From Sclerodactyla briareus (taxonomy: Eukaryota; Echinodermata; Holothuroidea; Dendrochirotida; Sclerodactylidae): a DNA stretch of 64,000 bases. Both the position numbers and the translations under genes were made by a program. Positions 1-64,000 of the stretch are shown here, piece after piece; position 1 is the stretch's first letter; the number at the start of each line of letters is the position of its first letter. A model generated the notes under the pieces. The model ran no database searches. It saw only the letters and a list, made by a program, of their open reading frames with translations, and had not been told where the DNA came from. The stretch covers positions 147,757-211,756 of the forward strand of contig JAODTK010004921.1 in assembly GCA_026419785.1 (NCBI GenBank), given 5' to 3'.

Positions 1-360
1 CTATCTGCAATTGTTATGGTAAGAGCTCCCCTCCTACCTTTCATAATATAATTCCTCGCCCTACAGACCCCCGCTCTTAATCCGCTAAACAAACTTAGTC
101 ATCCCAGATGTAATCACTCAATGAGTACCAAGGATTCATTACGTGATCCATACACCTGGAACTCCCTCTCTGCCGTTATTCGCAGCAATTAGTGATTTAT
201 GCTTCTTCCAATTGGGAAACTTAAAACTCATTATTTCAACTTTGGACTTTCTCCAATATACCTTGGTTTGTGTTCAGCGCAAGTTTTTTGTTTTTTTTCA
301 TATTTTTTCTATTATTACTGGCGCCTATATAAAGTTTCTACACTACTATCTACACTACCT

Positions 361-393
361 ACTACTTACTAACTACTAACTACTACTACTACT

Positions 394-437
<44 letters not shown>
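361..437. repeat. (TAC)n / (ACT)n trinucleotide microsatellite
   Basis: About 75 bases of slightly interrupted TAC repeats that become perfect from about position 400. It is a simple-sequence tract and any ORF crossing it is meaningless. Confidence 0.9.
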
Positions 438-2702
438 ATATCCTCGCGGTACCAATGCATGCGGGTACCATCAGTAAAGAAAAGATGTTTCCTTATGCTG
501 TCGTGACAGTTGGGCAACCACCACTGACACTATCCCACAGTTGCTGAATCGCGTGTGAGTGAACTAACAACCTCTTTTGCAAGGTACCTCCCTATCGATT
601 CGCATGCAGTACATCTCGTTTCGGTCTCATGGACTGCCTCCGCCTGCGCAGTGGCTTCACATTCCATATCGTGGCTCATACCGACGGCAAGTATGACTGC
701 GAGGGGTATAGGGGTGGTTGATTTATAATCGTACAATCTATTCAAACGGATATTTTACATGAATTTTGGTAATTGTCTATTACATCTACCTGACTGACAC
801 GTCCACACATATGTTGTTTGACTCCACTTGAAGCGTTGAATAGTAGCGGTGTACCTTTACAGATACAGAAGCAGATGAGAAGCGGGGAGGGAGGGGGGGA
901 CCCTCAGAAATTGATAAGCACGATGCTACGCGACTGTCATTCCAGCGTATCGTAGAAACGGCATGGCACTAAACTGGCAGTATCGAGGAAAGAAAAAGAA
1001 GCTCCAATAGCTTCCCCACAAACTCTGGAAACGAATGGTAAACAAGGCCAGGAGAACTGAAAGCCAAAGTTGGAAATTCGTGATCAGAAAGGCGGAACTG
1101 TTCTCCGTTATGTGTAATGCGTTATGTGCTAGTAGTCTGTAATAAAAAACAACAACAACAACAAGACAATCGCGTCGCTGCCATGATCTACCACAAAGTA
1201 ACAAACCATTACGATATAGAAACCGAACCTAACCACACCTAGCGCCACCAGCGGAGGGGGGGGGGCAACTTGCAGGTACTACTCCATCATGTGTCAGGGG
1301 TAAGTCTTCTGGAGCTATAGCCGGCCGGCGTGTACAGTTGGAGAAACATTACCCGTAGAAGCTTCACCCCATCAAATTCGTCCTAACGGTCACGACTAGT
1401 ATCTCTGATGTTTCTAGGCCTGCTTGTCTCCTACTGGGCGCCAGGGCATCGGCCAGGCGCGGCTTTATTTTAACACTCGAAATTAAACAGCTGAGGTCAG
1501 TACTGCTCGTCTGATGCCGGGTCGTCGGCTATCCGCCGGGCGGTTGCCACTTCGTTTTAACGACTCCAGACCGGCATTCATGCATGAAATGTTCCAAACA
1601 GAAAGTTATCCATCCCCAAAGCAATGTGCTAGTTTCCGATCAGACATCAGTGTTACTTCAGCCGATTCGTTGGCGAGACAATATACCGATGCCAACGTCA
1701 GAATTGATATTAATTTACTACTTCTCGATTTGAAACAACAGTGTGGTGTCCAGTGACCTGTAGGTCACTGGCCCATAAGGTGTGAAGTCTGAGAATATGG
1801 CAATCACATTACATGTGACTAAATATTATTCAACCATAGGAAACTATTCATATTCAATATTCCATTGAGCAACGTTTAGTGTGGGGGGAGGGGGGAGGGG
1901 CATTCCGCAAAAGGGACCATCCAAACATGTGACCATTGGCCGTTGCTTGTTGGCATGTAACAAGCCTGGCTGGCAGAAAATGTTCAGAAACTACTTTTTC
2001 ACGGATGACACGGTGCATCTATTACCTACTTTCACTTGAGATTTGTTTGACAAGTTACACAGACATTCCTTTATGACCATGACGGTTTTCAGTTTTAGGC
2101 TAATTTTAAAAATGGCAAGAAAAGAGGCCTTCACTGGTGGGGGGGGGGGCAACAGAACAGAGTGGGGGGGCGGTCCCAGTTTGTACGTTCAAAAAAGCTC
2201 TGCAATACGGAAAACAGTCAGTGACAAACCTTCCAGCAAATGTCGCTAAAATCGGCATGGTGTGGGAGTATTTCTATTCGCAACTCTTCAAAAACGTGGT
2301 GTAGCATTCTCAGCACGAACACCGATTGAACGATGTTCGAAATGTAACTGACTCCACTAGAACATAAGAAAGTATATTGACACATCGCACATATGTCCCG
2401 ATTATGGCCGTAAGCAATACCACATTGCAACAGCTCTCCTTTGTTTCTCCCATGCAGCAAGGGGTGACTATAAGATACAAATGGAGTACTTGGGTTCATC
2501 TTATATAGAACCAGACAAGCACTATATAATAATTAGGCACTAAATCATAAATAAAATGAATTGAGGTTTCAATAAACATCACTTAACTAGAAGATTGTAT
2601 AACTCATATCATGAGATAGTGTATTGTCGAGGAATATGTATTATATTACTATCATTCGATGTATTTACGTTTCGTTCAGGTTGCTCCACATCAAGAGGAA
2701 AA
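438..2702. other. 5' flank of the fucosidase gene, no gene seen
   Basis: Short ORFs only, none with recognisable protein signal. G-runs occur near 885-900, 1255-1265, 1880-1900 and 2140-2170. TATATA-type sequences at about 2504 and 2523 and a T-rich tract ending in CAG at 2679, just before the start codon, could be promoter and 5'UTR splice acceptor. That is inference only: sequence this A/T-rich produces such matches by chance. Confidence 0.5.
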
Positions 2703-3111
2703 ATGTTGAACCTCCTCAAGGTCCTCTTGCTCTGTGTCACAGTCTTCGCGGTCGCGCCAGAGAAAATGCGCTTCCACAGATACACCCCTGATAACACAAA
2801 GAGCATAACATTAACCGCGATAGAAGATGGGCCCTACCAGGCCAACTGGGACTCCATTGACTCGCGTCCCCTTCCAGGCTGGTACGATGAGGCCAAGTTT
2901 GGCATCTTCATCAACTGGGGAGTTTATACTGTACCTGCGTTCAAGACGGAGTGGTTCTGGAGGAGGTGGAAGGATGGCGATAAGGCCTTCGTCGACTTAT
3001 GGAGGGGAACTACCCGCCCCGATTCCAGTACCCAGATTTCGCGCCCATGTTCACTGCAGAGATGTTCGATGCCAACCACTTTGCAGACGTACTGCAGGCG
3101 TCTGGTGCACA
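2703..3111 (+). CDS. FUCA: alpha-L-fucosidase exon 1 (signal peptide and N-terminal catalytic barrel)
   Basis: The ATG at 2703 is chosen because it opens a hydrophobic leader of about 18 residues ending in VFAVA, followed by the conserved stretch [19 protein letters not shown]. The exon ends in ...ASGAC/Q with donor GTGAGT at 3112. One base is missing near 2998: the reading frame leaves FVDxM and resumes at [15 protein letters not shown] one frame over. The family normally has HWG where this protein has NWG; that His contributes to the fucose pocket, so the Asn is worth confirming. Confidence 0.93.
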
Positions 3112-6100
3112 GTGAGTCAATGGAATGTATTTGGTTAGATCAGGCAGCATGTGATGTGTGACTGATATCGTTGTGGCACTTTATGGTCGAGGTCCCATTC
3201 AATTTGTTTCAGCCTAAATGGTAATCACACAAGATTCTATACTTGAAATGAATGAAATTTTTTTGAGCATTTTTCATTGGCATTCCTGGCATTTTTAAAG
3301 CTTTTAGAGCTTTGAACCGCGAAATGAAATGTGGAATTTACCACATCTCATCGGCCCACACGCAGTTCCCAAAATGAAGGTTTCAAAATGTGATCAAATA
3401 ACTAGCCGTGATTAGAGCTGTATTGCTTTTAGGCATAAGTGGGGTCTGACGCACATGTACAGTGGTACTCACACCCATATCATGTCGTACTTTAGAACTG
3501 TGATGCCAGCAAGTAAACATTGCCAAAATCTATGTTCCAAGGTATGTGGTCCTCTCGAGCAAGCACCATGAAGGTTTCACACTCTGGGGCTCCAACTATT
3601 CATGGAACTGGAATGCAGTGGACTGGACCAAACAGGGATCTTGTTGGTGAGTGAACTCCGCGAGAATAGTCTTTTTAAAGTGGGTCTCGCCAAGGCTGTT
3701 TCGAGGGATGTCAATATTGGGATGCAAGGAACTCGACTTTTGATCTTTGGAGATCCAAATCTTTCAGCAAGAATATATTGCAAATCACCATATATTATAA
3801 ATACAATAGATTACTAAAAAGCAATAAATTATTTTCGATGGTCATGCAACAAACTTCATCCAAACTATAGCACGGGTGAAGAGCATGTTTCTTTTTTGAG
3901 ATAATCCATTTTATCTTTGAGGAAATGGAGGACTCTCAAACGTCAGAGTATAGGCAGATGCAAATGCCGTCCATTGACTTCACATTGTTAATGCCGCAAT
4001 GTTGTGTCTTATTGGTACAATCGAATCGGCAGACATTCGGTATGGGGATTGGTTTCCATAGTGTAATATATAGGAATTTCGCAACTTCGAGTCATATTTC
4101 CTGAACCATTATACTTTAAATGGGATTATAATAAAGCTGAAACCAAGGAGTGAAAAGTCTGAGTTTCCACGACATTATTGGAATTCCTCAAAAGACCTTA
4201 ATCTGTTTGTAACGGCAAACAAAATCTTAAAAAGATGAGTCTTCAAACTGTTCTCGGAAGTTGCTATAATTTAGTTTCCAACGGACCTAACCGCTGTGGA
4301 AGATTGTTTCAGACCTGAGCAGCTACACAATAAAACGATCTCTCACCCAAACGACTTCTAGAGGCAAGTTCCTGAAGTAGGCCTGGGGGGAAGAGGAGCA
4401 GCGCGACTGATAATGATATGAATATGATAATGGTATGATGTCAAAAGTCAGCGGGGTAGTCACACGTTTGACAGTCAGCCGCGTACACCAACATGAAACT
4501 TGACAATTTTCCTCATACTTATAGTGAAAACGGGATAAATTGGGTGTCCATTATAAAGAGTACGAAGAGAGGCAGTTTGAAAATCAGCCGTTATAAAAAC
4601 AACTCTATGGGAAAAATGTCGTCTGTGAGGTTGACTATGTCACATAATGTCAGACACACTAGTCTACAGTAGTCGGACGAGGCGGGTACCCCTAACCCTA
4701 ACTTTTTGAATTCTATCGATTAGTGTGCCTTACACTCTGTGGCATCGCAGTAGTGGAGTAACCCCGGATTGCAAGCCCGGGCTTAGCTGTTGAGTATGCG
4801 CACGGGGTTTGTTACCTTGAATTACGTACTGCATTATACAGGTAAGAAAGGATCCTCGTTCCTATATTAAAGCGTATGCTAATGTGTACTCATGTATTTC
4901 TCCAGGTGAACTCGCTGAAGCCATCCGTAGCAGGACGAAGATCAAGTTTTGGATTATACTACTCCCTTTTTGAGTGGTTCCACCCATTGTTTTTGAAGGA
5001 CCATCGAATAACTACACCACTAGTGATATGTTGAAGTAAGTCATGTACTCTGATGTAAGACAATTGGACTGAAGTACTCTGGATAAACCAAATTTCGTGG
5101 GTCAGTAACATCCTAACTGGGTGCATGGGAATATATTAATGAATAAATGTCATGGATCAATATACGTCAGTTTCTTCCCTCCCCTTTGGGTTGTCTCTCA
5201 CGGCCAGATGACATCACTGGTCTGTCAAACTAACCCCAGGATCACCCCAGTCATGGATTATTCCACCCAGTATACAGTGGCACTGTTGAGTCGGCAAATT
5301 GTTGATACAGCTAGTAGGGATATCGCCAGGAATCGTCCGACAGGGAAGCGACGGGACCCCGACGTGGCTCCATATCGTATGCTCCGATACGGGGAACTCA
5401 ACCTACCAACCTTGACCAACAACAATAGTTATATGGTCAACTCATTTACCATTACCAATTTCTTTTTGCATGTCCTTCAATTTTCTCAACTTCTCTTGAA
5501 AAAAAGCTACTTCGTCGGAGATCTATGGAAGCGAGGAAGGGTCCAATTAAAAGAGGCCCAAAATGCAGCACTCCGGACGTGCCATGCGATTGCCTAGAAA
5601 AAATGAAAGCCCACTGCCTGGTGACTGGATCAGTCAGGTGGGGTGGTGAATCAGTCAGGAAAGTGTCACCTGTCATAATGGGAGAAAATGGCGGCTCCGC
5701 AACATACAAACACATCAGTTCATTGTTCAACAAAATAAATCAAATAACGTTGCTGTTGGTTCTTTTTCCAGACGGTAATGAACCACGCTACACGAGTTGA
5801 TCAGCAAGTACGAGCCGTATGTTCTATGGTCCGATGGGGACTGGAATGCCCCAGATACTTACGGAATAGTGTGTCGTTCCTAGCATGGCTCTACAATGAA
5901 AGGTTGGGGAATTAGTTGTTTTTCATTCACTGTATCTCGCAATTGATCAGTTTGAACTGAAGCAAGAGTGTGAGCAAGAACATTGGCGGACGGGGATGTC
6001 GGAGCCCCTGGCTAATAGTACCGGCTCCATTGCTTGGCTATAAAAAAAAAAAAAAAACATCAACACAACTTTGCGTTTGGCCATTTGCAATCAGTCACAA

Positions 6101-9100
6101 TAGGTTCAATTCCCAATGCCATCATAGGCCGGGTTGCTTAGATCAAAATGAATTTGTTGTCCCCTTCTGTTGCTAAGAGGATTAGCAAGGAAGATTTTTT
6201 TTTTTTCTTTTTAATCTCACACCTCCGACGGTAGACAGTGTGACGCGTACCTGTAAACATTATTTCGATAGGCCCATTATCCATCGAACGAACACTGTTC
6301 TCCCGTGCCAGCTCAGGCTACTAATAATGCTCAGTTTATAAAAACTGCATGAAGGGACTAATCACGTTATTATTGAGATTTGTAGGCACACTAAACCGTG
6401 TAACTATCGGGGAGCGTGCACATAGTCATCAGGACAAACTACACTGTCTGCAGACTGACAGTTGTGGTCTAAGAGGACGGCATACTGCACTCTGGGGGCA
6501 CACGTGGCACGCACATCTCAGAAGAGCTTTCATATAGTTGATTTTCCAGCGATTTTGTAAACTTATTCAATATTCTCAAGATAAATCCAAGGTACTTCAT
6601 ATGCTGTGTTTGGCTATTGTTTATTCGCGTGTGTTTTATTTCGACAAAATAGTCTGTTTCTTCTGCCAGGAAAACATGAAGTAGTTCAATAATCAGCTCG
6701 AATGATGAGAAAATTCATGCATTATTTTGTCGCATTTGTCACTATTATATAGACCGCTCCTTAAACAGTAAGCTTTTTTTTGCTACATCACCATGGTCTA
6801 GCCCAGTGAAGGACTACGTAGTCGTCAATGACCGATGGGGAGAAGGCGACTCCTGTCACCACGCGGTATTTACACCTGCAAGGACCGTTACAACCCCGGT
6901 AAGATAACATCCTATATGAGGGCACAAAAGGAAAATGTGAATACTTTTCAAGCATAGGTCTGGAATAACCCTGCCCGCACTCACAATATTGGGAGGGTGA
7001 CCTTGCTATACTTGAACTGCTTACAGTAAAGTACGCTCTGTTACACTATTTTCATAAATGAACGACAACTTCTACATCCGAGTCGAATTTTGGTGTATTG
7101 GTTCTTTATGGAGTTATTAACTGATGTTAGGGTGGATATTTTTTCTCATGGGATCCCCAACCCGAACAAACATCTACTACAGTGTTTGTACAATGTGCTG
7201 GCTTTGTCCATTGGTAACTTGATATAAACTCATTAGCATCTGAACTCGTAACAATTTATGTGGTAAGGGGAAAAATGTTACTATCGCTGTCTTACAATCA
7301 TATCCACACACTCAACTCAAATTGCCCTGTTCTTCGAATCACTTGTCTGACCCATGATATTCTGGTACGGAATAGGTTGCCATGATCCAGCCAGATCACC
7401 TATTACGGATAATTTACATCAGAGCAGACAGTAGTCCACCGAAAAATTACCGTTCACTACAGACACACATCGATTGTTTACTTCCATAGCACCCAAGGCT
7501 GACCCCTCCAAAACATCCTGTGCGCCTAGGCCTGAGCACGCGGCGGACAAATTTGCATGCTATGCGATTTTCCCAACGAAATTGGAGCACGGAGACCTTT
7601 TTGAATAAAACGAGAAAATTGATCAATCACCAGAAGGTCAAATGTTGGGATATACACGTCGGCGGTTCAACAGCCTGCCGTCTAGTTTATTATCGATGTA
7701 AGTCCACACGGCCAATTTGACGGTCCATGCCATAGGGAGAGGTGTATGGGCGAGAATTCCTTGTCAGAGTTGCAGACAGTAGTCGTTTGATAATGATTTA
7801 ATATAATTATTTTAAATTTTAATTTTAAATATTTCAATTAATTTGATAAGGATGAAGTGGTCAACTGAGATGAAATGGTCCGGTACGACCTCGGAGTCGA
7901 AATAGGTCGTGCATAGGCTACTGACCTAGCAATGACCCTGATTTTGCTGAGAGACTGATGTGATGAGAGGGAACTGTTCATTATGATAATATGAGTCAGT
8001 GCCTCCCATACCTTCCGTTCAGTTGCTGTAATGATGCGTCTTTTTGTGCTACATGAAGCTACACAGCTGTAGACAGCCTATTCTAGCCTATTCCAAATGT
8101 TCAATGATAGGTTACCTACTATAGTAGTAGAACTGAGAATAACAATATTGTACTAATGCACGTTTCATCATGCTATGATGATTTTTTCTACATTTGATAA
8201 GAATCAGACACATCGTGCACGTGACTCATAATTCCCTGCGGTAACGCTCTACTGATTCAAGTCGCCTTATGTTCATAGGGGTTCTCCAACCTCACAAGTG
8301 GGAGAACTGTTTTACCATCGATAGGGGATCCTGGGGGTACCGCCGTGATGCCAATTGCGCTGATTACCTGAGCATGGACGAGATCACACAACCCTTGCCG
8401 AAACAATCAGGTAATTCATCTGCTTGTAATTAGAGTCTTACTGAAAGTTCGTTAGCCTTATTATTCCCTTTCTGATTCCTTGACAAAGTCAGTACTTGAT
8501 CATGTCTGGGTAGATCAGGCTCATCCTTTGTATGTGTGTTCCCCATGATGAGAACATAAGACCTATGGTTTTGGGACAGGTCAGAGGTCATTTGAGGTCA
8601 CCAGAGGTCAAAGTTGAAATTTGCTGTTTAACTTTCTTATGGGGGGGGGGGGGGGACCAGGAACTCCATTGTTTTCTGCTTCAGGTCGGTGGTGAGTCTT
8701 TGGGTCAAAATATGAATTTGTGAAAAGAAGCCGATTTTTGAATCAATTTTGGCTTGTAAACACGATAACTCGACCCCACCTAGATGGATGAAGCTTGTAC
8801 TTGGTATGTGTGTTCCCCATGATTAGTACATGAACCCTATTGGTTTGGGATAAAGTCAGAGGTCTTCTGAGGTCACCAGCGGTCAAAGTCCGAGAACCTC
8901 ATAAACACGATAAGTCCAGAAGGGTGGTCTGATCAGGTTGAAATTTGGTGTGTAGCTTTCTTATGGGGAATACAGGAACCCTATTGTTTTTTATATAGGT
9001 CGGGGGAGTATTTTGGTAAAAATAGAAATCAGTGAAAAATTGATATTTGGGAAATTTTGGCTTGCAAACACGGTAACTCGACCCCACCTGGATGGATGAA

Positions 9101-12100
9101 GCTTGTACTTGGTATGTGTGTTCCCCATGATTAGTACAAGAACCCTATTGGTTTGGGATAGGTCAGAGGTTCATCTGAGGTCACCAGAGGTCAAAGTCCA
9201 AGAACTCATAGCACGATAAGTCCAGAATGGGTGGTCTGATCAGGTTGAAATTTGGTGTGTAGCTTTCTTATGGGGAATACAGGAACCCTATTGTTTTTTA
9301 TATAGGTCGGGGGAGTATTTTGGTAAAAATAGAAAATCAGTGAAAAATTGATATTTGGGAAATTTTGGCTTGCAAACACGATAACTCGACCCCACCTAGA
9401 TGGATGAAGCTTGTACTTGGTATGTGTGTTCCCCATGATTAGTACATGAACCCTATTGTTTTGGGGCAGGTCACTAGAGGTCAAAGTCTGAAACCTTGTT
9501 AACAAGATAATCCTAAAATTCACGAAAAGACAATATTTTGGCTTGTAAACATGATAACTCGAATCGACCCGGATGGATAAAGCCCATACTTTCCATTTAT
9601 GTGTGTTACCCATGATGAGTACATGAACCCTATTGTTTTGGGGGTCGGTGTAAGAGGTCATCTGAGGTCTCCAGAGGCAAAAATCTGAAAACCTCGAAAT
9701 TTAGTGTGTAGCTTTCTTATCATAGTATAGGAACCCTATTGGTTGGTTGGGAAAAATGGGAAGGAAACGTGTCAGACGTTACCCGTTGCCCATAATGAGA
9801 TGGTAAATCTCCCGTAGTCCTTGGTTGGCTATATGTTGTCAGAAAGAGGTAAAGGAATCACTTAGCCTTTTGGCTTTCTGGTGTTCTATCCATTCGACCA
9901 CCCAACCAAGAAGAAGCATGCGCGTGTATGCGTCCAGCTTCAATTAAGCCGGCTAACATGGCAGAAACACATTGGACGCTCAAACGAACGACTGGAATGA
10001 ATTCTACCCAGCGACGTCCAATGAAATATTAGTTCCAATACTGGCCTCGAAGATGATGTCACCCACGAAATTGGGGTGGGAGTAAATTTGACCTTCTATT
10101 CTATATAGTTATAAAGTACACACACTAGAACAATACTTTCAGCTAAACAAAGGTGATATGAGAATTCATTAGAGCTAGCAAGCAAAATTCCCAACATTGA
10201 AATGGCCTGATTTCAGCGAAAGAGAAACTGCAGATATATTCAATGGGTGCAAATTTGAAAAAAAATAACAAAATTGCAATTTATGTAGAGTTGCATACAT
10301 GAGAATGGGAAATAATTTGAACAATAGGGACAACCCCACACAGTATTTGGATTTATAAATAAAATTCTGAATGATTACATACAACTTCCTCATTGGCAAA
10401 GATCTGATATAGCCCGAAATATGAGCGTTTTTGCAAATATATCTGGCAAGGAAAGTAATTTAAAAAAAAATCTTTAAATGGAAAAAACAAACAAACTGAC
10501 TTATCTATCGACGATATCCATCATATTTGTCCATATTGATTTTGTAACGAATCGAGATGATGCTTTACTCAAAACTTCGTGAAACGAGGGCAGGCAGTTG
10601 ACAAAGTACCGTATTATCAAAAATAGAAGTGTACGAAAAGCGATGAGGTTACAAAAGAACGAGACACACGTAGTGGCAATCAGGCATGGAAACGATCTGC
10701 CAGGGAACTTGTCCATTAGCCTATCTAACGTTAACTACGCTATTTACATTACTGTACTACACTACATGGTAGGCTAGCAGTAGTAGTAGAGGTAGTTTAC
10801 AGTATGTGGCTGAGTAACGTCTCCGGCCGGGCGTTTATTCACAAATAAGATGAAAAAAAAAAAAAAAAACATGGCGGTATCATCGATATTTCACTACGAT
10901 TTGTGTGTATTCCTGTCTCTGGTAAAAATGCGTCACTCTGCAAAATGACTTGGGATTCCATACGAAATACATACGACGCTGTGGACATAACTATAGCTTG
11001 ATCGATCCCTGGGTTTCGTTTTTGCATACAAAACTACAGTTGTGGTGGCAACCTCTTATGAAAACTTTGGTCCTACCCATGATGGGCGGATCATCCCGAT
11101 CTACGAGGAGAGACTGAGGCAGACTGGGGCCTGGCTGAAGGTCAATGGAGGGCGGCTGTCTATGGGTCCAAACCAGGGACTGCACAGCAGATGAACCCTT
11201 GACAAAGGGAGATGGTGAGCCTGAATTACCATATAGCACAGGTTTCCCCCATGGTTGGGGGGGGTGGGGGGGGGGGATGGGGGTGGTGGGGGGGGGGGGG
11301 TGGGGACCTGGGGGTGGGGGGGGGACCTGGGTAATCATGGAGAGGCTGTCTATGGGTCCAAACATGACGACAGAATGATACCCGACCAAGGGAGGGTAGT
11401 TGGTGATCCTGAATTACATATAGCAAGGTTCCCCCATGGTTGGGGGGGGGGGGGGGGTGGGGGGTGGTGGGGGGGGGGGGGGTGGGGAACTGGGAGTTGG
11501 GGGGGACCTGGGTAATCATGGAGAGGCTGTCTATGGGTCCAAACATGGACTGCACAGAATGATACCCTGACCAAGGGAGGAGTATGGTGAGTCCTGACTT
11601 ACCATATAGACAGGTTTCCACCATGGTTGGGGGGGGGGGAGGGGGTGGGGACCTGGGGGTGGGGGGGGGACCTGGGTAATCATGGAGAGGCTGTGCTATG
11701 GCTCCAAACCAATGGACTGCACAGAATGATACCCTGACCAAGGGAATATGGTGAGTCCTGAATTACCAATATAGCAAAGGTTTCCCCCCGGTGGGGTTGG
11801 GGGGGGGGGGCTGGGGGAACTGGGGGTGGGGGGACCTGGGTAATCATGGAGAGGCTGTCTATGGCTCCAAACCATTGGACTGAACAGATATGATACCCTG
11901 ACCAGGAGGGGATATAGTATGGTGAGGCCTGAATATATATAGCACAGGTTTCCCCCCATGGGTTTTGGGGGGTGGGGGGGAAGGGACTGGGGGTGGGGGG
12001 GGGGGCCACATGGGTTAAACATGGAGAGGTGTCTATGGGTCCAAACCTGGACTGCCACAGAATGATACCCGACCAAGGGAGTAAGGTGGCCTGATTACCA

Positions 12101-15100
12101 TACAGCAAGGTGTCCCCCATGGTTGGGGTGGGGGGGGGGGGGTGGACCTGGGTAATCATGGAGAGGCTGTCTATGCTGTTTGCTATGTTCCTAACAGGGC
12201 CCTCATTAACGGTAGTGTAAGTGTCAGAAAATCAGAATAGGTATTTTCGCAGCCCCTTCTGGTCGTCATCTTATTTAACCGCTCAGATGTGCATGTGTTT
12301 CTGCCAGACGCAGCGATTCGTATTTCAAAATATGATGTGGTTTCGTACTTCATATGGAAAGCGGCGTTCGAGATGTTTCAGCGACGATCTCCAGAATTGT
12401 TCCACTGTGACACCAGGGTATGCTTCAGAGCAAATCGCTGACAACTTCACAGCTAGAGAAGTCCAAAAAATGAAAAGTGTGTCACGATGTTACACTGAAT
12501 AGCGAACCTCCTCATTGTCTCGCCAGAATGAAAATCTGGAGGAGACTTAGTGGTCACTAGGCGTTGTGTGTGTGTGTATGTGTGTGTGTGCGTGTTGGCT
12601 GTTGTGTTGTGTGTGTGTGTGTTGGTGTGTGTGTGTGGGTCCACACTTCCTCGTGAACAGGATATCTGTCGAACGGCAAGTGCAATTGCCACGAAATTTT
12701 CAGGGTAGCATTCGGGGTTGGGTGAACACGATCTGATTAGAATTGGCACGAAAGCACTTAATTAAGTAAGGTAATTAGCCTATTTGTAATTATTGTTTAG
12801 GCTCGTGAGATGAGCAAGATTGACGGGATGAACCGTAGGTGCATGGTGACTCGGTTTGGCACATATATGCGGGATAGGAGGTAGATGAATGATTAGATTT
12901 TTCAGCGTAAACTAGGGTCATCAAAGGTCAATTCGGGGTCAAAAACGTGTGTTTTTTGGCCATAACTTGGGAACAAATGACGCCGAGGTTGGGAGGGGCA
13001 CCATTTTTGATTCACTCGTTGACCTCCATCTGTGGGACCTTTGACCTAAGTGACCTGTTCCATGTTTTTGCCGACCATCAAATTTTCGTTGCCATTCGGA
13101 TCTCAGAGATACATGGACCAGGGAGTATGGATGAGTCCTGGAATACCATATAGCACAGGTTTCCCCCATGTTGGGGGTGGGGGAGGGGGTGGGGGTGGGG
13201 GGACCTGGGGGTGGGGGGGGGGAGCCTGGGAATCATGGAGAGGCTTTGCTATGGATCCAAACCATGGACTGCACAGGAATGGATACCCTGACCAAGGGAT
13301 ATGGTGAGTCCTTGAATTACCATAGAGCCCAGTTTCACCATGGTTGGGGGGGGGGGGGTGGGGGTGGGGTGGTGGGGGGGTGGGGGTGGGACCAGGGAAG
13401 GTGGGGAGGGGGACATGGGTAATATCATGGAGGGGTGTCTATGGGTCCCAAACCATGGACTGCACAGAATGATACCCTGACCAAGGGAGTATGGTGAGCC
13501 TGAATTACCATATAGAACAGGTTTCCCCCATGGTTGGGGCGGGGTGGGGGAGGGGGGGGTGGGGACTGGGGGTGGGGGGGGGGAGCCTGGGGTAAGGAGC
13601 CTGGGTAATCATGAGAGGCGTCTATGGTCTCCCAAACCAGGGACGCCACAGAATGATTACCTGACCAATTAGGAAATGGTGAGTCCTTGACAATTACCTA
13701 TAGCAAGGTGTCCCCCATGGTGGGGGTGGGAGGGGGGGGGGGGTTGGGTGGGGGAACCTGGGGGTGGGGGGACCTGGGTATCATGGAGAGGGCTTTCTAT
13801 GGCTCCAACCAGGGACTGCACAGAATGATACCCTGACCAAGGGAGTGGGGAGTATGGTGAGTTCCTTGAATATCATATAAAGCACAGGTTGCCCCCATGT
13901 GGTGGGGTGGGGGAGGGGGAGGGGGACCTGGGGGTGGGGGGGGGGGCACCAGGTTATACATGGAGGAGGCGGTGTCTATGGGTCCAAAACAGGGACTGCA
14001 CAGTAATGATACCCTGACCAGGGGTATGGGGCGTCCGATTACCATAAGCAAAGGTTCCCCGCATGGTTGGGGGGAGTGGGGGGGGGGGGACCTGGGTCAT
14101 CATGGAGAGGCTTGTCTATGCTGTTTGCTAGTTCCTAAAGGGCCTAATTAAACGGGAGGGTTACGTGGTCAGAAAATCATGAAAGGCTTTTTCGCAGCCC
14201 CTTCTGGTCGTCACTTATAACGCTCAGATGGAAGGTTTTGACCAGACGCAGTCGATTCGTATTCAAAATATTGATGTTGTTTTGTACTTTCATTTATGAA
14301 TAGCTGGCTTTCGAGTATGTATCAGCGAAGCGACTTCCAGAGTGTCCACTGTGACACCAGGGTATGCTTCAGAGCAAATCGCTGCCAAACTCACAAATAA
14401 GATGTCAACAAAACTGAAAAGTGTTTCACGATTGTTACACTGAATAGCCGACCTCCTCATTGTCTCGCCAGAAGGAAATTCTGGAGGCGACTTAGTGCGT
14501 ACAATATGACGCTGTGTGGGTGTTAGATGTGTGTGTGTGAGGTTGTTTGTTGGGTGTGTGTGTGGGTGGTGTGTGTGTGTTGTGATGGGTGTGTGTGTGT
14601 TGTGTGTGTGTGTGTGTGTACAATTTCCTCGTGAGCAGGATATCTTGCGAACGGCAAGTGCAATTGCGCGAAATTTTCAGGGTAGATCGGGTTTGGGGTG
14701 AACACTGATTGATTAGAAGTTTGGGCACGCAAGTCAATAATTAAGTAAGGTAATTAGCATTTTGATGTAATTTATTGTTTAGGCTCGGGAGCAAGAACGG
14801 ATGAAAACCGTAGGTGCTATGGGTACTTGGGGTTTGGCACATATATGCGGGATATGAGGTGAGAATGATTAGATTTTCAGCGTAAAAAAATAGGGTCATC
14901 AAAGTCCATTAGGACGTGTCAAAAAAATGGTGTTTGGCCATAACTTGGGAACCAAATGACTGCCGAGGTTGGGAGGTGCCACCATTGGATTCACTCGTTG
15001 ACCTCCATCGGTGGTGACCTTTGACCTCATGACATTTTCCATGTTTTTGGCCGAATCAAATTTTCGTGGCCACTTTATTGGATCTCAAAGGAACCTTCCG

Positions 15101-18100
15101 ATCGAAAGAGCCTATGGACCCCCATGTGACCTTTGTGTGTGAAGATATCAGAGGTCAAAGTTTTCAATTTGGAATCAAGTGCAGTTAGTTAGATTGTTCG
15201 TAGGTAGGAGTGATTGTCATGGTGATTTTTAGAATCGCAGGTCAAACTACCCATGAAAATGGAGTCAAAGGTCAAAGGTCAAATGTTGGTACTGAAGTGC
15301 TTATTTTCGAAGTACAGGGCAAAGAACATTACAACTGTCAATTTCTATAAAAATGGAGATCTGGCAGAAGCTCTTGTGTGTCGAATAGACGAACAAAACT
15401 CCCGCTTCAATCTGGCACTCGGTTTCTCAAGTTACGAGGGGGTCAAAGGTTTGGTTTTGATACCTTTTGGCAATAGCATTCGGCAGTAGTATACTTTGGG
15501 GGACATTATGCTTGTAGGAATGCGGCAATCTTATCGAGCGTGAAGAGAAGTAAACATTTTTCATTAAACTGACATGTCATCAAAGGTCATCAAGGTCACT
15601 CATGGAGGAAAAAAACTAATATTTTTGGAGACAAACTTAACATGACATTGCTTGGGCAATGTTGGAAATGTCAGACAGGGTGTTAGTCATGGGGAGAACA
15701 TTTTCCATAAAAAACCATCTGTCATCAAAGGTCATTCAAAGTCACGTCTGGCATATAACTGCCAAATAGTATGTTTCTGCAACAACTTCCAGTGACCTTT
15801 CCTGATGTGGTTATATTTCAGGACAGGGTGTATGTCCCCCATTCTAGGGTTCTACATTTTATAAAAATGGTCATGTATCCGAGGGTCATTAAAGGTAATT
15901 GGAGGTGCAAAAACTGATTTTGGTTACTTATGCGGCAATAGCACTGGGAAAGGTGAACAGAATACAAAATGCTTCCAGAAGGATGTTGTATCACATGGAG
16001 AGTTACAATTTTCATAAAACACTGTCCTGTAATTGAAGGTCATCCAAGGTCACTAGGGGGTCAAAAAACTGTTTTCTGCGATAATCGGAGATGAATATCT
16101 GTGAGGGACTGGAAGTGGAAGGTCACCATTGTGATATAATGGTTGACTGCATGTGTGTGACCTATGACCTCAATTTGACCTCTGTCGGGGGTGGTCAGTG
16201 GTTTAAACGGGCTTTGAGTCTTGAATAAATGTGCTTATTAAGGATGTTACGGGCAAAAAAAATAGATACTGGTTATTTTTCGATATGTGATCGACCTTTG
16301 TGGTGCTTTATGGAGGGGACCACATCCTCGCTTCGATCGGACCCTACTGGTAGTTTTACAAGGGGTCAAGTTTAATTTAATAGCTTTTCGCAAACTAACA
16401 TTAGGCGTGTTAATAGGAATGCAAATGCTCTAGGAGTGATGCATCACATGGAGATGGTAACAATTTTTATAAGAGCCGCCATGTCATTGGAGGTCATCAA
16501 AAGGCACGTTAGGGGTTCAAAAACTGATTTAGTACTTTTGGCACATAGCCACTGGGAATGTCATCAGAATAGAAAATGCTCCTAGGAGTGGACTGTATCC
16601 ACATGGAGATTTCAATGTTCATAAAAACTGCCAGGTAATTAAAGGTAATTCAAGTTAACTTAGGGGTCAAAACTTGTTTCCTGGCCATAATCGGAGAATT
16701 GAAGTATATGTGAAGCTGGAAGGTTAACCATTGTCATATAATTGTGACCTGCATGGGGTTTTGTGACCTCTGACCTCAATTGACCTCTGTCGGGTTGTCA
16801 AGTGGTTTTAAGGTTGAGTGTTGAATAAAAGTGCTTATGTAAGGAGTTACGGGCAAAAAAAAAGTAGGAAAATGGTTATTTTGGATATGGATAGACCCCT
16901 GTGTGCTTTATGGAGGAAACCAAGGGGAGGAAACAACTAGCGCTTCGATCGGACGCATACTTGGGTAGTTACAAGGGGCAAAGTTTAAGCAAGCTTTTTT
17001 CGCAATAACATTAGGATTGTTCATTGGACTGCAATATGCTTCTAGGAGTGGCATGGCATCACATGGAGAGTACAATTTTTGTTGGATAAAAACGGCCAGG
17101 CAGTAAAGGGTCATTCAAAAGGTCACTTAGGGGCAAAAAACTGTTTTGCGGCCTAATCGGAGAATGAATATGTTGAAGGCCGAAAGGTTCACCATTGTGA
17201 TTTAAATTGTTGACTGCATGGGTGGGACCTCTGACCAATTGACCTCTGGCGGGGTGGGTCATGTGGGAAAAGGTTGAGTCTTGAATCTAAAAGGGTTTTT
17301 TATTTAAGGAGTTAACGGGCAAAAAAAAAATAGGACTGGGTATTGGCAAAGTGGGGATACAAGTTGGCGGTCTACCGCCAGGCGGTTGTTTTTTTTTTGT
17401 CTAGTTAAGTAAGGGAATTAGCCTCTATATAGTATCGATTGTCAGGGCTCGTTAGCAAGATTACAGATGATACCGTAGGGCTATGGTGACGTGTTTGGCA
17501 CTAGATGCGGGATAGAAGTAGAGTACGATTAGATTTCAGCGTCAAAATATGCTAATTGGGTCGTCGCTACTTTGCAATAATTTATGCGAAACAATCCACA
17601 AAGTTATCAGATTTTTTTTCATTCCATCACCACTCTTCTGTGAATAGAGCACTCTTGGGATTATTCACTAGATAAAATTTATATTTGACATAGGGTGGTG
17701 CAAACTGGAGGTCATTCAGTGTGTTCTTTCGAATGGTGTTTCCCAATTTCAACGTGGATGATTCCTGTAAGCTTGATGGTATGGTCTACCTACTAGTTTT
17801 CCCCCAAAAATTGAACATAACATTGACTCAAGTCACTGGGGGTTACTCAGTGTGTATAATTGTTCAATTCAGGCAAATGTTCACGTTTGTTGAATTCCAT
17901 GATTACGGGTGGTCCTGAGATATGTTGAGTGAGCAATGCGTCAATAGGAAGGTGAATATGTGTCTAATTTGCATATTAATTCAGGCGATCTTTAGTCACA
18001 TTTCCACCAACGTTATACTTCTTCAACTCTCAGTTAGACAGTGCCAATCAGTCCTTAGAATTTGAATTGATCACGGATAGTTAGGGTGTGTTTAACTGCT

Positions 18101-18964
18101 TATACCAAAATCTTACAAAGCAACACATAAATTCTTTGTAATGTTGCTGGTGACTATTAGATGGAAACATGATCGCGCAACCAGGCGAGACAATGGTGGG
18201 GCCGGGATCGCCTTGTTTTGATTTTGTGGTCTTGACGGCATTTTCACCAGGGCAACAATATGTGTAATGCCCTTTCCAGTTAGTGTAATAGCGCCATGGT
18301 CCAACACCATATACCCTGTACCAGGAACAACTCACAAATGCCAAGTGCAGGTATCATTATCCGGGTTAACCACGGCCACTGACTCGAACTTCCGGAGTCA
18401 TTACCAGTCCTAGTGCTGTACGTACGTTTTAATTACATGAAAAACATAACTGTATTCAAAGGAAGTTTAGTCTGGTTAGATAATAGATTGTGTGATCTTA
18501 TGGACCTCTTGAAGCCCATTCAACCAGTTTCAATATACAGGTTGACCATATCCAGTAGAATCAACCTTGATCAATTGGGGACAACTCATTGGTCCAGTTG
18601 GTTTAATTAGGGGAAGGGAGCATTTCACATCGAGTCAATAAAAACTTAATGGGATGTAATAGGTCTCAATGGGATTTTCCTCGCAGGGTTGGTCACCGTT
18701 TCCCCCCCCCTTCTTCCAGGTACACTGCCAAGAACTCCTATGTGTATGCAATTCGTCTGGACTGGCCTGAGGTACAATACACTGAACCTAGAGTCACCCG
18801 TACCTACCGGGGATACCGTCGTCATGATGCTGGGTGTGAAGACCCCCTCCACTGCAGAAGGGTACAACAGAGGGGTCACCATTCCTGTCATTTTCCCCGC
18901 CCTGGCAGGACCGCAGCTGCCCTGTGACTATCCCTGGGTTCTCAAGATGTCTATGATTCAGTAG
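2703..18964 (+). CDS. FUCA: alpha-L-fucosidase, GH29 family (whole gene, 8 coding exons)
   Basis: Predicted glycosidase that removes alpha-L-fucose from glycoproteins and glycolipids in lysosomes or outside the cell. Eight exons (2703-3111, 3542-3646, 4906-5035, 5772-5902, 6802-6898, 8279-8410, 11040-11214, 18720-18964) join through GT-AG introns to about 1,424 nt, or about 474 residues, the usual GH29 animal length. Visible landmarks in order are an N-terminal signal peptide ([18 protein letters not shown]), [75 protein letters not shown] and SWGYRRDA. From family knowledge the Asp of WSDG (5833-5835) is the nucleophile and the Glu of HKWE (8302-8304) the acid/base. Several one- or two-base shifts interrupt the frame and look like assembly error. 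FUCA1-type is likely; separating FUCA1 from FUCA2 or a lineage-specific paralogue needs a tree. Confidence 0.96.
3112..3541 (+). other. Fucosidase intron 1
   Basis: GTGAGT donor to CCAAG acceptor, 430 bases. A/T-rich, and I see no other feature in it. Confidence 0.8.
3542..3646 (+). CDS. FUCA: alpha-L-fucosidase exon 2
   Basis: Encodes [20 protein letters not shown] and WNWNAVD, then [14 protein letters not shown] is the signature GH29 substrate-pocket segment. A one-base deletion near 3622-3625 separates VD from GPNRDLV. The acceptor is CCAAG/G and the donor GTGAGT at 3647. An ORF at 3602-3817 that runs on through the donor is a frame shadow. Confidence 0.93.
3647..4905 (+). other. Fucosidase intron 2
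   Basis: About 1.26 kb. A short CCCTAACCCTAAC stretch at 4688-4701 resembles telomere repeat by chance or by capture. Nothing else is recognisable. Confidence 0.75.
4906..5035 (+). CDS. FUCA: alpha-L-fucosidase exon 3
   Basis: After the acceptor TCTCCAG the codons read [32 protein letters not shown] and [11 protein letters not shown], ending at donor GTAAGT (5036). One extra T near 4947-4951 and one missing base near 5002 disrupt the frame. The FEWFHP motif is typical of the GH29 barrel. Confidence 0.92.
5036..5771 (+). other. Fucosidase intron 3
   Basis: A 158-codon ORF at 5121-5597 lies here, but its translation matches nothing I know. The flanking exons join without a gap against the family, so no exon is missing and I do not call it coding. 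Confidence 0.7.
5772..5902 (+). CDS. FUCA: alpha-L-fucosidase exon 4 (catalytic nucleophile)
   Basis: Contains [20 protein letters not shown] followed by [11 protein letters not shown]. The Asp codon at 5833-5835 in WSDG is the predicted nucleophile. Indels near 5796 and 5862 (TAC/TGG junction) break the frame. The acceptor TTTTTCCAG is strong; the donor is AG/GTTGGG. Confidence 0.94.
5903..6801 (+). other. Fucosidase intron 4
   Basis: Carries an A-run at 6042-6056 and a T-run at 6195-6204. No other feature is seen. Confidence 0.75.
6802..6898 (+). CDS. FUCA: alpha-L-fucosidase exon 5
   Basis: Reads [19 protein letters not shown], then [15 protein letters not shown] after a one-base deletion near 6863. 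NDRWG and HHGG are conserved GH29 segments. The donor is GTAAGA at 6899. Confidence 0.93.
6899..8278 (+). other. Fucosidase intron 5
   Basis: About 1.4 kb. The stretch 7645-7715 shares a GTCGGCGGTT...CTAGTT core with sequence near 52430 and, more weakly, near 17365, so it is probably a dispersed-repeat fragment. An A/T-rich segment lies at 7796-7850. Confidence 0.65.
8279..8410 (+). CDS. FUCA: alpha-L-fucosidase exon 6 (acid/base residue)
   Basis: Reads [36 protein letters not shown] and LAETI. Glu at 8302-8304 in HKWE corresponds to the proposed acid/base residue of human FUCA1. SWGYRR is a family signature. One base is missing near 8390. The donor is AG/GTAATT. Confidence 0.93.
8411..8520 (+). 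other. Start of fucosidase intron 6
   Basis: Unique-looking intron sequence before the satellite. The whole intron runs from 8411 to 11039. Confidence 0.6.
8521..9720. repeat. 308-bp satellite in fucosidase intron 6
   Basis: The landmark TATGTGTGTTCCCCATGAT starts at 8531, 8805, 9113 and 9421, giving 274, 308 and 308 bp spacing; a diverged copy starts near 9598. Each unit carries several AGGTCA half-sites and the segments GAACCCTATT and ATGGGGAATACAGG. ORFs read antisense at 8899-9087 and 9206-9661 are translations of the same units, not genes. Confidence 0.93.
9765..9912 (-). mobile_element. tRNA-derived SINE-like fragment
   Basis: On the - strand the segment begins GGTTGGGTGGTCGAATGGATAG, a good match to a tRNA 5' half with A box. 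It then runs into a non-tRNA tail with GGGCAACGGGTAACGTC. The B box is weak. A tRNA gene is excluded because no second half folds. Confidence 0.4.
9913..11039 (+). other. Rest of fucosidase intron 6
   Basis: A/T-rich, with an A16 run near 10853-10868. Between about 10170 and 10730 the + strand shows short open stretches in alternating frames. They look faintly like decayed coding sequence but match no family I recognise. Confidence 0.55.
11040..11214 (+). CDS. FUCA: alpha-L-fucosidase exon 7
   Basis: The acceptor AACTACAG joins exon 6 in phase to give SCGGNLL, then [17 protein letters not shown] and [12 protein letters not shown], then AVYGSKP and TKG before donor GTGAGC at 11215. The last ~70 bases carry several extra or changed bases compared with the consensus of the downstream array copies, which read [20 protein letters not shown] cleanly. 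The array therefore records the better sequence of this exon end. Confidence 0.93.
11145..12175 (+). repeat. Exon-7-derived minisatellite, array 1
   Basis: Tandem units start (ATGGAG landmark) at 11145 (the true exon), 11337, 11518, 11682, 11846, 12021 and a truncated 12158. Spacings are 192, 181, 164, 164, 175 and 137 bp. Each unit is about 67 bases of exon 7 end, the exon/intron junction (TATG/GTGAGT), TTACCATATAGCACAGG, TTTCCCCCATGG, then 60-100 bases of G-runs and ACCTGGGTAATC. Donors of the units at 11518 and 11682 are intact GTGAGT; others are altered. Proline-rich ORFs on the - strand (about 11000-12160) are just the G-runs read backwards. Confidence 0.95.
12176..13105 (+). repeat. Tail block A of the duplicated array
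   Basis: About 930 bases that start exactly where the last exon-like unit breaks off (CTATG/CTGTTTGCTATG). The same block follows array 2. It holds a (TG)n tract at 12565-12640, then TAAGTAAGGTAATTAGC, CATATATGCGGGATA and AGGTCA-type motifs. The 93-codon ORF at 12221-12502 lies in this repeat and is not supported as a gene. Confidence 0.9.
12565..12640. repeat. (TG)n microsatellite in block A
   Basis: Interrupted TG dinucleotides; the equivalent tract in block A' is at 14516-14620. Confidence 0.9.
13106..14120 (+). repeat. Exon-7-derived minisatellite, array 2
   Basis: A truncated unit at about 13112 retains only the 3' part (AGGGAGTATGG). Units at 13235, 13427, 13611, 13783 and 13960 and a truncated one at 14102 follow. 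Spacings of 192, 184, 172, 177 and 142 bp echo those of array 1. GTGAG donors survive at the ends of the units beginning 13235, 13427, 13611 and 13783; the 13960 unit has lost it. The array ends at the same broken position as array 1. Confidence 0.94.
14121..15072 (+). repeat. Tail block A' (second copy of block A)
   Basis: Aligns with 12176-13105 at an offset of about 1,945 bp, including TTTTCGCAGCCCCTTCTGG, GACACCAGGGTATGCTTC, the TG tract and GGCCATAACTTGGGAAC. Single-base gaps are numerous between the copies. Past about 15072 the sequence continues (GGAACCTTCCGATCG), whereas block A breaks into the second array. Confidence 0.92.
15073..16009 (+). repeat. AGGTCA-rich intron repeat sequence
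   Basis: Low-divergence echoes of phrases such as TCATCAAAGGTCA occur again and again. A perfect AGGTCAAAGGTCA (DR1 type) lies at 15269-15281. The spacing is irregular and the sequence appears to be part of the same repeat family as the neighbouring tandem copies. Confidence 0.6.
16010..17340 (+). repeat. Three-copy tandem repeat, ~460-606 bp unit
   Basis: The landmarks TAATCGGAG (about 16083, 16689, 17153), GACCTCTGTCGGG-like (about 16178, 16784, 17240), TTACGGGCAAAAAA and CTTCGATCGGA recur in order. The first unit is longer because of an extra internal piece around 16440-16600. The copies differ by many small gaps. Confidence 0.85.
17404..17545 (+). repeat. Partial third copy of block A
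   Basis: TTAAGTAAGG-AATTAGC, GGCTCGT-AGCAAGATTA and GGCACTAGATGCGGGATAG-AGTAGA match 12755-12905 and 14740-14885. It lacks the exon-derived array, so this part of block A is a dispersed repeat that existed apart from the array. Confidence 0.75.
17546..18719 (+). other. 3' part of fucosidase intron 7
   Basis: Mostly featureless. It includes the antisense ORF annotated below and a short inverted pair TGACTC/GAGTCA at about 18379-18401. The acceptor TTCTTCCAG at 18711-18719 follows a C-run. Confidence 0.6.
18081..18344 (-). CDS. Hypothetical Cys-rich small ORF, antisense in intron 7
   Basis: 87 codons. The translation has an aromatic/basic core ([20 protein letters not shown]) and further Cys pairs near the end (EFMCCF). 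I do not recognise a family. It has no flanking evidence for transcription, lies inside another gene's intron, and could be one exon of a nested gene or chance. Confidence 0.2.
   Translation of the reverse strand: MAFVSCSWYRVYGVGPWRYYTNWKGHYTYCCPGENAVKTTKSKQGDPGPTIVSPGCAIMFPSNSHQQHYKEFMCCFVRFWYKQLNTP
18720..18964 (+). CDS. FUCA: alpha-L-fucosidase exon 8 (C-terminal domain, stop)
   Basis: Joins exon 7 across TG/G (Trp) to give [18 protein letters not shown], then [19 protein letters not shown] in the next frame, and ends ...[13 protein letters not shown] with TAG at 18962-18964. The frame changes near 18771. This is the beta-sandwich C-terminal part of GH29 enzymes, where WYT and YAI.L.WP are typical. 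Confidence 0.94.
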
Positions 18965-19144
18965 CCAAGCCTCCGTTGGCAGTGCAATATGGTATCCAAG
19001 ATTGTCATTCATTGAAAACGTCAATTTTTCTTCTTCTCTTCAATGAATCCACCGTATACCTACCTCTCTTGCATCCTGGCGATTCAGGTTTCAGGATAAC
19101 AGAGACCTACCACACAGGCCATTACTGGCGTTCTTGTGTTCTCT
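18965..19144. other. 3' flank of fucosidase
   Basis: No AATAAA found close to the stop; the 3'UTR is not defined. Confidence 0.4.
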
Positions 19145-19295
19145 CATGCATCACCATCCTAGGAGAGCCTACGGACTTCGAATCGGAACGTTGTTAGTTT
19201 AAATCCCATTGCAACCGCTCGTTTTCATGTGGCCTGGGCTAGGCCACTCAATTTTAGAATTATAGGGAAAAGGCCCCCCCAGCAACACTTCTTTC
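19145..19295 (+). mobile_element. tRNA-derived SINE-like fragment
   Basis: GGACTTCGAATCGGAACG is a good tRNA anticodon arm with a TCG-type loop, and AGTTTAAATCCC is a B-box relic. They are followed by a tail with GGCCTGGGCTAGGCCACT. The 5' half is decayed, so a functional tRNA-Arg is unlikely. Confidence 0.45.
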
Positions 19296-20835
19296 CCAGC
19301 TGAATTTTTTTTGGATGTCGCTAGTTCAGTCGAAGGCTAATTCACATCTTCACGAGAGTTCACGCCGAATACCATAAAAATACAGACTTGTCACACTTGT
19401 CGGTTGTTAGCAAGACATATAGTTGGCATATAATGATGATATCTTCTCGTCTTTCTCTTAGAGTCAACACCAAAGGTATAACATGAGTCTTATGAGTCAT
19501 GTTTGTCACACGGGTGTGCTTTTTTTGTTTCATTACCGTGTGTATCGATGTGCAGAGCCTGGTTGTTAAACCTGATTACTTCAACTAACAAAGTTTGAAA
19601 AAAGTCTGAAAATCCTGTTATCACGATAATTCTGGAATGCTTCATGCATCAAGCTAAAATCTGGTTGACAAGCTCACCTTGTTTGTGGAGGGTTCTCGTA
19701 GTGAGAATTGAAGAAGGAGCAGTGTCCAGGTTCCACTCCTTGCCAGCCATGTCATAGCTTCAATATTCTGTCTATTAACGTCCAGGAAAGAAAAAACAAA
19801 ATATGTTCGCCTTGTCACATGCCAGCAACAAGCCTGTGAGTGTTATATAGCTTTTTCAATAGCACAGTGTTGATTCCGTCATTCTTTTCTCATTTTATTT
19901 TTTCCAAGTAATATGATCTCACGATATATTGTTTCTAACAACGAACGAGAAAGGTATTCCAACCAGAAATGCAGTTGGAGTGCTAGGTGCACAATCAATA
20001 GTCTCTCAGGCTACTTCGAGAAAATAGTTCGATGGGAGTTTGTACATTCTGGAACTTTGTGTTAGTTTTGTTTAGTTGCGTTATGAATAATTGCAATGTT
20101 TTTTGTTCATATTCTGTTGAGATCGTCGCCATAATATCCTGAATGATGCCAGGAAAGGTAAATATATTTGGAGGAAATTATTCAACCCCACCCCACATGC
20201 TCGTTGCGATCTGTTTTTCGCATAACTGCAATTTTTGCAATCGACTGATATTCACCATCGTATCAGCCCCATTCATTCATAGTGCTGGATTACCCGTTAA
20301 CTATCGGTGATTTTGCCTAAAAAACGCCTGTGGCGACTTCGTTTCCGCTCCTGTCGAACTTAATCAAAGTTGATTGCGCAATCGGAGATGCTCTCTCTTA
20401 CTAAATTACGGAAACGGCATGCCTGCTGGAAAATTGCTCCTATTGATCTGATCTGGAATTTAGACAACTCCAACCTATTTTTGGCATACTTTAGATGGAT
20501 ATTCTTTTTTCATTCTCCATTCGAGGGATTCATATTTTTCTAACTCGTGCGGCGATAACCAAACAAGCCGCAATACGCCTGAATTTAAGCTAACCCATGG
20601 CTTCGATTCATTTAGGCTTCAAAGGCACATTCCTCGATAATTCCCATTCTCGGTATTGTAAAAGGTTATTGAAATTTTTCTGTGAATATTCGTGACCAAA
20701 ATATGGGGCGATATTTCGCTGAATCTATTCAGGGTTGCTCCCATTCATATCGACGCCCGTGTGCTATTGATGGTGACATCTACGTCACCTGAATCGTAAT
20801 GAGCAGAATCCCATTTTGGGGGATTTGTCAAACGA
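19296..20835. other. Intergenic sequence without recognised features
   Basis: A/T-rich, short ORFs only. Nothing supportable is seen. Confidence 0.6.
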
Positions 20836-20938
20836 GTCCTGCAGACGATATGTTGGTAATATTCGGCCGTGGTATATACTAACGAGTGATAGCCCCCTCT
20901 ATTTAGGAACGGCTTCCTCATATCGTCTGCGTTAGCAG
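20836..20938. repeat. Hairpin element, left copy
   Basis: GCAGACGATATG at about 20839 is inverted as CATATCGTCTGC near 20919, enclosing GTGGTATATACTAACGAG and GATAGCCCCCTCTATTT. A close relative lies at about 22755-22860, on the other side of the 58-bp satellite. Confidence 0.7.
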
Positions 20939-20989
20939 GCTAGTCATAGAATGGCTCGATTTGCTAAACTGTCTAGCGGATTGGTGTTC

Positions 20990-21120
20990 ATATTTCAATT
21001 TTGAAAATTGAAATTTTTTAAATGAGGTTTTGATCTGAAGAACACAACAATTGACGACCTGCACGAAATATTGTACGCTTTATTCTTCTACAATTAATGG
21101 ATTGTGTTAAAATGGTAAGG
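20990..21120. other. Short palindrome region
   Basis: An A/T palindrome (TTTCAATTTT/AAAATTGAAA) sits at about 20995-21018. Otherwise featureless. Confidence 0.5.
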
Positions 21121-21455
21121 TGGTGATAGATGTATTTTGCAGTGTATCATATTCCTAATTTATTTTGCCGCTGTTGAATATTCATAATATCAGAATAAAA
21201 TTGGTATGCTATGGGGTATTTTCCCATATTCTCGACGTCTAAAATGATATGAATATGTTAAGAAATGGAATGGTGATGATTGATTCATTTCGCACAGTGT
21301 ATCATATACTTCAAATTCGATATATTTTCTGGTATATGTAATCGAGCATGTCACTGTTGTAATAATCATAAAATCAAGAATAAAATTGGCTTGAATATGA
21401 GTATTTCGTCGTATTCCCGACGTTCAGAATGATAATATTTTGGTGCTGTAGCATT
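21121..21455. repeat. Imperfect two-copy tandem repeat (~150-185 bp)
   Basis: TGGTGAT...GTGTATCATAT...AGAATAAAATTGG...CGACGT..AAATGATA appears from 21121 and again from 21271 in the same order. Confidence 0.75.
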
Positions 21456-21731
21456 GCAGTAAGGGGTTTAGCTGTTTAATGTTTTCAGTATTCACGGTAC
21501 AAAATGTAGCTCTTCATACCGAAATTCGCACTACTTTAGGTAACAACTCGGCTGAGAGGAAAATGATGTGGTAATTAATCTTAGAGTAAGGCTACTACTG
21601 CCTTCGTGCTTGATGCCCCAAAAAGTAGTCCTGTGTCCCTATATTCCTGATTTACTGATGGCTTTTATCCGGCACACACAATCATTTCTGCAGTGCGACA
21701 CCATTAAAGTATTTCTACTGTATCTGAAGCT

Positions 21732-22335
21732 ACGTAAGACTGGTATACTACACATAAGCGGAATACTGGGTCAGTATAATAGCGCCTCAACGTAAGACTG
21801 GTATACTACACATAAGCGGAATATAGGGCCAGTATAATAACGCCTCAACATAAGACTGGTATACTACACATAAACGGAATATAGGGCCAGTATAATAACG
21901 CCTCAATATAAGACTGGTATACTACACATAGGCGATATATAGGACAAGTATAATAACGCCTCAACGTAAGACTGGTATACTACACATAGGCGGAATATAG
22001 GGCCAGTATAATAACGCCTCAACATAAGACTGGTATACTACACATAAACGGAATATAGGGCCAGTATAATAACGCCTCAACGTAAGACTGGTATACTACA
22101 CATAGGCGGAATATAGGGCCAGTATAATAACGCCTCAACGTAAGACTGGTATACTACACATAGGCGGAATATAGGGCCAGTATAATAACGCCTCAACATA
22201 AGACTGGTATACTACACATAGGCGGAATATAGGGCCAGTATAATAACGCCTCAGCATAAGACTGGTATACTACACATAGGCGGAATATAGGGCCAGTATA
22301 ATAACGCCTCAACGTAAGACTGGTATACTACACAT
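21732..22335. repeat. 58-bp satellite, 10 full units plus one partial
   Basis: AAGACTGGTATACTACACAT starts at 21736, 21794, 21852, 21910, 21968, 22026, 22084, 22142, 22200, 22258 and 22316, an exact 58-bp period with few substitutions. The unit also carries CGGAATATAGGGCCAGTATA and ATAACGCCTCAA. Its uniform length contrasts with the gap-ridden G-rich array and shows that base calling is good here. Confidence 0.97.
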
Positions 22336-22394
22336 GTGATATCGTGTCGTTCTAGAATCCGATATTTCCTTTCTCCATGGGTTAAAAAATTTTT

Positions 22395-22612
22395 TGGCAG
22401 AATAGAGGATCGAACCTATTCAGCATCCGGCAGGGGTTGCATATCTGGATACTGCACATGTTGTCAGCTGACTCACGAGTAAAGGCGATGTCTCTCTAGC
22501 GGTACTTAGTGTGGGGTACGGTATCACACGCAAACAGCAATATGTAAATAGTCTACCCCTCGTCATTTCCGTTTTCCATTCTCTAATATTGAGGGCACAG
22601 CAGAAGTCAGCA
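22395..22612 (-). repeat. SINE-like dispersed repeat, copy 1
   Basis: On the - strand it ends with a B-box-like GGTTCGATCCTC preceded by TGCAGTATCCAG. It aligns with 28055-28265 (AGAGGATCGA-CCTATTCA, GGATACTGCAC, GTCAGCTG, ATCACACGCA-AC-GCAATATG). The source tRNA is not clear. Confidence 0.6.
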
Positions 22613-22754
22613 GATACCATTTGAGGCGGCCGAGATTCGCCATCAGCTGCTTACGCATCCGCATCTAGCCTGTAGAAACAGACGTTGATTTTGTTCACCT
22701 CGCATCATCCTATTCTTCCCATATCGTGCAGGATGACTCTGCCAACCAATCAGT

Positions 22755-22862
22755 GATTTGCCTGAAATATTCGACCAGTGGTATATACCAAAGAGCGATA
22801 GCCCCCTCTATTTTCAGGAACGGTTCCTCATATCGTCTGCTTTTGCAGGCTAATCAGCGTCC
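22755..22862. repeat. Hairpin element, right copy
   Basis: Matches 20860-20938 (AATATTCG-CC-GTGGTATATAC, GATAGCCCCCTCTATTT, CTCATATCGTCTGC, GCAGGCTA). The left arm of the inverted repeat is less well kept. Confidence 0.65.
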
Positions 22863-23131
22863 CGAACAGTCGGGTGTCACTCACAGGGAGTCCACTGTGG
22901 ATAATAACTTGGCTCTCCCTGTCTAAGCGGAAGCGGGAGTTCGGCAGGGACCTTCCCCAAGGCTTTCGATTCTGTTTGTAGAGATGTTCTTAGGAGCAGT
23001 CCCGATTCAGCGTGGTGTGCCAGCCCGTGGTTTGCACCCGGTTTCATCATTGGTTTCATTTCGGAACTGGAAGTATTGTAAAGTGTGCAAGGGGTCTGGT
23101 GGTGTCTTTGACTTCTTCCCCGGTGTCTTGA

Positions 23132-23828
23132 GTGAGCCCGAGAGGCAGGGGTGAAACTAGCTCCATCACCTATGTGGATTGGAAAAAAAATAGCTGGCTG
23201 TGGGTTGCACTGACTGCGGGGTTGAAATTGATGTCATGGTTTTTGCCTTGGCATGTTGCTGCATTATTTGTCGAGTTCCTGGACGAGGACCAAAAATCAG
23301 TCCTTTGTTGGTATTTTGGTCAGTGCTACACTGTCGGTTCAAGTGTTTGGCTTGGAGGTCACCGAGTCCTTGTTTCACTACGGCAGTCTGTCATTAGTGC
23401 TTCCGTCTCGTGCAAAACTGGGGCTAGTAGACGTTTCCGACTGGTGGTCGACTTATGTTTTGAATGCTAAACCGAGAATGAAAACCTCTGTAGGCTTGCA
23501 TGGAGAGATACACAATAGGTTCAACATGATCGAGTGCTTGGATAGGCAGTAGGCACTCGTGTATAACATGGAGAAACGTAACACAAATTGGTGTTACGAC
23601 ATATGTCTTGATGAGCTGCTGATGTCGATAACAAAGAGAAATGTCACTTCCTTCCTACGTACCTACGTCAGGAAATTCATTTCGTTCTTTATATCTAACT
23701 CAAATTGTAGGTGGAACATGAAAGGAGAGAACGTGACAAATAACATAAATTTGGTTAGACGTTTTGCTGAGCTGAGCAAGTACCACGCTCTGCTCGAGAA
23801 AAACGCCAAAGAAAGGGCAATGTAACGA
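23132..23828 (+). other. Coding-like segment, unrecognised
   Basis: Three overlapping or abutting ORFs (23132-23470, 23253-23552, 23559-23825) give unusually long open sequence for the area. The last one has even amino-acid composition and ends with a charged helix-like tail (EKNAKERAM, stop). It may be a decayed transposon ORF, since a LINE 3' end lies about 350 bp downstream on the same strand. I do not recognise the protein. Confidence 0.3.
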
Positions 23829-24149
23829 AAACAGATATCACTTCCGTTCTTGAAATGAATTTTCTGACTTAGGAACGTTAGTCATCCAACTCTTGGACCG
23901 TCAACTGTGCTTCTTTAGGCTTAATGGGCGTCTCCCGGCAAAACAATCCTGTTCACCTATAGTCTAGCCGTCACGAGGCCCAGTGGGCTACAAGACCTGT
24001 AGCAGGTTGGCGCAGATTCGCCAGTAGGTCTACTTCGGGGAGTTGGGGATGGGTCAGGCTCTGGTCTGGTTGCTTCCCCGAAGTGACTGAGTATTTGTAT
24101 GCGTTAGTGTCAGTATTAAGCTGCGCTGCTTGCAACCGGAAGCGTAATT

Positions 24150-24606
24150 TTTTTGAGTATGTTGCGTGACAACATAAACCTCATCATTCAGTTTCCACCA
24201 AACACTAACAACACATCAGGTCGGTATCGCGTTCTGGTACCGTATTCGCTCCCGCGCAATATTACTGAGAGCCGAAACAACCATTTTCAAGGTAATCTGA
24301 ACTAAGTATATGAACAGTCGTACTTATATCAGTAATGATTGAATTTCTCATTTTTCCCTTTCTTCTCCTTTTTTTTCTTCCTCTGTTCTTCTTTGTCTTT
24401 TACAGGTTGCTCACCCCCCTTTTGTTTAGTTTTCCATTGTTTTTTTTGTTTTGGGTGGCCGGGCGGTGAATAGGCCGTTTATACAGCTCTTTGCCGGTTC
24501 TCCCTTTATTTCCAGTACTTGAATCATTTGGACGATATATTGCTATTTCCGATATTACATGTTATGTTTTTTCTGGAATGATAAATAAATTGAATTGAAT
24601 TGTATG
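24150..24606 (+). mobile_element. LINE 3' end with (ATTGA)-type tail
   Basis: A degenerate C-terminal reverse-transcriptase-like stretch (about 24165-24295) is followed by a pyrimidine-rich 3'UTR, GGCCGGGCGGTGAATAGGCC at about 24458, and a terminal ATAAATTGAATTGAATTG at 24581-24600. Short A/T-rich tandem tails of this kind end many invertebrate non-LTR elements. Confidence 0.55.
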
Positions 24607-27600
24607 TTCTGAAGGTGCTACAAAGCATTCTGAGAATACGATCACCTAGTCCTGAATTTCGCTAAAAAGATAACAAAATTTTCGCATGCCGTCGGGTTTG
24701 CGTGTGTGTTGGTGTTCAACACGGACATTTCTTTCTGTGAGGTAACTGATAATTCCGTGTCGTATTTCGAGCAATTTGATGATGATTTTGGCAATTACGT
24801 CCTCCGTCTCATATATCCACCCTGTGATGTTAAACATAGAAATCCCCATGGAAACAGGTGTTTAGCGATCTTTCATAATATCGACCGTCGCGTGTATTGC
24901 AAGAAACGGGAGGCAGGTGGCATATGCCGTACCTCGTAGCATACCGTCCCAATCTTCCTAATTGACCACTCTGCTATACTTTAACATCTTAGAAAAAGGA
25001 AAAAGAATAGAGTACACGTAGCTAGCCGTACTAACACATAGGGCCCTGGACCCTGGAGAATAATAACGGCCTCCGAGGTAATACCGTATACTTGTACGAT
25101 ATCAAGTGGGGAGATATACTGGAGTTCCATTCAGTCTTTGAAATATTCCGGGGAATAAACATCAATGATATTGAAAATGAATGCCATCTTTCGATACGGT
25201 CGTCTACAAGAAGAACTTCAATGAAAATTACAGCGGCAATTTCTATTCTTGGAGAAACATGGTGATCAGTACGCGAATAAAAAAAGAAAAGCCGGCCGGC
25301 CGCAACAAATGTAATGTTTTTGCACAAGGACCTATTCACGAAAATTCCGATGGGACTCTACCCCTAATATTATTCGTTCCAACATATTTTTTTTTTCAAT
25401 TGTAGTTCCTATATTACAGTAAGGGTAGTTTCGTGCCTTGAAAGGAAGGCATGAATTAAAGGTTGAATTGGAAGAGAATGGCGAGGAGTCGTCCATATAC
25501 CACGTGTCTAAACCATTGTTATAAAGGAGAGCAAAACTACTTTGTGGTTTCTGAATTCTAATGTTTCCAGCCAGCGAGACGCTTGAGAGACGCTTGCCAA
25601 AGCAGACGTCCATGCATGACATCGACAGACTATTAGCTAATACGGACGTAGCAATTGTTCTTGATTTCGTTGACTCCCTCTCCGTCTGAGAGTAATCTCA
25701 ATATTTTCCTCTCTTTTTCATTCAACAAAGAACAAACTGATCAGCAGTGCTCGAGATATCAACATCTGTGAGCCAAATACTCGAGCTTAGCGTCTAGACG
25801 TGTAATAGGAAAGGTTTAGGAATTTGTGAGGTGCCAGAAGCAGTTTTACATATGGTTTTGCTGAAGAGTTCGCAATCGTCAAATATACGTTTAACCGCGG
25901 CAACCGAGTTTGGTTTTGTAATGATTCTAAGATGTCTACCGCCTGTGTATCTAGAAAAAAAAAAACGTTATTGTGAGACTTCCATTCGGGAATAAAAACT
26001 CGGTGGTGGTGACCTCAGCACGTCCAGCCAGCACAGAGCAGAGACGTACAGATCTATGAGCGCAGCAGTTCTGGTCGCATGTATGGCTAAACGGCCGTGG
26101 GGTCATTGAGTCTTGAACAGAACAGAATTAGATGTACACCCCCTTCTCTGCGGCTCGTCTGGACGGAATATTTGTTCTTAGTCACATGTACGTTGAACAA
26201 CGCGTATACGATGATGGGCTGTTTAATTTTTTAAGGGTTCTGAAGTCAGCAAATCACCCCATCGCTCATGCACCCCAAGCATTAACTGTCGAGGTGGTTC
26301 AAATCAAGCAGCACACGGAGAGAGATTAATAAATGAAATCCACTCGGGAACGATTATGGATGACAATTTTCCTGATGGAACCCGCGGCAAAACACGCTAA
26401 CAAGGATAAACATCTTGATTAGTGGCGAGCATAGCCTATTTTCACCCCACTCTTAGGGTAGCTTCGTCGGCGCCTCGTGAGATCTAAGCGAGATTCAAGC
26501 GATTTATAAGTGGAAACCTCAGAGATTACCATATAGCCTTGATAGTTGGACTGTCGCTAAATACGAGAATGTCAATGACGTTTCTCCAGCTGTCAATATC
26601 GTATTTATATTCGCTAAAATATATCGCTAAAATTGTCAACTTCAAATCCGAGGAAGAGTCCTCAGTCAAGCCTCCAGGTCATCGGGTTGCTCTGCTCAGC
26701 CGTCAGAATTAATCCTCCTTCAGGCAGTGTTCACAAACAGTAATCTGACTGACCAAAGATAAGATTACCTGCAATATTCAATGCCCGCGATTAAAGAACA
26801 TGTCAGCGAAAAATGACCGACGAGTGGACATTAGATGAGCTTTGACGAATCCAGATTCATATTTCCCCATTTTTCAACGTGAAATGTCTCTATTTCAAAT
26901 CCATTCCGGATGGATTATTTTCGTCATAAGCGCTCCGAGTCCGGAACAATCTGAACACCTTCATCAAGCTGTTTTCTTTGTTGTTTGTAGAATTGATATG
27001 GAATATAATAATATAATAATAATAATAATAATTGATGGACGTACCATGTGTTGGAGTCTATATACCGAATTGAAGTTACGGGTCGCCACCCCGGAAGGTC
27101 CCTACTCCGATATAGTTGTTACTCCGATCGAGATTGAGGTCGCTACTCCGGAAGTCATCCCATTTACCCCGGCCCGCTATACCAGAAGCAGTGCGAACAG
27201 TGTGAAACATGCAGTGACAGTGCTCAGGTGGTCGGGCGTATATATTAAAGGAGCTGTCTCGATCAGGAGTTCAATTATCATCAACAGAACTGGTAAGGCT
27301 GGAATATCTCAAGCGTCACCATCGTTCTCCGGCGCGGAATGAAACTGATCTATATCCTGAGTTCTTTGAATTAAGAATTGAAATTGCAGAGTTATTAGAG
27401 TGAATATACCTTCAAAGTTTTTTAAACAGCTGTAGATCTCATTGGCGGGTTTCTTCCAAAAATGGTTTTTCTTTTGTCTTGATGGTCCCTAAGCATTGGC
27501 CGTGATTTTGGAAGAGAAGACACGGTCGATTGCACGATAAACAGTACGTTCGGATTTGTCAGGGAAATTATAACTTTGTAGTCGTCAAATGAAATATGTA

Positions 27601-28054
27601 TATTATGTAATGGCCAGTTCAATCTTCCACAGGAAGCAACGAGTCTGACGAGTAGAGTGAAGTTCACGTTTTCCTTTCGATTTGCTTCACCTTTGATATT
27701 CATCCATGACAGCATTCAACTAGAATTTTCATTTTTCAGTTGTCTGTTTCGTCCAACCTTTGTTTGCATCACATCATCATCAAACCTCGACCTTTATGGA
27801 AGCGTTTAGGGGCGACATTTCCACCAACTTACTATCGCAACATAGGTCTACGACCTACATGGCGACCTAATAGGAAGCGACTGCTAACATAATGTATGGT
27901 TGTCACACAGATTCATGAGTAGAATTAGTGGGAATGTTACGCCTTGCAATTTTAATACCGGGCACAGGGTACCCGATTGACCCTTGGGTGAATAGATCAA
28001 TAATCGCATTGTTGGGGAAAGATTAGACGAGGCTTTTATTTTTATGGAATACTT
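24607..28054. other. Intergenic, no confirmed gene
   Basis: Isolated ORFs of 65-166 codons occur at 24706-24939, 25181-25405, 26132-26329 and 26842-27342; the last crosses an (AAT)n tract at 27003-27031. Some translations (for example FDDDFGNYVLRL at about 24775) vaguely resemble Ig-domain strands, but none has the paired Cys or Trp needed. Confidence 0.5.
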
Positions 28055-28265
28055 GCTTTTGCGCAGAGGATCGACCCTATTCAAGGCAAGGATGCAGACC
28101 TGGATACTGCACTATTGTCAGCTGCGAATCCCTCACCAGTACAGCAACGGATAAGGCAATGTCCGCTTTGGCGATACCTTATCGTGAGGGTGGGGTAATC
28201 ACACGCAGACGGCAATATGCAAATTGCCTACCCTTCCTTCATTCGTCTCTGCTCCAATCCCTTAA
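28055..28265 (-). repeat. SINE-like dispersed repeat, copy 2
   Basis: Homologous to 22395-22612. The - strand reads GGGTCGATCCTCTGC near its end, a B-box-like sequence. Confidence 0.6.
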
Positions 28266-28470
28266 GAAAAGCTTATCGGTCCTCTAAATTCACTGATTTA
28301 AATATTAGTCGGTATTCGACTGAGCGCCCTTTCGATGAACAATCCTTAGCTCCACCGTTCCGATCCGATATTGACGTAACGTGACCAAGATGTCACAGTC
28401 AATGCGAGTGATTTCGTGACTGAATCCAAGTGATGGAAAAGATGTGTCCGATCTTGAGAGGCTGTAATCG

Positions 28471-28515
28471 ATTAGGGAGCTGACGGAACAGTTGAACTGT
28501 TCGCGACTCCCTAAT
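28471..28515. repeat. Compact 45-base hairpin
   Basis: The outer arms ATTAGGGAG and CTCCCTAAT enclose the palindrome GAACAGTTGAACTGTTC with short mismatched spacers. It could be a transposon terminus or a structured RNA; there is no further evidence. Confidence 0.6.
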
Positions 28516-28984
28516 TGGCTGCACGTTCTATGAAACTTTACTTCGTTCGACGTTTCAATTCATGAGGCAGAACTGGTCTCAGCAGCATTAGGAGGTTCAC
28601 ACGAGAAAAAACAAACAAACGAGAGCACCAATGGTGCTGTCGCTCAACTGCACGAATGACTCAAGACACTTCAATATTATGTGTCATATGTTTGAGATCA
28701 TGAGGTCAAGAAGGCAGTTTCAAACAGTTGCCTATTGTGCCCCCGTAGCAACCTTTGACCTTGATCTTCATATGGCCAAAAAAGCTGTCTTGGATGTCAA
28801 TAAACATTGCTGCTCAGTTCGGTCAACATCCATCGAAGAATAACTAATTGAGAGAGAACGAGGCGTGGTGATCTTCCCCAATGTCTCGCCGCTTGTGCAA
28901 TCATTAGATGAAGTAATCGACAGCAAACTATCCTGTTGAGGGAGAACCTGAGAGAGAAGTCCCCCCATTGGAAATTCATCGTAA
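28516..28984. other. Intergenic, no gene seen
   Basis: Overlapping short ORFs on both strands around 28630-29015 have no recognisable product. Confidence 0.5.
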
Positions 28985-29300
28985 AATTTGTTAAACTGGT
29001 CCACCTGATTAGCATATTTTATGCTGAATCTATTCCGTCATGACCTGCCATCTTATTATATGCGCAAAGTCAACACATCATTATAGCTATAGGCCTGGCG
29101 TAATCTTGCTAAGACCGTAAAAACAAAATCTATGGAATAAGCAAATAACTCAATAATTATGGTGATTGGTACCTTAATTCAGATTAGATCACCTACCCCT
29201 ACTCCTAAATTCTGATTAGATCACCTACACCTACGCCTAAATTTTGTTGCCATTAATGTGATCAATCAGCTATAGCTGAAACCATACAAAAACATGCCCA
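28985..29300. repeat. Dispersed repeat family, copy 1
   Basis: Shares ATTAGCATATTTTA-GCTGAA, GCGTAATC-TGCTAA, AAATCTAATCAGAT-like and ATCAGCTAT segments in order with 55797-56090. Confidence 0.6.
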
Positions 29301-30179
29301 TTATTTCATTGTGGTTGCTTTCCCGATTCTGCTATTGCGCATGTGCAGTGGACAAGTGTCTGTCTGGGAATGGTTTCACAACGTCTCTGCGTCGGCTGTA
29401 ACACATCACATGTAGATGAAACTTTTGCTCCCCAGGTTCTGAGAAAGTGGTCGGATCCGGGATTTCACTGATTGTCCTGTGGAATGAAACAAAACATTGG
29501 TCCTAGGAACAGGTTACACCCCTGCCTTGATCATCATTTGACCACTTCTTGAGAAGAGTAGGTGAATTAGCCAAGATCAAATACCCGGCTTCCGATGAGG
29601 CGTGAATGGCTTCCTGATGTCTTGAAAAGGCTGTACTCCTCAGTGGACAGAAACGCACTACTGCGCAGAGAAATTGAATTAGGGGTGAAATTGTGTTACA
29701 CACTGATGGCTACTTAACCAGTAGTCTTTTTTGTGTATGGTACCGAGATTATACTGATAATATCGAGGCAAATCAGCTAGTTTTACAGGGATTATCTGCA
29801 GTTTAGCTTCAATTTAGCATTGTAGTTTCTGTGTTGAGTGTGTTCAAGCTATTATTCACTCCTCATAACCATTAGACATGGCTGTTGCGTGCAATAGCCC
29901 AGAGAGTGGATAATACAGTGGTGGAGGCTGCACATTGGCAATGGGTGCAGCCAGTCTGTAAGAGGTGACCGGAGCCCGGCAGCCCCGGAGGCCATGGCCA
30001 TCGGCTTTGGGGCAATGGCATCTGAGTCCCAAAAGTTGACTTCTTTTCAAGGCCAGCTCTGGGTGGAGAAAACACTAGTAGTTTGGCAATTATCCTTATA
30101 TATATGGGTTTTCTACAAAGCACTGGTCTGTGGCTACTGTGACGGATTGTATTATAACGAAGGCTACTGCCGTTGCCTA
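29301..30179. other. Intergenic, no gene seen
   Basis: Short overlapping ORFs on both strands near 29856-30183; nothing recognised. Confidence 0.5.
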
Positions 30180-30555
30180 TCAAGCCTCAGATGGGGAGAG
30201 GGGGATTGTTGTCAGGGTATTTTTTCTATTGTACTTGATCCAACATTTTCAGAAGGGAGGGTAACTTGTCTCATATTCATAAAAGCATTAGCACACAATA
30301 CTTCTGGGTAGGGGTGTGGGTTGATTGGCAACAAGATTTTTCGGGGGAAGGGTCAACTCATCCCAGCCTATCCCAGCCTCAGATGGGGAGAGGGGGATTG
30401 TTGTCAGGGTATTTTTTCTATTCTACTTGATCCAACATTTTCAGAAGGGAGGGTAACTTGTCTCATAATCATACAAGCATTAACACACAATACTGCTGGA
30501 TAGGAAGTGGGTTGGCCATATTTTTCGGTGGAATGGTCAACTCATATCCATAGTG
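30180..30555. repeat. 192-bp direct duplication
   Basis: CCTCAGATGGGGAGAGGGGG starts at 30185 and 30377. The two copies differ at few positions (GTACTTGATCC versus CTACTTGATCC). The similar ORFs at 29994-30311 and 30321-30503 exist because of this duplication. Confidence 0.92.
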
Positions 30556-31739
30556 GAGCATTGTTCTATATGAATCCTACTGTAGCGTGCCTTACACTTG
30601 CTATGGAAGTAGTGGGGATTGTTGGCAGTTGCTGAACAGCAATTGCACTGTATTTTCAAAAACACTCATTCTATTTTCCTTAATCGATATACTGTATTAC
30701 ATTTGCACTTATTCCATTTCTGATTTTCAATCCTAATAATTTTTTCAAGATGGGTAATGCACTGAATTTCTAATTAATACTCTATTCTCATGATGTTCAT
30801 ACTTACTGCTTTTCTAGGGGTTATTTTTTTGTATTTTACCAGAGCCTAAGAGGCTATTCTAAAATTGACTCTTACTCTAAATTCAAAAATTCTGAAGGCT
30901 ACGGCACACTTGCCTGTCCATGATCCACAAACAACATTGCAGTTACTGCAGCATCTGCAATAAACCTTGCATTCTGTATTTAGGGTGGAGGGGTGGAAGG
31001 TGATTAGCAAGTTTTTTTTTGTTCTCTTTTATATTGCATTTTGTTATTCAGATAGTTGTAATATTTAATTCGCATAATTCCATCTAAATCATTATATTAA
31101 GTGTCACAATCTTGCACATTTTAGGGTGGGGTCATCGTCTTTGGATGTATTTGCCTTTCTCAATGCATCTCCCTCCACTGCACATGCATGCCTAAAACTA
31201 CAATTCTTCCGGCTGACCACACTATAGGCTGCAGTATGCAAGTGAAGTTTTAACTCGCACTCAACAGACTCCTTCAGTGGGCTACCGATCAAATTCCCAA
31301 GGGCTATTTCTTTATAGCATTGTGTGCCTTGTTGTTTATTAATTGACATTTGTCCCTCCAACATTGTAGTTCGATGTCACAACGTACTTAAAATTGAGTG
31401 AATGGAGTTGCATAAAACTGTAATTTTGGGACATCATCGTAGTGTGGTGGGGGAAAATTGGGGGGGGGGGTTGCAGCTAATGGGGGAAGTAACCAAGTAT
31501 GGGGAATGAGAGTAATCAGGAAACATTCGATTTATGGGGTTACTATGATTCAGGTTTTTTCAACATTTGTATTTGGAAATCCATCGATAAGGGGGTGATC
31601 GTTGGAGGGTAGGGGGGGGTGTGGATTTGCAGGCGAATGGGGCAGCAACCCAGTTGGACATGGCTAGAATACAGTAAATTTGAAATTTGAAGTCAAATTT
31701 GGGGATTGTGCTCCACGACCGAACATTAGCACTGCCCCG
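30556..31739. other. Intergenic, no gene seen
   Basis: A/T-rich with G-runs at 31448-31470 and 31608-31620. Nothing recognised. Confidence 0.5.
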
Positions 31740-32760
31740 GCTTCCAAATATGTAATTAAGCAATTTGCATGATGGGCCCTAGCCACATTTTGCCTTCAGC
31801 CAGAAGTCCCTGACAACCCTGATGAACCACTAACCAAGGATCATTACACATAAGCAATTTTGGCTTGAGATGCATTCACTAATGTTTTCATTCCATGGAA
31901 GTTCATGAAATGGGCCTTCCGGCCCAAGTGAGACCTGGATCAAAAGTTCCTGACCACCCCAAGGTTCGCGGTGACCATCATCGGTCATGTCGTACTGTGC
32001 CTCAAAACTGGGAGAGGAGAGGCATTTTGCCGGTATTCCCATGGGCTCTCAGGTCCACACTTGGCCTTGGGTCCCCAATCCTGGGCACCATGAAGTATGC
32101 TTTAGACCCCTTATGACCGAGCATCAACACTGTGCAACTAGATTTGTAGGAAATCTATATTTCGCAGTATTTCAGATGATGGTCCCTAGGGCCCAAACTG
32201 GCCTTGGGCCCAAATTCCTGAACCCCCGCAATGGCCCTCTACAGAAGACCCTTACCTGTAAAGTTGAAGAAACCAAACTGTGGGGAGGGATGCATTCTAA
32301 CACCATTTTTGTGAAATATCATAAACCTGGGCCCTAGTGGCCGAGTCAGACCTTGGAACAGAAAATCTCAACACCCAAGGTACGTCTATTAGACCTTCAT
32401 TATTACCGAACATCGCACTGTGCAACTGAATTTGTAGGCATACAATATTTGGCAGTTTTCATATATTGGGCCCTAGGGCCAAAGTGGGTCACTGGCCCAA
32501 AATTCCGAACACCCGATGCCCTATACCCAAGACCATTACATGTAACTAGAAGGACATCAAATGAAATCGTGTGGGAGGAGATGCCTTCAAGTACTATTGT
32601 GTGAAATTTCATAAAATGGGGGCACTCGGGCCTAAGTGGGACTGTGGTTAAAAATTTCCTGAAAAACCCGAAGGTACGGCTGCACTGTGCAACAAATTGT
32701 AGGAGGAGATATATTTGGAAATTTTACACAGAATGGCCTATATGCCCCTTTAATGGGCTT
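31740..32760. repeat. Degenerate tandem repeat, roughly 150-bp unit
   Basis: Phrases such as GGGCCCTAGGGCC, CACTGTGCAACT..ATTTGTAG and TTCCTGA-CACCC recur about every 110-170 bases, each copy diverged. ORFs at 31987-32337 and 32353-32604 are repeat translations. Confidence 0.65.
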
Positions 32761-32892
32761 TGAATGTGACCTTCACAAGGTTCAACATGTCTCCCATGGG
32801 TCAATAAACATTTTTTCTAGTTTGTTCGAACAACCATCGCAGAAGACTGTTTGGGAGCAAAAAGCAATTGTAACACACTGGATAGACTGATT

Positions 32893-32926
32893 AGATAGAT
32901 AGATAAAGATATAGATAGATATAGAG
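32893..32926. repeat. (GATA)n microsatellite
   Basis: Interrupted AGAT/GATA repeats. Confidence 0.85.
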
Positions 32927-35162
32927 TGACATGCCGATTTCAATTGCCAACCAGAATAGTGTTTGAGCTAAAAAAAAAAACAAAAAACTATAACATTAAG
33001 GGCAATCTCGTAGGGAGGCCGCGAGAATATTAGCTATATGTATGCAAAAAAGAAAAACCAACATGTGGAAACAACTCCTTTCTGGCTCACCAATCCATAT
33101 AGCTAATATACAGGATTAGGAATTATTCAGTTGGGTACTTTGTGATGGGCTGATTAAACATTAGGCCAATGTGGGTAGACATGTTCCAAGAATTCCAAGG
33201 TTATGCCAAATGGCAGTAAAGTCCTCAAAGTGGACAACCAATCAGCAGCGAGAGGTGTGTATGTGACCAGACAGGTGAGTTATTTTGTCTTTCCCCTGGA
33301 CCATAAGATTTTATTGTCAACTAGGCTGCAGAACTGGACTTCCGACGATCATGTTGGGTTAAACCACTGTCTGTAAGAGGGAGGGTTGTGGAGTGTAGTA
33401 TGGAGTACTGTAAACCAATCTCTCTCACATAGTCAGAGAGACTCAAGGAAGTTGGAAATTGGGTAATACATTGGATTTAATTAAAATCTAATCACACTAT
33501 GCGAACATTAAATGTAGGCTCAGCCTGCCAGTAAGAAAGCTCATCCGTCTATCAAGTTAACCTGATTAGCATGTACGGTTTAGAAATTTAATGAACGTGA
33601 CGAACAGAACGGACGGACGAACGAAAGAACGGACGGAGAGACATGTGACTGGTAGAGCTGCTCTCACGCAGCTAAAAACGCATCGTTTCAAAGGTAGTCA
33701 ACGATAGATGTGGGCCAGTGCCCCAAAATCCATTTTTAGGTTTTTTTTTTTTTTCAAGTTATGCGGTTCACTTCTGTGTTGGCAACCACAAATGTATTAT
33801 AAATTTATGGCAATCTTCTGACAAGGAAAACCCTTTGGTGCCTAAAAAACGTGCATGTTCTCTCAGAAAATAGCGGTTTGAGAGGGTCCTGTGATGATGC
33901 AGGGCGCCCTCCATCTGTCCAAAAGTGCTGATGTGAATGTTGAAACGGCCCCCAGAAACAATTACAGCCACTGCCTAAATCTAATTCAAAGTTGCACCCT
34001 ACCCATTTAAAAACACATCGAAAACCCATAGGGTCGTGGTGGTTAGTTAAAAAAGAGGGAGGGGTAATATAGTTGATGTACAAGCTTATTACCGTTTTGT
34101 CTTACTCATGGCAACACTAGTCGTTACTAGCTGTTGAAAATGGATAGTGAATGAGTAGTGTGGCTTTTCAATATTATCCGAGCTGTTGCTTTACTGAGAT
34201 AGGGCAATGGGATTCCCGCCTCAACATGAGGTATATATATCCAACAAAGCAGTGCCTACAAAAGGAGCTCATTGTCAAGTGTGGGGAATCCTCGCCCACT
34301 CGCACAAGGAAAGTTGTGTGAAAGGTCGCAGACGGACAGGCAGAGAGCGGGGTGGCGGTTGTAAGAAGAGGGGCGGGGGGGGGGTCAGGAATTGTGCAAA
34401 AGGCAGGTTTCGATATTCCGGATTGCTATTAGACTTAATAATTCCGCACGGGATCCTCTTCTTGCACTATCAAACTATGAACGACATGATGCCTTGTCAT
34501 GAGTAATAGGTAGGGTTGGCGCTGGGTCACAATCTAGGTTGCACCTGGAACCGGTGAGCAGGATTAGGTAATTGTTTTATGGGAGGCAGGCTAGCCCAGG
34601 CCTTGTGGAAACTCGAGTCCTCGATTTGTGCGGCCAGTGGGTCTATAGGCAAAACAATTCAGTGTTTCCGTGGCCGTGGTGGCATAAGTTGAATGCAATG
34701 CCATATAATATAATAAAATATTGGGCATAATTGTGGTCAGGTTCTTATTGACCTACCTGCGCATGGGTTCACTCGGCGTCATGATGAACTTTAACCTCTT
34801 ACCCAAGGCGACTTGCTCTTATATGATAAGAGGGCGGTCTGATGACTTACTCTTTCTGTTCATTTGCCTCAGATTGTAGGTTGAGGGTTATAAATTGGCT
34901 ACGTATAGCCGCGCACACCCTGAGAGGTCGTCGCATGATAATCCGTTTATTTATCTTACTTTGGCGAGCTCTGTTAAACTTTCGCCCCTGCGAGAAATGA
35001 ATTACTTAAGAGTCGTATTATTTATTACAATAGTAAAAGAATTAGACACAAAACAGTGCTTGTTTGGAAGGTGCAGTGCGCAACTCATCCGGAGTATTCG
35101 GTGGCCCTGATGAGAGACGGGGTTGTGGAAGCCGTAAAAGGCCACTAGGTATGTATGTGTGA
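32927..35162. other. Intergenic, no gene seen
   Basis: A purine-rich GAACGGACGGACGAACG stretch lies at about 33606-33640 and a T-run at 33738-33751. No supportable gene. Confidence 0.5.
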
Positions 35163-35188
35163 GGGGGGGGGGGGGGGGGGGGGGGGGG
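35163..35188. repeat. Poly-G run (~26)
   Basis: An uninterrupted G run whose true length is unreliable. Confidence 0.9.
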
Positions 35189-35952
35189 TACAGAGTAGGT
35201 CAATGCCTATCTGCGCTTGCTGTACGGTTGATGACGTCCGCCTTCAACCGTGTTTCTTGTAGCTGGAGGTGGAGTCGATCTTGTTTTCCGTCCGATCTCT
35301 TGAAGTCCACAGTTTGGCCAGTAGTATCTTCGGTTCGACACAATCAGTAAAAGTGTCGATCTCTTGGAGTGCTCTAGTGTGCTTCTCTGAGAACGATCCA
35401 TGTGGACGTTTGGCTTGTCGGGAGAGTTCGGCGCGCCAAGTCTCGATTATCAAATTTATGACCGCACGACGAAAGTGACGAGGTCCAAAGACTCAGATTC
35501 CTCGACAGTGCAGTTAATTGAGCCTGGTAGTCTCGGTAGATTTTTATTGACTTGTAGGTGGTCGTAGGTAGTGAGGAGCGCCCCTCCCCGTAGCTACACC
35601 ACTGTTCAAGCACTGGCAGACTGGAGAAGACTATAATTGCATATCGTACCATAGATTACTGTTCCATGTTTACAAATTTGAGAATAATGAAAGCAAAGCC
35701 TGTACAGTTTAACAACTTGAAACGTCAATCAAAATAAAAAATACGGGATTGTCTTTTTGCCTTTGGCCCTTCAGTGGCCCTTCATGAACTGCACTTTTTA
35801 TAAGCCTCATCTAAAAGTATTTGGTTTTGCCATGCACCTCTAGGCCCCCTTGACTTCTTACCATAGCTGTCAGGAATTTGGCTGCACGTAGTAAAATGCC
35901 ATTTTCTGCAGTGTATGTGTTTAATGTTCACTTCCGAGCTGAGCTTAATACT
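35189..35952 (-). other. Coding-like antisense segment, possibly old retroelement
   Basis: On the - strand, overlapping ORFs at 35207-35401, 35244-35453 and 35374-35652 give charged, helix-prone translations (for example RALQEIDTFTDCVEPKI). A decayed gag-like protein is possible but I cannot assign it. Confidence 0.25.
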
Positions 35953-36217
35953 GCCACCGTCAGGGGCGTAACAGACCTGACTGGGAGGGTGCCACCGTCA
36001 GGGGCGTAACAGACCTGACTGGGAGGGTGCCACCGTCAGGGGCGTAACAGACCTGACTGGGAGGGAGGGGGGGGGGGAGAGTATGAAAGTTTCCCGATTT
36101 CCATTCCCGAGAAGTATGACCACAGAAAAACAGTTGCGTGTTTACATTCGCCCCCTGCCGAGAAGTCCCCTGTCTGCCACCCCCGGGCCACCCTCTGGTT
36201 GCGCCCCTGGTCATCGT
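35953..36217. mobile_element. hAT-like MITE with triplicated left end
   Basis: CAGGGGCGTAAC on the left and, inverted on the right, CAGGGGCGCAACCAGAGGG (ending 36209) resemble hAT terminal inverted repeats. The flanks GCCACCGT (35953-35960) and GTCATCGT (36210-36217) match at 6 of 8 positions, the hAT target-site length. A 38-bp unit made of the flank plus the left terminus is repeated three times at 35953, 35991 and 36029. There is no transposase inside. Confidence 0.65.
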
Positions 36218-38060
36218 GAACAAACAACTCGAGCAACTCGCACTGATCAACGAGGGCAAATTTGTCACATGGTGATGAGAGCAAACAAATATACGATGTA
36301 GCCTACTTCCGTACTTGAACGGACTTGTATATCATTCTTGCTGTCTTATCCGAATTCACCCTAACCGAACTTGCTCATAGATTGTAATTCCTTACCCTAT
36401 CCCCTAATCATAAGGCCAATTGGTATTCCTCAACCCCCAGCTATACTCTGTCACTCTACTTAGGCCTACATAGACCTATATTAAGTACCGGTAGCCTACT
36501 ATAGGCCTACTAAGTTCTATGCCTTAAGGGATTAAAGGAATGAAAGTGGGCCTACACAATTTTCCTATCGCACATAGCCTATTTCAAATCGATGAATAAT
36601 CCCCTAACCACTGTTTTACCCCTACACTAACACTAATGGACAGGTACGGGTTGCACACTCAAGCCGTTTGGCAAATCAAAATCTACTTGGTGATTTCGCG
36701 AAACTGGTCCTACAGTACACTGGCTTCGGCACGATTTTCTTTCACATTGATGAACTATATACGGGACAATAAGTTGAAATAACGCATGTGGCACACGCTT
36801 GGTTTTTGCTACCGTACATATTTTGCCTATTTAATAGCACTATACGTATAAATCGGCTTACTGCCCCTAAGAATCATCAGATTTTACCCAGATTTTAGCA
36901 AGGTTATTGGGGTTCTCTGAAATAGGCCAAAAAATAAGCCAAATCACATTTGGCCTGCAGTTTCAAATTTCATAATCCAAACGTCTCCAAAAAAGGCCAA
37001 ATTTTTTGGCCTTCAAAAGCCAAACTGGCAACCCTGGCTGTTGATCTTGGTTACGTGTGTGCGCAATTTTAGCACGTGATCGAACGCATACACTTTAAAT
37101 GTGAATCAGGATATATCTAGGAATAATTAAATTAAATTTCATTACAAAAAATGACGAGGTATCTGTCACGGCAACAGAACGGATTTAGGTGATTTGGAGA
37201 CGCCCGTCTGACTGTACCACGTGAACTGCAAGAAAAGAGACCTTGGCCCACAGTCTATTACTCTATACTCACGCATGGTAGCACACGCCTGCGTGAAAGG
37301 CCATAGGCGCATCCAATCTCCATATGCTATCCAATTGACGGGCCTCCTCGGGCAAGCTACCAGGCCTGCGCCCGACCCACCCCAACTCAAAACTAGTCGG
37401 ACGTATATCGCATATTTGACTCGTGCGTTCCAATTTTTTTTTACACCGGATGGTTTGATGTAGGCCAAAAATTGGAAAGGACAGGTGTTGTGATGTTCGC
37501 GGAACGCGAGAACTCACTTTTATTGGTCATTGCCTAAGGAATATTTAAATACGTAGAGTTACGAGGAAAACCCTTTGGGTTTGTTTGCTGCGGGATGACC
37601 TGCAATTCGTATTCAAATTTTTTTTTTGCACAGTTCAAATGAACTGCTTAACATTGCCATGTATGCCCCCAATGCGAGATAGGCAAATGTGCAAAGATGT
37701 AAACATACTCACTTCGTCCGCAAACAAACGACATTGATCTGTGCTCTATACTCTCCAGCATTCCACAAGTGATTGTGCCCTTCATATGGGCGGGGATAAC
37801 AGACACTTTTTCCATACTTCGTCAGATTATAAATATGAGGCGACATGATTGAAGTTTTGTAACATGGATATCAAAATTTTGACCTGAAACTTTTAGGCCC
37901 ATACAATCACCACGAGGGTGACAACAATGGAACGTCACCCTGAACAGTTGGTCCAAAAAGAAAAGAAAAAGAAGAAGCTGTTTCGTGATAATCAAGAGCT
38001 CATGGGTTGCTATTAGGAACCGGTAGTATATTGAGGGTAGTGAGGCGCATATCAGTTCTT
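36218..38060. other. Intergenic, no gene seen
   Basis: Contains TAGGCCTAC-type short words at 36460-36510 and a palindrome (AAGGCCAAA/TTTGGCCTT) at about 36996-37016. Nothing coding is recognised. Confidence 0.5.
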
Positions 38061-38169
38061 TACATGTATTAGGCTACATGGCTACATGTATTAGGCTACA
38101 TGGCTACATGTATTAGGCTACATGGCTACATGTATTAGGCTACATGGCTACATGTATTAGGCTACATGT
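38061..38169. repeat. 22-bp minisatellite, 5 copies
   Basis: TACATGTATTAGGCTACATG plus GC starts at 38061, 38083, 38105, 38127 and 38149. The copies are identical; the last is cut after 20 bases. Confidence 0.97.
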
Positions 38170-38691
38170 TGTGACCATTCTAATGAAATAGCACACGATT
38201 CACCTTGATCCATGATGGATTTTACACCCCTAATGGACGGGGTTGAGGAATCTTTCAGCCCCAGCTGGATAACCTCATCAGACTGTTAGACAGTCCAACG
38301 GAAACCAACATACACTGTACATAGTAAATAGCTCGGTCAACGTGTAACACGATAACAGACATGGCAAATTCGCACACCAGATTAGATTTGGTAATATTCG
38401 AATATGTTTATATATGTTCGACGGGTTCCCCCGTGATATGAAAATGCAGTAAAAATGAATAGCGCACATGTTTTTTTCAATAGAATAAGCATCAATTTCT
38501 TATTAAGCTATATATACAACCCCCGACATGTTAGCATATTACGCAAAACAGAAATTGTGACAGGCATATTCTCTTGATGGATGCTCGTATTACATAGAAT
38601 CGATTATGATCTCTGTTATTGTTTAGTGGTTTGGAGTTTTATATTGTTCGCCAATATGGGGAATTCCCCATAGTAATTCCACTACTATACT
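38170..38691. other. Intergenic, no gene seen
   Basis: Nothing recognised. Confidence 0.5.
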
Positions 38692-38732
38692 GGTCTATTT
38701 ATTATTTATTTATTTATTTATTATTTATTTAT
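38692..38732. repeat. (TTTA)n microsatellite
   Basis: Repeated TTTA units with two short interruptions. Confidence 0.9.
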
Positions 38733-40147
38733 ACTGGTCTCAAGCAGAGACGGACACTTAGAGAATTCGTCAATTTTGGACACAGGAAACACAGGAAATA
38801 CACCCGAATGGTATAGTAGGGTGTGTGAAAATATATTATAGATCGATCGGCCTTCCAGAATGATGAATTAAAACAAAGATTTCAAGTTTCCCCAGGCCGT
38901 CACGTCGAGTGAAAATCCCGACTCGAACCAGCTATACACGGGAATTTTTTACCACACTGAATGGTACTGATGCAGTGCGTAGCCCATGCATGCATCCATA
39001 TGCAGTTTCATACTATCAAAAGTACACATAACAAGACCTTTCGAAAAAAAGAAAGAATGAGAACACACGACCCTCACTATATTAGACCACGCTCCAACTT
39101 GAAGTTAGTCCTACCTAACCTAATATATATTTTTTTTGTGACACTACGTGGCTGGAGTGAAGGTTCAGCGATAAGAAAATTAGTGAAAATTTCTCGAGAC
39201 CTCTAAGCCGCATTGAGGCCTATTTGGAAATATTAACGTTTTAGAATATACAGATTTAGAAAACCTTCATTCGGCCATGTTTTATGAAAGTACTCACTAG
39301 TAATCACTAGTAATTTTGCAGGATAGTAATTCCTTCCTTCATTAGCTCTATTACCGTGTTGCTCTAGTGACGCTCGATCGAGAAGCAGTCTGCTTTCTAC
39401 GCGACTATGCAGGTTATACTATATTATTACTACTACTACAACTACTACTACTACACACAGCATTAAACAATGCAATGTGAATTTCTTCTAAAACCGATGA
39501 ATGATTCTTATTGAATAACCTAGAAATCACTAATTTGCTGTGTGTGTGAACCAGGCGAAACATACACGGCGATCGCCTTGTTTCTTATGATGATAGATGA
39601 TAGAAACTCGCGTTCAAATAATAATTATCCGACTCATTGGGTTCCGTGTTTCCTTTTCATGCAAGAAGCGATTGTTCCCTAAAATTGTTCATCAAAGGCA
39701 ATGTGTCTCGATTCATAGACATGCATCTTCGTCATGTTATTATTGTTTATTATCTAAACGTTAACACCAACAACAGAAATGAAGCAGAAACGTTCGTAAA
39801 ATATCATAGGAGCCCCAAACCCGAACCTTTAAACAATACTGATCGATTTTTGTTTTCAGGCATATGTAAGTTGAGCAAATGTAAGGAATTCAAGCAAATC
39901 TGTGATATGTTAGACATTATTGCGTCTCTATTTTGAATAACTGGATAGAATACAATGTATCAGTAAACACGAGAAGCGCTGGCGAAAAACAAGGTTATGA
40001 GGAACACACTCAGGTATATACTTGTTCATTTGTTCCCAATCAATCCAAGTCAATGTCCCAGGTTGAAGTACATGCATTATTGAAATTAAAACGCTCCTAA
40101 TGTATTGCGCATGCTCTGACTTTATATCGTGATCGTATTCTTAGGAC
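38733..40147. other. 3' flank of the SANS-like gene
   Basis: An (ACT)n tract at 39425-39455. A 99-codon + ORF at 39637-39936 is unrecognised. On the - strand the nearest AATAAA is near 39752, about 400 bases after the stop, a possible poly(A) signal by inference. Confidence 0.4.
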
Positions 40148-41170
40148 TCAAACAGGAATGTCTAACAATGGCTTCTTCACATTTGCTAGGGCTATCTGCC
40201 GGTCCCCGAGAGCCTTCAATAGTTTCTTCCGGGGGCCTAATCCGAGGCCTAGTTTGACGACACGTATTCTCGTTGGTAGACGAGAGCCTTCAGATCGAGG
40301 TCTTCTTGCACAAAAACATCCAGATAGTCAGACAACCCACTGACTGCCAAAAATAGTTCTAGCGGCGTGGAAATCTCGTCTCCAACTTCATCTATAGCAG
40401 CCTGTCTAGACTAGTCTTGCGTTATTTTTGGCTAATCCCTCAGACAAAGTTTTTCCGAAGGTTGTCGTGACGCCATCTACCACGTCCTCTCCTTGGTCTT
40501 GATTCGATGGCGCAGGGGTCACGGTAGACATAGCCATCAGACTGGCTGACGCGGGTCCCGAAAAGATTCGCTCTGCCGAACCTTGATGGGTCATGTTTCA
40601 TATAAGATGGGAGTTGTTGCTCCTGTTCTTGTTGTTTTGTCTCGAAGAGAGAGGTAGCAGGGCCGTAAACTATGTCCAGGTTACGTGTGCTTCTCTGTGT
40701 TCCATACATGCTCGGGTACGCACTGTGTCCTTTTTTCTTCTTCGTCCCCTTGTTCTCTCCTTAGAGGCTGAAGATTTGCGACCTGGCGGATTGCGGGGGG
40801 TGCATCTATTTCGTCTGGGAGGATATACTGACCCTTCGTTTGTTTTCGAGTTTGGCCGGTTGAGGGTATTTGTTCCAGTTTCTTCGACTTTCTTTGACCT
40901 CACTTCTGCTTCCTTAATAGCGGATTTTCTTCGCTTTAAGACCTCGCTCTGTTCTTTGACTCCTGCTCGAGGTAGACGTTATCGAGTAGGTCAGCTATCT
41001 GGTGGTGTTCGTTCTCCTTCGCGAGCTGGAGCGCATTCCGTCCGTCATTCGTCAAAGACCAGATATTGCAGCCGAATGCGACAAGGAACGTTACCACGTT
41101 CAGCTTGCCGTTCATCGCAGCGAAGTGAAGGGCCGCGTACCCCTGGTTGTCACACAAATCCGGATTGCCA
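40148..41170 (-). CDS. USH1G/ANKS4B-like: SANS-like exon 2 (ankyrin repeats, linker, SAM domain, stop)
   Basis: On the - strand the acceptor CTACCGTTACAG precedes GGC AAT CCG at 41169. Ankyrin repeats occupy about 41169-40990. The frame shifts near 40955 into a Lys/Arg-rich linker (to about 40672) and again near 40700. SAM runs from about 40367 to 40180 with one more shift near 40280. TGA is at 40150-40148. A 208-codon ORF on the + strand (40593-41219) is the antisense shadow of this exon. Confidence 0.88.
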
Positions 41171-44100
41171 CTGTAACGGTAGAGAGAGAGCGGGGGAGAA
41201 AGAGAGAGATTACGGTTAGACGCTGTTCACAACATTAGGTTTAATCAGCTCCATTCACAATTATCGAGCACACCCGAATGGAACGCGAGGATCGCCCATG
41301 GCGTTAGTGTTGCATTTCGCAATTTTAGAATGATTTCAGAAATAGGTTGCTTGCAGTATAACCAACCAAGCATTGATGAGTAATAAGAAACATGAATATA
41401 ACTATATTTGATCACTAGTGAACGTAAGCTCTCTAATTTTCACTGGGCGCAAGACTGGCGAGGCTTGAACCTATGACGAGGCCTGCTTGAGAAAGAATTT
41501 GGTGAAGAGCTATGAAAGAGTAGTGGGTGACAGCTTGTTGATTCTAGACTTGAAAAGCTGAAGATTGTAGCAGAGGAAAGGACAGATGGCAAGCATTCCC
41601 AAAGGCGAGAGGTTCTGACAAGGAATGAGGAAGAATGAGAAATAGAGCGGGCGGCTGGGAGAATGCAACGTATATGGGTGCATGACTTGTCAGCCGAGTT
41701 ACCCGATATGGGATGAAGGGTGGGGGTATAATAGAGCTCAGCTCGGAGGAAGCAGTGCCCAACAATGAAGCGATAGAAAAGGGAGAGAGCTGCGACACAG
41801 CTACAGTGTGCAATACTTAGCAGAGAAGAAGTAAAAGAATCATCTGCAATAAGTCTTGATAGCCTTGGACTGTATCGTATCGAGGATTCCAATGACTGTC
41901 GGAGGGGGGGGCGCTCCTCAAACAGTGGGAAACAGTTACTCCAAGGGGGAGAAGAATCTGTGACTCATAGAGCCGAAACAGATGAACACGCTCGAAGTAG
42001 GTTCGAGAGCGGAAGAGGAAACTAAGTTTGTGGGAGGCCCGCTTGGCACTATCTGCAATATGGGATTTCCAGCTAAGAGCTAAGATCAGGAGTCAGGAGC
42101 ATGCCAGAAGAACTATAAACTCGTTCAGTCTTTAACTTGACCCGATTTCACAAACCCATTGCGTTACGATAGAAAGATTTGGTTAAGAAGGTCAGCAGTT
42201 TGCCTGCGTTTTGTGAGGCAATTAGAAAGGTGATTCCAAACCAGTCGACAGGCTAGTGTCATCAACGAAAGAAGAGACTGGGCAGGAGATGGTATCGAAA
42301 AGGTCATTGATGGAGAGAAGAAACAAGGTTGGAGAGATGACAATCTCGGGCACTCGGCATTGATGGGATGAACTGAGGATGTAAATCCATCGACACGAAC
42401 AGCAATTGACCGATCAGAGTAAAGTCAGAGATCCAGTGGATCAGAGAAGGGGGGAGGACCAAATTTAGGAAGTTTGGCAATGAGTTCACGATGCCAGACA
42501 AGGACTAAACGCTTTAGAAATGTCTAAAGCGATTACCCGACTCTCACCAGATAGGTCCAAAAAAAAGTTGACCATATATGAGTGGCATAAGCTAGGAGGT
42601 CAAGTGACCTCGCTTTGCGAAAAACATACTGAAGGTCGGAAAGCAGAAAATGATGTTCCATGGAGGACAAAAGTTGCTCGGTGATTGATTGATTCCAATA
42701 CTGAGTGTATTTTCTTCAGTAGACTTCATCGAACTCAGTATTATTATTTTCATATAGGAGTTGTCACTGATACATCAAAGGGACCTCAAGTAATATTTAG
42801 AGTTTATTCAACAATCGTGCTTGTTTTGAAGCAGAAGAGCTTAGCACATAGGGGCTCATTACAAGCGGAATATGTTCCATTTGCCCCCGTGTTTGTAGTG
42901 TGCTAAAATTTGGACGGTATCGACCTAGTTCTCTGACCCACAGGGGGAAACGACTGTTGTTAATAATGGAGAACGTGAATATAAGACGTTTTCGCAGCGG
43001 GTCAAAACTAGGTTCGAATCTAAGCAGTGTAGTCATTCCAAATACCACTATAAAATATCACATCGACAGAGCTTTCAACATAAAACACGGAGAATGGGAA
43101 GTGCCCATTTACCATTGAAAACTATCCCACGGATCAAGAGCCATAGGACCCATGTATTCCAGAAGAAGGAAGATTGAAAGGTGTTTACGCACTAATTTAA
43201 AATCGGGCTGTGCTGATAGCGCCCAAGGCCTTTCTTTCGTCATGGGGCACCGAGTTGTAGTCCAATTCTCATGCGCAGCACCACCCACAACGGCGATAGG
43301 ATTAGCCTTACCTAAGTTAATTGGTGCCCAACCTGAATCGTAGGTACCGGTACCGCCCCACGCCTCAATTTAAGTTTGTTTTTCCAGGCGGGCGTTTCCA
43401 GTTGAGGGTCACTTGGTTATGTTGTCAACTCAAGAGTATCACACATCGAAAAGCAGTAGTTATAGACTATTATTTGAAATTTCGTTGGTATGACCAGCCC
43501 CGGAATCAAATACCTCTCTGTTTGACAAAATAGTTCGCCCGTATCTCATACAGCTCGTCTGTATCCCATACGATACAATTATTCCATGTCTCATACCATA
43601 CAGTACGTCCGTATACCATACCGTACAGCTCGTCCGTATGCGTTTGTAGGATGTGTAATGTTCGTCAGGGGAGTTTCGAAGATCGTTCTGTCCACTGTCC
43701 GTGCGATGTCACACTACTAGTGCACCACATTGACATTTGACCCCATATCAATACCATCTAGTTACTCTACTCGTGAACAGGCCTACCGTTGAATTGTGTC
43801 TGTCAGTGAACGTTAGCATATTTCGTTTTCTACAAAAGGTAGCAATGATCCCCATGAAAACAAACACAGATTAGACCCCGGCACAGTTCTGGAAGAAAGT
43901 GCCATTATGGACTTATTATTTCAATATATAAATAACATTTCGGTATGCATAACTTGTTACCGTGTAAACTGAAAAAGGCAATATCGTCCGCCCACAACAC
44001 CTGTCAAAAAAAATGACGGTGCAGTTGCATTGTGTTATGACAAAAAACCGTTTCACGGTATATCGGAACTATCATCGTATTGACTCATTATAGCGACGAT

Positions 44101-45559
44101 CTGCAATAATATAATTACAATGAGGCAGTTTTCGTTGTGACGTCATGCAAACGTCGTCCTCGATTTTTAACAAATGCTACCAAACTGATAAAGTCTCCTA
44201 CATTATATACGGTAGATGTGTTGGCGTGTTTTTCAATTGGTACTACCACTATTGATAATCGAAATAATGTGCGGGTCAGGAGACACCCGGTGAACTGATG
44301 CTTGAACTGATGATATTAACCCGGACTCGCCACATCAGCGTGGCGTCAGCCCTGTGCTGGAAGATATGGAATCACTACGGTGGTAGCGTTCCAACCATGG
44401 ATTCGCCTCAGTGGCCCCAGGGGAGGAGAGCGGGATGGGGTCGTGACACAAGGAAAATGCGCCTTCATTTATAGCCTCACCCCTTCCCCCCTCCCCCCCC
44501 CCCCCTCTATTCATGGGACCTAGACACATGCTGTTGCAAATTCGGTAAACAACAACTAAAAAATCGTCTGAAACAAGTGTTTTTCATTCCATGGTCACAC
44601 GGGTATGGGGTGGGTTCTAAACCCCATCCTCCAGGGTACGGCAACTGCGAGAGGGTAATAGAGACATGAGAGACCTCAAGTCAAATTACTGTACGACTTC
44701 GAGATACGAACGGACAGGAGTCATCATTGTAAAGAGACATGGTCTAACCTGACCGTCGTAGAAAAGAAGAAGAAGAAGAAAAAAGAACACACCAGGATAA
44801 TAAACAAGACATAAGAGAGGATAGTCCCATGACCCGCTCGAAAGTAGGTTGTAGATACCAGAGCATAAGCAGTCCTAGATTTAATCAGGAAAATCGGGCG
44901 GGGGAGAACACGCAGGGCGTAACTTGTTGTGATCTATTGGGGGGGGGGGGGGGGAGAGTACGGTATACTGTTGCCCTGCGAACATGTCCATTTGAGAACA
45001 ACTTGTTCGGCCGCCGGTGGGTTTCGCCGAGACGCGGGCCCGGGCGGGGAGGGGGAGTGGGTTAGGGGCTCACCAATCTAATGTGATAAGAACTGCGAAA
45101 CATGCGTTCTCCACTGCTTTTTGCTGGAATGTTGACATCTCACTGCCATCTTTTCAAGTGATTTTGATTTCAATTTAGAATATTCACTTGTTAATTATGA
45201 TGTTAATTATAGAAATTCCTTACAATTTGATCGATGCCAAATTTATATGAATAAATTAGGGTTGTCTCTTCCCGCTAGTCACCTCGCGCATGATCTGGTT
45301 CCCATTTCGACAATCACTGAACAACTAGAACACCGTTTGAAAAGCGATAACGCGTTATGGAGTTATGAGGAAGCGTAACTATTATAGTCAACCTTGTGGC
45401 TGATGAGCACCTTCAGCGAATCCATGTCGCCTTTACTGGCCGATATCAAGGTTGGTGTAATCCCCACATCGTCTTTACTGTTGCAATCCTTCTTTGTTCG
45501 TCTGACGCAAGACTCAGTACGCCCGACTCTGCCGCTTGGTGAAAGCGGTCCTCCGCCAT
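40148..45559 (-). CDS. USH1G/ANKS4B-like: SANS/ANKS4B-family ankyrin-SAM scaffold protein (whole gene, 2 exons)
   Basis: Members of this family (USH1G/SANS, ANKS4B) are scaffolds that link harmonin and myosin VII in actin-based protrusions such as stereocilia and microvilli. The - strand shows an N-terminal ankyrin part across exons 1 and 2 (ITPTLISASKGD, then DNQGYAALHFAAMNG and FLVAFGCNIWSLTNDG), a basic central linker (LKRRKSAIKEAE), a SAM domain beginning TPLELFLAVSGLSDYL and closing with GLGPRKKLLKAL, and a C-terminus ending LLDIPV-stop. About 396 residues in total, against roughly 420-460 in vertebrate members. Several frameshifts are present, as in the fucosidase gene. Whether it is the USH1G or ANKS4B orthologue, or pre-duplicate, needs a tree. 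Confidence 0.88.
41440..42700 (-). mobile_element. 5'-truncated LINE (Jockey/RTE-like reverse transcriptase), decayed
   Basis: Reading the - strand, fragments in order are ITEQLLSS and FRKARS (about 42690-42590), ALDISKAF (about 42525), VWHREL and LPKFG, SPTLFLLSINDLF, SFVDD (RT catalytic box, about 42265), and a C-terminal part with VAALSLFYR and TSRLWECLPS (41892-41440). Frames change and stops interrupt, so it is inactive. It has the same orientation as the host gene. Confidence 0.88.
42701..43535 (-). other. SANS-like intron, unassigned part
   Basis: Short ORFs on both strands only; nothing recognised. Confidence 0.5.
43536..43640. repeat. Degenerate short tandem repeat
   Basis: CGTCCGTAT/CATACAGCTCGTC-type words recur about every 35-50 bases (CAGCTCGTCTGTATC, CAGTACGTCCGTATAC, CAGCTCGTCCGTATG). 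Confidence 0.7.
43641..45392 (-). other. SANS-like intron, 5' part
   Basis: A C-run at about 44486-44506, (GAA)n at 44766-44784 and a G-run at 44938-44955. No gene is seen. Confidence 0.5.
45393..45559 (-). CDS. USH1G/ANKS4B-like: SANS-like exon 1 (start codon, first ankyrin repeat)
   Basis: On the - strand ATG at 45559 opens MAEDRFHQAAESGVLSL. A single missing base near 45495 moves the frame to KKDCNSKDDVGITPTLISAS, KGDMDSLKVLISHK. This order and length match the N-terminus of the family, where a short acidic/aromatic start leads directly into ankyrin repeats. The exon is followed by GTTGAC as donor; the phase to exon 2 does not fit perfectly, so one more indel or a nearby alternative site is likely. 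Confidence 0.85.
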
Positions 45560-47599
45560 TTGAAATGTATTCCTCACCGCGCTGTTAGGCAGACAGAAAC
45601 GAGACTTCCTTACAAGTTCCAATAGGTGTCAGTATAGGCTACTGCTGACCTATTATCAAGGTCTATTAATCGACTATATGGAAACAGATGTTGGACTGCC
45701 CGTTAGCAGTTTGATTGAAGAAATAAATGACTAAAGAAAATTCACTGGAGAAAATTGCAATGGAAATATGTGATGAAGGGAATTGAGCCGTGTCTTTTAA
45801 AACTAAATTACATTGTACAAACATTTCAAACCGGAGCAATTCATCTTTCCGTTGAACGATGAGTTGAAAAAATGGTAAAATTTCATATTTCCTGAATCCT
45901 GCAAAACCTGATATTAAACTTTGCGACCAATTGGCAACACACGATTAGCTACCTATCACAGATGGGCGGATTTAAACTTTGGACTTTGGGCTCGGCGATA
46001 AGCTAACTACCACCGTTTGATTATGGATTGATTGGGGCCTGTTACGTTTGCCTATACACTATTGCATATAGGATCCAATGTTTATATAAGCAGGCAGGCG
46101 TCTATAATGACGATGTTTGCTACTGATCTCGTGGTATTAGTAGGTCTTCGGGTATAATGAGTTATCATACCCTGCATGTCATTAAGGGAGGGGCCACAGA
46201 GGAAAGTTCGATCATAAAAACGTGTGTATATGATAACCATAACAGCGATATTTTCAACTTTGACAGATTGACACAGCAACATGAACCGCCAGAGGCACCG
46301 ATCAAACTCGAGCGCGTGTTTGAAGGTAAATGTTCGTTTCAATGCCCCTTATCGATAAGATTGGGCAGACCTATGTGCCCACGGAAAATACAAGGTGGAT
46401 TCTTTATAATTTTCAAAAGAATTTGTGGCGATGCGTATGGGTTCGTCATCACGTGAGTTTTTTGGAAGCTATTTTACGGTTATTTAAACGTTATTAAAAT
46501 GTTTTATTAATGAATATATTATGACATGGTTTCCATGGTTATTGAAATGAGCAACAGCTAAATGTCAACTAAGTCTACGTTCGAACATCTTGAAATCCTG
46601 TAAAATATATTAGTACATAAAGTCGCGTATTGATTCCGTATAACACTAGGTCCTTCGTAATTCCTTCCATATGCCTAAAATCGGAATGGCGGATTCGAAT
46701 AGTTCAGTCAAATTTCTTCAGGTCCTAATTACGACTGGTTGGAACAATCTTCTGAAATGTCTGAAATGTTTCACCCGGGGCCACGCAGCAAGCAATGGCA
46801 AATGCAAAGAGAGAACTAAGAAGGTGGTGTGAAAAAAGATGACTATATGTTAATGTGCCAGAGAGTGGGAAGCTAAGATGTCCTAAGCTTAATTGATGAA
46901 ACTTGAAGATGACAAAAGATAATAAATTGTCATGCAGATGTTGAGGTTGGTGGCAACTGCGAGAGCTCTTGCGGTAGATTAAAATCCATATAGTTACGTA
47001 TTTTCGGATAGTGTGCCAATGATGGACAGTATCGACTAATTAAGATTATGAAGTAAATATAATGAAAATCATCATCATAACTTCAATATAACATTTGTCA
47101 CAACGCATCGACAGACACGTTAAGGAATTGACCGGTCACAAGAAAAGAAGAAACAAATAATCGGCTGGCTACTTGTACGTAATGTGCCACATTAAACCGT
47201 GTTTCCATGAACGCTTTGGGCGGGCGGGAGGGCGGGGTTTCTTCGAAAATTCAGCAGACCTCTTCTCACCTTGATTGTATATATATACGCTATAAAGAAC
47301 CGTGTAGCCTATATTATATTAGAATTATTATTTTCTTATTAGTATTATTATCTATCATGATCTATCAAACATCGGACGCATAGGACTACTGTGTTTAAAC
47401 CGAAACACAAGGTGTGTAGTTCTTAAAACCATTGTTCTAAATGCGACTTCACAATTGGAAAGGTTTTGGAGAATTATTAGCATAAACTTGACACGTCAAT
47501 GGTTTTTAAACATGCAAATATTGGTTTCAAATAGGTGTGCCGTTAAAAATGGAGGAGGAATTTGTATAGATTCATTTACGATGTTTAAACAGTTAGGAG
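45560..47599. other. 5' flank of the SANS-like gene, no gene seen
   Basis: A promoter for the SANS-like gene should lie here on the - strand, but no convincing TATA or CpG-rich element stands out. A 99-codon ORF at 46157-46456 is unrecognised. Confidence 0.45.
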
Positions 47600-47689
47600 T
47601 GTTGCTTGGAACAGGAATTTAACATAACACTGTTCTATACTCTGCACTATCGGGCCAGTGAGATTGCAGGGACATTCTCGGAAATCGAT

Positions 47690-47995
47690 TACGAAATACC
47701 ACGCGGACACGCGGAGTGGGCGCGGAAAAAAAAATCCCTACATGACGATTCGAGAAACGCCCGCCCGCCCGCGTGCGGAAACGGATAATTGGAAATAACG
47801 GTGAGCGAGTTTACCCGGCCTCTGACCGCGTGGATGGAAACGGCGCCATTGGGAATAACGAAACGGTGAGCGATTTTACCCGCCCGCCTCCGCCCGCCCG
47901 CCCGCCCCGCCCGCGGGTGGGAAACGGCTTCATGGAAATAACGGTGAGACGATTCTACCCGCCCGCCCGAGTGCATGGAAACACGCCGTTACCGA
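47690..47995. repeat. CCCGCC-rich tandem repeat
   Basis: GGAAATAACGGTGAGCGA-TTTACCC or close variants recurs at about 47788, 47850 and 47935, separated by (CCCG)n-rich spacers and GGAAACGG. The 3-4 degenerate units are about 60-90 bp. Confidence 0.8.
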
Positions 47996-49499
47996 GATGA
48001 ACAATACAAGGCCCCACCTCATTCACTGAGACCGTTTGCAATTCTTATCAATTCTCCCATCATGGTAAAGGGACCCAGTTATAGGTTTCTTGAATCACCG
48101 GTAGGTAGGCTGATTGCGGCAGAGAGTGACTGGAGATATATTGATTATTAATGAGACATCTATGAAGTTACTGTTCTGAAGGTTGAATGAAAATAAGTCA
48201 ATTTGAATAATTGTACCTGTTTAGATTGCTTCGTTGAAGGAGAAAAAAAATTCTGACCTTGGTAAGTTAAACTAATATTGTTGAATGAGAGACCATTCAG
48301 TCATGAAACATCTTTCCCCAGATTTTCATCTGAAAATAATGCACATTTTTAGAGATGTCACAGGACGCTGCCATTTTGATAAGGAATGTGATATCACTAA
48401 CAACTTGCCACTCACGTTTGTTCATTCATTATGAATTGTGACAAATATATAAGATATATGCATAGATTCGAACCCAATGTGGTCCTAATTTTTTCTTCGC
48501 ATTATACCTCCAGGATCCAATATGAAAAGGGTACAGGTATGCATAGTCATGTGTACTGATAGTGGGGAAAAAAATGGAATCATAAATGCAAGTGGTAGGA
48601 GTGTACATCATTAATTACTGTCCAAATCTCTGTCAGGGAGGGAGCGGGGAAAACGGCAGCGCCGTTTCTGGTTTTAAAAGAACCTTAACTTGGGAAGTAA
48701 AAATATTTTCAATGGATTTGTTGATAGAATGTTAAGTAAGCCAATGCTGATGCAATATGTGAAAATATTTCCAGACTTTAATTCTCCTTTAATATTGTCA
48801 TTTTCACAGAAGCCTGTAAAGGAACTAAAGACTTTTTGGATGACAAATTAATGTTTTCGCTGTATACAAAAGAAGCAAAATTGTGACGTCTCATCGTCAT
48901 CTGGTTTCTGGTGCTATACCATACAACCCGTTCTATAGAATTTCTCCAATATCAAACAATCCTCTAGCGTTTTGTCACATATGTTGAGATGAAATCATAA
49001 TTGTTGTGGACAGCATTGGTCCGTAGTTTAGATCCGTGCCGGGAGTACAATCTGCGAGAGTCGGGATATGCCTAGGTTATTACAGTCATTCATATTTTTC
49101 CTCTCCGGTTTCAAGAAACTCAATACTATCATGAAGGCATGATAACAACAAGTTCGATGATTTCGTTGCTGTTGTTCCTGCTAATTTATAAGCGATGTGG
49201 TTGACGCCTGGTTTGTGGTTATAGAGAGGAGAAACTCTGAAAGGAACTGTAAAGCTCCGGTCCGGACGGATTTCAATCCTTTTCCTCTTGAAGTCCTTGC
49301 TGCTCATTCTTTCTGACCATCGTCTGTTTTCCTCAGGTATTATTTTCATGAAACTCTGAGAGAAGATGTGGCTCCTGAGGATTGAAGGAAGCATTGTTTC
49401 GCCCTAATTTCCAAGAGAGGTCATCGTTCTATTCTTGTAATTACGGATCATGTGGTTTTGCAAGGTGGTAGATCAAATATTAGTAAATCAATATGAATA
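47996..49499. other. Intergenic, no gene seen
   Basis: A 102-codon - strand ORF at 49086-49394 has normal composition, but no family is recognised. Confidence 0.45.
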
Positions 49500-50400
49500 A
49501 ACTATAATATCATTGAGTAGGATCGATTCGGAAGTCCTCAACAATGGCCTCCAGAAAATCGTTCGTGCTTGGCGGATCTATATGTTTTATGAAAGTTCAA
49601 TTGACAATGGTAAATCTGGAGATATCATTCTCCTGGACTTCCAGGAGCGTTCGACAAATGCCTCCTGTTCTCGTTGGAGAATTGAGGCCCCAACGAAAAT
49701 GGGTCCGAAGCGGAATGCATAGGGTTACCTTGGTTTTTTTTTTTCAGGGTCGATTCTGGTCCCTGTAGGCCAGGGTGGGCTAAACTAGTTGTTTAACAAA
49801 CGCGATATATCCAGACGGAGTATTCAGTCGGGGGACACTAACAATTGTTTCGTCATTGGTTGGAGTTGGCCTCACATTCTTGATTTAAACTTTAGCACGG
49901 GTCAGTGGTGTTTCCCCCAGGAGTCAGTTTCTTAGTCCTCTACTTTCTTGTCTTATATGAACGATCTCTATTTTCTGTGCAATCTAAAGTCTAACGAATT
50001 TGCGGACGTCCACTGCTAAGTTCGATCGGGAGTGCTTTTTGAATTATATTGCAATGGAGAGGAGTTGGACCAAATGGATCTTCCGTTTTAAACTAAATGT
50101 TTTTGATGCCAATAAATGCAATAAATAAGGAATGCTTGGTTTGTGTGTAAAGGATGGTCCTCCCTTTGTGGGCGTTGTGTAACGGGTAGTATCAGCCGCA
50201 AGGTAACAGATTACAACCCCGTTTTCCAATGTTCCACTCTAGTTGGTCATTCCCTCACTAACTTCGTGGCAAACGCGTGTGGATTAAACATTCCGAAATA
50301 CTTCTTCTCCCAGGGAGTTATTAATCAGTGGATTAGCCTTCCTGGAGATGTTTTTCTGTCTGAGAGTGTGGATGCGTTCAAGTATAAGTCTTGAATTATT
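49500..50400 (+). mobile_element. Decayed LINE, reverse transcriptase C-terminal half
   Basis: + strand fragments: DIILLDFQ (about 49620), KCLLFSLEN, a VPQG-box relic at about 49918 followed by YMNDL, then a C-terminal segment LVGHSLTNF, KYFFSQGVINQWISLPGDV (50239-50350) and SVDAFKYKS-stop. The FFS..VI..W..LP..V..S.. pattern is characteristic of the end of CR1/Jockey-type RT proteins. Multiple stops and shifts. Confidence 0.8.
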
Positions 50401-51829
50401 TTTCAAGAATTGTGCGCACCATTGTACTTTGAGGCTAAGGACTTGATATGGGCATAGATAGTACCACAACAGTTACTGTGGTTTAGTAGGCCTATTAGCA
50501 CCGCTCGATTATTACCAAAATACACTCTAACCTGAGTGAGGGTTAGAAGAACCGCGGAAATATGACAAAAATAGGGAGGGGAGTATTGCTGGGAAGAGGT
50601 AAGTTGCTGTTTGCGTCATGCCAGCTACACTTCAATTGGCACACATTGGCTGTAAGTAGCATAGGGATATACATTTGTAGGCATATTGGCCCTACGTTAT
50701 GAGCCTTTCGCTTATTGGCCATGTCAAATGACTCTCGCAGGTGACCTTGTCCACAGTGTTCTCTAGGCCATGGGGATCGAATAGGTTGGAAAAGCCTGCT
50801 AGCGCCGGCTGGGGCATCATAACCTTCCGCGTTCCCCAGACCAGGAGGTTGGACAAAATGATCTTATGCCCCTGTGTTTAAAACGACGTCCACAGCGCCC
50901 GTAATCATGATGCCTGTAACAAACATGGGCAATCCAAGAAGTCCCATACTTTAGCATTCGGCATCCCGAATGATTAATAAGTAGTTATGGAGATATAAGG
51001 CACTATTTGTGATAAATGATGAACGTGAAATTCATTTGTCCTAACCTAGACAAGTGGTTCTAATTTATATCAGTCATTCCAGGACTTCCTCTCATATTCG
51101 ATTTTTTCTATCAGCCATAATTAATATACACGCCGGTCTTCATTCATGTTGCAAACGGTGTGTCAGTAATTAGGTTTGCATGTGTGAAATTAATAAACAA
51201 ACTAGGATCACGCCGCAGATAAGGATGCCACCAGCGTTAAACATGAATGATTAGAAGGCCTCCGACCTCGAAAAGCGAAAATTACGAATGTTGTTCTCAA
51301 AATTAGCAGTGACGATAAATATTCTGCCAATGACGTGAACGGTTACATATGTGATTTGAATGATATGAATATCCTAAAAAATTGAAATGAAGACAGGGGG
51401 AATACTGGAATTTCCTTGTTCTCAAAGTCAACTAAATACATTCTGATCTGCTTAGGTCCATGGTGCGGTACTGCATGAATGACGATAGGTAGATAGACAC
51501 TATCGCCGAAAAGAGCGTCCGTAAGTTGGCTGCTAATTGCATACTTTCAACTCTAGTAAAGTATCCATACATTGCCTGTGTTAATCCCAGTCATAGTCTC
51601 GCAGTAAAAAGAGATTATCGAGTTTTGAAGGGTCAATTGTGCGTGGTGTAGAATTCAACGGGTATCCCATGTGGGGTTTTTAGCGCGTATGTAAGCTAAC
51701 GTCATTCATTACCGTGATACAATGCTGACGCCGAGTGTAGGTGTAGAAAGCATGTACAGATCAAATAATGAGTAAACGGGTATTCAATATGGATAAATGT
51801 TAGAGATGGTTGTATAATTATATCCTCGA
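50401..51829. other. Intergenic, no gene seen
   Basis: Nothing recognised. Confidence 0.5.
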
Positions 51830-52460
51830 GAAACTGGGAAGTGTTTCGGGGATATTAGGTTTTGGAGGTGTAGACGCCGCTTCGCCGGAACTTATAGCCG
51901 TTATCGCAATAACTCTTCAACGTCATCCGATCGATCAGGAATTTGGTACACATTCAGCCTCAGTGAAATTCGGATGAATGCTAACGTGGGCGTCACTGCA
52001 TGTTTACTGCCCTGTATTTGCAGGTTCTACTACGGAAATTCCGAGTTCACCGATTTACACGAAACTGGTGGGTGGGGAAAGAAGTTGGTCCGAACAACTG
52101 GTACGTTGATTTCAAGGTAGCAGAGTTCAATGTGTTTTTTGGCAATGTTTCGAACTGTGTCAGATGTAAACAGAACTCGGTGGATGCAGGTGGACTGTTG
52201 TTAGTCCTGAAAAATAACAGTCTTCCAAGGTACAGGAGGTCAAATTTGCCCCTAAATCAGGCGATTTCTCTAACTTCGTCAGATTTAAACGAAACTGGGG
52301 AGAATGGGACTAAAGTTGGACCTGACAAGGGTAGGGCACTTTAAAGTGAGGAGGCAATATGGACATAATATAATGTGCCCCCCCTAAACGAGGTCCACAA
52401 AGGATGTCCTGCGGGGAATTACACGTCGGCGGTTTACCCGCCGCACATGTCTAGTTCGAT
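51830..52460. repeat. Dispersed repeat family (GTGTTTCGGGGA type), copy 1
   Basis: GAAGTGTTTCGGGGATATTA, GTAGACGCCG, CATCCGATCGA and CTGCCCTGTATTTGCAGGTT match 63715-64000 in the same order. A GTCGGCGGTTTACC...CTAGTT segment at 52425-52455 recalls 7660-7690. The 114-codon ORF at 52000-52344 is read from this repeat. Confidence 0.75.
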
Positions 52461-53279
52461 GTGTAAGTAGCGTCAATCACGACCTTGTGTTCAGGGGTTT
52501 TTCTGCAACCCCGTCAAACACGGTACTTCTAAACAAAAGAGCAAACCAGCGAGCGTTCAGCAATTTCTGCCCTTATTGTCTGATTGTTGATTCGTCAAAC
52601 ACTATCAGGCAGTTAAGGTCAATACGATGGCAATATTTAACCCCAAACCCACAACAGCTTAGGATTCTCTGCTCCCAGGATGAAACCTGCATTTCCGTAG
52701 GTTGTTAATGAATATGGATCAGGATAAGAATATCTTCAGCACTCGGCTGATAGCTTAATTCTAATGATAAAACAAACTCGAGGTAGATCAATTACGACGA
52801 AAAATTCCTGTTTTATTCACGTCAGAAGTAAATTCCTAAATAACATCAGCTATTTCCTCTAAGCAAACGCATTGAATGTTATTTTCCAGCTGTTGTCCAA
52901 GTGCCTATAGACTCGGCTAACCCTGTCGCTATGCATGGTCAAACAATACAACACTGCTTCGAAATCTGAAAATCATTCGGTACTCCAAGATTACGCATGC
53001 AGGCATGGTCGCTAAAGTCGACAACGGCGGTTCGTTGTCGCCACCAATTAACGTAATTATATTTGTCACTTGCTCTCACGAGTTCTCTGGAGAACTCTTT
53101 GATCATGAAAACTAAAATTGCATAGATCGCCCCAGGCAAAACAGCAGTCATTGGAGAAGATTCCGAAGAAATTTATTTCATCAGACGTAATTCTCTGAAA
53201 ATATTGAATAATTGGATCCGAGTTAATCACGTCTGGGCTATCCCCTGAATAAGCGGGAAAAATATGCTAGAAGTTTCTC
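52461..53279. other. Intergenic, no gene seen
   Basis: Short ORFs at 52487-52708 and, on the - strand, 52939-53151; unrecognised. Confidence 0.45.
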
Positions 53280-53372
53280 AGTCTCATTGACCGGGACTTG
53301 AACATCGGTACACAATGTTCAGTAAACATTCAGTATCCATTGCAATGAGGCCAACGAAAAAGCACCTACATA
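53280..53372 (-). mobile_element. tRNA-derived SINE-like fragment
   Basis: On the - strand GGCCTCATTGCAATGGATA resembles an A box and GATGTTCAAGTCCCGG a B box, about 40 bases apart as in a tRNA. The flanking acceptor stem does not pair well. Confidence 0.45.
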
Positions 53373-53585
53373 GCAAAGCGCTAATATCTGGCTGTGTGCA
53401 TATCACCTACCCTGTACCACCATATACCAGACACTTTCACATGATGCGGATCCCGAGAATAACGCGATGTGTACGGGATTGAAACTCTACATAATCAATG
53501 ATTCTGGTACTCATGAATTGGATTAGGTAGGTAGAGATGATCAACCAGGCGAACAATTGTAAATGCTTGGAGAGATATATCATCA

Positions 53586-54381
53586 TTGACCAGTGGACCT
53601 TTGAGGTACTCTGTTAGTCTTCAGCCAAAAAAACCAGTGCTGAATGAATTGCTTGACTTATGTGCCCAGGAGTCCAGGACTTATCGTCCCCTCGACGTCT
53701 CCATATACACGTTCACTACGGGAGAATATATGGCGCTCATGGTCCCCCAGATCCGCTGTGACAATTGGTTGTCCCAACTTTATTGCACGTTACTGGCGTA
53801 AACTATTCAAAAACCTGGAACCGTGCGAATTTATTTCCTCGCACGTCGAAAAGTGGTTGGAAGAGGGACAGTATATAAAATGTCTGCCACTTTCGAGAAA
53901 TGACCCCTGCCCCAGTCCCCTTTTCCGCCCAGATCGACGCCCATGTACATAGTATTCGAACTGTGACTAACACCCTAAAGGGGTTGCAGCGCTACCAGAG
54001 GCTTCCTGAACTGTTGATATCAGGTTCCGGTGTGTACGTTCGACATGTAAAATGTCACGCATCCAGCGGCGTGTTGCGAGTTAGTAACTTACAAAAAGGC
54101 ACTTGGGCAGTTGTTCCTCCACTCGGCTTCCAGTCACATGTCTGTTCTCTTGTGGTGGCTGCTAACTGTGAAAAAGCGTGGCTATCTGATGTAGCATGCC
54201 AACTCAAGTTATGTCCACGAATATCATCCACAAATTTGAGCCGACGTCAATTAAACGTAATCATACGTACACACATGGCTCCATGGGTTCTACTGGGGTT
54301 ATCTTAGAATTAGTACATGAGTTCGACGATTGCCCCAGGAAAAATAAATTCATAGAAGAGATGATGTTGAAGGGACGATAA
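53586..54381 (+). other. Coding-like segment in shifting frames, unrecognised
   Basis: ORFs at 53586-53801, 53644-53952, 53900-54307 and 54196-54381 overlap in three frames and cover 800 bases. If the same indel error seen in the known genes applies, they could be one protein of about 260 residues. The translations (for example GVLRVSNLQKGTWAVVPPLG) match no family I know. A decayed transposon ORF is equally possible. Confidence 0.3.
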
Positions 54382-55645
54382 TCCAACAGCCCTAATTGAA
54401 GCCTGCATTAATTTCACTCGAAATATCGGGATCTACTTAATTCCCTGGTTAACCCACATAGGGGTAATTGGGAGAAAGTATGTTTTATTTTCCGGAAATG
54501 AAATGGAATATCCCTAAATAAAAAGATAAAACATAGGGGTATGTTAGGAACGATTCGTGGCACGGAGGAAAAGGAAAATTAGTTGACAATCTGTGTGTTT
54601 ATTTCATCAAACCCAAAAGTTATATTACAGTGATACGATCATGCGTTCATATTTGATGGGGGTGTGATAACCACACTAATATAAGCTACATCGACTTCAA
54701 CCGAGATGCTTGCCTAACTAGATATCGACGACAAACGCGACCCGATTCTGATTACATAATCAGTACAAACCGGTAGGTATCGATTAACGTTTGTTATCAG
54801 AAGATGTGCACTAAGTGGGTGTGCATGGGAAGTCTTGTCCCGTAGGTTTGATTTACATTAACATAGTGAGACATTCGGGCCTCATAGACAAGGGACAGTG
54901 AGGGTCCGAACAATGACCAATTAATAAGCGGATTGTACAACATTTGCCAATGGGGGGGGACGCTCCAGGAAACGCGCGGGTATCTTAAAATTGTCCACCC
55001 GAGCTGCGCTAATACTCACTGTTCCACTGGCCGCGCTAAGCCGGCTGCCGCGTATAGCACGATTGCGACTGGGGCCGCAATTCCTACCGAAATGAAACGT
55101 TCGAAATTCTCTCCGGGGTGTTGTGGCATGCATCCCCCAGGCAAGAGCAGAGGAAAGAAAAAATATTACAGTATTTGTAGGTCTAGCAACCTAATCAATT
55201 GTTGGGTAAGAGAGGGTTTGCTTGTGCGGGCAGCTTATAACAGCAGTAACAAATTGTCACAGGAGCTGTGGTTTACTTGTCCTCAGTGCTTATTCTAACA
55301 GAAGCTATTATATGATGGAATTCAAATCAAATTCATGAAACCATCAAACACTTCAGATTCAGAAATGTTAACGGACACATACCTACTGAGTTTGGCGAAA
55401 AATTATTACCAAGTTGGAAATTGGAATATATTATGCAAATTAAGCACATACAATGACCTTACTGACCCAGCGGTTACCTTCAAAATTATCAGGATCAAAG
55501 GTGGTTAACATTCTACCAATGTTATTGTGGAATCCAACAAACTCTCACAAAATTGCATAAAATATGCATATTAGACACATCAAAGACCTCCAGGGACACC
55601 GACTCAATTTCAAATTTATCGGGAACATGGTAGAACCACATCAAC
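54382..55645. other. Intergenic, no gene seen
   Basis: A 121-codon + ORF at 54933-55298 with seven to nine Cys residues is unrecognised. Confidence 0.45.
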
Positions 55646-55650
55646 CCCCG

Positions 55651-55713
<63 letters not shown>

Positions 55714-55758
55714 CCCCCCCTTCCCCCCCCCCCCCCCCCCACCCCCCCCCCCCCCCCC
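55646..55758. repeat. Interrupted poly-C tract, ~110 bases
   Basis: Nearly pure C with a few T, G and A interruptions. The Pro-only (or Gly-only) ORFs across it are artefacts. The length is unlikely to be exact. Confidence 0.95.
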
Positions 55759-55796
55759 GGTTTTCGTGAAAATCCGACAAAAAACTTGAATAAATT

Positions 55797-56090
55797 TGCA
55801 AATTTTACCACTTAATTAGCATATTTTAGGCTGAAAATCTAATCAGTTCATCTGTCTGTCATCAAGGTCCTACATGCCAAACTACTCACTGTAGCACATA
55901 CGGTTCTTGCGTAATCGTGCTAACGAGATTAAGCAATAAATAACATAAAAGAAGCTAATTACCAAACTTAAATTAATGATTTTGCTGCCCAAAATCTAAT
56001 CAGATCGTGTCATCCAACCCCGGTGAACATACAAAATTTCGGCATAATCAGCTATCGGTTTGTGAGGAAATCATTGCTAACAAGGAGAGT
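55797..56090. repeat. Dispersed repeat family, copy 2
   Basis: Aligns in order with 28985-29300: TTAGCATATTTTAGGCTGAA, TGCGTAATCGTGCTAA, AAAATCTAATCAGATC and ATAATCAGCTAT. Confidence 0.6.
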
Positions 56091-57568
56091 GTGACACAAC
56101 AACCACAAAACACCTACGCACCACTCCAAAGTGACAACTACGAAGGAATTCGCATGAACGAAGTGGCAAATGCATACATTTCGTAAGAACATGATGAAAC
56201 CAAACTCTAAACATTGTTTTGGCAGTGTACCGTAACCTAGTCCTCTATACTTAATGTTGAACAGCTATTGGTTGTGTCAGTCTTCTCCAGATGGGACCTG
56301 TTTGTTGTTAAAATTGCTCTCGAAAAACCTTACACACCTTGGAAACACATTAAAACACACCTGCTGTTTTTTTAGATATAAAATATTATATATACAAAGT
56401 ATATATTGATCAAGAACGCTCTAATTGCAGAATTGTATCATAAATAGACCCCCCCCTCAACGGGGAGCGTAACTAGTGAGCGGACGAGCACCCAACATAC
56501 CTCTGAGGTCGTACAACGGCAGTAACTTCTGCTGATCGGATGCATGTCAGGTATATGTATCTAACTCCGTTGTATATAGGCAGATATGAGGCATGCAAGA
56601 AATCCCATTGTATTAATCAAAAAAAAAAAAAAATTTTCAATCTATTTCCGTTTTTTCTAAGACTGACAATTTCAACCTACGTACAGATTGAAAGGGAAGT
56701 GGAAGACTAACTACCCCGTAAAATGCTTCTGCGAAATAATTTTCACATTTACGAGGGAGATAGGTTTGAGGTGGTCCTTTCAATCGTTCCGAATTATGGT
56801 ACCCTTCAGGTTTTCGAGCTTGGATATTTGTGTAACGACATATTTTCAAATGGATACACACTCTGTGTAAATGCGAGCACCATCTTCCCAATTTTCTGGA
56901 AACGCTGAATAAAATCTGTCTTGAATAAAAGTACTTTCAAACGATTCTTCTCCCCCCCCCCTCTCTCATATTACGGTATCTCTGGTGCCGATGCATTCCT
57001 GATCATCGAGAACATTACGTTATTTCTGCACTGCCGTAAATATTAACTAAATATAGTGAGTGGTTGCCTTCTGAGTTGTCTGTCTTCCCCATTGCATATG
57101 TGATATATATGTAAGAGGATATTCTGTACAGTGCTAGACAATGTATATAGAGTGAATAAATATGGTGAAAAAAAGTCTTGCAAAATAGTTTATAGCATGG
57201 ACGTAACGAATACACGTCCATTTCTGTTAAGGAACATGCTCCCATAAACATACTTGGATACCCGTTTTCACGTAACAAGAATAAGTCAAAGCATTCTCAC
57301 TAATACCTTCAATGTCTACATGTATACACCTGAAGAGTAACGTTATTGTCTAGAGGGCAACGTTGCAATAGATTAATTAGGCACATCTTCCCATGGCGAA
57401 CAGAATTCGGACTGACCCAGAAATAACCGCAGATGATGTGTTATTCGACTTAGCGGAGAATATTAAAATACAATAAACCTGAGCACTCTTAGTCGTCTGT
57501 GGTAACTAGGGTTCGATGTAGAGACTTCGATGTTACAAAACAATGCGAGCGCCTGATGAAGAACAAGA
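56091..57568. other. Intergenic, no gene seen
   Basis: An A-run at 56619-56632. ORFs near 56637-56908 on both strands are unrecognised. Confidence 0.45.
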
Positions 57569-57985
57569 TTGCCAATGGCACTCTTGCGTAGTCGAATGGG
57601 ATGTCAAGGGGTAGGTCTTCCAATTCCTACTTACTACTTTCTCTTCTTCTCATTACGGGAGTCTACCGCTTTGTTAAGCTATCACAAGCTTGTGGGGAGC
57701 GAATGCCTGCACATGGTATATATGCCGTGTGAGAAACAAAATCAATATCAAATTATATCAAATGCTTGTGGGAATGATTATTATACAGATTTCTGCTTTT
57801 CCATTGAGCAACGCCAGTATCAAAGTCTGCATGATAATGACCTTGGATTGACCGGAGCCCATCAGCCAAATGACTTAGGTAAGCTAAAAACAATCACATG
57901 TCGAATAGTGATAATACATAACATAGCAAACAAGTCAATGTTGGATACTAAATATATTGCAGGTGTTACACATCGCTGTCGATAA
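57569..57985 (+). CDS. Hypothetical 138-codon ORF with possible 84-base intron
   Basis: The longest non-repeat ORF outside the known genes. The middle part is Cys- and Tyr-rich (GSECLHMVYMPCEKQNQYQ, NACGNDYYTDFCFSIEQR). Within it, GTAAGC at 57879 and TTGCAG ending 57962 bound exactly 84 bases, with TACTAAA about 12 bases before the acceptor. Removing it keeps the frame and the same C-terminus (VTHRCR, stop). A pyrimidine tract ending ATTACGGGAG at 57661 could be an upstream acceptor, making this an internal or last exon. No family recognised. Confidence 0.3.
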   Translation: MPMALLRSRMGCQGVGLPIPTYYFLFFSLRESTALLSYHKLVGSECLHMVYMPCEKQNQYQIISNACGNDYYTDFCFSIEQRQYQSLHDNDLGLTGAHQPNDLGKLKTITCRIVIIHNIANKSMLDTKYIAGVTHRCR

Positions 57986-58464
57986 CAGGTAAATTGTAAG
58001 GCGCTTGGGGCATAATGTCTCCAGCAGTTCGGCATGTGAAACCGCTATAAAAGCACTACTGCTTGCACGTGGGTATGTGTGGTGTGCATTTCCGTGCGTT
58101 TTGTGTTTAAGAACATGACCAATTGTCAATCCGCTTGTGACTACCGAAATCAAATAGAGGGCTATAGACAGTTCTAGGAGAGTTTATACCTCTAGGCATG
58201 TTACGAAAACTAGGAGTCCGTTTGTCACGTGAATTGAAAACAGGATTACACAAATATGGGACCCGTCGACCTCTTTTCCGGTTTCATAGCTCAAATGTGA
58301 CACACCAACACAAAACTTAACTGTAATTTTCCTCCGCACAATAGCTCAAATAATTGCCCGTATTGCCCAACATATGAGACAATTATGATAAAAAGTGATG
58401 ACTATGTCTCTTTGTCGGATGCCATCAGTTTCAGGTTGTATAGACAGTTCACACTTTTCTTCTC
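57986..58464. other. Intergenic, no gene seen
   Basis: Nothing recognised. Confidence 0.5.
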
Positions 58465-58740
58465 ACATGGCTGTGGACCTAGGCCAGGCAATCCTATGAC
58501 CTAGCCCAGGCATCCTATGACCTAGCCCAGGCAACAACGACTAACAATCGCAACAGGCTGTGACCTAGCAGGCGATCTAACGATAAACATTATCATACAG
58601 GCTGTTGAACCTAGCCCCCCAGGCAGTCTAAGAAACGCTTATCATACATGGCTGTGACCTAGCCCAGGCCCAGTTAACGATAACGCTATCATACATGGCT
58701 GTGACCTAGCCCAGGCAATCTAACGATATCGCTTATATAC
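58465..58740. repeat. Degenerate minisatellite around GGCTGTGACCTAGCCCAGGC
   Basis: GTGACCTAGCCCAGGC or variants recurs at about 58472, 58497, 58518, 58558, 58605, 58649 and 58700, alternating with AATCTAACGATA-CGCTTATCATACAT. The unit is roughly 50-58 bp when complete, with irregular losses. Confidence 0.85.
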
Positions 58741-59159
58741 TGATAGACGCTGGTTATGTAGAATATTGAATATAAACAAGTCACATTTGGTTACCTGGTT
58801 GTATATGTCAAAGGGATATATATACACAACCGAACAATCTGCATTCAGCCGCCCTACCGATAGCCAGCTATTGCACTAGCTAGGATGTAATGAGTCTCCA
58901 CACACAAGTCCGTGCTGGGAGGCCTATACACTCCGGCGTCCATTTAGACCATTTACGCATACCTACACTCTTCACATCCATGTTGCTCTTCCTGGATTTG
59001 TCGCGCAGCTTGCATGGAATTTTGAGTTGAGTATAACACAAGTTGCCGATACACGTTATACAAACACGAAGCACTGGTGGTCGTTCGGTTTGTAGCTCGA
59101 ACGGAGACTTTGTTCTTCAACTAGCTACATACATTTGAAGCCATGCCCCTCCCGCAAAT
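58741..59159. other. Intergenic, no gene seen
   Basis: Nothing recognised. Confidence 0.5.
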
Positions 59160-59296
59160 AGATAGATCCATGACTGTGACAGGTACCTATAGATCCATGG
59201 CTGTGACAGGTACCTATAGATCCATGGCTTGAGCAGGTAACTATAGATCCTGGCTTGTGACAGGTATTAAGATCCATTCTGTACCGGTACCTATGT
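59160..59296. repeat. 27-bp minisatellite, 5 copies
   Basis: AGATCCATGGCTGTGACAGG plus TACCTAT starts at 59164, 59191, 59218, 59245 and 59270. Later copies are more diverged. An antisense ORF with CHSHGSIGT repeats is its translation. Confidence 0.92.
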
Positions 59297-60959
59297 TTTT
59301 GAATGTATCCAAGCACTACTGTCGATTCCAGCTTGGTTTAGTTATAACAATAACGAACTTCAATCCGATCAGGGAACACTTGTAGCACATGCGTATAACC
59401 AGTAGTTATAGTTGCTTATCGACGAGTTTCATTATAGCTGGCTGTACCATGGGTACCTGCTAATGTTGAGGAAAAAAAAACGACTTTTTATGACGCTTCA
59501 AATTTACGGCCGTGATTTGAATTTTGAAATCATTGAGTTGCAAGTGATTTAGCTATCCTGATGGAACATTATTTCATATGCATGTAGACATCCAGTAGTT
59601 ATACTTGAAATGATAAACTGGGACGACCGATGCTTCATTGCTTCGGAGGGTATGTCCGTCATCACGACTGTCGTATGCATCTATGATGCGGCATAATTGT
59701 CCACCCCCACGCAACCTTCTTTCATCACAAGTATGGCTGTTGCACGAGCAATGACGTGCCCAGTAATTAATATGCATGGTGGACTCCTTAATAAAATGAT
59801 GGCATTCCCAGCTGCCGATATAGGAATGTCAGTAAAACCCTAACTATTCCTCCCTTGTCAAGGTGTCAACATGAAAGATGAAGGATCTCCTCGGAAAAAA
59901 TACATAACGGATTTCCAATTTGTTTTTTGTCACTGCTGTTTTCTGCAATTTAAGACTACCGGTAGCATAGTTATATAAACTGACATGGATCGTAGCCCAC
60001 AATTATATTAAAGGAATCATAGGCCCACGCAAATCCCTTGTTCTTCCTCGGTTATAAATTTGATCTTGAAACTTTCTTTTTGATCAATGTGTGGCTTCGT
60101 GATGGTTAGAACCCCGGATAATTAATTATCTTCCACATTTCCCTCCTGAACCCTATCCGAATTTTTTGTCCAAATATCCATACTATCTGCGGTGTGTTTT
60201 TGGTATCATTCAAAGAAGTTTAGAAAAAATTGTACCTGGCTATAGTTAACTCTCGCTCCAACTCCTGATTTGTGTAATTGAAGTATAAGTCCAGGTAATA
60301 AAATATTTCCCAATTCGTCGTACATGAGGGTATATTTCATACATCCTTACGATCAGGCTATTCCCCTCCCAGTTGAAACCTTTTGTGTCGGGTGTTAATT
60401 TTTTGCACTCAATAGAAGCCATGGGCGTCAACATGTAGTTGGGGGGGGGGGGAATGACCAAAAATGGTGGGGGTCAGATCGTTTAACCGTTCCCCCCCTT
60501 TCCCGGACAGTAAAAAAATAACAGGCACATGGCCGATTTTTCGATGGAAGCAATCTGAAAATTGTTAAGACAATATCCTCTTTCATGGTCCATAACTCGG
60601 ATTTAGGAAGGTTTCCCCTTACATTTTGACACCATCCGCGCAGGCAATCAAGTTAGTGTGCAATTTTCTATAGTACCATTCGTACGACATTCCCTTTTCT
60701 ATTTCGCATCCACCGTCGCACAATTCCGATTCGAGACGTTCTCAGTTCAACTAAACAAAAAATCCAACAATGCCAGCGCTTCTGAGCAAATGACGAGAGA
60801 ATCCTCACAGAAATCGTCAGCCTTTTCGCCCTGTTATGACTGAAGTAGGTAAATTTTTACATTTATATCATATTCAAAATTAATGATATAATGCTCGCAA
60901 GGTCACCCCACAACCACGTGTCGAAAGTTGTGTCCCTTAACCCGAAGCCGTGAACGTGT
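59297..60959. other. Intergenic, no gene seen
   Basis: A G-run at 60440-60451. Nothing coding recognised. Confidence 0.5.
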
Positions 60960-63475
60960 ACCATGCATGCCCCTGACTTTTATTATAGCGGGCTGGCGGT
61001 GATTCACAGAGATAATCATAATTTGATGATGGGTCCTAAACTGATTCAATTTCTGTCTAACCAACCAATAACCGCGTTGGAAATTTGTCCTTCAGTCCCT
61101 ACTTCAGGAGCGACCCCAGGTGAAGATCTGGACCCTACTAGGGCCGAAGTCTAAGGAATTACCCATGTTTCATACGAGTTCTTGAATTTTTAACTCGATA
61201 GGCGTTTGTAAATATGTGATGTAATAATGCTTCGAATGGAAGAAGCCTTGGGACGACTTTTTCTGAAATGAAAAAGAATCTGGTCGAAGGTTTCGTAGGA
61301 AAATTTGTAAAGGAAAAGGCAAAGTACAAATTCCTGAATTTTCTGCAGACTTTTCGATAAAATGTCCGGACAACATATGCAAAAATTTTGGCTAAAAAAA
61401 CTGCTCAGTGATTTCGTGTCCCAAATGGTTGTCCATCATTCCTCTAACGCATACATATATTTAAGCAGAAAAGAAATCATTACCAAGAATTGATCAACAG
61501 TTATATCGCTTCTGTGGCGTAACAAAGTAGTGAACTTTATTAGAGCTGTCTGCTAAAAAAGAGGATTCCATATGCAAGGGCATGGGTGATTCCAAGGCTA
61601 TCTGGAAGCTGCTTAAAAACGCCCAATCCAACAACACCAACATGCAATGTAAACAGAAAATAAGACAATATTAGTGATGATAATGATCTTTTGTCTAGTC
61701 TGTCAAGAATGCTGACGCTTTTTTTTAATTAATTCTTTACGTCGTATCGTCAAATCTGCTATTGATGACAAGTCGAACATCGAAAAGAATATCTGGAAGA
61801 ATGGTGCCTTCACAAATTTATGTTGATGTTGTACATGTAAAAAAAATGCCACGGTTTCTAAACGATTTGTATTGAAATCCCCGTGTTTGAATTAACACTA
61901 GTAAGGCCACTGGCCTAGATAACTAAAGCGCTTATTTTTCAATATTCAGCTACGCAAGGCTGAAGCATTCCTCATATTTAACAGTATATCAGGATTCCAA
62001 TCTTTCCACCCTGTGTAAAAGGCTAATATTGTCCTATTTTCAAATGGGTCCTCATCTTGATGTTTTCGAATTATCGAACCATCTCAATCCTGCCAGTGTT
62101 GGATTAGAGAAGGCACCTTGCGAGACGTCTTTATTGAAGATCGCTAATGACTGTACAAAGTCAATTGACATGGTCAACTTATAGGAATCGGTATTTTCAG
62201 ACCTGAGAAAGCTGCTTCGACTTGATTATCATAGGATTTTATTGATAAGCTCTCAAGTATGGATTGTCAAGAAGATTGTTGACTGGTTTCCGGTCGTATT
62301 TATTCAAAATCGGCATCAATCATAATGAGTGCTCTCAACCGTCCCTGCCTGGACATTGGGTTCCGCATGTATCGATCCTTTGTCCATATTATTTATTTGT
62401 TATAAAGGACTGGTCAAGTCTTATCCTGGGGGTACAGGCAGATTGTATGCTGACGATCCACAGGTCCACATGTAGGGAAGTCCTGTATACCGATTACTTG
62501 TACCCTTAATGCAGATATGGACAGAGTGGTTAAGTTGTGTGCAAATAATAAAATATAAAAATAGCCCAAAAAACAAAAACAAAAAACTATGTTGATTGGG
62601 TTGTAGACAAAAGCTAAACTCAATACCATGTAAGAATTTAAATATTGTTTTTTGGTGATCAAGGTATGCAATGTTTCTAGTTGCAAGATTACTTTTCATT
62701 GGTCGATTTGTTCCTGGGTGACCATGTCGACTATGTTTGCAAGATTGTGTCCTCACGATTAGCCCTCCTCAGACGTCTTATAAACCTAATATTGATATGG
62801 ACACGTGTATACTGTACTATATGGTTATATTCGACCAATATTATAGTATTGTAACTTGGTTAATGGGTGCGAAGCGCGTCACCATGCCCTCGGACTTACC
62901 GCGCTTACAAAGCTCGCCGCTAGTAATATTCCTCGTGCCACTTTCAACAATAGGTCTGGAGTCCTATTTCGCAATCTTAACTGGTCTCTCTGACAAAGTC
63001 TGCAGTAAAATATTGGTGATGGTGTCAAAAGATAGAGGGCTAGCACCCCAGTACCTTTGGGATATGTTCGGTTCATTGGCAGTGTACATGGTCACTTCTG
63101 CGGTCTACCACCCCGAATAAACTTGCTTCTGGAGGGTGGCAAAACCCAGTACGGCATCAAATCGTTTCTCCTGAATAGCAGCCCAAGAATGGAACGAGCT
63201 ACCGGTGGTATTCAGAAGCGCCAACTCCTTAGCCACTTTTGTAAACGACTTGTCAGGAGTGTTTCTTAGAGTTTTTTTTTTACTGTGAACTATATTTAGT
63301 TATAATTTTCACGGTGTTTTTATATATTTTGTAATTTGTTTTTGAACTTTTCTACGTCCAGTCTAGGCCTCCCTAATTTTCTTTAACAATTTCATTATTG
63401 TTTTTTTTACAGGGCCTCGGTGAGATTAGCGCCACCGGCTACCGAGTTCTTCCCTCTTTATGTCGAAAAAAAACT
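60960..63475 (+). mobile_element. Decayed LINE (L2/CR1/Jockey-like), endonuclease relic to 3' end
   Basis: + strand fragments run in the order expected: GLAVIHRDN, resembling the endonuclease segment (about 60990); AIWKLLKNAQ (about 61600); DFIDKLSS and SRRLLTGFRSYLFK (about 62240-62310); LYADDPQVH, the RT catalytic YADD box (about 62444-62470); NADMDRVVK (about 62512); and near the end AAQEWNELPVVFRSANSLAT (about 63165-63235). A 3'UTR with GCGCCACCGGCTACCGAG follows and then A8 at about 63466. Stops and frame changes throughout; inactive. Confidence 0.85.
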
Positions 63476-63712
63476 GGATATCATCAAATATTTGATGATA
63501 TCTCAAATATGATGTCACAAATTTTGTGAGGATACTCTAATTCAATTAGAGATATCACCAATGCAATTATTGCTATCGGTGACTCAGTTATGATATCTAC
63601 CAAAATTAGGTGATATCGTATTGAATTGGCGATGATCCATCAATCGAATAGGTTATATCATGATTTGAGTGCTGATATATACAAATTCATCGTGATATCA
63701 CAATTATATCCC
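63476..63712. repeat. Array of short palindromes built on GATATC
   Basis: A perfect 26-base palindrome at 63478-63503 (GATATCATCAAAT and its mirror) is followed by CTCTAATTCAATTAGAG, ATATCACCAAT, GGTGATATC and TGATATCAC units in both senses at 20-30 base spacing. It abuts the LINE 3' end. Confidence 0.8.
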
Positions 63713-64000
63713 CGCAACGAGAAGTGTTCGGGGAGATTATGGTTTTGACCGTGTCCACGCCGTCTCCGCCGACGCCGTCTCCGTCTCGTCCCCCCCCTCC
63801 GCCGCCGTCTCCGCCGCCGCCGCCGCCGTTACCGAAACTTTAGCTTTAGCGCTCTCATTCTTTAACAATTCATCCGATTGACCCAAACTGGGTAACACGT
63901 CCTTAGTGATTAAATCTCGGATAATTTCGAAATTGGGCTATATGGTATATTTTGCTGCCCTCTATTTGCAGGTTTTCCGCAAAATTTTCAAGTTTGTGCG
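63713..64000. repeat. Dispersed repeat family (GTGTTCGGGGA type), copy 2
   Basis: Matches 51835-52040 (AAGTGTTCGGGGAGATTA, CATCCGAT, CTGCCCTCTATTTGCAGGTT). An internal (CCG)n-rich tract at 63775-63830 is absent from copy 1. It runs off the window end. Confidence 0.75.

Follow-up and report, generated by a model that had tools for sequence, protein, structure and literature searches.

In human ABCA7, the VNTR of intron 18 opens with the donor of its own exon; the donor one unit downstream is used, and this use retains one 25-bp unit and shifts the reading frame (PMC5954066). The ABCA7 units carry spare donors because the first two bases of the array are the donor of the exon (PMC5954066). In Sparus aurata, alleles of myostatin-2 intron 1 likewise repeat a block of ~150 bp at the 5' end of the intron, in one or two copies (PMC3045353). 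During intron gain by tandem genomic duplication, the duplicated stretch brings splice-site sequence with it (PMC4974935), as does the stretch repeated at the locus described here. Finally, false duplications are among the commonest assembly errors and can be mistaken for exon duplications; in the homotype form, neighbouring copies bear differences that resemble sequencing errors, lie at contig boundaries and are of about read length (PMC8081667).

The locus compared here with these systems lies in a 64,000-nucleotide stretch of DNA from the sea cucumber Sclerodactyla briareus (the window), at the border of exon 7 and intron 7 of an alpha-L-fucosidase gene. Intron gain by tandem duplication reportedly gives rise to a new intron, whereas in the fucosidase gene an existing donor is multiplied within its own intron. 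As in ABCA7, the array directly adjoins an exon and includes its donor, and the low-complexity, C-rich character of the ABCA7 region is counted as a further likeness (PMC5954066). ABCA7 units, however, measure 25 bp, start at the donor and are wholly intronic, whereas the fucosidase units measure 140-192 bases and add ~67 coding bases; moreover, unit-donor use and length polymorphism are demonstrated for ABCA7, whereas the fucosidase array is known from the sequence of one assembly (PMC5954066). Unlike the fucosidase units, the seabream block, as far as the excerpted report describes it, reaches two copies at most, is intronic and brings no copied coding sequence (PMC3045353). Although the differences between the fucosidase blocks are error-like as in false homotype duplication, the repeated block is 1.9 kb long and is set against duplications of about read length at contig boundaries (PMC8081667). 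A first-pass annotation of this DNA knew of no described gene with such an arrangement, for which the ABCA7 VNTR, as presented in the excerpted report, is a precedent (PMC5954066); among the matches listed in the open literature, none was an array repeating a coding exon end together with its donor.

Host gene and layout of the array

The host gene encodes a GH29 alpha-L-fucosidase, as identified by its catalytic PF01120 and C-terminal PF16757 domains. Its segments were mapped by tblastn with a probe sequence. PF01120 is recognised on exon 1 (2.3e-18, 67.2 bits, cut-off 25.2), and PDB entry 7pls_A matches the gene product at 3.8e-16. The features of the gene and array are as follows.

2835..18964, + strand: alpha-L-fucosidase (GH29) gene, host of the array, in eight coding segments (Pfam, PDB, tblastn)
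11040..11214, + strand: exon 7, whose last ~67 bases (from 11145) form unit u1, with the donor at 11215 (sequence; edits against the unit consensus)
11337..12157, + strand: block 1, full units u2-u6, starting at 11337, 11518, 11682, 11846 and 12018
12158..12175, + strand: truncated unit of 18 bases, joined to sequence A (exact 18-base match)
12176..13100, + strand: sequence A, first copy (A1), non-array (82.1% identity to 14120-15072)
13108..14101, + strand: block 2, partial unit v1 (13108) and full units v2-v6, the latter starting at 13237, 13428, 13611, 13783 and 13960
14102..14120, + strand: truncated unit joined to the second copy of sequence A
14120..15072, + strand: sequence A, second copy (A2), start approximate (~14120)
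18720..18964, + strand: exon 8, acceptor AG at 18718-18719 (sequence, tblastn, consensus joining)

The first-pass annotation had correctly named exon 7, the seventh of the eight fucosidase segments, and had placed the exon 8 acceptor rightly at 18719; the acceptor AG of exon 7 at 11038-11039 was called by eye. A consensus of the units, with the core GGAGTATG/GTGAGT, restores the fucosidase reading frame and the donor ATG/GTGAGT. It yields a 23-residue peptide that joins exon 8 in the correct frame and supports PF16757: with the joined exon 7/8 consensus peptide, PF01120 and PF16757 are both recognised (36.5, cut-off 25.6, and 26.1, cut-off 25.2), and the rest of exon 8 alone scores 18.8, under its cut-off.

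Each unit consists of 67 bases of exon end, the donor, ~40 intron bases and a G-rich tract, repeated in tandem. The word ATGGTGAGT occurs 5 times against 0.63 expected, a count reached in 0 of 100 shuffles, and the 13 blastn matches of the unit core across the window all lie between 11154 and 14069. Tandem copies beyond chance are thus present where they had been reported, although they do not form a diverged minisatellite of 11 units. There are 11 full units only when the exon itself is counted, so that 10 rather than the proposed 11 or so follow it; three truncated units (12158, 13108, 14102) are present, as had been noted, and unit length as cut in the re-analysis spans 140-192 rather than 164-192 bases. 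Nor is the array continuous over 11145-14120, as first described, for it is broken by the non-array sequence at 12176-13100, which recurs at about 14120-15072. The units fall into two groups of like layout (11145-12175 and 13108-14120), each of which closes with the same truncated unit joined to the same 0.9-kb sequence A, and a block of ~1.9 kb comprising units, truncated unit and 0.9-kb sequence occurs twice. The join at ~13100 falls within a unit. A GGCTCC variant is found in u4, u5, v4 and v5 and is absent from the other seven full units, a pattern expected by chance once in 330, in a test picked post hoc and with an alignment-dependent call for v4.

Scans of the window found no tRNA and, at the gathering threshold, no Rfam family.

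Raw-read-like noise across the array

Raw PacBio reads carry insertions, deletions and substitutions at 8.0, 3.2 and 1.7% (12.9% in total) with elevated A<->C and G<->T exchanges, whereas transitions are elevated in nanopore reads (PMC7671305). The fucosidase array lies in a patch with the former character:

11150..17350, no strand: raw-read-like (unpolished) patch, limits approximate, strong for 11145-15072 and weaker for 15857-17344

Over the exon part of the 11 units (737 bases) we count 49 insertions, 24 deletions and 20 substitutions, or 12.6%, and the 104-base core shows 12.2% error. The units therefore have the ~13% error, with indels exceeding substitutions, of unpolished raw PacBio (CLR) sequence. 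When the intron part is included (1144 bases: 56 insertions, 46 deletions, 37 substitutions), the dominance of insertions is weaker than in the PacBio benchmark. The substitution spectrum is likewise that of PacBio (CLR), in that A<->C and G<->T exchanges rather than transitions are raised both in the units (25 of 37 substitutions) and between A1 and A2 (26 of 39, p 2e-5 against one third; 5 of 39 are transitions), the latter pair having 82.1% identity with 105 gap events against 46 substitutions.

The genuine exon supplies an internal control. Its end differs from the unit consensus by 10 edits in 67 bases and is as garbled as its copies, so the noise lies in the sequence data and not in evolution; the 29 codons just 5' of it are clean, and these clean codons (11063-11149) set the left limit of the patch. 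Because the stretch bears raw-read-like errors, the differences among units are unreadable as evolution, and the long history of diverged units that had been implied gives way to a divergence that fits raw PacBio error. Comparisons inside the patch total 50 transitions and 88 A<->C or G<->T exchanges among 187 substitutions, with 218 gap events; all six pairs outside it, the 32.1-kb pair and the 55.8-kb comparisons included, total 69 and 46 among 140, with 78 gap events. At 15857-17344 the lean is weak, three mutually overlapping repeat comparisons giving 62 A<->C or G<->T exchanges and 45 transitions among 148 substitutions. Elsewhere in the window, transitions make up 21 of 23 substitutions in the 21.7-kb repeats and 17 of 32 in the 8.6-kb repeats, and a pair at 32.1 kb, outside the patch, looks noisy, with a similar pattern of indels and substitutions, so that noise extends beyond the patch. 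GC skew was rejected for delimiting the patch, being positive over 11-18 kb yet above 0.15 in 14 of 113 other 500-base windows (maximum 0.33).

What the locus probably holds

The array is best read as tandem amplification of the end of an exon, donor included, into the intron of that exon, which was the core idea of the first-pass annotation. At the exon 7/intron 7 border the locus probably holds a young array of about the exon and five units, which the assembly shows twice, in an unpolished patch. Such an array, nearly homogeneous in the genome, would have been born from tandem duplication of the border and would have grown by unequal exchange or slippage, aided by the G-rich tract. The origin once suggested from microhomology at ATGGAG, a word common to exon and unit, is set aside as circular, because the unit was defined as starting at ATGGAG and the sharing is true by construction; the intron sequence once 3' of GGTAATC is not preserved.

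Double entry of one locus is a likelier source of the second block than a real duplication of very recent date. Paired whole and in order, the units of the two blocks give a sum of 181, the smallest among 120 pairings that average 240; this pairing rests on the G tracts, and the cores alone give 43 of 120 pairings as good or better. Tested as a false homotype duplication, A1 and A2 show error-like differences and v1 finds no match in u1. The partial unit v1 differs from u3 by 14 edits and from u1 by 25, and its better fit to u3 is contrary to the prediction of a plain second entry of one sequence. Long reads are expected to exceed the 1.9-kb block, and a block shorter than the expected read counts against a false duplication of about read length.

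A real, very recent duplication of the 1.9-kb block, yielding two true arrays under noise that would still be technical, is a serious though less probable account. It accommodates v1, in that block 2 need not be a re-entered piece, and the ~13100 join inside a unit is one that exchange within an array could yield; against it, the scarcity of transitions among the A1/A2 substitutions leaves hardly any true divergence beyond noise.

That the entire array is an assembly or read artefact, the genome having a single exon 7 end, seems unlikely. The stretch does look unpolished, and one block in it is apparently duplicated, but the five-unit layout and the fusion to A are alike in both blocks, the GGCTCC variant is confined to the same two unit pairs (post hoc, with v4 alignment-dependent), and we know of no read artefact that yields direct repeats of 165-190 bases. 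An inverted-repeat scan of 11.0-17.6 kb (at least 25 bases, seed 12) found one weak pair, of 29 bases and 72% complementary, which speaks against an artefact and also disposes of the double block as a missed-adapter palindrome.

It is very improbable that the locus is a long minisatellite in which ~11 genuine, diverged units serve as decoy donors or trap splicing. The units are where they were said to be, most keep GTGAG and the copied donor comes with its exonic as well as its intronic side; nevertheless, block 2 mirrors block 1, which undercuts the scale of ~11 further units, the unit differences carry a raw PacBio spectrum, the genuine exon is equally garbled, and GTGAG retention is not special (see below). 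Least probable of all, and rejected, is a decaying pseudogene or old array with biological differences: the frames of adjacent tblastn segments differ in four of eight exons, but the 10 of 12 stretches translated in the right frame contain no stops, indels outnumber substitutions and transitions are few in A1/A2 and the units, and transitions are commoner in the window's repeats at 21.7 and 8.6 kb. The other two stretches, 5790-5857 and 6805-6862, were read out of frame and carry no weight.

Splice donors of the units

Of the 11 full units, 8 retain the motif GTGAG (7 of 10 without the exon), where at least six had been estimated earlier; none of the three truncated units has it, and two of these end short of the donor. 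Examples of unit donors are those at 11587, 11751, 13304, 13494, 13679 and 13857. If all true donors were intact under the observed noise, 6.1 +/- 1.7 full units would be expected to show it. This retention is unremarkable, for 30 of 104 5-mers are retained as well or better. The units had been described as lacking an acceptor; the consensus unit does contain CAG/G (CATATAGCACAG/GTTTCC), although its pyrimidine-poor context makes it weak by eye.

It is plausible that unit donors act as decoys in splicing. Normally, exon 7 would be joined to exon 8 from the first of these donors, leaving the copies as spares of equal strength. Use of a copy would lengthen exon 7 by whole units and stop translation immediately (the consensus reads W-stop), giving less functional message and not a new protein. 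It is doubtful, though conceivable, that exon end, donor and G-run tract form an amplified 5' splice-site cassette whose copy number tunes functional fucosidase mRNA. Each copy would then be a full-strength spare U1 site competing with the genuine donor, and its use would end translation. Because the copies, unlike those of ABCA7, also include the exonic side of the donor, the decoys would be identical to the true site for U1 and for exon-end signals.

Significance

The observation is smaller and less exotic than at first look, because the patch resembles uncorrected long-read sequence and one half of the array seems to duplicate the other. In a draft assembly, a small repeat can appear large, old and diverged when it falls in an unpolished patch; an excess of indels together with an A<->C/G<->T spectrum, checked against the genuine exon as an internal control, provides a test that needs no reads. 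If the array is true, the human ABCA7 VNTR is a disease-related parallel, and its row of identical exon ends and donors would be a natural experiment on the choice between equal donors; under the cassette reading, if true, it would serve to test, in nature, how the machinery of splicing makes that choice.

Host gene and layout of the array

The array at the end of exon 7 is probably a short array of exon/intron borders, real but smaller than first claimed, lying within a raw-read-like (unpolished) patch (~11150-17350, limits approximate). Its host exon is, as the first-pass annotation numbered it, the seventh of eight coding segments, located with a human fucosidase sequence as an approximate query; exon 1 matches PF01120 (Pfam, 2.3e-18) and 7pls_A, tissue alpha-L-fucosidase (PDB, 3.8e-16). 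The DNA of the window is animal-like. The array begins at 11145, inside exon 7, and continues as copies of a unit comprising ~67 exon bases, the donor, ~40 bases of intron sequence and a G-rich tract with ACCTGGGTAATC at its end.

Features of the fucosidase locus
2.8-19.0 kb, plus strand: GH29 alpha-L-fucosidase gene, eight coding segments (tblastn, human fucosidase probe)
Starts 11145 (exon itself), 11337, 11518, 11682, 11846, 12018: full units, first group
Starts 13237, 13428, 13611, 13783, 13960: full units, second group
Starts 12158, 13108, 14102: truncated units

All 13 blastn matches of the unit core to the window fall inside 11154-14069, including 12158-12175. The three truncated units first annotated are upheld, while the 11 full units placed after the exon are reached only by counting the exon itself; of the proposed length range, 164-192 bases, the upper limit stands and the lower becomes 140 with boundaries as cut here. 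Elsewhere in the window are perfect tandem repeats at 35952-36065 (38-base x 3) and 38061-38168 (22-base x 4.9), a mostly-C run of 114 bases (55645-55758) and a minus-strand open frame at 45366-45584 with weak ankyrin-repeat similarity (E 0.003, under the Pfam cut-off).

Error spectrum of the patch

Across the 11 full units, the 67-base exon parts (737 bases in all) depart from their consensus by 49 insertions, 24 deletions and 20 substitutions (12.6%), and the 104-base cores (1144 bases in total) by 56, 46 and 37 (12.2%). A published benchmark puts the errors of raw PacBio reads at 8.0% insertions, 3.2% deletions and 1.7% substitutions, with an excess of A<->C and G<->T among the last; in nanopore reads the excess is of transitions (PMC7671305). 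In the patch, A<->C or G<->T accounts for 25/37 unit substitutions, and for 26/39 between the two copies of the ~0.9-kb non-array sequence A (A1, 12176-13100; A2, 14120-15072) with a TG microsatellite excluded (p 2e-5 vs one third). Over their full length these copies differ by 105 gap events, 79% of them single-base, and 46 substitutions; judged by a distant relative at 55.8 kb, both have private differences (45 and 31), with 25 attributable to neither.

Six repeat pairs outside the patch, including one noisy pair at 32.1 kb, show transitions in 69/140 substitutions, with gap events at 0.56 per substitution; five comparisons inside it, including three mutually overlapping, weakly leaning ones at 15.9-17.3 kb (A<->C/G<->T 62/148), show 50/187 and 1.17. 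By Tandem Repeats Finder, the long-period arrays of the patch have 10-12% indels, and the arrays at 8.7-9.5 and 21.7-22.3 kb have 0-1%. The 58-base array at 21732-22335 (10.4 copies, 94% matches, zero indels) has transitions in 21/23 substitutions between shifted copies. At 15857-17344, a ~0.5-0.6-kb repeat stands in three successive copies, 73-76% alike with many gaps. The tandem pair at 32102-32681, with numerous single-base gaps and transitions in only 9/37 substitutions, is perhaps a second unpolished spot. Adjacent tblastn segments differ in frame within four of the eight fucosidase exons (2835-3112, 3540-3651, 5623-5900, 18679-18961), which we read as residual indel errors of assembly; these milder changes fit a modestly polished long-read assembly.

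The genuine exon as internal control

As long as the gene works, its true exon end is expected to be free of decay. The genuine exon 7 end nevertheless shows 10 edits in 67 bases, comparable to the unit copies, directly after 29 codons that read cleanly (11063-11149), and the unit consensus encodes a 23-residue stretch continuing correctly into exon 8. The true units are therefore probably near-identical to the exon, and the array young or homogenised.

Two blocks

Self-comparison aligns 11279-13094 with 13176-15072 (1949 columns, 78.5% identity), and both blocks terminate in the same truncated unit, joined to sequence A. Paired in order, the five full copies of each block give a whole-unit edit-distance sum of 181, the minimum among 120 pairings (mean 240); this order resides in the G tracts, since with cores alone 43/120 pairings are equal or better. 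The likeliest reading of the array's second half is a duplicate, either false or very recent. Plain second entry of identical sequence is countered by the partial unit at 13108, which lies 14 edits from the third unit vs 25 from the genuine exon end. Part of sequence A has ~70% relatives at 55807-56122 (minus strand) and 17405-17564, and A thus includes a dispersed repeat.

Known counterparts, origin and splicing

The first-pass annotation knew of no described gene with such an arrangement, yet the account of the ABCA7 intron-18 VNTR describes a repeat starting with the exon 18 donor, with splicing at a cryptic donor one unit further downstream that retains 25 bp (PMC5954066); the fucosidase array differs in that coding bases are copied as well. 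In seabream myostatin-2, a ~150-bp block at an intron 5' end is reported in one or two copies (PMC3045353).

We suggest that the exon/intron border was tandemly duplicated and that the array then expanded via its G-rich tracts, leaving putative spare donors of equal strength. GTGAG, said earlier to persist in at least six units, is present in 8/11 full units. If all true donors were intact under this noise, 6.1 +/- 1.7 would be predicted (P(8 or more) 0.21), and 30/104 5-mers are retained as well or better; these counts fit an array whose donors are all intact, and they give no sign that the donors are specially conserved. The consensus frame hits a stop directly beyond any donor, so that decoy use would be predicted to lose message and add no protein.
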